The notes beneath the pieces were generated by a model. The model had not been told where the DNA came from, searched no databases, and saw nothing but the letters and a program-made list of their open reading frames with translations. A stretch of 47,156 bases of DNA from Acidobacteria bacterium RIFCSPLOWO2_12_FULL_65_11 (lineage in GTDB: Bacteria > Acidobacteriota > Vicinamibacteria > Vicinamibacterales > CAVVIG01): positions 9,877 through 57,032 of the forward strand of contig MELA01000099.1 of the NCBI GenBank assembly GCA_001767495.1, in the 5' to 3' direction. Positions 1 to 47,156 of the stretch are shown piece after piece. Position 1 is the first letter of the stretch. Each line of letters opens with the position of its first letter. The translations under genes and the position numbers were made by a program.

Positions 1-919
1 GATCGATCGGCCCGGTGAGCGTCCGCGCCAGCCACAGGCTGCCGATCGCCGCGAGCGCTATGCCGCCGAGCGCGATCGTCGCCAGTGTGAGGAGCGCCGA
101 CTGCGTCGCCTGGCGCGTGGCGGCGTCAATCGAATTGAGCGCGTAGATCCGCGCCACGCCGGCATCGAAGAGCGTGCGGACGGCGTGTTCCTCGCCGAGC
201 AGCGTGCGCCTCTCGCCCTCGGCGCTCTCCGTAAACGCGGCGAGCAATTCGGGCGGAAGCGTGCTCGCCACGGGTTTGCCTTCCACGGTGATCACCACCG
301 ATGCCCCGGCCAACTCGGCCAGTTGCCCCGCGTACGCCGCGTCGAGGCTGGTCCCGACGAGCAGCGTGCCGATGTCAGCTTGGTCGAGCCGCAGCGGCGC
401 GCCCGTGACACGGAACGCCCCGCCGGGCACGGTGGCCACGCCCTGACCGCTCCCTCCCGGCATCGGGGCAATCGTGACGCGCAGGCCGTCGGGCCACGCC
501 CGTTGCGCGGGGCCGGCCGCCGTGAAGACGCGGTCGTCGGTGTCGAGGAGGGCAATCACGTTCGCGCTCGTCAGCGACGCGAGCTTTTCCACCTCGATCC
601 GGACCGTCCGCCGTAGCGCCGTCTCCTGATCCTGTGTGAGACCGGAAAACCGACTTTCGGCGAAATAGGTTTCGAGGGCGGCCTTGAGCGTGGGGTTCTC
701 GGTCAGCGTCGACACGACCGCCGCCAGGTCCTGCTGCCGCCGGGCCTCGAGCATCGAGAACAGGCGCGCGCCAGCCCGCAGCTTGTCGGTCTCCGCCGCA
801 CGCACCCGCCCCCGCACGTCGACCGTCAGCACGACGAACACGACGAGCAGGATCACGGCCAGCGTGCTGAAGGTGACGGCCAGCGTGCGAACGATCAGCC
901 GGGGAGGTCCCTTGCGCAT
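1..919 (-). CDS. Sensor histidine kinase, N-terminal part (cut by window edge)
   Basis: The ORF reads from an ATG at 919 to the window edge without a stop, so only about 306 N-terminal residues are present. Residues ~8-28 form a hydrophobic membrane segment after MRKGPPR. A periplasmic sensing region of about 235 residues follows, of dCache/double-PAS character by layout. A second hydrophobic segment near residues 275-300 leads into LARTLTGPID, which looks like the start of a HAMP linker. Kinase domains would lie outside the window, so 'histidine kinase' is inferred from topology; an adenylate/diguanylate cyclase or chemoreceptor would look the same here. It starts 6 nt after the stop of the cupredoxin-like gene, so the two are probably co-transcribed and the secreted protein may be linked to the signal sensed. 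Confidence 0.7.
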   Translation of the reverse strand, partial: MRKGPPRLIVRTLAVTFSTLAVILLVVFVVLTVDVRGRVRAAETDKLRAGARLFSMLEARRQQDLAAVVSTLTENPTLKAALETYFAESRFSGLTQDQETALRRTVRIEVEKLASLTSANVIALLDTDDRVFTAAGPAQRAWPDGLRVTIAPMPGGSGQGVATVPGGAFRVTGAPLRLDQADIGTLLVGTSLDAAYAGQLAELAGASVVITVEGKPVASTLPPELLAAFTESAEGERRTLLGEEHAVRTLFDAGVARIYALNSIDAATRQATQSALLTLATIALGGIALAAIGSLWLARTLTGPID

Positions 920-925
920 GGCCCG

Positions 926-1633
926 CTACGGCTGCTTCGGCACGGGAAGCACGAAATCGGCCGCCACCGAACGACCCGCCCCGACCGACACCTCGATCGT
1001 GGTATCGCCGAGCCGCTCGTGCCATGCGGTGACCTCGCGCTGACCAGTGGGCACGCCCCTCAGCTCGAACCGCCCCGCCTCGTCGGGAACGGCGAACCAC
1101 GGATGATCGAACACCAACACCGTGGCGCTCATGTGCGAATGGATCTGGCAGAACACCTTCACGAGCCCGGGTCTGTCGAAGCGGATGCGCCGCCGCACAC
1201 CCGTCGGGTAACGGCCGAGGTCGAATGTCGCCGCGCGCGACAGCGAGAACACGTTGTGATAGAACGGGTCCTCGTTGGGAAACTCCACCTCCGACCCGCG
1301 CGTCAGCGCGACCACGCGCGGGACGAACGTCTCGCCGTGCTGGCGTATCTCGGCCTTCATCGCCGCAAGCCCCGGCTGCGGCGGCGCGTCCCGCAGGTAG
1401 ACCACGACGTGGCGCAGCTCGGAGGGCGGCGCGAGGCTATCGGGGCTGACGCTGCGCGCTGGATAAGGAGCGAGCGCGCGCCGCGTCGTGATCGGGACGC
1501 CGATTTCCACGCGTCCGCCGATCACGGCGTCGCCCGCCTGTGTCGCGGCGGCCGGGACCTGCAGGCTGAGCGCGGCGGCGGCCAGCGCGAGGGCCGCGAC
1601 GACCAGCGGGAGGGTGGCGGCGGATTGCTTCAT
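926..1633 (-). CDS. Secreted cupredoxin-like protein (plastocyanin/methylamine-utilisation type)
   Basis: About 235 aa from the ATG at 1633; an in-frame ATG at 1648 is equally possible and neither has a strong ribosome binding site. The N-terminus is a signal peptide (hydrophobic LPLVVAALALAAAALSL, then Ala-rich). The central region resembles a plastocyanin-like fold: a FPNEDPFYHNVFS strand supplies one histidine, and the VFCQIHSHM loop supplies the Cys-His-Met set expected of a type 1 copper site. A C-terminal carboxypeptidase-regulatory-like beta domain follows (GRFELRGVPTGQREVTAWH). Role: periplasmic copper protein, perhaps electron transfer or redox/metal sensing. It lies just upstream of a membrane sensor, which suggests a linked function; no substrate can be named. 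Confidence 0.72.
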   Translation of the reverse strand: MKQSAATLPLVVAALALAAAALSLQVPAAATQAGDAVIGGRVEIGVPITTRRALAPYPARSVSPDSLAPPSELRHVVVYLRDAPPQPGLAAMKAEIRQHGETFVPRVVALTRGSEVEFPNEDPFYHNVFSLSRAATFDLGRYPTGVRRRIRFDRPGLVKVFCQIHSHMSATVLVFDHPWFAVPDEAGRFELRGVPTGQREVTAWHERLGDTTIEVSVGAGRSVAADFVLPVPKQP

Positions 1634-1746
1634 GACTCGGTCAAACATTATCGTCGAACATACCCGCGGTTCAACGGTGAAATGGCCCGCTCCCCGAGTC
1701 GGCCGGGGTCGAGATCGAGCGCCGGCTGCAGGACACCGAAGAGCAC

Positions 1747-1935
1747 TTGGCCCGCGGTGAGGGTATTCAGTTCGACGCCACCGGAACGCGAAATCCCAGC
1801 GGTCGTCCATGGCGCAAATGGTGGGGTTTCAGCCTGTCTTCGGACGGACGCAGCCTCGCGTTCGTGATGGGGAAGACGGTCACTGAAGTTTGGGCGCTCG
1901 AGAACTTCCTGCCCGCGCCGAGCGCCAAAAAGTGA
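1747..1935 (+). pseudogene. C-terminal remnant of a PD40/TolB-like repeat protein
   Basis: The reading frame ends with WWGFSLSSDGRSLAFVMG and then TEVWALENFLPA. This is the closing blade typical of WD40-like (PD40) domains at the C-terminus of Acidobacteria Ser/Thr kinases and TolB-like proteins. Nothing upstream supplies the rest of the protein: only about 45 recognisable residues remain, and no kinase or earlier PD40 repeats are seen. I read it as a leftover end of a deleted gene. The remaining sequence between 1649 and 2059 holds no other feature I can support. Confidence 0.5.
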
Positions 1936-2059
1936 GGCGATGACCTCAATCGAGTGACGACCTCTCCGGGATCGGGTGCCGCCTCCCGATCCCGGAGATC
2001 CCCACGGCGGCCCATCATCGAGAGACCGGCCCCCAGCGCTCCATCCAGCTTGCCGAGGC

Positions 2060-2076
2060 ATAACGCCGAGCGTTAT
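2060..2076. promoter_or_regulatory. Palindromic operator upstream of higBA
   Basis: ATAACGCCGAGCGTTAT is a perfect 7-bp inverted repeat with a 3-nt centre, ending 8 nt before the toxin start codon. HigA-type antitoxins bind such palindromes to autorepress their operon, so this is the likely HigA/HigBA binding site and overlaps the probable promoter or leader. Confidence 0.7.
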
Positions 2077-2084
2077 CATGGGCG

Positions 2085-2366
2085 GTGATTCGGGGCTTCC
2101 GCGACAGGGATACCGAGCGGCTGTTCGCCCGCCAGCCCGTCAGGAAGTTCGGTCCAGACCTCCAGCGTGTTGCGCTTCGGAAGTTGCGACAGCTCGATGC
2201 GGCGACTGGGCTCGAGGATCTCCGAGTCCCTCCAGGGAACCGGCTGGAGAGACTCGGTGGGGACCGTGCTGGTGAGCACAGCATTCGCCTCAACGATCAG
2301 TGGCGGATCTGTTTCCGCTGGGCGAAGGGCGGCGCGCACGAGGTTGAGATCGTGGACTATCACTGA
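2085..2366 (+). CDS. higB: HigB-like toxin (RelE/ParE superfamily mRNA interferase)
   Basis: 93 aa from a GTG start. MIRGFRDRDTERLF is the usual HigB opening, and the C-terminus IRLNDQWRICFRW...HEVEIVDYH is the conserved RelE/HigB core with Arg and the final Tyr-His. The family cleaves mRNA on the ribosome and is neutralised by the downstream antitoxin. The toxin-first order with an antitoxin 9 nt downstream is the hallmark of higBA. Length is normal and the frame is intact, so it is probably functional. Confidence 0.85.
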   Translation: MIRGFRDRDTERLFARQPVRKFGPDLQRVALRKLRQLDAATGLEDLRVPPGNRLERLGGDRAGEHSIRLNDQWRICFRWAKGGAHEVEIVDYH

Positions 2367-2375
2367 GGCGACATC

Positions 2376-2681
2376 ATGCCATCCAAGAAGCTCGAACCCG
2401 TCCATCCCGGAGAAGTCCTGCTGGAGGACTTTCTGAAGCCTCTGGAACTATCGCAGTACCGCGTCGCGAAGGGGCTCGGCGTGCCGCCTCGGCGGATCAA
2501 CGAGATCGTCCTGCGCAAGCGGGCGGTCAGTGCGGACACCGCCTTGCGGCTCGCGAGGTTTTTTGGCACGTCGGCCCGGTTCTGGTTGAATCTTCAGACC
2601 GCCTACGACCTGGACGTGCAGACCGATCGGCTCGCCCACCGTCTACACAAGGAAGTCGAAGTGCTTCCGCGCGCGAGCTGA
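2376..2681 (+). CDS. higA: HigA-like antitoxin (XRE-family HTH)
   Basis: 101 aa. VHPGEVLLEDFLKPLELSQYRVAKGLGVPPRRINEIV is the HigA/VapI helix-turn-helix signature, with residues ~25-45 forming the DNA-reading helices; FGTSARFWLNLQTAYDL is the conserved helix after the HTH. It neutralises HigB and, with it, represses the promoter through the palindrome at 2060-2076. The gene directly follows higB on the same strand. Confidence 0.88.
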   Translation: MPSKKLEPVHPGEVLLEDFLKPLELSQYRVAKGLGVPPRRINEIVLRKRAVSADTALRLARFFGTSARFWLNLQTAYDLDVQTDRLAHRLHKEVEVLPRAS

Positions 2682-2738
2682 CAGCGCCTCGCGGCGATCG
2701 CGATTCCTCTGACCGGCGATCCGAAGTTCCCGCCGACC

Positions 2739-3884
2739 CTACCCGGCCAGCACGCGACCCGGGTCCGCCGCGAACGCGGACGCTGGGACGATCTCGATGC
2801 CGTCCTCAGTCACGCGGCGCTTGGGCTCCAGACACACGACGATCCGTCGTACGCGCGAATGATCCGCGCGCAAGTGACGAAGTCCCTTGAGATGGTCGGC
2901 CGTGATCCGTCCGCTCGCCTTGGCTTCAATCGCCACCTCCATCTGACCGACGATGAAGTCCACCTCGATGCCGCTGGCCAGCCGCCAGTACGACAGCTCG
3001 GCGAACGACTCGTGATACGCGTTCCACGCGAGCAGTTCGTGGAGCACCCAGTTCTCGAAGGCCTTGCCGAACAATTCGCCGCCAGGCTGCAGCCGTCCCC
3101 GCCGGGCCAGGTGGTTCACGACCCCCACGTCGGAGAAGTAAAACTTGGGTGCCGCCACCACACGGCGCTTGGGCCGTCGCGTGTACCCCGGAAGCCAGCG
3201 TCCGAGCAGCGTGTCCTCGAGGATGCTGAAGTGGCCTTTGACGGTGTGGCCCGACACGCCACAATCGCGGGCGATGTTCGCGAAGTTCACCAGGTCGCCG
3301 TCGGAGAGGGCCGCCGCGTTGAGGAACGCCGAGAACAGGGGCAGGTTGCGCACCAGTCCCTCGGCCGCGACTTCTTCCTTCAGGTAGTCGCCGACATAGG
3401 ATGCCAGCAGGCGCTCGGGCCGGTCCGACTGGTAGTGCGTCGGCAGGTACCCGTGATTGAGCAGGCGCACCAGGTCCACGTCCTTGCCGATCTCCGCGGC
3501 GGTCAGCCCGCGAAGTTCGTAGCGGACTGCCCGGCCCCCGAGGAGATTGGCGGCGCCGCGCCGCACCTTGCGTGCGCTTGACCCGCACAGGGCGAAGCGG
3601 ATCTTCCGGTGCTCGTGGAGCCAGTGCACCTCGTCGAGCAGGGCCGGCACCTTCTGCACTTCGTCGATGACGACCTGTGCCGGCCGGGGTCCCGAGGCGA
3701 GTTCCTCGCGCAGCAGCTCGGGCCGCTCGAGATACCGGCGATACTCATCCGCCTTGAGCAGGTCGATCCAGACCGCGTCGGGGTACGTCTGGTGGAGCAG
3801 GGTCGTCTTACCGGTCTGCCGGGGCCCCCACAGGAAGAACGTCTCGCGGCCGGCCGGCGGGAGGCGCAACGCTCTTGTGAACAT
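2739..3884 (-). CDS. AAA ATPase with C-terminal DUF4143 (nuclease-like) domain
   Basis: About 381 aa from the ATG at 3884 (MFTRALRLPP); an alternative ATG lies at 3920. Walker A is WGPRQTGKTTLL, Walker B is VVIDEVQKVPALL, and a sensor-1-like LCGSSARKVRRG is present, typical of the AAA_14/DUF4143 family. The C-terminal part has FYFSDVGVVNHLARR, FENWVLHELLAW and EVDFIVG...VAIEAKAS; the D-x(n)-E-x-K arrangement is that of a PD-(D/E)XK-like domain. Family members are abundant, poorly understood and often found in mobile or toxin-antitoxin neighbourhoods. The gene is convergent with higBA and separated from it by only 57 nt. Confidence 0.85.
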   Translation of the reverse strand: MFTRALRLPPAGRETFFLWGPRQTGKTTLLHQTYPDAVWIDLLKADEYRRYLERPELLREELASGPRPAQVVIDEVQKVPALLDEVHWLHEHRKIRFALCGSSARKVRRGAANLLGGRAVRYELRGLTAAEIGKDVDLVRLLNHGYLPTHYQSDRPERLLASYVGDYLKEEVAAEGLVRNLPLFSAFLNAAALSDGDLVNFANIARDCGVSGHTVKGHFSILEDTLLGRWLPGYTRRPKRRVVAAPKFYFSDVGVVNHLARRGRLQPGGELFGKAFENWVLHELLAWNAYHESFAELSYWRLASGIEVDFIVGQMEVAIEAKASGRITADHLKGLRHLRADHSRVRRIVVCLEPKRRVTEDGIEIVPASAFAADPGRVLAG

Positions 3885-3915
3885 GAACTTCACTTTATCA
3901 TGATTAAATGAACTT
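3884..3915. promoter_or_regulatory. AT-rich near-palindrome flanked by TGAACTT direct repeats
   Basis: Immediately upstream of the DUF4143 ATPase start is TTTATCATGATTAAA (3894-3908), a near-palindrome, flanked by two TGAACTT copies (3884-3890 and 3909-3915). It is an AT-rich island in GC-rich DNA and plausibly holds the promoter or an autoregulatory site of the ATPase gene. Inference only. Confidence 0.35.
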
Positions 3916-3999
3916 ACCATGCTCCTCGCCAAAGGCCCGCGCTGCGCCTCCAGGGAATTAGTTGGAGACGCGCCGGCGGCCGCATCGCACTGCCCTGGG

Positions 4000-5535
<1,536 letters not shown>

Positions 5536-5563
5536 GCGACGCTTGGCTCACATCGGGCGGCTG

Positions 5564-6124
5564 TCAGCGAGAGAACGAACGATCGAACAGCTCTTCAATC
5601 GCTCTTCGACCGTTGGGCTGGAGCGACCTCGTGCCGGTGCCGGTGAAATGCGGATGCGCGATGAGGGGGCCGTTCGCCGTGGGCAGCGTCTGCCACTCGC
5701 GGGCGGACCACTTCAGCCAGCGGTCCTTCTCCTGATCGAAGACGTACAGCGGCTTGTTGCAGAGCTTCGCAAACTCCGCGCCCCAGCCGGTGCCGCCGCG
5801 GACGGTGGCGTCGGGGAGAATCGTCCCGACGACGTAGATTTCCTGGCCGGCGTTGATCTGATACCAGAGCGTCTGCAGGACCTTGCGGATGGCGACGCCC
5901 TGTGAGTAGCGGCGGTTCATCAGCTTCGACACGTACTCGAGGCTGACGTCGCCAGAGAGCAACTCCTCGTGATTGAGGACGCGCACGCCGCGCGTACGCT
6001 CGTGGTTGTGGCCGTCGAGGGTGAAGTTCACCTCCTCGACTCCGGCCCGCTCCGCGCACCGGCCGAACTCGGCTTCCGCGCCGGCCGCCCCGCCGCTGAA
6101 GAGGATGCAATCGTCTGCTTTCAT
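5564..6124 (-). CDS. Conserved protein of unknown function, Rossmann/SLOG-like
   Basis: About 187 aa from the ATG at 6124 (MKADDC); a TTG at 6133 is also in frame. The N-terminal FSGGAAGAEAEFGRCAE looks like a glycine-rich nucleotide-binding loop after a strand. Later come QEIYVVGTILPDATVRGGTGWGAEFA and NKPLYVFDQEKDRW, reminiscent of SLOG/LOG-type Rossmann proteins that bind nucleotides or process N-glycosides. This family placement is tentative and I do not recognise a named family. It lies between arfB and the ABC-F gene with gaps of 11 and 28 nt, so it is probably co-transcribed with them. Confidence 0.6.
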   Translation of the reverse strand: MKADDCILFSGGAAGAEAEFGRCAERAGVEEVNFTLDGHNHERTRGVRVLNHEELLSGDVSLEYVSKLMNRRYSQGVAIRKVLQTLWYQINAGQEIYVVGTILPDATVRGGTGWGAEFAKLCNKPLYVFDQEKDRWLKWSAREWQTLPTANGPLIAHPHFTGTGTRSLQPNGRRAIEELFDRSFSR

Positions 6125-6135
6125 GAGATCCAATT

Positions 6136-6552
6136 CTAGTCTTCATCCTTCCTGGTTCGCAGCGCCTTGACCGCGCTCCGCTTCTTCTTCGTCTCCAGGC
6201 GCTTCTCGCGCGAGGCGGCTTTCGGCCTGGTGGGCCGCCGCGTTTTCGGTCGCTTGGCGGCGCGCTGCAGAAGGGCGACGAGCCTGGCCCGCGCAGCCTC
6301 GCGATTCTGGAGCTGCTCGCGATGCACGCGGCTATCGATCAGCAGCACGCCGGCGGTCGTCATGCGGCGTCCGGCGATCGCGACCAGTCGGTCTTTCACG
6401 TCGGGCGGCAGCGACGATCCGCGCACGTCGAACCGCAGCTCGACGGCGGTGGCCACTTTGTTGACGTTCTGACCGCCGGGGCCCGTAGCGCGGACGAAGC
6501 GCTCCTGCACCTCGCGATCGTCGAGCACGATGTCGTCGGTAACCTTGATCAT
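6136..6552 (-). CDS. arfB: ArfB/YaeJ-type alternative ribosome-rescue factor
   Basis: 138 aa from the ATG at 6552 (MIKVTDDIVLDD). The catalytic GPGGQNVNK loop identifies a class-I release-factor-like peptidyl-tRNA hydrolase. The short single-domain architecture and Lys/Arg-rich tail (RPKTRRPTRPKAASREKRLETKKKRS) are those of ArfB, whose tail enters the empty mRNA channel of stalled ribosomes. It heads the minus-strand group arfB - unknown - ABC-F and is divergent from the amidohydrolase operon at 6723. Confidence 0.92.
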   Translation of the reverse strand: MIKVTDDIVLDDREVQERFVRATGPGGQNVNKVATAVELRFDVRGSSLPPDVKDRLVAIAGRRMTTAGVLLIDSRVHREQLQNREAARARLVALLQRAAKRPKTRRPTRPKAASREKRLETKKKRSAVKALRTRKDED

Positions 6553-6722
6553 GGGGCGTCGCTGTTTGGTTATGTTACGCTCGTCCCACGTCATCCTGCC
6601 TGATGGGGTCGAGCGATCGTTGCGAGGCTGACCGGCGCCGCTTCACAGGATCTTGACGGAACACGGGCCGCGGCAGTACAAGGATCCGGCGACACCACCC
6701 GGGATGGGGAGAATCATAATCA

Positions 6723-8075
6723 ATGAAGAAGCTGCTCGTCTTACTGGCCATTATCTGTCTCGCGTCATCCTGGAACTTTGGCTGGAACTTTGGCTGGAAC
6801 TTCGGCCTCGCCCAGGCTCCGGCGGCCCAGAGCCTGGTCATCACCAACGGACGAATCCTCGACGGCAACGGCCGCGTGATCGAGCGCGGCTCGGTCGTGG
6901 TCCGGGACGGACGGATCGTCTCGGTTTCCGAGGGGACGGCAACCGTCCCGGGCGCACAGCAGCTCGATGCGCAAGGCCGGACCGTCATGCCTGGATTCAT
7001 CGACGGCCATCGTCACGTCATCCAAGGAGATGCGACGCAGTGGCTGAACGAGCAGGCCCGGGCACGGATGCAGGATTATCTTGATGCCGGGTTCACGACC
7101 ATCCTGTCCGCGGGCGACTCCCAGCAGCAGATCCTGGAGCTGCGGCGGCGACTGCAGCAGGGCGAAATCCCTGGTCCCACGCTGATTGTGTCGGGGCGCG
7201 TGGCTTTGGCTGGGCGCGGCGGCGCGCCTGCCACGCCGGCACCCTCTGGTGGCGCGGCGCGCGGCGCGGGTGCCGGCGGCGGGCGCGGAGACCCGGCACG
7301 GTTTGACGTGGCGCGGCCGCCTCTTCGTCCCACACAGGCCGCCCCGGCGATCCCCGACGAGCAGACGCGGGCCGCGGTGCAGGCGCTCAAGGCGGCCGGC
7401 GTGGACGCGATCAAGACGGGGATCACCGTCACGCCCGGCGGCCCCGAGAAGGCGACGCTGACGGTTGTGGCGCAGGAAGCCCGGCGGCTGGGGATTGTGA
7501 CCATCACGCACGCGGTCACCGTCGAGGACACGCTCGCGGCGGTCGAAGCCGGCGTGGACGTGCTCGTGCACACGCCGCATATCGGCCGGTTGGAGGAATC
7601 GGACGCCGCGGTTCAGAAGATTGCCAGGTCGGGCATTCCCATGATGTCCACGCTGGCCATCTTCGTCCCACGGTTTGTCGGCAGCGACAACGTGCCCCAG
7701 TTCCGCGACCTCCTGCCATTTCCCTTCGACACGCTGTCGAGCGCCGGCCAGGGCCCGGTGAATGCGCGTCTGCTGTGGGAGGCCGGCCTCACCTACGGGT
7801 ACGGCACCGACACCAGCTATCGCCCCGTCGACTCGCTCGCGCACGAGCTGAAGCCGCTCAGCCTCGTCTTCTCCTCACGGGACATCGTCCGAATCCTGAC
7901 GCGCAACGCCGCGGTGGCGGTCCGCCGCCTCGACCAGATTGGGACGCTCGAGCCGGGCAAGCTCGCCGACATCACGATCGTCGACGGCGATCCGCTGGCC
8001 GACGTCAACAATGTCCTGAAGGTCGCCGTCGTGGTCAAAGGCGGAAAAATCGTCGTCGACAAACGTCAACGTTAG
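6723..8075 (+). CDS. Exported imidazolonepropionase-like amidohydrolase
   Basis: 450 aa. The signal peptide (MKKLLVLLAIICLASS...LAQA) contains an odd WNFG triple repeat. The amidohydrolase fold is clear: TNGRILDGNG at the N-terminal beta domain, metal ligands in PGFIDGHRHV, a probable metal-binding Lys near AIKTGITVTPGG, THAVT and VHTPHIG histidines, YGTDTS as the final Asp, and LEPGKLADITIVDGDPL closing the fold. A Gly/Ala/Pro/Arg-rich loop at about residues 160-190 interrupts the barrel. Substrate unknown; related enzymes hydrolyse cyclic amides or dipeptides. First gene of a three-gene cluster with the GSDH-like and alpha/beta hydrolase genes. A paralog lies at 33363-34736. Confidence 0.88.
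   Translation: MKKLLVLLAIICLASSWNFGWNFGWNFGLAQAPAAQSLVITNGRILDGNGRVIERGSVVVRDGRIVSVSEGTATVPGAQQLDAQGRTVMPGFIDGHRHVIQGDATQWLNEQARARMQDYLDAGFTTILSAGDSQQQILELRRRLQQGEIPGPTLIVSGRVALAGRGGAPATPAPSGGAARGAGAGGGRGDPARFDVARPPLRPTQAAPAIPDEQTRAAVQALKAAGVDAIKTGITVTPGGPEKATLTVVAQEARRLGIVTITHAVTVEDTLAAVEAGVDVLVHTPHIGRLEESDAAVQKIARSGIPMMSTLAIFVPRFVGSDNVPQFRDLLPFPFDTLSSAGQGPVNARLLWEAGLTYGYGTDTSYRPVDSLAHELKPLSLVFSSRDIVRILTRNAAVAVRRLDQIGTLEPGKLADITIVDGDPLADVNNVLKVAVVVKGGKIVVDKRQR
6771..6806 (+). repeat. Three tandem 12-bp units in a signal-peptide region
   Basis: TGGAACTTTGGC is repeated three times (third copy TGGAACTTCGGC), encoding Trp-Asn-Phe-Gly three times between the hydrophobic core and the probable cleavage site LAQA. 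The frame is kept, so the tract can change length without breaking the gene. Confidence 0.9.
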
Positions 8076-8092
8076 CGATTCGGGAGAACCTG

Positions 8093-9544
8093 ATGCGGCG
8101 TTCATTCAATCTTTCATCCAACCTTTCGACTCTTCGTCCGACTCACGTGATGCTGGCCGCGACGCTGATGGCCGCACTGGTGTTCGCGCAGACGCCCGGC
8201 GATCCGTTTCCGACGCCCATCCCCGCCGCCGACGGCGCGATCAAGGTGGACTTCGTCGAGTTCGCCTCGATTCCCGACAGCGACGGACAGGCGGCCCGGA
8301 TGATGCTGCTCGTCGACGAGCCGGGCACGCGCCGCATGTTCGTCAACGACATGCGCGGCCCGCTCCACAGCGTCAGCTACGACGGCAAGACCGTCACGCA
8401 ATACCTCGATATCAATGCGGCGACTTGGGGAGTGCTCGTCAATTCCACCGGGAACGAGCGCGGTGTCCAGAGCTTCGCCTTCCATCCCCAGTTCGGCCGG
8501 GCCGGCACGCCGGGCTTTGGAAAGTTCTACACGCTGCTCGACACGAGCAATGTCGACCCTCCGCCCGACTTCAGGCCGCTCGGGGCCACCACCAACACGC
8601 ACGATACGGTCCTGCTCGAATGGACCGCCAGAACACCCAGCGCCGCGACATACGACGGCGGCGCGCCGCGCGAGCTGATGCGGTGGGAGCAGCCGTTTGC
8701 CAACCACAACGCCGGCCACCTGACGTTCAATCCGCTCGCGACACCCGCGAGTTCCGACTTCGGGCTGATTTACATGGGCTTTGCCGACGGCGGCAGCGGG
8801 GGCGACCCGCTCAATCTCGCGCAGAACCGGAGCTCGGCGTTCGGGAAGATCCTGCGCATCGACCCGATCGGCAGGAATAGCGCCAACGGCAAGTACGGCA
8901 TTCCGGCCAATAACCCGTTCGTCAACGCCGGCGCTGGCACGCTCGGCGAGATCTACGCCGAGGGCCTGCGCAATCCGCAGCGCTTCGCCTGGGACTCGAG
9001 AAACGGCAGCATGTTTGTGGCCGACATCGGGCAGAACATCGTGGAGAAGGTCAGCCTCGTGACGGCCGGCGCCAACCTCGGGTGGAACAAGTGGGAAGGC
9101 AGCTACCCGTTCGCCGGTCGCGGGATCACGATCGAGAACCTCCGCGGCGATCCGGCGATCATCTATCCGCTGGTCGAGTACGGCCAAGTGGATCCGCTGT
9201 TCCAGCCGCAGTCTGCCGTGACCATGTGCTGCGTCTACCGCCGGACCGAGATCCGTCAGTTGACGGGCCTGGTGCTGTTCGGCGACAACCCGAGCGGAGA
9301 GATCTTCTACTTCAACGCCGACACGCTCCCCAAAGGAGGACAGGATTCCATCCGCCGCGTTCTGTTCAACGACAAGGGCGTCCCAAAGACGCTCCTCCAG
9401 TTGATTCAGGAAAAAGCTGCCGCGCTCGGCAAGCAGCCGGTTTCGCGCGCGGACCTGCGCTTCGGCCCGGGACCGGACGGTCAGATCTTCATTCTCAACA
9501 AGCGTGATGGAACGATTCGCCTGCTCGTTCCCTCGCGTCCCTAA
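8093..9544 (+). CDS. Exported glucose/sorbosone dehydrogenase-like (GSDH) beta-propeller
   Basis: 483 aa from the ATG at 8093, preceded by GGGAG 7-8 nt upstream. An N-terminal export signal (hydrophobic HVMLAATLMAALVFA) is followed by the six-bladed propeller fold of PQQ-type soluble aldose dehydrogenases: GVQSFAFHPQFG, ANHNAGHLTFNP, SSAFGKILRIDPIG, GEIYAEGLRNPQRFAWD, FVADIGQNIVEKV and NLGWNKWEG. These are the family hallmarks. The family usually oxidises sugars in the periplasm with bound PQQ, but many Acidobacteria members have unknown substrates and cofactor use cannot be read here. It starts 17 nt after the amidohydrolase stop. Confidence 0.85.
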   Translation: MRRSFNLSSNLSTLRPTHVMLAATLMAALVFAQTPGDPFPTPIPAADGAIKVDFVEFASIPDSDGQAARMMLLVDEPGTRRMFVNDMRGPLHSVSYDGKTVTQYLDINAATWGVLVNSTGNERGVQSFAFHPQFGRAGTPGFGKFYTLLDTSNVDPPPDFRPLGATTNTHDTVLLEWTARTPSAATYDGGAPRELMRWEQPFANHNAGHLTFNPLATPASSDFGLIYMGFADGGSGGDPLNLAQNRSSAFGKILRIDPIGRNSANGKYGIPANNPFVNAGAGTLGEIYAEGLRNPQRFAWDSRNGSMFVADIGQNIVEKVSLVTAGANLGWNKWEGSYPFAGRGITIENLRGDPAIIYPLVEYGQVDPLFQPQSAVTMCCVYRRTEIRQLTGLVLFGDNPSGEIFYFNADTLPKGGQDSIRRVLFNDKGVPKTLLQLIQEKAAALGKQPVSRADLRFGPGPDGQIFILNKRDGTIRLLVPSRP

Positions 9545-9583
9545 CGAATGCGGCGCCGAACGCGCAGACCTGGGAGCTCAGCC

Positions 9584-11842
9584 ATGACATCGAACGACGA
9601 GGGCCGAATCGGCCGACGCGACTTCTTGCGCGGAGCGGCGGCGCTCGGCACGCTGCCGGCGTGGATCGCGCTCTCTGGCCGCAACTCCGAGGCGGCCGTC
9701 GCGCAGGCCGCGTCTGCCGGCTCGCAGCCGATCCTCGATCTCGCCGAGTGGACCTATGGCTACATCGGCATGGAGACGGTGACGTTGCCGCGCGGCGAGC
9801 TTCTCACCGGTAAGAACATCTACGTCGAGTTCTGGGTTCCGCGGCAGATCCGCCATCCGTACCCGATCGTGCTCGTCCACGGCGGCACGGGCCAGGGCCT
9901 CGATTGGATGGCGACGCCGGATGGACGCCGCGGCTGGGCGCTTCAGCTCGTCGAACAGGGATACAAGGTCTGCGTCGTCGATCGACCAGGACAGGGCCGG
10001 CCGCCATACGTGCCGGATCTTCATGGGGCCTTCAGTCCGCAGGCACCGACGTACGAGGCCGCCGAGCAGAACGTCAGCGCCCTTGCCAAGCGCACGACGG
10101 CTGCCAATCCACTCGCCCAGCGGCACACGCAATGGCCGGGGACGGGCGAAGTCGGCGATCCCGCGCTCGATCATTTTCTCGCCGCGCAAGGACCGGCCGT
10201 TCCCAGCGCCGCCGGCGCCGAAGGCGCCTGGCGTTTCAGCGGCTCGAAACTGCTCGACGAGATCGGCCCCGCGATCATCCTGACTCATGGCGACAGCAGC
10301 GCCCTGGCCTGGATCGCCGCCGACGAGCGGCCGACTCTGGTGAAAGGCATCGTCGTGATCGAGCCGGTTGGTCCCACGGTGGTCGCCGGCGGCGGTGGCC
10401 GCGGGGCGGCTGGCGGCGCGGCGCGCGCATGGGGACTGACGGCGACGGCGATGGCTTTCGAACCGCCAGCCTCGGCCCCAGCGGATCTGCGGCTCGTTCC
10501 CCAGACACCGAGCGATGTCGGCATCGCCCCGTTCGTGCTGCAGACCGAGCCCGCCCGCAGGCTGAAGAATCTCGCTGGCGTACCGGTGGCCGTCGTCACC
10601 GCCGAAGCCTCGGCTGCCAATCAGCGCGATCCAGGAACGGTGTCGTTCCTGCGCCAAGGCGGCTGCACGGTCGACCATCTCAGGCTCGTCGATGCTGGGG
10701 TGCGGGGCAACGGTCCGTATCCGATGATGGAAAGGAACAGTCGCGAAGCGCTGCAGCCGATCCTTGCGTGGATCGATCGGCGGGTGAACCCGGGCGCGCC
10801 GGCGATTATCCAGGCCCCGACACGCCCCAACAGCGATTCGACGGCGCTTCGGCTCGCCGAACAGGGCTACTTCTTCGTGGGTGTCGATCGCAAGAAGGTC
10901 GCGTACGGCACGGTGGCCGTCGGTCAGAGTGGCGTCCAGTCGTTCATTCCGGTGGAGGTTCGCCACCCGAATCCGATCGTGCTGGTTCACGGAGGTCTGG
11001 GTCAGGCCGCCCACATGATGGGCATCGGCCGCCGGCCGGGTTGGGTCCACTACTTTGTCCGCGAAGGGTACCGCGTATACGTGATGGATCGTCCGGCGTG
11101 CGGCCGCGTGCCGCTTCACCCCGATACATTCGGCGCGGACTATCTGGCCGGTTTCGGCGGCGGCACCAACCTCGCCAACATTCTCCGGAACTCGGCGACC
11201 GCGCCGGGCAATCCGCGCAACACGGGACTGCGCGGCGAGGAGCTCGGGCTTCAGTTCGTCGCCAACGAATCGGGCCTGCCGCGCAGGATGGCCGAACACA
11301 GCGAGCACTGGGCCAAAGGCGCCGTCGAGCTCATCGAGAAGATCGGTCCGGCGATCGTCCTGACGCACGCCTTTGGCGGGTGCCTTGGCTGGATTGCCGC
11401 CGACCGGCGGCCAAGTCTCGTGAAGGCTCTCGTCACCGTCGAGGGCAACAACAATCCGTTCGAGGGTGAAGTGGTGTGGGGTGTCACCGCGGTCCCCCTT
11501 GCGTACGATCCCCCGGTGTCGGATCCGAAAGACATCGCGCTCGCAGACTGGACCCCGCCGGTTGGATCTCCGGGACCGAACCGGGCGTTCAGAATCCAGG
11601 CCGAGCCGGCGCGCAAGCTGAAGAATCTTGCCGGCATTCCCATCCTGTGGATGCAAGGCGAGAACAACTACTCCGGCCCCGCACAAGTCCAGTTTCTGAA
11701 ACAGTCCGGGTGCGATGCCGAGTTCATTCGCCTCCGGGACCTGGGCATCGTCGGCAACACCAACTTGATGCTGCTCGAAAGAAACAACTTCGAAGTGTTC
11801 GGTGTGATCCGCGACTGGCTGGCCAGGCGTGCGACGCGCTGA
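9584..11842 (+). CDS. Tat-exported tandem alpha/beta hydrolase-fold protein, catalytic residues lost
   Basis: 752 aa from the ATG at 9584, with GGGAG just upstream. RRDFLRGAAALG is a Tat signal. Two homologous alpha/beta hydrolase domains follow: residues ~60-400 (PIVLVHGGTGQGLDW, ILTHGDSSALAWIAADERP) and ~440-750 (PIVLVHGGLGQAAHMMG, VLTHAFGGCLGWIAADRRP). In homologues as I know them the nucleophile elbow reads LTHSQGG; here the aligned residue is Gly236 in domain 1 and Ala596 in domain 2. The catalytic histidine of the GNGHMMMLEKNN motif is Pro378 and Asn727. Either both domains are non-enzymatic, or Ser238 is used in a shifted register in domain 1. Last gene of the amidohydrolase-GSDH cluster. 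Confidence 0.85.
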   Translation: MTSNDEGRIGRRDFLRGAAALGTLPAWIALSGRNSEAAVAQAASAGSQPILDLAEWTYGYIGMETVTLPRGELLTGKNIYVEFWVPRQIRHPYPIVLVHGGTGQGLDWMATPDGRRGWALQLVEQGYKVCVVDRPGQGRPPYVPDLHGAFSPQAPTYEAAEQNVSALAKRTTAANPLAQRHTQWPGTGEVGDPALDHFLAAQGPAVPSAAGAEGAWRFSGSKLLDEIGPAIILTHGDSSALAWIAADERPTLVKGIVVIEPVGPTVVAGGGGRGAAGGAARAWGLTATAMAFEPPASAPADLRLVPQTPSDVGIAPFVLQTEPARRLKNLAGVPVAVVTAEASAANQRDPGTVSFLRQGGCTVDHLRLVDAGVRGNGPYPMMERNSREALQPILAWIDRRVNPGAPAIIQAPTRPNSDSTALRLAEQGYFFVGVDRKKVAYGTVAVGQSGVQSFIPVEVRHPNPIVLVHGGLGQAAHMMGIGRRPGWVHYFVREGYRVYVMDRPACGRVPLHPDTFGADYLAGFGGGTNLANILRNSATAPGNPRNTGLRGEELGLQFVANESGLPRRMAEHSEHWAKGAVELIEKIGPAIVLTHAFGGCLGWIAADRRPSLVKALVTVEGNNNPFEGEVVWGVTAVPLAYDPPVSDPKDIALADWTPPVGSPGPNRAFRIQAEPARKLKNLAGIPILWMQGENNYSGPAQVQFLKQSGCDAEFIRLRDLGIVGNTNLMLLERNNFEVFGVIRDWLARRATR

Positions 11843-11964
11843 CTGATTCCCCGGCTCGTCCCCTCGCGCCCTTAGCATTCAAGCACTTCCGGCAATCCCT
11901 TGGGGTTTCGGCTGTCTTGAGATGTCACACCAAATTGTCGCCGGCCAAGATAGGATGTCCGCCC

Positions 11965-11983
11965 GGCTGAAGCCGGACACTAC
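11965..11983. repeat. TTCAG-centred short palindrome overlapping the M1 stop codon
   Basis: GGCTGAAGCCGGACACTAC is one copy of a short palindrome family also seen at 19171-19276 and 23189-23212. The TAG stop of the M1 peptidase (minus strand) falls inside the element's GTAGTG border, so the insertion now supplies the end of that gene. The stretch 11843-11964 between the two converging genes shows nothing else. Confidence 0.75.
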
Positions 11984-14565
11984 TTCAGCAGCTTCGCGGC
12001 GCGAAACAGCGGATCGGCCGAGGAAAGCAGCACCCACCGCAGGCGCGGCGGGTAGTCGGTGGGCAGGCCGGCGATAAAGGCTCGGACGTCGGCCGCATTC
12101 TGTACGGATTGGTAGCCGCCGAGCGACGCGTCGGCCCATCGCTTGGGAAAGAAGATGTCGCCCGTGCGCTGGATCTCGCGCACCAGGTCGAGCGCGGCCG
12201 GAATGTACTTCTGTGACGCGGCCGCCCGCAGCGGATGGTTCAGGTATCGCGCGGCATCGAGCACCCACGCCTCGCGGGCCCGGTTCTTCACGTCCTTCAA
12301 GCTGACGAAGAAGGTATCGCGCACGGCGGGATCGGCCGAGAGCGCCGGCATGACGAACTGGAACCGCGCCTTGCGGTCGGGATTCTTGAACCGCAGCACC
12401 TGCGCGTCGAGCAGCATCGCGGCGCCCGGCACCTCGCGAAGCGCGAGGTCGAACGCCAGATCGGCTTCGTCTGCTTCAGCCAGCGGCAGGCCGGCGATCG
12501 TCACTTCGTGCGACCACAGCTGCGTGAGCCACGCCATCGTGTCCGGCGTCAGCGCCGTGCTGCGCAGGGCCGCAAACCAGGCGGCCTTGGCGCTGGTCGT
12601 CGTCGCGCGATCGAGTCCGGAGCGAAGGAGCTTCTCCAGCCCAGGCGCGAGGGAGGGTCGATCGTCGGCCGCGGTGAATCGCCAGAACGCCGTCCGCAGA
12701 TAATCGAGCATCTGCTGGACGTTCTGCTCGTCGGTCTCTCTCGGGAGCGCCACCATCAGCTCCTGCAGCACCCGCGACGACGCGACGGCGCCCTCGAGCA
12801 TCGATTCCCAGAGGGCGACCAGGGCCGCGCCGCGCGTGAGCGGATCGCCGATCTCGTGGAGTGAGTTCGCGAGGTAATCAATTGTTTCTGGATCGAGATC
12901 GAAGAAACCGTAACCGAGACCGCCGCCCACGGGCAGCACCCAGGCGGGCGCCGGCAGGCCAGCCGCCTGCGGCACCTCTGTCTCGCCGCCGGTCAGTCTG
13001 ATGTCGAAGGCGATCGGTTCGCCCGGCACGCCCACGATCACCTGCAGCCGCTCAGGCCACGCCAGATTCCGCCCGAGCGGGTCGTCCTGGGCGAATGCCA
13101 GCCGTTCGATCCGGCCGCCGGAGACGGAGAGTTTCGTCCGCACGGTCGGCCGCCCCCGCTCTTCAACCCATGCGCGGCTCCAGGCGGCGATATCCTCCGG
13201 CGTGCGCGCGTCGAGAATGCTCACGAGGTCCGACCACGTGGCGTTGCCAAACGCGTGCGCCTTGAGGTACTCGCGCAATCCGTCCCGAAACGCGCCGACG
13301 CCGACGAGCAGCTCGAGTTGGCGCATGACGATCGGCGCCTTCTGATAGATGATGGCGCCGTACAGGCTGCCTGCCTCGTTCAGGTTCGCCAGATCCTGAC
13401 GGATGGGATTGCTGCCGTCGGTCCGATCGACGTCGTACGCGATCGGATAGTGCTGATAGAGAAATCGCAGGTCGTGATTGACGGTCGGAAACGAGGGGTT
13501 GACGATCTTGGCCGCCATGAAGTTGGCGAACACTTCCTTCATCCACACATCGTTGAACCACTTCATCGTCACCAGATCCCCGAACCACATGTGCGCCGTC
13601 TCGTGCGAGATCAGGCTGGCGCGACCGAGCAGCTGGTTCTGCGTTGCCGCTTCGTCCAGCATCAGGCCGGCGGCGTTGTAGTAGATGGCGCCGGCGTGCT
13701 CCATGCCGCCGAATTGGAACGAAGGAATCAGCACGAAGTCGAACTTGCCAAACGCGTACGGGATGGCGGTGTAGTCCTCGAGCCAGGCGACCGCCTGTGC
13801 ATGCAAATCGAAGATCGTCTCCCTGTTACGCGCGACCTTGGCGGCGTCGGTCTCGCGGTGGAACATCCGGAACGTGCGCCCCTGCCGCTCGGAGGTTTCG
13901 ATGCTGAACTTGCCGGCGGCGAAGCCAAAGAGGTACGTCGGGAGCGGCTGGGTTTCTTCAAAGACCAGGACGGCCTGCCCGGGCTCGGTCGATCGTCGGG
14001 TCCCGCGGCCGTTCGACACCGCGGTCCATCCGAGTGGGATGTCGAGCGACAGCCGCCAGCGCGCCTTGAGATCGGGCTGATCGAAGCAGGGCATGGCCAG
14101 CGACGCTCGCGCGGGCACGAACAGTGAGTACATGAACTCGTCGTTGCGGTTGAGCGGCTCGTCGCCCGCGAGGAACTCGAAGTGGACGAGGTTGGCGCCT
14201 TCGACCAGCCGGCTGGGGGGAATCACGACGTGGCCGTTCTGGACGCGCGCCTCGGTCGCCTGGCCGTTGGCCGTGACGCCGGTCAGGCGTTCGGCCGGCT
14301 GTGCGAAGTCGAAGGCGAGCGGCCGCGTCGCGTCGCCGAGGACGAACGACGCCGTCACGTGCCCGCGGACCGGCTGGTCGCGGGCAGGGGGTACCGTCAG
14401 GCTGAGGTCGTAGGCAAGCGACGACACGCGCGCCGCCCGGTCTTCGGCCAGCGCCAGCGAAATGCCGCGCGAGGGCGCCTCTCTCTCGCGCCCGAGCGAC
14501 ACGATGATATCGGCGGCCACCACGGTCAGGACCACGATGCCGGCTGCCAGCAGCCCGCGCGTCAC
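11980..14565 (-). CDS. M1 family zinc aminopeptidase
   Basis: 861 aa from a GTG start; one N-terminal hydrophobic segment (LLAAGIVVLTVVAADIIV) suggests a signal anchor or export. The zinc site is HETAH followed, after 18 residues, by the glutamate of MKEVF; WFGDLVTMKWFNDVW is classic M1. The exopeptidase loop reads GGMEH rather than GAMEN, and the transition-state tyrosine lies in GAIIYQKAPIV. The long C-terminal helical half (about residues 480-861) matches ERAP1_C-type domains. Likely role: removal of N-terminal residues from peptides outside the cytoplasm. The stop codon lies in a short palindrome repeat. Confidence 0.9.
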   Translation of the reverse strand: MTRGLLAAGIVVLTVVAADIIVSLGREREAPSRGISLALAEDRAARVSSLAYDLSLTVPPARDQPVRGHVTASFVLGDATRPLAFDFAQPAERLTGVTANGQATEARVQNGHVVIPPSRLVEGANLVHFEFLAGDEPLNRNDEFMYSLFVPARASLAMPCFDQPDLKARWRLSLDIPLGWTAVSNGRGTRRSTEPGQAVLVFEETQPLPTYLFGFAAGKFSIETSERQGRTFRMFHRETDAAKVARNRETIFDLHAQAVAWLEDYTAIPYAFGKFDFVLIPSFQFGGMEHAGAIYYNAAGLMLDEAATQNQLLGRASLISHETAHMWFGDLVTMKWFNDVWMKEVFANFMAAKIVNPSFPTVNHDLRFLYQHYPIAYDVDRTDGSNPIRQDLANLNEAGSLYGAIIYQKAPIVMRQLELLVGVGAFRDGLREYLKAHAFGNATWSDLVSILDARTPEDIAAWSRAWVEERGRPTVRTKLSVSGGRIERLAFAQDDPLGRNLAWPERLQVIVGVPGEPIAFDIRLTGGETEVPQAAGLPAPAWVLPVGGGLGYGFFDLDPETIDYLANSLHEIGDPLTRGAALVALWESMLEGAVASSRVLQELMVALPRETDEQNVQQMLDYLRTAFWRFTAADDRPSLAPGLEKLLRSGLDRATTTSAKAAWFAALRSTALTPDTMAWLTQLWSHEVTIAGLPLAEADEADLAFDLALREVPGAAMLLDAQVLRFKNPDRKARFQFVMPALSADPAVRDTFFVSLKDVKNRAREAWVLDAARYLNHPLRAAASQKYIPAALDLVREIQRTGDIFFPKRWADASLGGYQSVQNAADVRAFIAGLPTDYPPRLRWVLLSSADPLFRAAKLLK

Positions 14566-14628
14566 GCGAGCATCTTACATCCTGGGCCGCTTAAGTTGTG
14601 GTGGACGAAACAAGTAAGGAACTGGTAC

Positions 14629-14961
14629 TTAAGGCGCATCTACTCGGACGGTCGCAGGAGTGCTGTTGACGACCACAATGGTGTAGCTCCTGTCGGTGCC
14701 CGCGTTGAAGAAGGTTGTCGGAGATTCAGACACGTTGGTGATGTTGACGACCACCTCGTAATTGCTCGCGCCAACCGAGAGATACCCCGTGGTCGCTCCT
14801 GGTGCGACATCGCTAATGTTGATCGTGCTGCCGGAAGGCGGTTTCAACTGGACATCTGCCTCAGTCGGACGTTCGTTGCGGACTCTCACGGTGGGCGGGT
14901 CTTGAGAACATCCGATCAGATTCAACGCAAGAACGACGACGGTCAATAGAGACGGTTTCAT
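14629..14961 (-). CDS. Small lipoprotein of unknown function
   Basis: 110 aa from the ATG at 14961. MKPSLLTVVVLALNLIGC is a lipoprotein signal with lipobox LIGC, so Cys18 is probably lipidated. The mature part is a single beta-rich domain (TVRVRNERPTEADVQLKPP...VVVNITNVSE) resembling DUF4397-type immunoglobulin-like folds, a weak match. Base composition is visibly more AT-rich than the neighbours, hinting at foreign origin. It stands alone between the M1 peptidase and an empty stretch. Confidence 0.6.
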   Translation of the reverse strand: MKPSLLTVVVLALNLIGCSQDPPTVRVRNERPTEADVQLKPPSGSTINISDVAPGATTGYLSVGASNYEVVVNITNVSESPTTFFNAGTDRSYTIVVVNSTPATVRVDAP

Positions 14962-15340
14962 GGTTACCTTGCTGTGTGTGCGGCGTCCATCGAGCAAAAA
15001 GGGAGCCAGGTCTCGCTGCCGACGGCGTCGAGATCCTGGCCAGACAATTGTCTGTTAGATTCTGCGGCGTCGCAACTGCTGGACTTCCGTCACTGAATCC
15101 GTGATCGCGCGGTGGATTTTCGTAACTGGCAAGAGACATCGGTGCCGGATGCTAAACTTCCCTCCATGCGAATGAGAGAGACGCGGAGGGCGCTCGCGAG
15201 ACATCGCATCGCTGCGCTGGCGGTGCTCTGTGGGTATGGTCGGGCTCGGCACCGATCCCTCGCCGCACCTGCATCGACCGGAGTAATATCAGCAGCAGGT
15301 CTCAGGCCCTTTGGGTGGATTCTTTTCGCGGAGGATTCGC
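14962..15340. other. Non-coding stretch with a 14-bp perfect palindrome
   Basis: About 380 nt with no reading frame I can support. It contains CAGACAATTGTCTG at 15041-15054, a perfect palindrome that could be an operator for the divergent lipoprotein or metallo-beta-lactamase-fold genes. No clear sigma-70 promoter pair was found. Confidence 0.4.
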
Positions 15341-16330
15341 ATGCGATCACTCTTTGCGCGTTTGAGCGCCGGGGTCTTTCTCGGCATCGCCGTTCTCCTG
15401 TTTTCCTCTCCCGCACGGGCACAGGTCGTCCGGACCGCGGATGCCACGATCCGTGGCTTTCACGAATCGGACTTCCCGCGCATCAAGAAGCTGGCCGACA
15501 ACGTCTACGCCTACGAAGATCTCAACGGCACCCTCGATTCGAATCTTGCGTTCACGACCAACAGCCTCATCGTGGTCACCGCCGACGGCGTGTTGGTGGC
15601 CGATGGGCAAGGCAGCGTGGCCAAGACCAGGCGGATGATCGAGGAGATCGCGAAGATCACACCACAGCCCATCAAGTACATGGTGATCTGCGCCGATCAT
15701 GGCGATCACATAGCCGGCAACAGCGCCTTTCCGGCCAACGTCACCTTCATCGCGCACCCGACCTCGAAGGCGGTGATCGAGCGGCAGGCGCAGGCGGCGG
15801 CCGGCAGAGGGCGGGGTGGCGCGCCGCCGGCTCCGGTCCGCATCCCTCAGGAAACCGTGTCGGACAGGCGGGTGCTGACGATGGGCGGCACCGAGATCCA
15901 GATTCTCTTTCTCGGCCGGGCCCACACGGGTGGCGACCTCCACATCTTTCTTCCGCGCGAGAACATCCTGTTCATGAGCGAGGCGTTCTTCAATCGGTTG
16001 TACCCGTCGGTCGGTGGGTCGAGAAGCGCGTACCCGATTCAGTGGATTGAGACGATCAAGAAGGCCGAAGCGATGAACGCGCGGATGGTCGTGCCAGGCC
16101 ATGGCTTTGTGGACAGTCCGGATGTGCTGAAGGAAGAGCTGGTCGGTTTCCGTCGGGCGCTCGAGAACCTGGTGGCCGAGAGCCGGCGCATGCACACCGC
16201 CAACGTCTCGCTCGAGAACGCGCCGCGAGGGATCAACCTGGGCGAGTTCCAGTACTGGTACCGCGCCGCCAACAACATGCCTGATGCGGTCAGGCAGGTG
16301 TACCTCGAGATCGAAGGGAAGCTGCCGTAG
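15341..16330 (+). CDS. Exported metallo-beta-lactamase-fold protein with altered metal site
   Basis: 329 aa from the ATG at 15341, preceded by GGAGG. Signal peptide: MRSLFARLSAGVFLGIAVLLFSSPARAQ. The fold is shown by NSLIVVTADGVLVADGQGS, GRAHTGGDLHIFLP, NILFMSEAFF and MVVPGHGFVDS. The usual HxHxDH reads A118-D-H-G-D-H123, so the first zinc-ligand histidine is alanine, and the bridging Asp position is Glu (SEAF). A Gly/Arg/Ala/Pro-rich loop (AAAGRGRGGAPPAP) lies near residues 150-165. Such families often hold one metal or a different one; substrate unknown. A distant relative is at 31722. Confidence 0.82.
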   Translation: MRSLFARLSAGVFLGIAVLLFSSPARAQVVRTADATIRGFHESDFPRIKKLADNVYAYEDLNGTLDSNLAFTTNSLIVVTADGVLVADGQGSVAKTRRMIEEIAKITPQPIKYMVICADHGDHIAGNSAFPANVTFIAHPTSKAVIERQAQAAAGRGRGGAPPAPVRIPQETVSDRRVLTMGGTEIQILFLGRAHTGGDLHIFLPRENILFMSEAFFNRLYPSVGGSRSAYPIQWIETIKKAEAMNARMVVPGHGFVDSPDVLKEELVGFRRALENLVAESRRMHTANVSLENAPRGINLGEFQYWYRAANNMPDAVRQVYLEIEGKLP

Positions 16331-16541
16331 ACGGCGCGTTCCGCAGACCCAGCCCCCCTTGTAGAAGAAGCGCGTGCCGGCACTGTTGCCGACGTGCCAC
16401 CCGAGAACGAATATCTCTCGATATATCCGGTGGCGTGATGAGCCGGATCGACCACGACATACCCGAGTTCTCGCGGCGTCTTGCTCAGGGAGTAGTCCAT
16501 CATCGTCGTGGCTGCGTCGACGAGCACCTGGCGGCGGATGT

Positions 16542-16703
16542 CTGCCCAAGCAGGCCATCATCGAGCAGCGCCGCATCGTCGCCGAGATCGACAAGCTCAT
16601 GGCCGTCTGCGACCGCCTCGAAGCGCAGATAGGGATCGCCGAGTCCGAGCGCCGCCTTCTCCTCGAGTCCGTGCTGCACGACGCTCTCGCTCCCGCCATC
16701 TGA
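16542..16703 (+). pseudogene. C-terminal remnant of a type I restriction specificity subunit (HsdS)
   Basis: The frame ending at 16703 reads EQRRIVAEIDKLMAVCDRLE and then LLLESVLHDALAPA. This is the C-terminal coiled-coil tail typical of HsdS proteins (LxEQxRIVAKVDELMALCDxLE). No target recognition domain and no HsdM/HsdR lies nearby, so about 50 residues of a lost type I restriction system remain. The rest of 16331-16859 shows nothing firm; a minus-strand fragment at 16400-16527 is discussed among rejected items. Confidence 0.7.
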
Positions 16704-16859
16704 CGACGGCGAAGGGCCGGTCCGCCAGGTTGGCACGGGAACCGCGCCGGGCCATGAGGCCGGGAGTCGAGGCTGAGCGGGCGGCGGGAAACTATCTGAT
16801 AATGGACGGGACGGCTGGCGCACAGAACGCGCCTCCGCTCTCTCCTGACGCGAGGCAAC

Positions 16860-17303
16860 ATGGCTGATGCGATCGGACCGGCTGTCGGCGGACCCTACGT
16901 GGCGGCAGCCGTCTTCTGCGAGAAAGTGCTGCAGGAGCGCGATGGCGTGGCAAGCCTGATTCGCATCATCGATCGAACGACCGTCACCGCGCTCGGAAAG
17001 GACGCCCCGGAAGATCCCTCGGTCACGCTGGAGCAGACGTTGTTTCTCTCCTTCAAAGCAGGGTTTGCCAGAGGGAAGATGACCGTCGCCATCCAGCCCG
17101 TCTCGCCCTCAGGCCAGCGGCTGCCGGCCGTCACCACGGACGTGCTGTTCGAAGGAGACGACCGGGGTGTAAATCTCGTCTTCCAGATGAAGCTGGAGGC
17201 GAAGGAGGATGGGCTGTACTGGTTCGACGTGTCGGTCGAGCAGCAGTTGATTACGCGCGTGCCATATCGTGTGCTCTACCAGCGGATCGCACACCGAAGC
17301 TGA
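16860..17303 (+). CDS. Conserved hypothetical protein, DUF6941-like
   Basis: 147 aa, no signal or membrane segment. The N-terminal PYVAAAVFCEKVLQERDGVASLIRIIDR matches my memory of the DUF6941 family, whose members open with a similar xAALCxxVLxExDGxLSxIRIxD motif. The remainder alternates strands (KMTVAIQPVSPSGQRL, VNLVFQMKL, LYWFDVSVEQQLITRVPYRVLY), suggesting a small beta-sandwich. Function unknown. Its 3' end overlaps the convergent gene at 17251 by 53 nt. Confidence 0.65.
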   Translation: MADAIGPAVGGPYVAAAVFCEKVLQERDGVASLIRIIDRTTVTALGKDAPEDPSVTLEQTLFLSFKAGFARGKMTVAIQPVSPSGQRLPAVTTDVLFEGDDRGVNLVFQMKLEAKEDGLYWFDVSVEQQLITRVPYRVLYQRIAHRS

Positions 17304-17616
17304 CGGACTGATAGACCGTGGTGGATGCACTGCCCGTCTTCAACGTCACAGCAGAGGGAGCGACGCCGACCACGTATGTGGTGGCCACCGGGCGAAGGAG
17401 ATCGCGTAGCTCCGACTCGGTCCAGTCACCGTTCGAGAATTCGGCAAGCCGCAGCTCTATTTCGTACACCAGCTCGTCTTCTGAATCGCCGTCGCGCTCG
17501 GAAAGGCTCCACGCGGATTGCGTGAACCGCTCCGCGAACGTGGTCAGCGACACCTCAGCTGACAGGTAGCGCCGGAGCCAGGAGCGGATGTCCGATGCAG
17601 GAGTCGTCATCTTCAT
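17251..17616 (-). CDS. Conserved hypothetical protein (about 121 aa)
   Basis: Start at ATG 17616 (MKMTTPASDI), with another ATG at 17610. The conserved part is IRSWLRRYLSAEVSLTTFAE...SAWSLSE...ELVYEIELRLAEFSNGDWTESELRDLLRP. I recognise this as a recurring small uncharacterised family (helical, acidic, sometimes near immunity-like genes). The last ~35 residues (VAPSAVTLKTGSASTTVYQ...) look unlike the family and overlap the convergent DUF6941-like gene, so the original stop may have been lost. Function unknown. Confidence 0.55.
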   Translation of the reverse strand: MKMTTPASDIRSWLRRYLSAEVSLTTFAERFTQSAWSLSERDGDSEDELVYEIELRLAEFSNGDWTESELRDLLRPVATTYVVGVAPSAVTLKTGSASTTVYQSVSFGVRSAGRAHDMARA

Positions 17617-17618
17617 CT

Positions 17619-17780
17619 GTGAGGATCGTTCCACCCGAGTATATTCGCAACCTCTTCTCTGAGGGACGCTACGAGGAAAAACTGAGCAAGGGCGAACTGA
17701 CGGCGAAGCTGAAGCGAGACTCCCACCCGTCCCCACCCAAGGCCTTTCTTCCCACTTGCACGAGAAGTCAGGTCCTTGTG
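17619..17780 (+). pseudogene. Decayed 5' fragment of an uncharacterised protein
   Basis: One plus-strand frame reads VRIVPPEYIRNLFSEGRYEE, ...SHPSPPKAFLPTCTRSQVLVYL. This resembles the start of a hypothetical-protein family with PPExIxxLFxxGRYE and CTRSQxLxYx motifs. The similarity stops at a degenerate repeat (17788-17810), after which the frame becomes the shadow of ogt. No natural start can be placed because it overlaps the divergent gene's 5' end. Low to moderate confidence. Confidence 0.35.
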
Positions 17781-17787
17781 TATCTCG

Positions 17788-17810
17788 GTCCGGCGAAGCC
17801 CGATGCTACA
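17788..17810. repeat. Degenerate copy of the TTCAG-type palindrome
   Basis: GTCCGGCGAAGCCCGATGCTACA resembles the consensus GTCCGGCTGAAGCCGGACRCTACA with one deletion and mismatches. It lies 11 nt upstream of the ogt start codon and at the end of the decayed fragment. Confidence 0.4.
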
Positions 17811-17821
17811 ATCCACGCCTC

Positions 17822-18352
17822 ATGGCGTCGCCGAGCTTTGCGCTGTTTGAGACCGCGATTGGTCATTGCGGAATCGTGTGGGGCGGGCGGGGCATCGTCG
17901 GCGTCCAGCTTCCAGAGGCGCACGAACGCGCGATGCGCAGCCGCGTGCTCAGACGATTCCGGGATGCGCACGAGGCCCCACCGCCGCCCGCCGTGCGGCG
18001 CGCGATCGATGGACTGGCCGCGCTCCTTTGCGGCGAGCCGAGTGATCTGTCAGGCGTCGTACTCGATATGGATGGCGTGCCGCCGTTTCACCGCCGTGTC
18101 TACGAGCTCGCGCGCACGATTCCGCCTGGTGCGACACTCTCCTACGGCGACGTCGCAGCGCGGCTTCGCGCGCCCGGTGCGGCGCGCGCCGTGGGGCAGG
18201 CGCTTGGGCGGAATCCCTTCGCGCTCATCGTCCCGTGCCATCGCGTGCTTGCCGCCGGCGGCAGAGTCGGCGGTTTCTCCGCGCCCGGCGGCGTCAGGAC
18301 GAAGGCGCGTCTGCTTGCGATTGAAGGCGCAGGCCAGGCCCCTAATATGTGA
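17822..18352 (+). CDS. ogt: Methylated-DNA-[protein]-cysteine S-methyltransferase
   Basis: 176 aa from the ATG at 17822. The active-site motif IVPCHRVLAAGG is intact, preceded by the helix-turn-helix/Arg-finger region TLSYGDVAARLRAPGAARAVGQALGRNP and followed by VGGFSAPGGVRTKARLLAIEG. The enzyme removes O6-alkyl from guanine by irreversible transfer to the Cys of PCHR. The N-terminal domain is short, as in Ogt-type proteins. Directly downstream lies the wreck of a tag gene, so this was once a paired alkylation-repair locus. Confidence 0.93.
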   Translation: MASPSFALFETAIGHCGIVWGGRGIVGVQLPEAHERAMRSRVLRRFRDAHEAPPPPAVRRAIDGLAALLCGEPSDLSGVVLDMDGVPPFHRRVYELARTIPPGATLSYGDVAARLRAPGAARAVGQALGRNPFALIVPCHRVLAAGGRVGGFSAPGGVRTKARLLAIEGAGQAPNM

Positions 18353-18355
18353 CTC

Positions 18356-18535
18356 ATGGAGCCGACGACCCGCTGCAGTTGGGCGCAAACGCCGCTCAGC
18401 ATCGCGTACCACGATGGCGAGTGGGGCCTGCCCGTCCACGAGACCAGACCCTCTTCGAGTTCCTCACGCTCGAAGGCGCCGACTGCTTTCGGTATATCGC
18501 CGCGTTGGGAAGGGCCAAACCAGTCTGGGCCAAGT
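18356..18535 (+). pseudogene. tag: tag (3-methyladenine DNA glycosylase I) remnant
   Basis: The frame from ATG 18356 starts EPTTRCSWAQTPLSIAYHDGEWGLPVHE, the typical Tag N-terminus with the zinc-ligand Cys and His. A frameshift follows: the continuation DQTLFEFLTLEGA is in the next frame. The remainder of the ~190-residue enzyme is missing; only DCFRYIAALGRAKPVWAKF-like sequence follows before the efpL stop. The gene is therefore a frameshifted, truncated pseudogene just 3 nt after ogt. Confidence 0.8.
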
Positions 18536-19111
18536 TTAGGCCCTTCCTGCGAACTCCCGCGTCTCGGTGTGGACTTTCACCTTTTCCCCTTCTTTGATGA
18601 AGAGGGGCACCCGGAGTTTGAGACCGGTCTCGAGCGTGGCCAGCTTGGTGACGCCGCCACTGGCCGTATCGCCACGGACGCCCGGCTCGCTGGCGGTGAC
18701 CTTCAATTCCACGTGGGGCGGAAACTGCAGAGCGATGGGGTTGCCGTTGAACTGCTGAACCTGAACGATCAGGTTGTCCACCAGCAGGTCGCGGTCCTCG
18801 CCCACGACATCCGATCCGAGCGTGAGGGTCTCGAACGTCTCCTGGTCCATGAAGTGGTAGCCCGCGCTGTCGGCGTACAGATATGAAGCCGTCAGCATCT
18901 CGAGATCCGGCTCGCCGAATTTCTCGCCGGCCTTGAACGTCTTGTCAAAGACGGCGCGTGTCAGCAGGTTCCGCATCTTGACGCGCACGAGCGTCTGGCC
19001 GCCGCGCGCCGTCGGTCTGGACACCTCGACGTCGAGGCACAGATACGGCGCGCCTTCGAACTCGAAGAACATCTTCCGCTTGATGTCGAGGGCTTCAATC
19101 AGTGTCGCCAT
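18536..19111 (-). CDS. efpL: Elongation factor P-like protein, EfpL/YeiP type
   Basis: 191 aa from the ATG at 19111 (MATLIEALDIKRKMFF); an ATG at 19120 is also possible. It has three EF-P beta-barrels: an N-terminal KOW-like domain, the central OB domain (YHFMDQETFETL) and the C-terminal OB domain ending KVKVHTETREFAGRA. The tip loop of domain I reads EVSRPTARGGQTL, two residues longer than the VKPGKGGA loop of canonical EF-P and matching the SPTARG loop of E. coli YeiP (EfpL), with Arg at the tip. EF-P family factors relieve ribosome stalling at proline-rich sequences. No EpmA/EarP modification gene is in the window. Confidence 0.82.
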   Translation of the reverse strand: MATLIEALDIKRKMFFEFEGAPYLCLDVEVSRPTARGGQTLVRVKMRNLLTRAVFDKTFKAGEKFGEPDLEMLTASYLYADSAGYHFMDQETFETLTLGSDVVGEDRDLLVDNLIVQVQQFNGNPIALQFPPHVELKVTASEPGVRGDTASGGVTKLATLETGLKLRVPLFIKEGEKVKVHTETREFAGRA

Positions 19112-19170
19112 GGCTCCCATTCTAGCTGTGTCTTTCCTCGGGGCTGGTGCTCGGGCGCTTATCACAACGC

Positions 19171-19276
19171 TGTAGTGTCCGGCTTCAGACGGACCGTAGG
19201 ACGCCGCAGAAACAGAAATGGCGCGCGGAGGTCATCCGCGCGCCATCCGTACGTCCGGCTGAAGCCGGACACTACA
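19171..19276. repeat. 106-bp nested hairpin element built from two inverted short palindromes
   Basis: TGTAGTGTCCGGCTTCAG at 19171-19188 is repeated as its exact reverse complement at 19259-19276. Inside lies a second hairpin with 12-bp arms (19218-19229 and 19235-19246, ATGGCGCGCGGA and its complement) around a 5-nt loop. The layout is like a BIME/REP pair or a miniature inverted-repeat element. No coding potential. It separates efpL from the dehydrogenase gene and may also act as a terminator for the latter. Confidence 0.85.
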
Positions 19277-19321
19277 TCTGAGAGAGACGCACGAGCATTC
19301 GGCGATCGTTCCGCAACAACA

Positions 19322-20830
19322 TTACGTGAACGTGACGACGCCGCTGATCGCGGTGCGGTCGGCTGCCAGCTGCAGCGCGTCGCGCGCGCGATCGAGCGGG
19401 ACCGTCTGGCCCACCAGCGACGCGGCGTCGAACCGCTTGCTCTCGATGAGCCGCACGAACTCCGGAATGTCGCGCATCGTGTTGACGCCGGCAAAATTCC
19501 CGGGGATGTGCGTCTTCATGGCGTTCGACCACTGCCCGGCGGGGAAGGTGACGGTGGTGCCCGGCGGGTGACCGACGCCGCAGGTCCTGATGACGCCACC
19601 GGAGGGGCAAATGGTCCACGCCAGCTGCAGCGTCTCAGCGCCGGTCGGATCCGGACCAGCCTCCACCTTCGGCGGGAAGCGATCGCCACCCACCGCCTCG
19701 AGCGTGTACATCGGACCGTAGGCCGCCACATTGGGACCGCGGCCTCCGGCATACGATCGCTCCATCCCGTTCTTGCAGAGCGCCCGGATCTTGGCGATGA
19801 GGTCCGCGTTGTTCACGCCCCGGTCCACGTTGGGGTCGATCACGGTCGTCGCGCCGAGCTTCATCGCCAGATCGCGCCGGTAGCGAACCGGCTCGACGAC
19901 GATGATCTGCGCGGCGCCTTGGATGCGCGCGCCCTGGACGGCGCTCAAGCCGAGAGGTCCGGCGCCCAGCACCAGGACATCGGTCCCGGCTTCGATCGGC
20001 ATCCGCCGCATCGCCAGACCCAGACCAACCGTCATCACGCACGACAGCAGCGAGAGTTCTGCAGCCGACACGCTGGTGTTGATGGGGACCGTCTGTTCTT
20101 CCCACGCGATCATCAGCTCGGAGAAGCCACCGAGCGTGCCGGTGACCGGGAGGCCGTCGGTCGTGTCGGCGACCGGGAGGTTCGGCCGGCCCGCGCCGGA
20201 GGCGCACGCATCGGCCCGTCCGTGCAGGCATAGCCAGCACTGACCGCACTGCGCGGTGACAGGCACGATCACGCGGTCGCCCACCTGGACGCGTCGAACC
20301 GCTGAACCAACCTCCTCAACGATGCCGACGCCACCGTGGCCCTGAATCGGGGCTGCGGGCGCAGCCGGCGCCCCGCCGCGGCCCGCCGGGGCAGCTCCTG
20401 CGGCAGCCGGCGCGGCACCGCGTCCACCAGCGGCAGCTCCTGCGGGGGCGGCAGCCGGCGCCGCACCGCGACCAGCCGGGGGGGCAGGAATGACCAACGC
20501 ATTGACGATGGTGTAGCAGGCCTGTGCGGCCTGGGTCCGGATGACGACCTGATGCGGCTGAATGGCCCGCAAGATGACCGACTCGACGGAGGTGTGCTGC
20601 CCCGGCCGGCGGATGAGTGCGCGAAACCTCGTGCCCGCCATGCTCCGGCCCGCAGTGCTCGCGGCGGGCGCCTGCGCCGCCGGCGCCTGGGCCAATGCCG
20701 GTCCAGCCCCGAGCAGCGTGGCGCCTCCGACAACGGCCGCTGCGCCCTGCTTGAGGACATCGCGGCGAGAGAGCGAGTGCTCCGAGGTTTCGTCGGCGGC
20801 GCCGAACTCCGAATTGTACGGATTGCTCAT
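19322..20830 (-). CDS. Tat-exported zinc-type alcohol dehydrogenase-like protein
   Basis: 502 aa from the ATG at 20830, with AAGGA upstream. Twin-arginine signal: SRRDVLKQGAAAVVGG at residues ~21-36. The medium-chain dehydrogenase core follows: GroES-like domain with GVGIVEEVGSAVRRVQVGDRVIVPV, the structural-zinc loop CGQCWLCLHGRADAC, and the Rossmann motif VLVLGAGPLGLSAVQGA. An Ala/Gly/Pro/Arg-rich stretch of about 60 residues (GRGAAPAAAPAGAAAGG...) is inserted in the GroES domain before the zinc/GHG motif. Export of an NAD(P)-type dehydrogenase is unusual, so cofactor use is an open question. A cytoplasmic-looking paralog without signal is at 30261. Confidence 0.85.
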   Translation of the reverse strand: MSNPYNSEFGAADETSEHSLSRRDVLKQGAAAVVGGATLLGAGPALAQAPAAQAPAASTAGRSMAGTRFRALIRRPGQHTSVESVILRAIQPHQVVIRTQAAQACYTIVNALVIPAPPAGRGAAPAAAPAGAAAGGRGAAPAAAGAAPAGRGGAPAAPAAPIQGHGGVGIVEEVGSAVRRVQVGDRVIVPVTAQCGQCWLCLHGRADACASGAGRPNLPVADTTDGLPVTGTLGGFSELMIAWEEQTVPINTSVSAAELSLLSCVMTVGLGLAMRRMPIEAGTDVLVLGAGPLGLSAVQGARIQGAAQIIVVEPVRYRRDLAMKLGATTVIDPNVDRGVNNADLIAKIRALCKNGMERSYAGGRGPNVAAYGPMYTLEAVGGDRFPPKVEAGPDPTGAETLQLAWTICPSGGVIRTCGVGHPPGTTVTFPAGQWSNAMKTHIPGNFAGVNTMRDIPEFVRLIESKRFDAASLVGQTVPLDRARDALQLAADRTAISGVVTFT

Positions 20831-20877
20831 AAAGCTGTCCTTCCAGACGCGAAGTATCTGCCTGCGCGTGGGGCGTG

Positions 20878-21843
20878 TCAACGACCCTTCTTCGGCAGGC
20901 GTACCAAGTTGGCCCAGACACTGACGGTCCAGACATTGAGGTTCATCTGCACGCTGCGGCTGAAGCCGACCGAGAGATACAGAGACCGGACCGGGACGAG
21001 GTCTAGCGAGGCGCTGAAGCCGTGGTCGGCCGTCAGCGATGAGGAGCCCTCGGTGACGGCCTGCACTTCAAACGACCGCCGGCGCCGCGGCCCGAGGACC
21101 TGACCGGACGGCCCCGTTGGGGGGACAAACAGGCTGATGACCGTCTGGTCGCCCCACGGCACGGTGTCGTAGGCGGAGGCGCTGAGGGTGAGAGGCCCCC
21201 AGAGATAGATGTCCATGCCCACGTCGCCGTGCGCCAGTGTGCCGACCGTGGTGTAAGGCGTCGCGAAGGTTCGCGATCGGCCGGCACCGCCCGTGACGCG
21301 CGTGGTGTTCGTGCCTGCTCCGACGCTCGTGCCGACGCCGATATCCAGAAACGGCGTGACGCGACTGAAGCTGTGACCGACGTAATTGTTCCAGTCCCAG
21401 GTGGACTCTCCCGCGCCCAGGCCGATCGTCGAATCGCCGGTTGGCGCGGTCACAGAACCAGTCGAAAAGAAGTTGATGCGATCCGACGCGATCGCATAGG
21501 ACAGGCTCAGATACACGTCGCCCACACCGCCGTGAGACGTCGCGCCCTGCGTCGTCGTCGACGTGCCGATGTATTCGAGCGGCACGCCGAAGGCCACGCC
21601 CCATCTGTTGAAGTCGTAGCCGATGCGGGGGACGAACTGGATGAAGGCTCCCTGCCGGCTGTCGCTTACGGCGAATCTCACGCTCGCCGCAAAGCCCGAC
21701 GAGCGAGTCGAGCCCGTCGCGTCCTCCGCCACAGACTGATCTGCGCTCGCGGGCGTCGTCTGGGTGGTCTGGGCGGCGGCGCCAGCCGCGCAGACTCCCA
21801 GCCACACCAAGAATACGGCCGCGCCGATCGCGACTCTTGTCAT
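20878..21843 (-). CDS. Outer-membrane beta-barrel protein
   Basis: 321 aa with signal peptide MTRVAIGAAVFLVWLGVCAAGAAAQ. The mature part alternates amphipathic strands and ends in a strand (NVWTVSVWANLVRLPKKGR). Recurrent barrel-like strands include GAFIQFVPRIGYDFNRWGVAFG, VGDVYLSLSYAIASD, TPFLDIGVGTSVGAG and SLYLSVGFSRSV. It resembles transporter-like or phenol-degradation MetA-type barrels, with no specific substrate. It lies downstream of the sigma-factor/NrsF pair (51 nt) and 47 nt upstream of the Tat dehydrogenase start, so all four genes may form one stress-induced operon. Confidence 0.72.
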   Translation of the reverse strand: MTRVAIGAAVFLVWLGVCAAGAAAQTTQTTPASADQSVAEDATGSTRSSGFAASVRFAVSDSRQGAFIQFVPRIGYDFNRWGVAFGVPLEYIGTSTTTQGATSHGGVGDVYLSLSYAIASDRINFFSTGSVTAPTGDSTIGLGAGESTWDWNNYVGHSFSRVTPFLDIGVGTSVGAGTNTTRVTGGAGRSRTFATPYTTVGTLAHGDVGMDIYLWGPLTLSASAYDTVPWGDQTVISLFVPPTGPSGQVLGPRRRRSFEVQAVTEGSSSLTADHGFSASLDLVPVRSLYLSVGFSRSVQMNLNVWTVSVWANLVRLPKKGR

Positions 21844-21894
21844 CGGCCCACAGCATACACGGACGGGATTGTCGGCGGCTCGCCTGCGAGATGG

Positions 21895-22563
21895 TCAGTC
21901 GGCTGCTTGAACGAGCGAGCGCCAAGTGAGGAAGTGGCGTCCCGCCAGGCGCGCGAGGAGGCACAGCCCGAGCACCGTGCCGATGTGCCACACGAGGACG
22001 ACCACGCTGGCATCGAGCGGATGCACCAAGCGCGACCCGAAATGGCCAAGCGCGCCTGCGGCGAGACCGCCGAGCGCCAGCGTCAGCCCGGGCGTCAGGG
22101 GAGCGCCGCGGCGCAGCATCAGGACCATGGCCACGGACGGAAGGGCGCCGGCCACGATGGTCACGACCAGGCATGGCCAATGTTCTGCGATCGCCCAGTT
22201 CTGCGGGCCGATCGCCATCCAATCCTGGACGCAGGACTGGCCGACGTTTCCCAGCCAGACGGCGAGCGGCAACAACGGCAACAGCAGGATCTTGCGTGAG
22301 TATCCGGGAATGGTTGTCGCCAGAGCCGCTGTTGCCGCTGCGACGCCAGTCAGCAGCGCGGCCATCTGTTCGACGACGAACCCACTGTCGGACAGCGTCG
22401 AGATCACGTCTCGCCGTACTGACATCGTCACAGCCACCGCTCCGACGTAGGCCAGCGACACACCACACCACGCGGCGGCACGACGCCACGGCGTCGCGAG
22501 CGGCCGCACCGGCTCGACCCCGGCCGCCAGGCGTTCAAGGATTCGATTGGTATCGGCCGTCAT
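21895..22563 (-). CDS. nrsF: NrsF (DUF1109) membrane anti-sigma factor
   Basis: 222 aa with about six membrane segments (AYVGAVAVTM, QMAALLTGVAAATAALAT, ILLLPLLPLAVWLGNVGQSC, VTIVAGALPSVAMVLML, LTLALGGLAAGALGHF, VVLVWHIGTVLGLCLLA). The layout and the WLGNVGQSCVQDW region match NrsF/DUF1109, which holds a SigF-type ECF factor at the membrane until metal or oxidative stress acts on conserved cysteines. The ATG overlaps the sigma-factor stop by 4 nt (ATGA), the standard translationally coupled sigma/anti-sigma arrangement. Confidence 0.85.
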   Translation of the reverse strand: MTADTNRILERLAAGVEPVRPLATPWRRAAAWCGVSLAYVGAVAVTMSVRRDVISTLSDSGFVVEQMAALLTGVAAATAALATTIPGYSRKILLLPLLPLAVWLGNVGQSCVQDWMAIGPQNWAIAEHWPCLVVTIVAGALPSVAMVLMLRRGAPLTPGLTLALGGLAAGALGHFGSRLVHPLDASVVVLVWHIGTVLGLCLLARLAGRHFLTWRSLVQAAD

Positions 22564-23141
22564 GACGTCAGCTTGTTGCGCAGCGCGGCCATCGCGCGGT
22601 GCGTGGCCACTTTGAGCGCGCCCACACTCGTCCCGCTCGCGGCTGCCGCCTCCTTGAGAGACATTTCCCGCAGCTTCAACATCTCGATCGCCTCGCGTTG
22701 CCCGGCGGGCAGCGCCTCAATCGCCTGCCGCAGGGCCTCTGGATCTCCGACCTCGGTGACGGTATTCGTCATCTCGGCGAGAAAGGTTACGTCGAGGTCC
22801 TCGACGTGAACCTCGCGCGCCGGGCCGCGGGCATAGCGGCGTGCGCCATCGGCCAGACGGTTCTTGACAATAGCCAGCAGCCACGGCATGAACGGACGCC
22901 GCGGATTGTAGGTGGCGCGGGCCGCATGGAGCGAGAGCAGGATGTCCTGAACCAGGTCCTCTACATCTTCGGCGGCCAGGAATTGTCGCTGTCGGCCGAC
23001 TATCCGACGCAGGCGTGCCGTAACGTCCTGCAGCAACTGCACGTACGCGCCGGCGTCACCCGCCTGTGCCGCCCGCATCAGCGCCGCGAGCCGGTCGTTA
23101 CTCGCACCGTGATCTATCATGTCGAGGCCGTGCCGAACCAT
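22560..23141 (-). CDS. ECF RNA polymerase sigma factor (SigF-like)
   Basis: 193 aa from ATG 23141; an ATG at 23120 is possible, neither with a clear ribosome binding site. Region 2: LQDVTARLRRIVGRQRQFLAAEDVEDLVQDILLSLHAARATYNPRRPFMPWLLAIVKNRL. Region 4: ALPAGQREAIEMLKLREMSLKEAAAASGTSVGALKVATHRAMAALR. Paired with NrsF, as in Caulobacter SigF, which responds to heavy-metal and oxidative stress. A divergent gene at 23323 carries a promoter of the SigF type. Confidence 0.9.
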   Translation of the reverse strand: MVRHGLDMIDHGASNDRLAALMRAAQAGDAGAYVQLLQDVTARLRRIVGRQRQFLAAEDVEDLVQDILLSLHAARATYNPRRPFMPWLLAIVKNRLADGARRYARGPAREVHVEDLDVTFLAEMTNTVTEVGDPEALRQAIEALPAGQREAIEMLKLREMSLKEAAAASGTSVGALKVATHRAMAALRNKLTS

Positions 23142-23188
23142 TCTGGCACTTGTTTGCCCAGACCCATCCCTGGCACCTGGCGCCCGCC

Positions 23189-23212
23189 GTCCGCCTGAAG
23201 GCGGACGCTACA
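23189..23212. repeat. Short TTCAG-type palindrome copy
   Basis: GTCCGCCTGAAGGCGGAC (perfect hairpin arms) followed by GCTACA matches the border and centre of the elements at 11965-11983 and 19171-19276. It lies between the divergent sigma-factor and secreted-protein genes, upstream of the SigF-like promoter. Confidence 0.8.
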
Positions 23213-23222
23213 GAGGGCTCGC

Positions 23223-23248
23223 GTAACTTTTCGGTCCGTCGCCACGAA
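23223..23248 (+). promoter_or_regulatory. Candidate SigF-type ECF promoter
   Basis: GTAACT at 23223-23228 and CGAA at 23245-23248 are separated by exactly 16 nt. This is one base from GTAACC-N16-CGAA, the promoter I recall for Caulobacter SigF. It points to the secreted protein at 23323, leaving a leader of about 70 nt. Confidence 0.55.
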
Positions 23249-23322
23249 TCCAGTGGTCGTGAGCCCGAACGAGGCCCGCCATCCCGGCCGGCCTCGCCCG
23301 GCCACGTGAGGAGACGCAAGCA

Positions 23323-23709
23323 ATGATGAAGCAGTATCGCACGCGAGCCATCGCGGTGGTGGCGATCCTGGTGCTGGCAGCCGGCTCGGTCGCCGCGCAA
23401 CAGGCCACGACGGTCGAGGGGACGCTTGTCGACGCGAAGTGCTACCTCGGCGACAACACCCTGACTGGCAACGATCATGGCGCCATGAAGGGATGCGGGA
23501 CGATGTGCCTGAAAGGCGGATCGACAGCGGGCATCGTCACCAAGGACAAGCGGTTCAACGCACTCGTCGCGCCAGCCGCAGTGCTTGCCGACTACGTCGG
23601 GCAGACGGTCAGGGTCAACGGGACCCTGCATAATGGCTCCATCCTGGCCAAGAAAGTCGAGGTCAACAAAGGCGGCTCCTGGCAGGAGATCAAGCTGCCG
23701 GCGATGTGA
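23323..23709 (+). CDS. Small secreted cysteine-containing protein, candidate ECF-sigma target
   Basis: 128 aa; GAGGAGA precedes the ATG at 23323 (a second ATG follows directly). Signal peptide: YRTRAIAVVAILVLAAGSVAAQQ. The mature domain opens VEGTLVDAKCYLGDN and has MKGCGTMCLKGG, so three cysteines (C..C-x3-C) that may bind metal or heme or form a disulfide. It closes with beta strands GQTVRVNGTLHNGSILAKKVEV, an OB-like fold. Function unknown. The divergent sigma-factor operon and a SigF-like promoter suggest induction by metal or redox stress. Confidence 0.72.
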   Translation: MMKQYRTRAIAVVAILVLAAGSVAAQQATTVEGTLVDAKCYLGDNTLTGNDHGAMKGCGTMCLKGGSTAGIVTKDKRFNALVAPAAVLADYVGQTVRVNGTLHNGSILAKKVEVNKGGSWQEIKLPAM

Positions 23710-23748
23710 GCGCCGTAGCCGGTCGCGCACGCCTCCGGCAGGTCTAAT

Positions 23749-23789
23749 CTGGAGTGTCGGCTCGGTCCCAAACCGGGCTGGCACTCCAG
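23749..23789. terminator. Hairpin between convergent genes
   Basis: CTGGAGTG (23749-23756) pairs with CACTCCAG (23782-23789), and the inner sequence continues an imperfect stem around CCCAA. There is no U-tract, so it is only a candidate bidirectional terminator between the secreted-protein gene and phoU. Confidence 0.5.
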
Positions 23790-23811
23790 GGCGCGGCGCG
23801 CGCTGGCTCGG

Positions 23812-24462
23812 CTACGTCTGATGTCTGACGTCCTCGCCTTTGACCAGATAAATCACTTCCTCGCAGATGTTCACCGCGTGATCGGCGATGCGCTCGAGCG
23901 AGCGCGCCAGCAGGATGAGACTCATGCAGCGCTTGATCATCTCGGGGTCGTCGGTCCGATCGGTCAAGAGGTCCCTGAACGTCTGCCGGTTCAGCGAGTC
24001 CACCTCGTCGTCCAGCGTGACGACCTGCCCGGCTTTCTGCACGTCTTCCTGGTCGAACGCCTGAAGCGCGTCGTGCATCATCTGGCAGGTGACCTCGGTC
24101 ATCCGCGACAGGTCGTTCAGGGGGCGGGGCGGGGGATCGGACAGGAACATCTCGACGTACTCGCAGTTGTTCACCGCCTGGTCTCCGATACGCTCCAACT
24201 CCGTGTTGATGCGCACCACCATCAACAGGAATCGCAGATCTTTTGCGGTCGGTGTGTAGATGGTGATGAGGCGGATGGCTTCGCTGTCGATCGCGATCTG
24301 AAACCGATCGAGCTTTTCCTCGGCGGCCAGCACCTCCGCGATGATCGCGCGGTCGCGCGTGATGAGCGCATTCGAGGCCCAGGCCACCATGCGCTCGGCC
24401 AGCGCGCCCATCTCCATCACGCGTTGCTTGACGCCCGCCAGCTCCTGTTCAAACTTGTTCAT
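23812..24462 (-). CDS. phoU: Phosphate transport regulator PhoU
   Basis: 216 aa, all helical. Two PhoU repeats are evident, each with the metal-binding type motif: RFLLMVVRINTELERIGDQAVNNCEY at residues ~75-102 and MSLILLARSLERIADHAVNICEEVIYL near 180-206. PhoU links the Pst transporter to PhoR signalling and limits phosphate uptake. It is the last gene of the pst operon, 47 nt after pstB2. Confidence 0.95.
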   Translation of the reverse strand: MNKFEQELAGVKQRVMEMGALAERMVAWASNALITRDRAIIAEVLAAEEKLDRFQIAIDSEAIRLITIYTPTAKDLRFLLMVVRINTELERIGDQAVNNCEYVEMFLSDPPPRPLNDLSRMTEVTCQMMHDALQAFDQEDVQKAGQVVTLDDEVDSLNRQTFRDLLTDRTDDPEMIKRCMSLILLARSLERIADHAVNICEEVIYLVKGEDVRHQT

Positions 24463-24509
24463 GTCGGTGCTCCTCTACGTCTACGTCTCGCGCTCGTGAT
24501 GGCTCGACG

Positions 24510-25301
24510 CTAACCATAGCGGCCTTCCACGTACATTTCCGTCTCCTTGCGCGTCGGCCTCAAGAAGACGTTGACCGTCGGCCCGTGCTCGACCAACTCT
24601 CCGAGCAACATGAAGATGCACTCGTCGCTGGTGCGGCGGGCCTGCGCCATGTTGTGGGTCACGATGACGATAGTGTAGCGCCCTCGCAGCCCATCCATCA
24701 GCCGCTCAATCGCGGCCGTGCCCTCGGCGTCCAGCGCCGAGCAGGGCTCGTCCATCAGGATGACGCTCGGCTTAAGCGGGAGCAGTCGTGCGATACAGAG
24801 CTTCTGCTGCTGTTCGAGCGTCAGATGCGTCGCCCTACGGTGCAGGACGTCCTTCACATCGTCCCACAAGGCGACCTCCGTCAGCGACAATTCGACCAAC
24901 TCGTCGAGCTGACGCCGCGTCAGCGCGCGCGCGCCGGCGTGCACCCTGAGGCCGAACACGATGTTCTCGTAGATGGAGACCGGGAGCGGGTTCGGTCGCT
25001 GGAAGACCATGCCCACGGCCTTGCGCAGCTCGCCGAGGCTCACGTCCGCGTCGTAGATGTTTTTGCCCAGTATCCGGACGGTGCCCGTGGTCTTCACGTT
25101 GCCGTATCGCTCGTTGAGGCGGTTCAGACTGCGAAGAAACGTCGTCTTGCCGCAGCCCGAAGGGCCGATCAGGCCGGTCACCAACCCTTCCCGGATGTCG
25201 ACCGACACGTGCTTGAGCGCCTGGAAGTCTGCGTACCAGAGACACAGGTCCTCGACCGAGATGCTGTACCGATCGGAGGGCGCCGTCTCCGTCCCGGTCA
25301 T
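24510..25301 (-). CDS. pstB: Phosphate ABC transporter ATPase, second copy with degenerate signature
   Basis: 263 aa from the ATG at 25301. Walker A GPSGCGKTT (46-54), Q-loop GMVFQRPNPLP (Q101), Walker B VILMDEPCSALD (E185) and H-loop VTHN (H216) are intact. The ABC signature is LTLEQ (160-164) instead of LSGGQ. The catalytic half is therefore good while the half offered to the partner is not. The neighbouring ATPase shows the reverse pattern, so the two probably pair. Its start overlaps the stop of the first pstB by 4 nt. Confidence 0.88.
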   Translation of the reverse strand: MTGTETAPSDRYSISVEDLCLWYADFQALKHVSVDIREGLVTGLIGPSGCGKTTFLRSLNRLNERYGNVKTTGTVRILGKNIYDADVSLGELRKAVGMVFQRPNPLPVSIYENIVFGLRVHAGARALTRRQLDELVELSLTEVALWDDVKDVLHRRATHLTLEQQQKLCIARLLPLKPSVILMDEPCSALDAEGTAAIERLMDGLRGRYTIVIVTHNMAQARRTSDECIFMLLGELVEHGPTVNVFLRPTRKETEMYVEGRYG

Positions 25302-26068
25302 CCGAAGTGTCCTCGCACGTAGTCGAACGTCAGCCGTTCGGCAGGATGCTCGGAGAACACGTGTTCGGTTGGGCCCACCTCGATCAGCGTGGCGTTGTTC
25401 AGGAACGCAACGCGATCGGCGAGCCGGCGGGCCTGCTGTACGAGGTTGGTCACCAGCACGATGGTCATCTGCTGCTTGAGATCGAGAAGGACGTCCTCGA
25501 TCTTCATGGTCGTGACCGGATCGACGGCGATCGAGAACTCGTCGAGGCAGAGGATCTCCGGCCGGTGCGACAGGGCCCTGGCGATCGTCAGGCGCTGCTG
25601 TTGTCCACCGGAGAGTCGCGTGCCCAGCAACTGCATGCGGTCCTTGACCTCGTCCCACAGCGCGGCGTGCCGGAGACACGTTTCGACCAGCGCGTCCAGC
25701 TCGTCTCGACGGGTGAGACCGGCCATCCGCGGCGCGTACGCCACGTTGTCGTACACCGACAGCGGGAGGCCGACCGGGAGGGGGAACACCATGCCAATCC
25801 GGCGCCGCAGCTCGAACACGTTCGCCATCTGGTAGACGTCTTCGCCGCCGACGAGCACCTGTCCGTCGACCCGGGCGAGGGGCGCGAAGTCAATCGTGCG
25901 GTTGATGCACTTGAGCAAGGTCGTCTTGCCCGAGTTCGCCGGACCGATGATCCCGAAGATCTCATGGCGCGGGATCTCGAGCGTCACGCGATCGAGGGCG
26001 ACCTTCCGTCCGTAGCTCACCGACACGTTTCGAAACGCGATGTGCGGATCCACGGAATCGGTTACCAC
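25298..26068 (-). CDS. pstB: Phosphate ABC transporter ATPase, first copy with degenerate catalytic motifs
   Basis: 256 aa from a GTG at 26068, overlapping the pstA stop by 7 nt. Walker A is GPANSGKTT (42-50) and the signature LSGGQQQR (152-159) is intact. The Q-loop Gln is Pro (GMVFPLPVG, P96), the switch/H-loop His is Asn (VLVTN, N208), the D-loop SALD is IAVD, and DEP is DEF. Such a domain can bind ATP and complete the partner's site but is unlikely to hydrolyse ATP itself. It forms the putative heterodimer with the ATPase at 24510. Confidence 0.88.
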   Translation of the reverse strand: MVTDSVDPHIAFRNVSVSYGRKVALDRVTLEIPRHEIFGIIGPANSGKTTLLKCINRTIDFAPLARVDGQVLVGGEDVYQMANVFELRRRIGMVFPLPVGLPLSVYDNVAYAPRMAGLTRRDELDALVETCLRHAALWDEVKDRMQLLGTRLSGGQQQRLTIARALSHRPEILCLDEFSIAVDPVTTMKIEDVLLDLKQQMTIVLVTNLVQQARRLADRVAFLNNATLIEVGPTEHVFSEHPAERLTFDYVRGHFG

Positions 26069-27009
26069 CGCTTGCGCGAGCGCAGGTACACGCGCAAAGA
26101 AATTGAAGCGAGGTTCACACTAATGACGAGCCCGATGAGGACGACGGCCGTGCCGTACTGAAGGGCCTCCGACACGCCGGTGACCTGCGTCGAGATGGTG
26201 AACAGGTGATACGAGAGGGCCATGCAGCGGTCGAAGAGCCCGTAGGGAAAGAACGAGGCGAGTCCCCGATCGGGCACCGCGACGTAGAACACCGCGCCGG
26301 TGAACAGGATCGGGGCCGTTTCGCCCGCCGCCCGGGACACTTGCAGGATGACGCCGGTCAAGATGCCGCTCGTCGCGTTCGGCAGCACGATCGTGCGGAT
26401 CGTCTGCCAGCGGCTCGCACCCATGTTCCAGCACGCTTCGCGAAACGACTGCGGGACCGCCGCCAGGGCCTCCTTGGTGCTCGTGATGATGACCGGCAGC
26501 GTCATGACGGCCAACGTGAGCGAGGCGGCCAGGACGGAGCGGCCGATGCCGGCGAACAGCACGAAGGCGCCGACACCAAAGAGCGCGTGGACGATGCTCG
26601 GCACGCCCGCGAGGTTGACGACGGCAAGGGTGACGAGTCGCGTCGTCCAGTTCTCGCCGGCGTACTCGTTGAGGTAGACGCCTGCCAGTACCCCGATGGG
26701 TGCGGCGACCGCCAGCGAGATGAAGACGAGGTAGAACGTGCCGATGAGTGGCGCCCAGATCCCGCCCGCCGTCATGTACGTCTGCGGGTTCTGTGTGATG
26801 AAGGCCCACGACAGCACGGGCCACGCCTTCGCGACCAGGGTGGCCAGGATGGCGATCAAGGGCAGGACGAGCAGCACGGTGAGGCTTCCCAGTAGCCACG
26901 CGACCAGGCGCTCGACGAGTGCCTTGCGACGCTCCACCGGGCCGGCCGCGAACCGGCCGATCGCGTCGCCAGCGCCAGGGCCCGTGGTCGTGGCGGCGTC
27001 CCTAGCCAT
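26062..27009 (-). CDS. pstA: Phosphate ABC transporter permease PstA
   Basis: 315 aa from the ATG at 27009 (an in-frame start at 27021 exists), overlapping the pstC end by 8 nt. Six membrane segments: the first at VAWLLGSLTVLLVLPLIAILATLV, the last at GTAVVLIGLVISVNLASISL. The cytoplasmic coupling loop EALAAVPQSFREACWNMGASRWQTIRTIVLPNA is the EAA motif typical of PstA. It forms the inner-membrane channel with PstC. Confidence 0.94.
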   Translation of the reverse strand: MARDAATTTGPGAGDAIGRFAAGPVERRKALVERLVAWLLGSLTVLLVLPLIAILATLVAKAWPVLSWAFITQNPQTYMTAGGIWAPLIGTFYLVFISLAVAAPIGVLAGVYLNEYAGENWTTRLVTLAVVNLAGVPSIVHALFGVGAFVLFAGIGRSVLAASLTLAVMTLPVIITSTKEALAAVPQSFREACWNMGASRWQTIRTIVLPNATSGILTGVILQVSRAAGETAPILFTGAVFYVAVPDRGLASFFPYGLFDRCMALSYHLFTISTQVTGVSEALQYGTAVVLIGLVISVNLASISLRVYLRSRKRW

Positions 27010-27910
27010 TCTGCTTTCCACGCACGCCCTTGACCACGAGGTCCGCGGTCAAGTTGACGAGAAAGGCCATGAGCATCAGCAGCGTGCCGATGACGAACAG
27101 CACGCGGTAGTGATCGCCGCCCTCGACGGTCTCTCCCAGTTCGGCGGCGATCGTGGCGGTCAGCGTGCGGACCGGATCGAGCAGGCTGTGTGGAATCTGG
27201 ACGGCGTGCCCGGTAGCCATCAGCACGGCCATGGTCTCGCCGACGGACCGTCCGATGCCGAGAAGGGCCGCCGCGAGAAGACCGTTCTTGGCCGCCGGCA
27301 ACAGCACCTTGTAGACCACCTGCCAGCGGCTGGCGCCGAGCGCGATGGCGGCCTCGCGATACGTGTCGGGCACGGCTTTGAGCGCATCCTCGCCGACCGA
27401 CATGATGATCGGGACGCTCATGAGCGCCAGGATGATTCCACCGTTGAGGATATTGATGCCGATAGGCGCGCCAGTGACCGCGATCAAGACGGGGTTCAAC
27501 ACCATGTAGCCGATGAAGCCCCAGACGACCGATGGAATGGCCGCGAGCAGCTCGATGACGATCTTGAGGGTCTCGCGGACGCGCGGAGGGCAGAACTCGG
27601 ACACAAAGATTGCCGCGCCGAGCCCGGCGGGCACCGAGAGCAGCATCGCCAGCGCGGTGACCGAGGCAGTGCCGGCCAAAAGTGCCAGGACGCCATACTG
27701 AGCCTGAATCCGGGAATCGGGCCGCCAGTTCACGCTCGTGAAGAATTCCCCCAGGTCGAGCGCGCCGAAGAGCATCGGGGCGCCCTCCCGGAAGACGAAG
27801 AAGAAGATCGCGAAGACGAAGAAAATCGCGCTCCACCCACAGAGGCGGATGATCGCCTCCACCAGTGGCTCCGCGAGACGACTCAGGCGGAGGGCTGCGG
27901 CGTGACGCAT
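27002..27910 (-). CDS. pstC: Phosphate ABC transporter permease PstC
   Basis: 302 aa from the ATG at 27910. Hydrophobic segments include LCGWSAIFFVFAIFFFVF, VLALLAGTASVTALAMLLSV, ELLAAIPSVVWGFIGYMVL and FVIGTLLMLMAFLVNLTADLV. The EAA-type loop is EDALKAVPDTYREAAIALGASRWQVVYKVLLPAA, and the LLGIGRSVGETMAVLMATG region is conserved in PstC. Starts 21 nt after pstS. Confidence 0.94.
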   Translation of the reverse strand: MRHAAALRLSRLAEPLVEAIIRLCGWSAIFFVFAIFFFVFREGAPMLFGALDLGEFFTSVNWRPDSRIQAQYGVLALLAGTASVTALAMLLSVPAGLGAAIFVSEFCPPRVRETLKIVIELLAAIPSVVWGFIGYMVLNPVLIAVTGAPIGINILNGGIILALMSVPIIMSVGEDALKAVPDTYREAAIALGASRWQVVYKVLLPAAKNGLLAAALLGIGRSVGETMAVLMATGHAVQIPHSLLDPVRTLTATIAAELGETVEGGDHYRVLFVIGTLLMLMAFLVNLTADLVVKGVRGKQNG

Positions 27911-27931
27911 GAAGCGGCCTGGGCTCGACGG

Positions 27932-28846
27932 CTACTTGCTGACGGCTGGGGCGGGGACGTACCCGATGTCCTGGAGGACCTGCTGGCCCGCCGCACTGAG
28001 CGCCCAATCGATGAACTCTTTCGCCGGCCCGGTGGGCGTGCCGCGCGTGTACAGATAGAGCGGCCGAGCGATGGGGTAGGTCATGTCGAGTGCGCTCTCC
28101 ACAGTCGGCGGAACTCCCGGCTCGCCTTTCTTTTTCGAGATCTTCAGCGCCCGCACGCCAGGCATGGCATACGCCATCCCGCTGTAGCCGATGGCGCACG
28201 GCGTCCGGGACACCAGCGCCACGACGTCCTTCGATCCGCTCTGGTCGATGGAGCCGAGCCTGAGCTCGCGTGTCCTTCCGAGGACCGCCTCGCGGAAGTA
28301 GACGTAGGTGCCGGAGTTGTTCTGACGGCTGACGCGGATGATCTCGTCGCTCTCGCACGAGGTGTTCTTGACGCCGGCCTGAGACCACCTGAGCACCTGT
28401 CCGCCGTCGCCGTAGATCTCCGCCAGCTCCTCGATTGAGATCGATTGGACCGGATTGCTCTCATGGACGTACACGGCCAGCGCGTCCAGCCCGACCACGA
28501 ACGCCTTGGGCTCCGCGCCAGCGGCCTTCGCGACCCGTGCGATCTCTTCCGCCTCTATCTCCCGGCTGGATGCGGCGATGTCGAGGATCCCGTCGATGAG
28601 GCCGGCGATGCCCACTCCGGATCCTCCGCCGGCGACCTGCACCGAGACGTCCGGCTTCACCTTCTTGTAGTTCTCGGCCCAGGCCTGATCCAGGTTGACC
28701 ATCGTGTCCGAGCCAGTGAGGCGAATGACCACGCTGGTGCTGCTTCCGGCCGGGCCGGAGGTCGTGTTTGACGTGCTCGAGCACGCGACGCTCGCGAGCG
28801 CGCCGACAGCAAGGCCCAGGACGATGACGGTTCTTACCGATGACAT
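27932..28846 (-). CDS. pstS: Phosphate-binding lipoprotein PstS
   Basis: 304 aa from the ATG at 28846, preceded by GGAGG. Lipobox ASVAC, then a Ser/Thr-rich tether. Phosphate-site segments: IRLTGSDTMVNLDQAWAENY, QVAGGGSGVGIAGLIDGILDIAASSREI, VSRQNNSGTYVYFREAVLG and AIGYSGMAYAM. It delivers phosphate to PstCA. No recognisable Pho box was found upstream (28847-28988). Confidence 0.93.
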   Translation of the reverse strand: MSSVRTVIVLGLAVGALASVACSSTSNTTSGPAGSSTSVVIRLTGSDTMVNLDQAWAENYKKVKPDVSVQVAGGGSGVGIAGLIDGILDIAASSREIEAEEIARVAKAAGAEPKAFVVGLDALAVYVHESNPVQSISIEELAEIYGDGGQVLRWSQAGVKNTSCESDEIIRVSRQNNSGTYVYFREAVLGRTRELRLGSIDQSGSKDVVALVSRTPCAIGYSGMAYAMPGVRALKISKKKGEPGVPPTVESALDMTYPIARPLYLYTRGTPTGPAKEFIDWALSAAGQQVLQDIGYVPAPAVSK

Positions 28847-28988
28847 GCGTGCGTCCTCCACGAGCACCTCTGACAAACGCTCGCCGGAAATGATCTTGGG
28901 AGTGTGAAGCGGGCCATTCACGAAGTCGAATCGGCATATGCTAGCAGATCGTGGCGGCTTCGTGCCCAGGCTGCCGGTTGCCGTGGCG

Positions 28989-29426
28989 CTACTTCATCGG
29001 CGAGTAGTCGGTGGGTTCGAGGAACACCGAGTCGACCTTGACGGCCCCGACGCCAGACTCCCTCGCCACGGTGGCCCACTCCGTATCGGCACGGAATGCG
29101 TCCCAGCTCTTCTTGGCTGCCTCGCGGCTCTGGTGGGCCAAGAGGTAGACCATCGTGTTCTGCGACAGAGGCGCATCCATCGGCTTCAGGTAGATCACGT
29201 TGGTCATCCCGTGCTTCTGGAAGATCCGCAGCGTATGGTTTCTGAACCGCGCGTGCAGCAGATCGAGCTTGCCTTCGCCGGCCGCATAGGTCCGCAGCTC
29301 GAACACGCGCGAGGCCGCCTGCGCGTTGGCCACCGATTGCCCAGGCACCATACCGTGGGCTGCAAATCCAGCCAGGAACGCCACCGCGAGTCCTACCGGG
29401 CTCCACATCATCTTCATCTTCACCAT
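28989..29426 (-). CDS. Exported NIPSNAP-family protein
   Basis: 145 aa with signal peptide WSPVGLAVAFLAGFAAHG. The mature part begins VFELRTYAAGEGKLDLLHARFRNHTLRIFQKHGM, the NIPSNAP ferredoxin-like fold opening, and ends ATVARESGVGAVKVDSVFLEPTDYSPMK. A role cannot be assigned beyond the family; such proteins are common in Acidobacteria exported enzyme clusters. Last gene after the zinc dehydrogenase and the broken aldo/keto reductase (25 nt gap). Confidence 0.82.
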   Translation of the reverse strand: MVKMKMMWSPVGLAVAFLAGFAAHGMVPGQSVANAQAASRVFELRTYAAGEGKLDLLHARFRNHTLRIFQKHGMTNVIYLKPMDAPLSQNTMVYLLAHQSREAAKKSWDAFRADTEWATVARESGVGAVKVDSVFLEPTDYSPMK

Positions 29427-29451
29427 TGCCTCTCTCCTCTTCTCAGAATTG

Positions 29452-30251
29452 TCAACGTTTCTTCAAGAGCCGTTCGAGATTGCGCGACTGTCCCGGCAGG
29501 CGATCGTCGCCGAGCGCATTCATCCACGCAGGATACTCGACTCGGAGCCGGCTCACTTCGTCGAGCCGCGCCATCTCCTCGTCAGCCAGCGCGAGGTCCA
29601 CCGATCCCAGATTATCCTCGAGCTGATCCATGCGTGTGGCGCCGATGATGACGCTGGTCACGCCGTCCTTGCGGAGCAGCCAGGCGAGCGCCACCTGGGC
29701 GAGCGACGCCCCGTGCGCCTCGGCGATCGGCCGCATGGCGTCGAGGATGTCGAACCCTTGTTCCTTGTCGAGGGGCGGAAAGTCGAACACCGCGCGCCGG
29801 GCATCCTTCGCGCCGCTGCCGTCCCGCGCGAACTTGCCAGATAGGAATCCGCCGGCGAGCGGGCTCCAGACGAGCAGACCAAGCCCCTGGTCCCGGATGA
29901 GCGGGATGGTCTCCCGCTCCAGCTCGCGCCCGACCAGAGAGTAGTAGGACTGCGTGGTCTTGAAGGCTTCGACACCCCGCTGTTGCGAGATGCCGAGCGC
30001 CTTCATCAGCTCCCAGGCGGCCAGGTTCGAGCAGCCGATGTAGCGAACCTTGCCGGCGCGGACAAGGTCGGTCAGCGCGGTCAGGGTCTCTTCGATGTCC
30101 GTTTCGGGATCCGCATGGAGCGACCGACCAGCGCATCGGCGTCCTTCTGGCCGAGCGCGCCGATCGCTTCCCATCGGCTGCCAAACGTCATCGCGCCGAG
30201 GCACAGCTCCGAGACGTACACACCGGTATTGGCCAGCCTTCGGTGTTTCAT
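29452..30251 (-). pseudogene. Aldo/keto reductase with frameshifting internal deletion
   Basis: From ATG 30251 the frame reads KHRRLANTGVYVSELCLGAM, ...GALGQKDADALVGRS, the correct N-terminus. It then runs out of frame. The rest resumes in another frame at ADPETDIEETLTALTDLVRAGKVRYIGCSNLAAW and continues normally to LERLLKKR. In homologues about 75-80 residues lie between these blocks, carrying the catalytic Asp, Tyr, Lys and His. A deletion near 30115-30125 removed them and shifted the frame. It lies between the zinc dehydrogenase and NIPSNAP genes. Confidence 0.85.
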
Positions 30252-30260
30252 CGTCGAATG

Positions 30261-31511
30261 CTAGCTGAAAACAACGACGGCACCAATCGTGGTGCGGTCC
30301 GCCACGACCTGAAGCGCGTCCTTGGCGCGATCGAGCGGGAAGGTGGCCGTCGCCAGCGCCTTGGCGTTGAACTGGCCCGTCTCGATGAGGCGCGAGAAAC
30401 GCTGCATGTCGCGCAGCCCGCTCACGCCATTCATGTTGCCGGGATGGTGGTTCTTCGACCCGTTCGACCACTGACCGGCAGGCACCGAAAAGTTGCCGAC
30501 CTGTGCGACAGAGACGGTGGTGACGTGACCGGCCGAGGAGCACAGCTGCCACGCCCACTGCAGAGGAAGGATCCCGGTCGGGTCCGGTCCGACCTCCGCC
30601 TTGGGCGGAAATGTATCGCCACCGACGGCCTCGATCACGTAGTCGGGACCGATGGCGGTGCTGATGGCGCCGCCGCCGAACTGCGGAACCCCGGACGCTG
30701 GTCGCGCCGCCCCGGCGGTGCCGGTCCAATCACGGCCGCCGGCGAACTTCCGATCGGTGGGTCCCTTGCACATGTCCTTGATCCTGGCGACCAGATTGTT
30801 CGTATCGACGTTGGGATCGATCACCGTCGTCGCGCCCACCTGCCGGGCGACGGCGCGACGGGTCGCGATCGGTTCAACCGCGATAATTTGCGACGCGCCT
30901 TTGATCCGCGCACCCTGTACCGCACTGAGGCCGAGCGGTCCACAGCCGAGGACGACGACGTCGGACGCCGGCTCCACTGGCGCGACGCCGAATGTGGTGC
31001 CTAATCCGCAGGCGCCGACGCACCCGAGCATCGACAGCTCAACCGGTGACACGTTGTTGGTGAACACCGGCATGCAGTACCACTCGTACGGGATCATCAG
31101 CTCGCCGAACCCGCCCTCGTTGTTCCATTGGAGCACCTCGGTGCCATCCGAGAGGGTGCCGATCGGCAGCAGGGGGTTGTTCTGGCCCGGCAGCATCTGG
31201 CAGCGATCGGGCCGGCCGCGCAGGCAGAGGTAGCACTGGCCGCAGTACGGCGTGTTGGCGACGATGACGCGGTCGCCGACTTCGACGCGCCTCACCCTCG
31301 ACCCGATGGCTTCCACAACGCCCACTGCACCGTGGCCCATGATCCGCGGCGGTTTGTAGTTCCCCACGGCCTGTCTGGTGAGCGTATAGCACACCTGGCA
31401 GGCTTCGGTGCGAATGACGACGCGGTCCGCATCGAGGGCCCGCAGCGTGACGGTTTGGACCGATGCATTGGCGGCCTGTATCGACGTGTTGGGTGGGTTT
31501 TCGAAGGTCAT
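30261..31511 (-). CDS. Zinc-type alcohol dehydrogenase-like protein (no signal peptide)
   Basis: 416 aa. GroES-like domain: VVIRTEACQVCYTLTRQAVG, PRIMGHGAVGVVEAIGSRVRRVEVGDRVIVA, and the structural zinc loop CGQCYLCLRGRPDRC. The Rossmann motif is VVVLGCGPLGLSAVQGA. A Gly/Ala/Pro insert (GTAGAARPASGVPQFGGGA) lies near residues 275-295. Clearly a paralog of the Tat-exported enzyme at 19322: shared GARIxGAxQIIxVEP, TTVIDPNVD, DRTxIxxVVxF ends. It lacks any export signal. Upstream of the broken aldo/keto reductase by 9 nt, so co-transcribed. Confidence 0.88.
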   Translation of the reverse strand: MTFENPPNTSIQAANASVQTVTLRALDADRVVIRTEACQVCYTLTRQAVGNYKPPRIMGHGAVGVVEAIGSRVRRVEVGDRVIVANTPYCGQCYLCLRGRPDRCQMLPGQNNPLLPIGTLSDGTEVLQWNNEGGFGELMIPYEWYCMPVFTNNVSPVELSMLGCVGACGLGTTFGVAPVEPASDVVVLGCGPLGLSAVQGARIKGASQIIAVEPIATRRAVARQVGATTVIDPNVDTNNLVARIKDMCKGPTDRKFAGGRDWTGTAGAARPASGVPQFGGGAISTAIGPDYVIEAVGGDTFPPKAEVGPDPTGILPLQWAWQLCSSAGHVTTVSVAQVGNFSVPAGQWSNGSKNHHPGNMNGVSGLRDMQRFSRLIETGQFNAKALATATFPLDRAKDALQVVADRTTIGAVVVFS

Positions 31512-31683
31512 GAAGGCTCGAGACCGATTTTCTTGATGTCATGAATAGCCTCCAGGTCCGAAAGTCTTGAACGCATGCAGGTGACGAAGATCCATCGGCT
31601 TGCTAGATCGAACGAGTATGGGCCAACCCTCTAAGGGTATTGGACTTTCACGCTGAATCACTCTACGCTCATCGGCGGACGAT

Positions 31684-31709
31684 CGCGGAAGTAATTCGCG
31701 GAAGTAATT
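31684..31709 (+). repeat. 13-bp tandem duplication next to a ribosome binding site
   Basis: CGCGGAAGTAATT occurs twice in tandem and is followed directly by AAGGAG, the ribosome binding site of the gene at 31722. The remaining intergenic sequence (31512-31683) shows only a weak imperfect hairpin at about 31624-31644. Confidence 0.85.
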
Positions 31710-31721
31710 AAGGAGAGCATC

Positions 31722-32726
31722 ATGAAACGAACGGTTTGGCGGGCGGGACTTGCGGCGATCGGCACTCTGACATTGAGCACGGCAGTGTTTGCGCAGGCCG
31801 CACAACCACCAACGCGCGCGATCACCAACATTGGCGGAGATCTGTATCGCGTGCAGGACAACCAGCACTACACCGTGTTTCTCGTCACGCCGGAAGGCAT
31901 CATCCTGGGCGATCCGATCAACCCTCAGGTGGCCACCTGGCTGAAGGGCGAGCTGGCCACGCGCTTTCCGAACCGGCAGGTCCGGTACGTGCTCCAGAGT
32001 CACCACGATTTCGACCATGCGTCCGGCGCACGGGTATTCAACGACACGGCGGAACTCGTCGGCCACGCCGACTTCAACGCCGAGCTGAGGAAAGCGCAGT
32101 CATCGGTTCCTGAGTTCTTCGCCGCGCTGGATCTGAACAAGAACGGCCGTTTTGAGAAAGCCGAGATGCAAGGACAGTTCGGCGCGTTCCTTGCCGTGCA
32201 GGATCGCAATGGCGATGGCACGGTGACGCCGGCCGAGTTGTACACCGACGTGATGCCTGTTGAGACCACGTTTACCGATCGCCGCACGGTGACGCTTGGT
32301 GGAAAGACCGTGCAACTCATCCATCCGGGAACGGCCCATGCCAAGGACATGGCGGTGCTGTACTTCCCAGCCGAGCGCGTCGTCTTCGCGGTCGATTATC
32401 TGCCCGTGAAGTCGCTGCCGTTCGGATTCGCCCCGTCGACGCCGCAAGACGTCATCGCGTCGGTTCGGGCCGTCGAGACGCTCGACTTCGACACGATTAC
32501 GCCGGGACATGGCGAGGTTGGCGCCAAGGCAGATGTCACGGCGTACAGGCAGTACGTGGAGGATCTGGTGGCCGGCATTCAGGAGGGCATCAGGGCGGGT
32601 CGTACGGTTGAGCAGCTGCAGGCGGGCAACATGCTCGATAAGTACAAGGCTTGGCCAAACTACGCGATGCAGCGGAACCAGAACATCGCGGAAGTCTACG
32701 GGATCCTGAAAGCGCCGGCGCGATAA
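31722..32726 (+). CDS. Exported metallo-beta-lactamase-fold protein with inserted EF-hand pair
   Basis: 334 aa; AAGGAG precedes the ATG. Signal peptide RTVWRAGLAAIGTLTLSTAVFAQA. MBL-fold motifs: HYTVFLVTPEGIILGDPI, H94-H-D-F-D-H99 (the second His of HxHxDH is Asp), HPGTAHAKDMAVLYFP, VVFAVDYLPV and ITPGHGEVG. Between the first and second metal motifs lie two consensus EF-hand loops, DLNKNGRFEKAE (137-148) and DRNGDGTVTPAE (161-172), with Asp/Asn at 1, 3, 5, Gly at 6 and Glu at 12. This suggests calcium-dependent structure or activity. Substrate unknown. Confidence 0.85.
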   Translation: MKRTVWRAGLAAIGTLTLSTAVFAQAAQPPTRAITNIGGDLYRVQDNQHYTVFLVTPEGIILGDPINPQVATWLKGELATRFPNRQVRYVLQSHHDFDHASGARVFNDTAELVGHADFNAELRKAQSSVPEFFAALDLNKNGRFEKAEMQGQFGAFLAVQDRNGDGTVTPAELYTDVMPVETTFTDRRTVTLGGKTVQLIHPGTAHAKDMAVLYFPAERVVFAVDYLPVKSLPFGFAPSTPQDVIASVRAVETLDFDTITPGHGEVGAKADVTAYRQYVEDLVAGIQEGIRAGRTVEQLQAGNMLDKYKAWPNYAMQRNQNIAEVYGILKAPAR

Positions 32727-32751
32727 CGATGAGCGAGCAGGAGCGACGAGC

Positions 32752-33066
32752 ATGAAGTGGTACCACTATCTCGCCTATTTCTTCGCCGGCACGTTCCTGG
32801 CGAATGCCGTACCTCATTTCACAAATGGCATTTCGGGTCGGCCATTCCCCAGCCCGTTTGCCTCACCGCCTGGACAAGGAGAATCGGCAGCTTGGATCAA
32901 TGTTCTCTGGGGATCGTTCAATCTGGCGATCGGATATCTCCTCGTCTATCGAGTCGGCACGTTTCAATTGGGCCGAACCCGTGACGCGCTCGTGATTGGC
33001 GCCGGAGGGCTGCTGACGGCCATCATGTTGTCGCGCGCGTTTGGCGCGATTTACGGTGGACTGTGA
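32752..33066 (+). CDS. Small inner-membrane protein of unknown function
   Basis: 104 aa; AGGAG upstream of the ATG. Three hydrophobic segments: HYLAYFFAGTFLANAVPHF, WINVLWGSFNLAIGYLLVYRV and ALVIGAGGLLTAIMLSRAFGAIY. The conserved-looking N-terminal AVPHFTNGISGRPFPSPF motif recurs in small uncharacterised membrane proteins I have seen in Acidobacteria and Proteobacteria. It is 25 nt after the EF-hand MBL gene and 12 nt before the GlcG-like gene, so likely in one operon. Confidence 0.68.
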   Translation: MKWYHYLAYFFAGTFLANAVPHFTNGISGRPFPSPFASPPGQGESAAWINVLWGSFNLAIGYLLVYRVGTFQLGRTRDALVIGAGGLLTAIMLSRAFGAIYGGL

Positions 33067-33078
33067 ACTGGAACTCAC

Positions 33079-33450
33079 ATGCGTAACCGACCGGCACTGA
33101 CCGCGGATGATGTACGAAAGATTCTTGCTGCCTGCGAGGCGGAGGCGGCAAAGAACAAGTGGAAGGTGACCATCGCCGTCACCGACGACGCAGGCTACAT
33201 GCTCGGTTTGCTTCGAATGGACGGAGCCGGCCCGATCACCGCCGAAGTGGCGCACGGGAAAGCCGTCGGTTCGGCGCTCACCGGCCGGCCGAGCAAGTTT
33301 TTCGAGGACCGCCTGAAGGAGCGGATCGCGTTCCTGAAATTCCCGGCGCCGCGCTTGGCTAGCTACCGTCGCGTGGCTGCAGCAGGCGTGGTCTTGTCCG
33401 ACAGCACCACGCCCCCCTTGACCGTCATCACAACATTCAGCACATCGTAG
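33079..33450 (+). pseudogene. GlcG/HbpS-like protein, C-terminally truncated
   Basis: The first ~92 residues are good family sequence: RPALTADDVRKILAACEAEA, KVTIAVTDDAGYMLGLLRMDG, ITAEVAHGKAVGSALTGRPSKFFEDRLKER and AFLKFPA. Homologues continue with a Gly-rich GGxPI...GxIGVSG strand pair that completes the fold. Here the frame from about 33355 is only the antisense of the convergent amidohydrolase gene, with which it overlaps 88 nt. The C-terminal third was lost at a rearrangement junction, so the product is probably non-functional. Confidence 0.7.
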
Positions 33451-34736
33451 ATGTTGCTGAGCGGATCGCCGTTGATGATGACGATGTCCGCCAGCTTGCC
33501 GGGCTCGAGCGTGCCGAGTTGATCCTGCTTGAGGGCCGAGCGAGCGGCGTTCCTCGTCAGGATCGTGACGATGTCCTTGGGGGAGAAGACGAGGCTGAGC
33601 GCGCGGAGTTCGTCCCGCAGCGATTCCTTCGGCGGCCACGACGTGTCCGTGCCGTAGCCGTACGAGAGGCCGGCTTCCCAGAGCAGCCGCGCGTTCACCG
33701 GTCCCTGACCGGCGCTCGAGACGGTGTCCCACGGAAACGGGAGCCGGTCGCGGAAGAGCGGCGTGTTGTCAGGCGAGAAGTGCGGGATAAAGATGGCCAG
33801 CGTCGACGTCATCGGGATGCCGGCCTTCGCGATCTTCTGAACCGCGGCCGCGTCTTCGTCGAGCCGTCCGATGTGCGGCGTGTGCACGAGCACGGCGGTG
33901 CCGGCGTCAACAGCCGCGAGCGCATCGACGACCGTCACCGCGTGCGTGACGGTCGGGATGTTGCGCTTCTTGCCCTCGTTGACGATGAGCCGGAGCGTTT
34001 CGGTCTCGGGCCCGCCCGGCGTCACCGTGATCACCGTCTTGATGTAGTCGAAGCCCGCCTTCGCGGCGGCGTCGACCGCGTTGATGGTGTCCTCGGCAGC
34101 AATTGCGCCAGCCGGCTGGGTCGGGCGAAGCGGGGGGCGCGAGGTGTCGAAGCGCGCCGGATCGCCACGGCCGGCTGCCGGTGCAGGAGGTGCAGTCGGC
34201 GCCGCGCCCTGGGCGCCTTGAGTACTGGGGGCCGCTGCGGGAGCGGCGCCGCGTCGGCCGGCGTTGCCGCGCCCACCGCCTCCGGCACGCGCGAGCGGGA
34301 TGATCCTTGCTGCGAAGATCCGCGGGCCTTTGATGGCACCCGACTCGGTCCGCCTCCGGAGTTCCAATCCCTCATCGGGCGTGATTGCTGACAGCACGGT
34401 CGTGAAGCCGGCTTCGAGATACCCGCGCATCTGATCGGCGGCTTCCTTCTCGAGCCACTCTGCCGCATTGCCCTGGATGGGGTGCCGGTGCGCGTCGATG
34501 AAGCCGGGCATGACGGTCATGCCACGTGCGTCGATGACGCGCGCATCAGGTACCGAGGCCGGATTACCTGCCGAGACCGACGCGATCTTGCCGTCGCGGA
34601 CGACGACGGCACCGCGCTCGATGACGGTGCCGGTCCCGTCCAGGATTCGCGCGTTGGTGATGACCAGGTTCTGAGCCGCGGCCGGGCCGGCGCCCGCCAC
34701 CAATGCCAGACCAATCAAAGCAATCAGCTTTTTCAT
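33363..34736 (-). CDS. Exported imidazolonepropionase-like amidohydrolase (second paralog)
   Basis: 457 aa from the ATG at 34736, with a GAGGTG ribosome site; signal peptide KKLIALIGLALVAGAGPAAAQ. Motifs: TNARILDGTG, MPGFIDAHRHPIQG (metal His), DYIKTVITVTPGG (Lys), THAVTVVDAL, VHTPHIGRLDE, YGYGTDTSWPP and LEPGKLADIVIINGDPL. A Gly/Ala/Pro-rich loop of about 50 residues (GRRGAAPAAAPSTQGAQG...) sits where its paralog at 6723 has a shorter one. Substrate unknown. Convergent with the truncated GlcG-like gene. Confidence 0.88.
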   Translation of the reverse strand: MKKLIALIGLALVAGAGPAAAQNLVITNARILDGTGTVIERGAVVVRDGKIASVSAGNPASVPDARVIDARGMTVMPGFIDAHRHPIQGNAAEWLEKEAADQMRGYLEAGFTTVLSAITPDEGLELRRRTESGAIKGPRIFAARIIPLARAGGGGRGNAGRRGAAPAAAPSTQGAQGAAPTAPPAPAAGRGDPARFDTSRPPLRPTQPAGAIAAEDTINAVDAAAKAGFDYIKTVITVTPGGPETETLRLIVNEGKKRNIPTVTHAVTVVDALAAVDAGTAVLVHTPHIGRLDEDAAAVQKIAKAGIPMTSTLAIFIPHFSPDNTPLFRDRLPFPWDTVSSAGQGPVNARLLWEAGLSYGYGTDTSWPPKESLRDELRALSLVFSPKDIVTILTRNAARSALKQDQLGTLEPGKLADIVIINGDPLSNIYDVLNVVMTVKGGVVLSDKTTPAAATRR

Positions 34737-34770
34737 ATGCACCTCGATGAGCGGCGATAAGTGTAGCGTT

Positions 34771-37239
34771 TCAATGCATCACGGGCGTGACGTTCCAGAT
34801 GTTCCGCGCGTATTCGAGGACGGCGCGGTCGCTCGAGAAGCGGCCCATGCCGGCGATGTTGAGAATCGCGCGTCTCGCCCACTCGTCAGGGTCTCGGTAG
34901 AGCGCGTCGACGCGCTCCTGGCAGGCGACGTACGACGCGTAGTCGGCGAGCAGCAGGAAGAAATCGCCGTGGGTCGTCAGCACATCGAGGATGGGGCGGA
35001 AGCGGTCTGGCGCGTCGCTCGAGAAATAACCAGAGGCGATCATGTCGAGTACGCGCCGCAGCTCTTCGTTTGAGTGATAGATGTCCCACGGGTTGTAGCC
35101 CGCCGCGCGACGAGCCGCGACTTCACCTGCCGTCAGCCCGAAGATGAAGATGTTCCCTTCGCCCACCGCGTTTCCGATCTCGATATTGGCGCCGTCGAGC
35201 GTCCCAATCGTCAGCGCGCCGTTGAGCGCCAGCTTCATGTTGCCCGTCCCGGACGCCTCGGTGCCGGCCGTCGAAATCTGTTCGGACAGATCGGCGGCCG
35301 GGACGATCTGCTCGGCGCTCGTCACGCTGTAGTCTCGAAGAAACGCGACCTTGAGGCGGTCCGAGGTCGCGGGGTCGCCGTTGACGACGTCGGCGACGCT
35401 GTGGATGAGCTTGATGATGAGTTTCGCCGTCCCGTAGCCGGGCGCCGCCTTGCCGCCGAAGATCACCGTGCGCGGCACCAGGTGTTGCCCGTCACGGATG
35501 CGGTTGTACCGGGTCACGACGTGCAGGACGTTCAAGAGCTGCCGCTTGTACTCGTGCATCCGCTTGATGTGGACGTCGAACATCGAGGCCGGATCGACCG
35601 CAAGCCGCGTCTTGACGAGCGCCGCCAGCCGCGTCTTCTCGGCACGCTTGACCTCTCGGAACCGCTTGCGGAATCCGGCGTCCTCGGCGAGCGGCGCGAG
35701 GCGCGCGAGACACGAGAGGTCGCGGACCCACTCGGTGCCGATCCTCTCGCTGATCGCGGCCGAGAGCTCCGGGTTGGCGTGGTGCAGCCAGCGGCGCGGC
35801 GTGATGCCGTTGGTGATGTTGACGATCCGGTCCGGAAAGAGGCGGTCGAAGTCGGCGAAGATGGTCCTCTTCATCAGCGCGGTGTGAATCTCGGCGACGC
35901 CGTTGACGTGGTGGCTGCCGATCGTCGCCAGGTAGGCCATGCGCAGCCGGCGTCCGCCCTGTTCGTCCACGATCGACACGCGCCGGGCGAGATCCGGATC
36001 GTCGGGGTGCTGGCGACGCACGTCTTCGAGAAACCGGCGGTTGATCTCGTAGATGATCTGGAGGTGGCGCGGCAGGATCTGCTCGAAGAGGTGGACGGGC
36101 CACGTCTCGAGCGCCTCGGGCATCAGCGTGTGGTTCGTGTACGAGAAGGTCCGTCGCGTGATGTCCCAGGCGCGGTCCCAATCCAGACGATGCCCATCGA
36201 CGAGCAGTCGCATCAGCTCGGCAATCCCGATCGACGGGTGCGTGTCGTTCAACTGGATGGCGACTTTGTCGGGCAGCTCGTCCAGGTTCGAATGGTGGAT
36301 CGTGAAGCGACGCAGGATGTCCTGGAGCGAGGCGCACACGAAGAAATACTGCTGCTTGAGCCGCAGCTCGCGCCCCATCTGCGTCGTGTCATTGGGATAC
36401 AGCACTTTGGAAAGGTTCTCTGACTCGTTCTTCTGTTCGACCGCCTTGATGTAATTCCCTTCGTTGAAGTACTTCAGATTGAAGTCGCGCGAGGCCTTGG
36501 CCGACCACAGCCGCATGTGGTTCACCGTCGTCGTGCCGTAGCCGGGCACCGGCGTGTCGTAGGCCATGGCCATCACGTCTTCGGTGCCCACCCAGTGGAA
36601 GCGCAGCCGGCCCTGCTCGTCGGTCGACTGCTGGACGTGGCCGCTGAATTTCACCGGGAAGAGCACCTCGGGCCGGGCGAACTCCCAGGGGTTGCCGTAC
36701 CGCAGCCAGTTGTCCGGATGCTCGATCTGATAGCCCTGCTCGATGCGCTGCCGGAACATGCCGTACTCGTACCGGATACCGTAGCCGTATCCCGGCAGAG
36801 AGAGCGTGGCCATCGAGTCGAGGAAGCAGGCCGCAAGCCGGCCGAGCCCGCCGTTGCCGAGCGCCGCGTCCTGCTCGAGCTCGCAGACCTTGTCGATGTC
36901 CAGCTCGAGGTCCGAGAGCGCCTCGCGGCATTCTTGATGGAAACCCAGGTTCAACAGACTGTTCGAGAGGAGCCGGCCGGTCAGAAATTCGAGCGACAGG
37001 TAGTACACGCGCTTGGCGTCGGCGCTGTAGTAACTCTGTGTGGTCTCCATCCAGCGCTCGATCAGCCGCTCGCGTACGACGTAGGCGGTGGTGGCGAACC
37101 AGTCACGCGTTGTGGCCGTGTCGGGATTCTTTCCCAGGGAATAGATCAGTTGGTTGGCCAGCGACCGCCGGAGCGACGTCCGATCCCGTCCCAGCTTGTC
37201 GTAGTCGAATGGCGGGCTGGCGTCTTTGCGAGATGTCAT
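34771..37239 (-). CDS. glgP: Glycogen/starch phosphorylase
   Basis: 822 aa, normal length for GT35. Motifs: YYLSLEFLTGRLLSNSLLNLG, DAALGNGGLGRLAACFLDSMATL, QLNDTHPSIGIAELMRLLVD, VNITNGITPRRWL, FGGKAAPGY and the PLP-lysine region EASGTGNMKLALNGALTIGTLDGANIEI. It releases glucose-1-phosphate from glycogen with inorganic phosphate, fitting the nearby phosphate uptake operon only loosely. Single gene, convergent/divergent neighbours; 110 nt separate its start from the divergent helicase gene. Confidence 0.96.
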   Translation of the reverse strand: MTSRKDASPPFDYDKLGRDRTSLRRSLANQLIYSLGKNPDTATTRDWFATTAYVVRERLIERWMETTQSYYSADAKRVYYLSLEFLTGRLLSNSLLNLGFHQECREALSDLELDIDKVCELEQDAALGNGGLGRLAACFLDSMATLSLPGYGYGIRYEYGMFRQRIEQGYQIEHPDNWLRYGNPWEFARPEVLFPVKFSGHVQQSTDEQGRLRFHWVGTEDVMAMAYDTPVPGYGTTTVNHMRLWSAKASRDFNLKYFNEGNYIKAVEQKNESENLSKVLYPNDTTQMGRELRLKQQYFFVCASLQDILRRFTIHHSNLDELPDKVAIQLNDTHPSIGIAELMRLLVDGHRLDWDRAWDITRRTFSYTNHTLMPEALETWPVHLFEQILPRHLQIIYEINRRFLEDVRRQHPDDPDLARRVSIVDEQGGRRLRMAYLATIGSHHVNGVAEIHTALMKRTIFADFDRLFPDRIVNITNGITPRRWLHHANPELSAAISERIGTEWVRDLSCLARLAPLAEDAGFRKRFREVKRAEKTRLAALVKTRLAVDPASMFDVHIKRMHEYKRQLLNVLHVVTRYNRIRDGQHLVPRTVIFGGKAAPGYGTAKLIIKLIHSVADVVNGDPATSDRLKVAFLRDYSVTSAEQIVPAADLSEQISTAGTEASGTGNMKLALNGALTIGTLDGANIEIGNAVGEGNIFIFGLTAGEVAARRAAGYNPWDIYHSNEELRRVLDMIASGYFSSDAPDRFRPILDVLTTHGDFFLLLADYASYVACQERVDALYRDPDEWARRAILNIAGMGRFSSDRAVLEYARNIWNVTPVMH

Positions 37240-37349
37240 GTGGCTTGGTGAACTCCAGGCCCTTTACGTGCTCCCACGAAGGTGAGGTTACCCGATGTAG
37301 GAGCCTGAGTCTCTCGGATTCAGATATCATCCGGCAACCCCTGGAGGCC

Positions 37350-40300
37350 ATGGTTACCGCGACTGACATACCTCCCAAGCCCGGCGAGGTCGTGCGGGTC
37401 CGTTCCCGGCGATACCTCGTCGAAGAGGTCGAGCCGGCGCCGACGCCGGGCGACCAGACGCTGGTCCGGCTCTCGTGTTTGGAAGACGACGCAGAGGGTG
37501 AAGAGGTCCAGGTTCTCTGGGAAAAGGAAGTCGACGCACAGCGCATCAACGAGGCTGACTGGTCGCGCCTGGCCGGCGGTAACTTCGACCAACCACATCT
37601 CTTCGCCGCGTACTATCGGACACTGCGCTGGAACTCGGTCACTTCAACCGATCCGAAGCTGTTTCAGGCGCCCTATCGGGCGGGAATCCGGATCGACGCG
37701 TACCAGCTCGAGCCGCTGAGGAAGGCGCTCCTTCTACCGCGCGTCAACCTGTTCATTGCGGACGATGTGGGGTTGGGGAAGACCATCGAGGCTGGCCTCA
37801 TCGTTCGCGAGCTGCTCATGCGCCAGCGCGTCAGGCGGATTGTCGTTGCCGCGCCGCCATCGGTCCTGCTTCAGTGGAAGGAAGAACTGGACCAGCGCTT
37901 CGGCCTGACGTTCGTGGTCTTCGACCGCGAGTACGTAAGAAGAATGCGCCAGGAGCGTGGCTTCTCGGTGAATCCGTGGACGACGCATTCGCGGTTCATC
38001 GTGTCCCATCGCTTGCTGCGCGATCCGGATTACAAGATTCTTCTGGACGACTGGCTCGAGAGTGCCGGGCTGAGTGGGAGCCTTCTCATCCTTGATGAGG
38101 CGCACAATGCCGCGCCGGCCAGCGGTGCTCGCTACGCCATCGACTCGCAGTTTACAAAGGCCATTCGCGAGGTCGCACCGAAGTTCGAGCATCGGCTCTT
38201 CCTGTCGGCCACTCCACACAACGGCCACTCGAACAGCTTCTCGGCCTTGCTAGAGATCCTGGATCCGCAGCGCTTCTGTCGTGGTGTGCCAGTAGATGGC
38301 GCTAAGCAGCTCGAGCCGGTGATGGTGCGGAGGTTGAAAGATGACCTCCGGCGTCTGCAGGGCGGCTTCCCGAAGCGCGAGGTTGTCGAAGTGCCCGTCG
38401 TGGGCCTGAAAGAAGACAACCCGGAGCTGTTGTTGCCTCGGCTGCTGGACGAATACCGGCAGGCGAGGGAAGAGCGCCTTGTGAATTCGCACAAGTCGGT
38501 GCGCATGGCCGCCACTCTCGTGCTCTGCAGCTTGCAGAAGCGCTTGCTGTCGTCCATCGAAGCATTCGCCTGCACCCTTCGCGTTCACCGAAAATCATTC
38601 GAGGCCGCTGCGAACGCGAGTGCAGTAACCGCAAATGTAGGGCCCGGTCTTCAGACCGGGCCGACTCAGACCGGTCCGACTCAAGCCAGTCCGAACCTGG
38701 CCCAGCTCAAGCTCCTGACCAACGCACCTGACGCGGACGATGAACGGGCAGAGGCCGCTGAAGATGACGTGACCGCGCAGGATGATGCGGTGATGGCGGC
38801 AGCGACGGCGCGGACGATGGGTGAGGCGTCTGCGGATGTGTACAAGAAGGAGCGAGATCTCCTGACACGCATGTCCGAAGTCGCCGACGCCGCCCGCGGC
38901 CTGCCAGACGCCCGCGTAACCTATCTGATCAACTGGATCAAGAAACACAACCAGCGCGTGCTGATCTTCACGGAATACTCCGACACGAAGCGCTACCTGG
39001 AGAAGCAGCTTCGGGCCGCGGTGACACAGGGCCGTGAGTCCGACCCTCTCATTGCCACCTATCACGGCGGGATGACAGACGAAGCACGAGAGGATGTGAA
39101 GCGGGCCTTCAACGCCGATCCGCAGAAGCATCAGCTTCGAGTGCTCATCGCGACCGATGCGGCGCGCGAGGGCGTGAACCTGCAGAATCACTGTGCGGAC
39201 CTGTTTCACTTCGACGTGCCGTGGAATCCGAGTCGTGTGGAGCAGCGGAACGGCCGGATTGACCGCAAGCTCCAGCGGGCCGAGGAAGTCCGTTGTCATT
39301 ACTTCATCTACGAGCAGCGCCCGGAGGATCGGGTGTTGAAGGCGCTCGTCGAAAAGACCAAGACCATCAGGCGCGAGTTGGGAAGCCTTGCGCCGGTGCT
39401 CGAGCGAAAGCTTGAGGATCGGCTGAGCATGGGCTTTGCGCGCAAGGATGCGGCGGCGCTTGCGAACGCGATAAGAGATGAACAACTGGACGCTGAGCGG
39501 CTGAAGACGACGGAGGCTGAGCTCGAGTCTGGTCGAAAGCGGGAGGCGGATCTTAAGACCGAGATCTCAGGGCTTCAGGATCTACTCGAGAAATCGAGGA
39601 ACTGGTTGCGCCTGGACGAAGCCGACTTGCGGCAGGCGATCTCCTGTGGCCTGGAGCTGCTCGGCGCCAATGCGCTTCAGCCGACAAAGAAGGACGGCGA
39701 ATTCCAACTCCCGGATCTCTCGTCCCATGCCCAGACGGACCCGTCCTGGATGCATACGCTCGACACGCTGCGGGCGCCACAGCGCAAGGGTCAGCCCGTG
39801 TGGGAGTGGCGGAAGCAGCAGCCGATTCGACCAGTCGTCTTTGAAGACCAGGGTTCGTTGGACGCCACGGACGTGCACCTTCACCTGGAGCATCGGTTCG
39901 TGCAGCGCCTGCTCGGGCGCTTTCGGTCCCAGGGGTTTGTCCATCACGATCTGACCCGCGCGTGTGTCGTCCTCACGAAGGATCCGGTTCCACGCGTCAT
40001 CCTGCTCGGTCGCCTGTCGCTGTACGGACAGCGGGCTTCACGCCTGCACGATCAGGTGCTGGCCGTCGCGGCTCGGTGGGCAGACGCGACGATCCGGAGC
40101 GAGACGTTGAAGCCGTACGCTGACGCCACGCTCGACAAGACGCTGGAGCTGCTCGAGCAGGCACTCAGCGCGGAGACGTTGCTGCCCGACCTGCCCTTGC
40201 AGGTCCGTCAGAGGCTCAGTTCGGGGGCTTCGCGCGACCTCGATGAGCTGCGTCCACATCTCAAGGTTCAGGCGGACGACCTCAGCACTCGCGCGACGGC

Positions 40301-40598
40301 CGAGCTCCGGGCGCGGGGCGACAGGGAAGCGACCGAGATGCGAGCGATTCTCGAGACGCAGCGGAAGCGCATTCAGGCGACGGCCGTTGAAAAGGAGAAG
40401 GACCTCCAGCAGCCTGGTCTCTTCGATCAAGAGGAGCGCAAGCAAGTCGAGGCCGACAAGCGCTACTGGCACAAGCGGCTGGAGGAGCTGGCCCGCGAGC
40501 TCGACACCGAGCCCGCCCGCATCCGTCAGAGCTACGAGGTCAAGACTGCCCGCTTCGAGCCCGTCGGCCTCATCTATCTCTGGCCCGTGACGGGGTAG
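37350..40598 (+). CDS. drmD: SNF2-like helicase, DISARM DrmD type
   Basis: 1082 aa from the ATG at 37350 (GGAGG 2-3 nt before). Superfamily 2 motifs: ADDVGLGKTIEAGL (I, ~137-150), LLILDEAHNAA (II, ~246-256), LSATPHNGH (III), VLIFTEYSDTKRYLEKQL (IV), VLIATDAAREGVNLQN and FDVPWNPSRVEQRNGRIDR (V/VI). Motif I and the HepA/RapA-like layout fit DrmD, the helicase of class 1 DISARM, which is normally followed by the methylase. The C-terminal third is coiled-coil rich. A palindrome at 38636-38662 has been inserted in frame, giving VGPGLQTGPTQTGPTQASPN between the helicase lobes. drmA, drmB and drmC are not in the window. Confidence 0.82.
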   Translation: MVTATDIPPKPGEVVRVRSRRYLVEEVEPAPTPGDQTLVRLSCLEDDAEGEEVQVLWEKEVDAQRINEADWSRLAGGNFDQPHLFAAYYRTLRWNSVTSTDPKLFQAPYRAGIRIDAYQLEPLRKALLLPRVNLFIADDVGLGKTIEAGLIVRELLMRQRVRRIVVAAPPSVLLQWKEELDQRFGLTFVVFDREYVRRMRQERGFSVNPWTTHSRFIVSHRLLRDPDYKILLDDWLESAGLSGSLLILDEAHNAAPASGARYAIDSQFTKAIREVAPKFEHRLFLSATPHNGHSNSFSALLEILDPQRFCRGVPVDGAKQLEPVMVRRLKDDLRRLQGGFPKREVVEVPVVGLKEDNPELLLPRLLDEYRQAREERLVNSHKSVRMAATLVLCSLQKRLLSSIEAFACTLRVHRKSFEAAANASAVTANVGPGLQTGPTQTGPTQASPNLAQLKLLTNAPDADDERAEAAEDDVTAQDDAVMAAATARTMGEASADVYKKERDLLTRMSEVADAARGLPDARVTYLINWIKKHNQRVLIFTEYSDTKRYLEKQLRAAVTQGRESDPLIATYHGGMTDEAREDVKRAFNADPQKHQLRVLIATDAAREGVNLQNHCADLFHFDVPWNPSRVEQRNGRIDRKLQRAEEVRCHYFIYEQRPEDRVLKALVEKTKTIRRELGSLAPVLERKLEDRLSMGFARKDAAALANAIRDEQLDAERLKTTEAELESGRKREADLKTEISGLQDLLEKSRNWLRLDEADLRQAISCGLELLGANALQPTKKDGEFQLPDLSSHAQTDPSWMHTLDTLRAPQRKGQPVWEWRKQQPIRPVVFEDQGSLDATDVHLHLEHRFVQRLLGRFRSQGFVHHDLTRACVVLTKDPVPRVILLGRLSLYGQRASRLHDQVLAVAARWADATIRSETLKPYADATLDKTLELLEQALSAETLLPDLPLQVRQRLSSGASRDLDELRPHLKVQADDLSTRATAELRARGDREATEMRAILETQRKRIQATAVEKEKDLQQPGLFDQEERKQVEADKRYWHKRLEELARELDTEPARIRQSYEVKTARFEPVGLIYLWPVTG
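38636..38662. repeat. In-frame palindromic insert inside the helicase gene
   Basis: TGTAG is followed by a perfect hairpin, arms GGCCCGGTCT and AGACCGGGCC around TC; the centre is CTTCAG, as in the intergenic copies. It is read in frame, and a degenerate 15-bp tandem unit (ACCGGGCCGACTCAG, ACCGGTCCGACTCAA) follows to about 38692, encoding GPTQ-type repeats in a linker between the two helicase lobes. Confidence 0.85.
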
Positions 40599-40601
40599 GC
40601 G

Positions 40602-43600
40602 ATGGCACAGGTTCCCCCCGAACTCCAGGCGCACAAGGAATGGCTGGGCCAGATCCAGCAGGTGGGGCTTGTTGTTTCGCCGAGCGTGCTCGTCAAGCAC
40701 GGCGTGTTCATCGAGCGCCAGAAGGCGGTTGAGAAGCAGGAACGCCTCCGTGAGCTGGTTCAAGAAGAGGACGGGCTCCGCAGCATGGACTGGCCGACCG
40801 TCTGCCGCGAGCTGCTCGAATGGCCCGATAACCTGCTGGCCGGTGCGGTCGGTGGCCCGGCGCTTCCTGACAGCCTCGTCGTTGCGCTGCCCGAGTACGA
40901 CGACCGCCTCGCGCCGACCTATGCCGTTGCCGATCCCGACCCAGCACCAAACTGGCTCCTCCTTATTAATGTTGTGGAGCCCGAGACGGATTTCGATGCG
41001 GCCCCTCCGGCAGATCGGCAGCATCACGGCTGGCGGACCAGTCCGCACGCGCGCCTGGAGCGACTGCTTCGAGCGACTGGCGTGCCGATTGGCCTCCTCT
41101 TTAGTGGCGGTGCTCTCCGCCTCATCTACGCACCGCAAGGCGAGTCGTCTGGCCACCTGACGTTTCGCTTTTCAGATCTGGTTCAGACGCTCGGCCGGCC
41201 CATGGTCGGCGCGCTCTGCGCGCTGCTCGGTGTCGAGCGGGTGACGGACGTTCAGCAGGAGGCGCAGCGGCTGCCGGCGCTCCTCAAAGAGAGCCGTAGG
41301 TATCAGAACGAGGTCTCCACCGAGCTGGCCGGACAGGTACTCGAGGCGCTGTGGGAACTTGTGCGCGGATTCCAGCGCGCGAACGAGCACGCGCACGGCG
41401 CGCTCCTGGACCAGGCGTTGCGCGAGGCTCCGAACGACGTCTACGGCGGCCTCCTTTCCACGCTGATGCGTCTTGTCTTCGTTCTGTACGCCGAAGACCG
41501 AGGGCTGATGCCGAAGAGCGAGGTGTACCAGAAGCACTACTCGATCTCGGGGCTCTTCGAGCGGTTGCGGGACGATGAAGCGCGGTATCCAGATACGATG
41601 GACGCGCGTTTCGGATCGTGGACGCAGCTCCTGGCACTCTTTCGCCTTGTCCACGACGGTGGTGGTCACGGCGACATGCGCTTCCCAGCGCGGCATGGCC
41701 GGCTGTTCAATCCCGACGCGTACCCTTTCTTAGAAGGCCGGCCGTCCGGCAGCGTCCGCGTGATGGGCGAGCCCATCGATCCGCCGCATATTTCTGACGG
41801 CGTTGTGTTTCGGGTGCTGAAGAACCTGCTCATCCTTGACGGCGAGCGGCTGTCCTATCGGACGCTCGACGTGGAGCAGATCGGTTCGGTCTACGAAGCG
41901 ATGATGGGTTTTGCACTTCAGCAGGCGGCAGGCCCCTCTATCGCCACCACTCCCAAGAACATCGTCTTCAACATCGCGGAGCTGCTCGAGCAGAAGCCGA
42001 AGGATCGTGCTGCGTGGCTGCAGAAGGAAACCGAACTGAAGACGACTGGCGACGCGCTGGCGAAGGCCGCGTCGGATGACGAGGTGATGGCGGCGCTCGG
42101 CCGGAGGGTGTCGCGCTACACGCCGCACGTGCTGCCTCCGGGTGCAATGTATTTGCAGCCTACTGAAGAGCGGCGGCGATCCGGTTCTCACTACACGCCG
42201 CGCTCCCTGACTGCGCCCATCGTCCACACCACATTTCGGCCCATCCTCGAGCGGCTGGGCGACCAGGCCACGCCGGATCAGATTCTCGATCTCAAGGTGT
42301 GCGATCCAGCGATGGGATCGGGCGCGTTTCTTGTCGAGGCATGTCGGTTGCTCGCCGAGAGGCTGGTTCGCGCGTGGGAGGTACGCAAGCAGATCCCGAA
42401 GGTACCCGACGACGAGGATGTGCTGACGTATGCTCGGCGGCTGGTAGCCGAGCGGTGTCTCTATGGCGTGGACAAGAACCCGTTCGCAGTGGACCTCGCC
42501 AAGCTTTCGCTCTGGCTGGCCACGCTAGCGCGCGAGCATCCGTTCACGTTTCTCGATCATGCGCTACGGCACGGCGACTCGCTTGTGGGCCTCTCGCGCG
42601 AGCAAATTGCGTGTTTCAGTTGGGAGACAGCGAAGCAGCTGCCCCTGCTACGGACGCTCATCGACGGGCGCGTGGCCGAAGCGCAGGCCCTGCGCGAACG
42701 GATTCAGAGCCTCGCCACGGTAGACGATGTGCCCGAGCAGGCGCGGCTGTTGAGGGAAGCGAACGACGCGTTGCATAACGTGCGGCACATTGGCGACCTT
42801 GTCGTGTCGGCGTTCTTCGAACGGGAAAAGCCGAAGGATCGGCAGACGCTCCGTGCGGCGTACGCCGGTCAGGCTGAGCAGTGGCTGTTGCAGCGGGACA
42901 GCGGGGCTTTCGTACGGCCGGACTTCAGTCCGGCCGTAGTGACCTTCCACTGGGAGATCGAATTCCCCGAAGTCTTCACCCGCAGCAACGGCGGCTTCGA
43001 CGCCTTCGTTGGCAATCCGCCGTTCCTTGGGGGAACGCGGATCTCGACCGTTCTCGGAAACTCGTATCGTGATTTTCTCTTGACAGTCCACTTAGAAAGC
43101 CACGGCAATGCGGACTTGGTGTCCTACTTCTTCCGCAGCTGCTTTGATCGCACACGCCGGGGTGGAGCTCTTGGACTACTCGCGACCAAGACTATTGCTC
43201 AAGGCGACACTAGATTCACAGGGCTTCGTTGGATCTTGAACAAGGGCGGTACGATCTATTCCGCGCGCAAGAGGTACAAGTGGCCGGGCCTCGCGGCTGT
43301 CACCGTTAGCATCGTTCACCTGATACGCGAGGAGTCGCCGGCATGGCCCTTCCTGCTAGATGACGAAGTCGTTGGGCATGTTACGGCCTTCCTCCTCGAT
43401 GCGGGAGGAAATGATGATCCGAGGCCCTTGTCTCACAACGCTGGTGTCAGCTTTCTCGGTAGCAAGATTTACGGCCGGGGCTTCCTCTTCGACAACGAGG
43501 ACGCCGCAGCTACGCCAGTCAGCGAGATGGAGCGGCTAATCGCTGTGGACCCACGCAACCGGGAACGGATCTTCCCCTACCTGAGCGGCGAAGATATCAA

Positions 43601-44513
43601 CGACAGCCCAACACACGAGCATCATCGTTACGTCATTGGCTTCGGAGAGATGTCAGAGTCAGAGGCTCATTCGTGGCCCGAGTTGTTCCGGATAATCGAA
43701 ACGAAGGTGAAACCCGAGCGTCTCCGTTTGCGGGACACTTCTGATGGACGTCGGCTCAAGCAGTACTGGTGGCAGTGGGGCCGCTACCGACCTGAACTAC
43801 ATCAAGTGATCCAGGGGCTCGATCGAGTACTAGTCTGTTCCGGCGTCAGTAAGCACTTGGCCTTTGCCTGGCGACCCACGTCTTACGCCTTCTCCCACAA
43901 CGTGAATGTCTTTGCGCTAGTTCGCAGTTCGCAGTTCACCGTCCTTCAATCCAGAGTGCACGAGCTCTTCGCAGTGACATTCTCCTCAACTCTTGAAGAT
44001 CGGCAGGGATATCGAGGCTCAGACTGCTTCGAGACGTTTCCCTTCCCTGATGGTTGGCACATGAGCTCGAGTCTTGAGGACAGCGGCCGCGAGTACTACG
44101 AATTCCGTGCCACCCTGATGGTCCTGAACAAGGAAGGCCTGACGAACACTTACAATCGCTTCCACGACCCGGACGAACAGGACCCTGATGTCTTGAAGCT
44201 CCGCGACCTGCACGCCGCCATGGATCGCGCCGTTCTCGACGCCTACGGCTGGACCGACGTCCGGCCGCGCTGCGAGTTCATTCTCGACTACGTGGACGAG
44301 GAAGACGACAATCCCGGCAAGCCGACCAAGAAGAAGAAGCCGTACCGTTACCGCTGGCCGGACGAGATCCGTGACGAGGTCCTCGGGCGGCTGCTGGAGC
44401 TAAACGCCCAGCGCGCCAAGGAAGAAGAGCTGGCCGGTCTTGCCGCAGGTGCGGGCCACGCCAAGCCCAAACAGAGTAGCAATTCTCGGTCGCGGACGCC
44501 GCTCCTGGATTGA
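40602..44513 (+). CDS. N6-adenine DNA methyltransferase, DrmMI/Eco57I type
   Basis: 1303 aa, starting 3 nt after the helicase stop, so translationally coupled. The N-terminal half (residues ~100-560) has the conserved RLERLLRATGVPIGLLFSGGALRLIYAPQGESSGHL and FVLYAEDRGLMP. The AdoMet motif I is VCDPAMGSGAFLVEACRLLAERL (~566-588), and motif IV is NPPF (805-808), with GNPPFLGGTRIS. The C-terminal region has target-recognition character (YRYRWPDEIRDEVLGRLLELN). It methylates adenine to mark self DNA. The last ~1.3 kb is visibly less GC-rich. A palindrome at 42915-42936 is inserted in frame as VRPDFSPAVV, just before FHWEIEFPEVF. Confidence 0.85.
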   Translation: MAQVPPELQAHKEWLGQIQQVGLVVSPSVLVKHGVFIERQKAVEKQERLRELVQEEDGLRSMDWPTVCRELLEWPDNLLAGAVGGPALPDSLVVALPEYDDRLAPTYAVADPDPAPNWLLLINVVEPETDFDAAPPADRQHHGWRTSPHARLERLLRATGVPIGLLFSGGALRLIYAPQGESSGHLTFRFSDLVQTLGRPMVGALCALLGVERVTDVQQEAQRLPALLKESRRYQNEVSTELAGQVLEALWELVRGFQRANEHAHGALLDQALREAPNDVYGGLLSTLMRLVFVLYAEDRGLMPKSEVYQKHYSISGLFERLRDDEARYPDTMDARFGSWTQLLALFRLVHDGGGHGDMRFPARHGRLFNPDAYPFLEGRPSGSVRVMGEPIDPPHISDGVVFRVLKNLLILDGERLSYRTLDVEQIGSVYEAMMGFALQQAAGPSIATTPKNIVFNIAELLEQKPKDRAAWLQKETELKTTGDALAKAASDDEVMAALGRRVSRYTPHVLPPGAMYLQPTEERRRSGSHYTPRSLTAPIVHTTFRPILERLGDQATPDQILDLKVCDPAMGSGAFLVEACRLLAERLVRAWEVRKQIPKVPDDEDVLTYARRLVAERCLYGVDKNPFAVDLAKLSLWLATLAREHPFTFLDHALRHGDSLVGLSREQIACFSWETAKQLPLLRTLIDGRVAEAQALRERIQSLATVDDVPEQARLLREANDALHNVRHIGDLVVSAFFEREKPKDRQTLRAAYAGQAEQWLLQRDSGAFVRPDFSPAVVTFHWEIEFPEVFTRSNGGFDAFVGNPPFLGGTRISTVLGNSYRDFLLTVHLESHGNADLVSYFFRSCFDRTRRGGALGLLATKTIAQGDTRFTGLRWILNKGGTIYSARKRYKWPGLAAVTVSIVHLIREESPAWPFLLDDEVVGHVTAFLLDAGGNDDPRPLSHNAGVSFLGSKIYGRGFLFDNEDAAATPVSEMERLIAVDPRNRERIFPYLSGEDINDSPTHEHHRYVIGFGEMSESEAHSWPELFRIIETKVKPERLRLRDTSDGRRLKQYWWQWGRYRPELHQVIQGLDRVLVCSGVSKHLAFAWRPTSYAFSHNVNVFALVRSSQFTVLQSRVHELFAVTFSSTLEDRQGYRGSDCFETFPFPDGWHMSSSLEDSGREYYEFRATLMVLNKEGLTNTYNRFHDPDEQDPDVLKLRDLHAAMDRAVLDAYGWTDVRPRCEFILDYVDEEDDNPGKPTKKKKPYRYRWPDEIRDEVLGRLLELNAQRAKEEELAGLAAGAGHAKPKQSSNSRSRTPLLD
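42915..42936. repeat. In-frame palindromic insert inside the methyltransferase gene
   Basis: Arms CGGCCGGACT and AGTCCGGCCG surround TC, giving a perfect 22-nt hairpin bordered by GTA and TAG. It is the same TTCAG-centred design as the copy in the helicase gene and keeps the frame open. Confidence 0.85.
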
Positions 44514-44528
44514 TCGCACCGAACGGCT

Positions 44529-45953
44529 GTGACTCTCTCCGCACTCGCGTCCATATCCAATCTGACGCTAGCATGGCGGCGCGTCACCACGGGCGGAAAC
44601 TATCCGTACAAGAAGTACTTCCGGCACCTGTATTACTCATACGAACTCGCACTCGATGAAAACCTGAATGATCTTCGGACGAAGATACTCGCATTATCGT
44701 GGCAGCCCCAGTCGCCAGAGAGAGTCTACGTGCCGAAACCTTCAGGACTGCAACGGCCTCTAACGCTGCTGCACGTCGAGGATCAGATTGTCTTGCAGGC
44801 GCTCGCGAACGTAATCGCGAGGAAGGTTGAAGAGAAGCGGAAGCCGTTTGTTTATCAGTCTGTCTTCAGCAATATTCTTCAGTCTCGCCGTAACATCTTT
44901 TTCGTCAAGAACTGGCATCGGACGTACTGGGCGTTCTGTTCAAGAATTGAGCAGAACTACAAGGCAGGACTCTTGTGGGTGGCGGACTTCGATTTGGCGG
45001 CGTTTTACGACACCATTTCCCACGATCTGCTACTGAGGACAGCATTCCCGAGGCTTAAGAAGTCGAGCGAAGTCGATTGGATCTGTCGGTGTCTGAGCCA
45101 ATGGACATCTCAGCGTCCCAGAGACTCAAAGGGTCACGGACTGCCTCAAGGACCCATCGCTTCAGATTTCTTGGCAGAAGTGTTTCTTCTGCCAATCGAC
45201 CAGGCGATGAGAGGTATCGACGGATATATACGGTACGTCGACGACGTCCGCCTGTTCGGCGCAACTGAAACAGATGTTCGACGAGCAGTCCTCAAGCTGG
45301 AGATCGAGTGTCGGGAACGGGGCCTGATACCTCAGGTGGGCAAGTTCGCCATACACAAAGTGAGATCCCTCGAAGAAGCGCGAGGAATGCTCCCGAGCCT
45401 TGGAGAGCCAAAGGAATCAAATTCGCCGCGCATAGCGCCAACAACAGCTGAGAGATTGTTGCGACCTGCAATTGGAGGCCGCCCTCTGAGGGTTCTCGAC
45501 AAAACCCGGCTTCGTTACGTACTTTTTCGTGCGAATCGGTCTTCGCGTATCCGCCGACTTGTCTGCTTGCTAGTGTCTCGGGCTCCTGAACATGTTGACG
45601 CCTTCGCCGCTTTTCTTTCGCAGTACGAATATCACCGGACCATTCGTGACTGCTGCCTTGCCACGCTGGCGACAACGCCCTACGAGTATGTTGCCGGAGA
45701 GATGTGGCACCTGCTAGCAAAGTTCTATGCGACAACGGGCGCCTTTACTGCCGCGGTTCGTCGCGAGCTCTTGTCAAAGGCCATCGCCACCCTAAAGGAT
45801 AGGCACGCTGGACTCGCAGTGAAATGGGGCGCTGCTCATTTCCTCTCTGAGGCCGAGAACACCGATCGTCGCCGCTACACGCGCTTCCTTCGATATTGTG
45901 GGTTCCGGAAACTCTGGCCTGTCAGTTCCGGAAATTCTGGCCAGTTGATGTGA
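44529..45953 (+). CDS. Reverse transcriptase, defence-associated type, 3' end replaced by IS21
   Basis: 474 aa from a GTG 15 nt after the methyltransferase stop; no strong ribosome site, so coupling is likely. RT motifs: VPKPSGLQRPLTLLHVEDQIVLQALANVI (RT1-2), VADFDLAAFYDTISHDLL (A, catalytic Asp near 155), GLPQGPIASDFLAEVFLLPID (B) and YIRYVDDVRLFG (C, Y236VDD239), then GLIPQVGKF. No maturase or integrase domain; a C-terminal helical region of about 150 residues follows. It looks like a bacterial RT of an unknown-group/defence class. The last ~18 residues (from GFRKLWPVSSG) are encoded by the IS21 end, so the native C-terminus is lost. Confidence 0.85.
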   Translation: MTLSALASISNLTLAWRRVTTGGNYPYKKYFRHLYYSYELALDENLNDLRTKILALSWQPQSPERVYVPKPSGLQRPLTLLHVEDQIVLQALANVIARKVEEKRKPFVYQSVFSNILQSRRNIFFVKNWHRTYWAFCSRIEQNYKAGLLWVADFDLAAFYDTISHDLLLRTAFPRLKKSSEVDWICRCLSQWTSQRPRDSKGHGLPQGPIASDFLAEVFLLPIDQAMRGIDGYIRYVDDVRLFGATETDVRRAVLKLEIECRERGLIPQVGKFAIHKVRSLEEARGMLPSLGEPKESNSPRIAPTTAERLLRPAIGGRPLRVLDKTRLRYVLFRANRSSRIRRLVCLLVSRAPEHVDAFAAFLSQYEYHRTIRDCCLATLATTPYEYVAGEMWHLLAKFYATTGAFTAAVRRELLSKAIATLKDRHAGLAVKWGAAHFLSEAENTDRRRYTRFLRYCGFRKLWPVSSGNSGQLM

Positions 45954-46718
45954 AGCCTCCGGTGACGTGGCATCGTCGAGCCCGAGGTGTGTGGTCCGGA
46001 GAGACGGTCCATCAAGTGTGAGCAGCCGGCCGCGCTCCAGGACGCGGTCGACGATCGCGAGAGCGAGGTCTTCGTCATGCAGCACGCGCCCCCACGCATT
46101 GAGCGGCTTGTTGGTCGTGAAGATCATCGTACGCTTGTGCCGGTGGCGATCGTTGACGACGTGGAAGAGCATGTTCGCGGCATCGGTGCCATAGGTAAGA
46201 TACCCGACTTCGTCGACGACCAGCACGGCCGGGTGCGTGTACGTCGCCAGCCGCTCGGCGAGGTGGCCGCTGCGGAAGGCGCTCGACAGATCGTCGATGA
46301 GTTCAGCGGCGGTGACGAAGCGCGCCTCAAACCCGTTTTGAATCGCGCGATACGCAATGGCGATCGCCAGATGGGTTTTGCCACGTCCCGGTTTGCCGGT
46401 CAAGATCAGCGACTGGCCTTCGGTGACAAAGTCGGGCGACAACGCGGAGCCGAGCAGCGAGAGCCGTACGACGCTTTGATAGGTGAAGTCAAAGTCGTCG
46501 ATGGTCTTGAGAAACGGGAAGTGCGCCCAGCGCGACACGCGCCCCAGGCGCGTCTGTTGGCGATGGGCAATCTCTTCGGCCAGGAGCAGCGACAGAAAGT
46601 CGCGACAGGACCAATCCTCGCGTTCGGCGCGGACCACGAGGTCCCGCCACACCCGTCGGGCATTGGCGAGATGCAACCGTTTGAAGCAGCCGTCCAGATC
46701 GAGGTCCGGGATCTTCAT
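45792..46718 (-). CDS. istB: IS21-family helper ATPase IstB
   Basis: 308 aa from the ATG at 46718. Walker A LTGKPGRGKTHLAIAIAYRA, Walker B VLVVDEVGYLTYG, sensor region KRTMIFTTNKPLNAWG and LERGRLLTLDGPSLRTTHLG are IstB/DnaC-type. The ATPase activates IstA transposase and selects targets. The start overlaps the istA stop (ATGA). The frame passes the element's end at about 45899 and continues ~35 residues into RT antisense, because both terminal repeats are open in this frame. Confidence 0.93.
   Translation of the reverse strand: MKIPDLDLDGCFKRLHLANARRVWRDLVVRAEREDWSCRDFLSLLLAEEIAHRQQTRLGRVSRWAHFPFLKTIDDFDFTYQSVVRLSLLGSALSPDFVTEGQSLILTGKPGRGKTHLAIAIAYRAIQNGFEARFVTAAELIDDLSSAFRSGHLAERLATYTHPAVLVVDEVGYLTYGTDAANMLFHVVNDRHRHKRTMIFTTNKPLNAWGRVLHDEDLALAIVDRVLERGRLLTLDGPSLRTTHLGLDDATSPEASHQLARISGTDRPEFPEPTISKEARVAATIGVLGLREEMSSAPFHCESSVPIL
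45903..45942. repeat. Two terminal repeats of the IS21 end
   Basis: TTCCGGAAACTCTGGCC (45903-45919) and TTCCGGAAATTCTGGCC (45926-45942) differ at one base and are separated by 6 nt. Multiple such terminal repeats are transposase-binding sites in IS21-family elements. Confidence 0.85.
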
Positions 46719-47156
46719 GACCGTCCTCCGTCGGCGGACGCGTGTGGCGCCGTGGCCGACGGCAGGTCGAGCCGAAGCTGCTCGTCAGGCGAAATCGACC
46801 CGCCAGGATGCCCCAGGACCGACGATCGATCGACCGCTGGACCTGCGCTATCCCCTGAAATCGGGGTCGGCAGGGTCACCGACGCGGCCAGGTAATGCCC
46901 GATGTACTCGGCGCCGATCACCTGTTCGTCGAGGCCGCGTGCGAAGGCGGCCCGCATCGCGTCGGGGCCGTACGTGGTGAGCCACCCATGAAGCCGCTCG
47001 ACGTCGCGCACCCAGATCCGCGGGCGGCGATGAATCAATTCGGTCAAGTATGCCAACGCGGGTGCGCCCAGCTCGAGCAGGTGCTTGTTAGCGAACGCTG
47101 AAATACGGCCACGAGCGAACGTCTGAAAACCGGCCACTTCGGGTAGGGCTTCTGAG
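46715..47156 (-). CDS. istA: IstA transposase, C-terminal part (cut by window edge)
   Basis: About 146 residues read from the window edge to the stop at 46715-46717. EVAGFQTFARGRISAFANKH, LAYLTELIHRRPRIWVRDVERLH and EQVIGAEYIGHYL match the C-terminal tail of IS21-type IstA proteins. The catalytic DDE domain lies outside. The stop overlaps the istB start as ATGA. Confidence 0.75.
   Translation of the reverse strand, partial: SEALPEVAGFQTFARGRISAFANKHLLELGAPALAYLTELIHRRPRIWVRDVERLHGWLTTYGPDAMRAAFARGLDEQVIGAEYIGHYLAASVTLPTPISGDSAGPAVDRSSVLGHPGGSISPDEQLRLDLPSATAPHASADGGRS

Follow-up and report, generated by a model that had tools for sequence, protein, structure and literature searches.

In DISARM, the DrmAB complex is autoinhibited, loads on single-stranded DNA with a 5' overhang and is restrained by methylation, and DrmC is a nuclease; DISARM operons may also carry auxiliary genes (PMC9142583). 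A second system of interest here is AbiA, which is built of RT-like, helical and HEPN domains. Its HEPN motif is RNSNPVSH, and removal of the HEPN domain abolishes its polymerase activity (PMC11077055). For the UG19 class of reverse transcriptases (RTs), we found no experimental report on function in the literature searched. Here we analyzed a stretch of 47,156 nucleotides (the window, positions 9877 to 57032 of contig C99), in which an earlier note had described a DrmD-like helicase, a DrmMI-like methyltransferase and an RT gene as a possible hybrid of DISARM and RT. We consider, with a probability of roughly 0.88, that the locus is a class 1 DISARM operon whose cargo slot holds a stand-alone UG19 RT, now broken by nested insertion sequences. 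Like class 1 DISARM, the locus has the five genes on a single strand and in their usual order. It differs by the RT and a DUF5131/TcmP block in the interval between drmMI and drmA, and by the nested insertion sequences. By analogy with the described systems, DrmMI would mark the host DNA, and DrmAB, together with DrmD and the nuclease DrmC, would load on unmarked phage DNA containing single-stranded stretches; nothing at this locus departs from the published DISARM mechanism.

DISARM genes on two contigs

Three open reading frames (ORFs) lie on the plus strand of the window (37350-40598, 40602-44513 and 44529-45953); 3 nt separate drmD from drmMI, and 15 nt lie between drmMI and the RT gene. 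The earlier note was built on this trio and its spacing; the ORFs were found again, and profiles support all of them as real genes. The proposed DrmD-like and DrmMI-like identities are borne out as well. The first product scores 1083 bits with NF038317 (DISARM_DrmD; cut-off, 610) and 1055 bits with the PADLOC DrmD profile. The second is PADLOC DrmMI, with 1314 bits. It also matches both Eco57I and MmeI_Mtase of Pfam and is 33-52% identical to the methyltransferases encoded in class 1 DISARM loci on plasmids. An Rfam scan of the window gave zero RNA families.

The end of the window is also the end of its contig, which breaks off within an insertion sequence. When the RT of another genome, G091 (699 aa), was searched against the assembly of the window, residues 3-459 were found on C99 and residues 456-698 on a second contig, C152. 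On the minus strand of C152, the C-terminal half of the RT is followed by an XRE-like gene, two ORFs, DUF5131, TcmP, drmA, drmB and drmC (Table 1), and a run of N at about positions 3800-4050 interrupts the drmB frame in the assembly. Taken together, C99 and C152 carry every gene of class 1 DISARM in the usual order: drmD-drmMI-(cargo)-drmA-drmB-drmC. The RT had been thought to stand in the place of drmABC, and it had been proposed to look for these genes past the IS21 element. All three are present there, on C152, linked via the RT half and the nested transposon junctions, so this is not a variant that lacks drmABC. Replacement of drmABC by the RT was therefore rejected. The same result led us to reject a separate three-gene system of DrmD, DrmMI and RT without drmABC. 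The window does show these three genes only, but drmA, drmB and drmC are joined to them through the other RT half, and, provided that C99 and C152 are adjacent, such a system is refuted; we regard it as next to impossible.

Table 1. Features of the locus in the window (C99) and on contig C152.
Feature	Position	Strand	Evidence or remark
drmD, DISARM SNF2-like helicase, 1082 aa	window 37350..40598	+	NF038317 and PADLOC DrmD
drmMI, DISARM adenine methyltransferase, 1303 aa	window 40602..44513	+	PADLOC DrmMI, Pfam
UG19-class RT, N-terminal 456 codons, interrupted after Y456	window 44529..45896	+	PADLOC RT_UG19; G091 homologue
GATAT, left copy of the IS21 target-site duplication	window 45892..45896	.	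right copy on C152 beside the RT C-terminal half
IS21-family element in the RT: terminal repeat TGTGGGTTCCGG, istB, C-terminal part of istA	window 45897..47085	-	
istB	window 46718-45792 (ORF)	-	IstB NF038214, 213 bits
End of second mobile element, inserted in istA, duplication AGCACC; assembly breaks	window 47086..47156	.	
RT C-terminal half	C152:13521-12793, to 12790	-	alignment to the G091 RT
XRE-like small ORF	C152, after the RT C-terminal half	-	by eye
Two ORFs, 268 and 249 aa, without family match	C152 (= L059) 10776-12279	-	
DUF5131	C152, followed by TcmP	-	PF07505, 325 bits
TcmP	C152, between DUF5131 and drmA	-	TIGR04474, 163 bits
drmA helicase	C152:5389-8799	-	NF038325, 1185 bits (cut-off, 950)
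drmB (DUF1998)	C152:5392-3511, after drmA	-	NF038324, above cut-off
drmC, phospholipase-D-like nuclease	C152:3511-2726	-	NF038319, 187 bits (cut-off, 133)
Tannase gene	C152, beyond drmC		

The junctions on the two contigs fit together. On C99 the RT sequence ends with ...CGATAT, followed by TGTGGGTTCCGG; C152 reads ...CGGAACCCGCA, followed by GATATCAG and the remainder of the RT. The 5-bp duplication GATAT is present on both contigs, and the ends of the insertion sequence agree at 10 of the first 11 bases. The assignment to IS21 made in the earlier note is confirmed by IstB in the window (NF038214, 213 bits) and by the N-terminal part of istA on C152 (NF033546, 194 bits), the end of istA being on C99. 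The element resembles the IS21 family in its istA and istB genes, its TG...CA ends and the 5-bp duplication, and differs in having a second element within istA. This second element splits istA, with a 6-bp duplication (AGCACC) on both sides. Its end sequence recurs on contig C124 (99%) and on C152, where it is reached inward from the other side (83%), and it is at this multi-copy element that the assembly broke. Because the contig break falls at a transposon, the window imitates a new gene cassette.

Based on the logic of these junctions, C99 and C152 are probably adjacent. The assembly is fragmented, with 153 contigs, which would fit the alternative that the two contigs belong to separate strains or loci, their link being a coincidence of mis-binning. 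Two independent duplications with matching insertion sequence ends, complementary halves of both istA and the RT, and the lack of drmABC on C99 but not on C152 all argue against this, and we consider it extremely unlikely.

Two smaller observations concern the same region. The istB frame is free of stops up to the end of the insertion sequence at 45897 and continues into the RT gene. On C152, the 268-aa ORF resembles by eye the SocA/Panacea-type antitoxins and the 249-aa ORF has a MazF-like KRRPAVVIS stretch, also noted by eye; the two are possibly a toxin-antitoxin pair.

The reverse transcriptase and its relatives

The window RT scores 417 bits with PADLOC RT_UG19 (profile positions 3-432 of 562), and the next RT class reaches 162 bits; a relative of the window RT scores 492 bits with the same profile. 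Identity to residues 1-458 of the G091 RT is 49%. Motif A (DFDLAAFYD) and YVDD are unbroken, in agreement with the earlier description of the gene as an RT with intact catalytic aspartates. In its best profile and its RT motifs, the protein resembles the UG19 defense-associated RTs, and it differs from them by the split after residue 456. Only positions 44529-45896 of the ORF 44529-45953 are RT sequence; the final 18 codons are IS21 sequence, as the frame runs in the transposon from 45897 onward. The ORF is therefore not a full-length RT, since IS21 follows codon 456 and the remaining part, about 240 C-terminal residues that are absent from the window, lies on C152.

The motif R[NS]xLPxSH is kept in the C-terminal half of all three UG19 RTs, with the form RNALPVSH in G091. 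The likeness between AbiA and the UG19 RTs is at the motif level only: the C-terminal half has an R-x6-H motif, and the pattern of HEPN domains is R-X(4-6)-H. Profile searches with this half against PDB and Pfam gave no match, neither to AbiA nor to a HEPN family, and the AlphaFold model of the C-terminal part of the RT at locus L004 (pLDDT 45) is too poor for use. By analogy, the RT would have worked independently, probably in the manner of an AbiA-like polymerase whose C-terminal domain is HEPN-like. If the analogy with AbiA holds, the insertion of the IS21 element, which bears the second element, would have inactivated the window RT.

Two clear relatives of the window RT were found. The G091 RT adjoins a TIR gene and is near CBASS cyclase and effector genes, and the RT at Poribacteria locus L004 is situated between unrelated metabolic genes; neither has DISARM genes beside it. 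The L004 RT (1026-3224) is in two frames, split near 1500-1533; either the assembly is wrong here or this is another copy of the gene that is broken. A single-protein scan of genome contigs with the RT returned one relative and a scan of viral contigs none, and among the matches listed for plasmids and phages there were only distant RTs, with 23-31% identity. A UG19 HMM was run on 396 genomes of the phylum, 162 of the order and 142 from the class to which G091 belongs; full-strength matches came only from the window and from G091. UG19 RTs are rare in the genomes sampled. As only two clear relatives were found, a rare linkage of DISARM and UG19 elsewhere could be missed.

The interval between drmMI and drmA

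DrmD scored above the NCBI cut-off in 17 of the 396 phylum genomes. No RT was detected between drmMI and drmA at the 10 loci of the phylum where both genes were seen, nor at 16 loci on plasmids of Cyanobacteriota, Pseudomonadota and Deinococcota; together, this is 0 of 26 class 1 DISARM loci other than that of the window. RTs were sought with a profile built from 41 of them, and it did pick up those at L078, L080, L048 and L004. The earlier note had held that recurrent linkage would support a system; both this result and the two relatives found away from DISARM genes are outcomes that the note itself had said would count against its proposal.

The G+C content of the RT (54.6/56.2%) and of DUF5131 and TcmP (58.1%) is lower than that of drmD (63.0%), drmMI (62.0%), drmA (64.6%) and the upstream region (65.5%). 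The absence of linkage at the 26 loci, the location of the relatives away from DISARM, the rarity of UG19 RTs and the lower G+C content of the RT together indicate that the RT is a separately acquired defense gene, cargo rather than a subunit of DISARM. The cargo slot would then hold the UG19 RT, the XRE-like small gene, the two ORFs and the DUF5131/TcmP pair. The insertion of IS21 may also lower the transcription of drmABC.

One point against the cargo reading is that the RT is codirectional with drmMI and only 15 nt away from it. This arrangement, and the position of the RT inside the operon with drmMI on one side and drmA on the other, would also be expected if the RT were a functional subunit that supplements recognition by DrmAB with DNA synthesis, either RNA-templated or untemplated, and was hit only recently by an insertion sequence. 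We think this very unlikely, as the same interval of the 26 other loci is without an RT, the two relatives have no adjoining DISARM genes, the G+C content of the RT is unlike that of the drm genes and the gene is broken at this locus. What stands of the earlier proposal is that the RT is inside a DISARM locus; the hybrid and three-gene readings are not supported, given the presence of drmABC on C152 and the lack of linkage at the other loci examined. This takes away one false candidate for a DISARM built on an RT.

The RT as cargo has counterparts in other operons: in 13 of the 26 loci, more than 1 kb separates drmMI from drmA. At L070 (G377:C2, 4580-15481), this interval contains IetA/IetS (312 and 852 bits), a HEC-01A-like ATPase (529 bits) with DUF4276, an ASCH protein, and TcmP with DUF5131. 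The interval proteins of L071 (G229:C1, 4349-13310) are near-identical to those of L070, and it is by this near-identity that the family scan done on L070 covers L071. In both loci, several defense modules are nested within one DISARM operon. TcmP and DUF5131 are common to these intervals and the locus of the window, on the opposite strand in L070 and L071. Elsewhere, the interval contains a VapC-like gene (by eye) and an AAA/DUF4143 ATPase (L068), an ATPase with DUF4435 (L088), XRE regulators (L091 and L093), MqsA with SecB (L090) or XisH/XisI (L098). Class 1 DISARM in four phyla thus often has unrelated genes, even whole defense systems, between drmMI and drmA. No description of this position as a cargo site was found in the literature searched, and the slot could be mined for new systems. 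A stronger version would be that the interval is a dedicated docking site, the modules of which, including UG19 RTs, are coexpressed and cooperate with DISARM, for example with the RT extending or capping single-stranded ends recognized by DrmAB. We consider this very unlikely.

Several other loci deserve mention. L078 (G425:C62, reverse complement, 103-10480) encodes a DrmD-like helicase together with a type IIG-like methyltransferase of 1806 aa, and about 1 kb further on is a 1293-aa Drt1a RT with a nitrilase-like part (1064 bits); four similar helicase-methyltransferase loci (L075, L076, L077 and L079) are without an RT. At L080 (G365:C2, 1544-3488), drmD is truncated (440 aa); the RT fragment that comes after it (104 aa) is similar to the RTs of group II introns, and Rfam gave no intron RNA near this fragment. 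In L066 (G393:C2, 1-498, reverse complement), DrmD (957 of 1021 positions matched) is directly followed by drmC; this locus, without drmMI, drmA and drmB, is probably a deletion remnant of DISARM.
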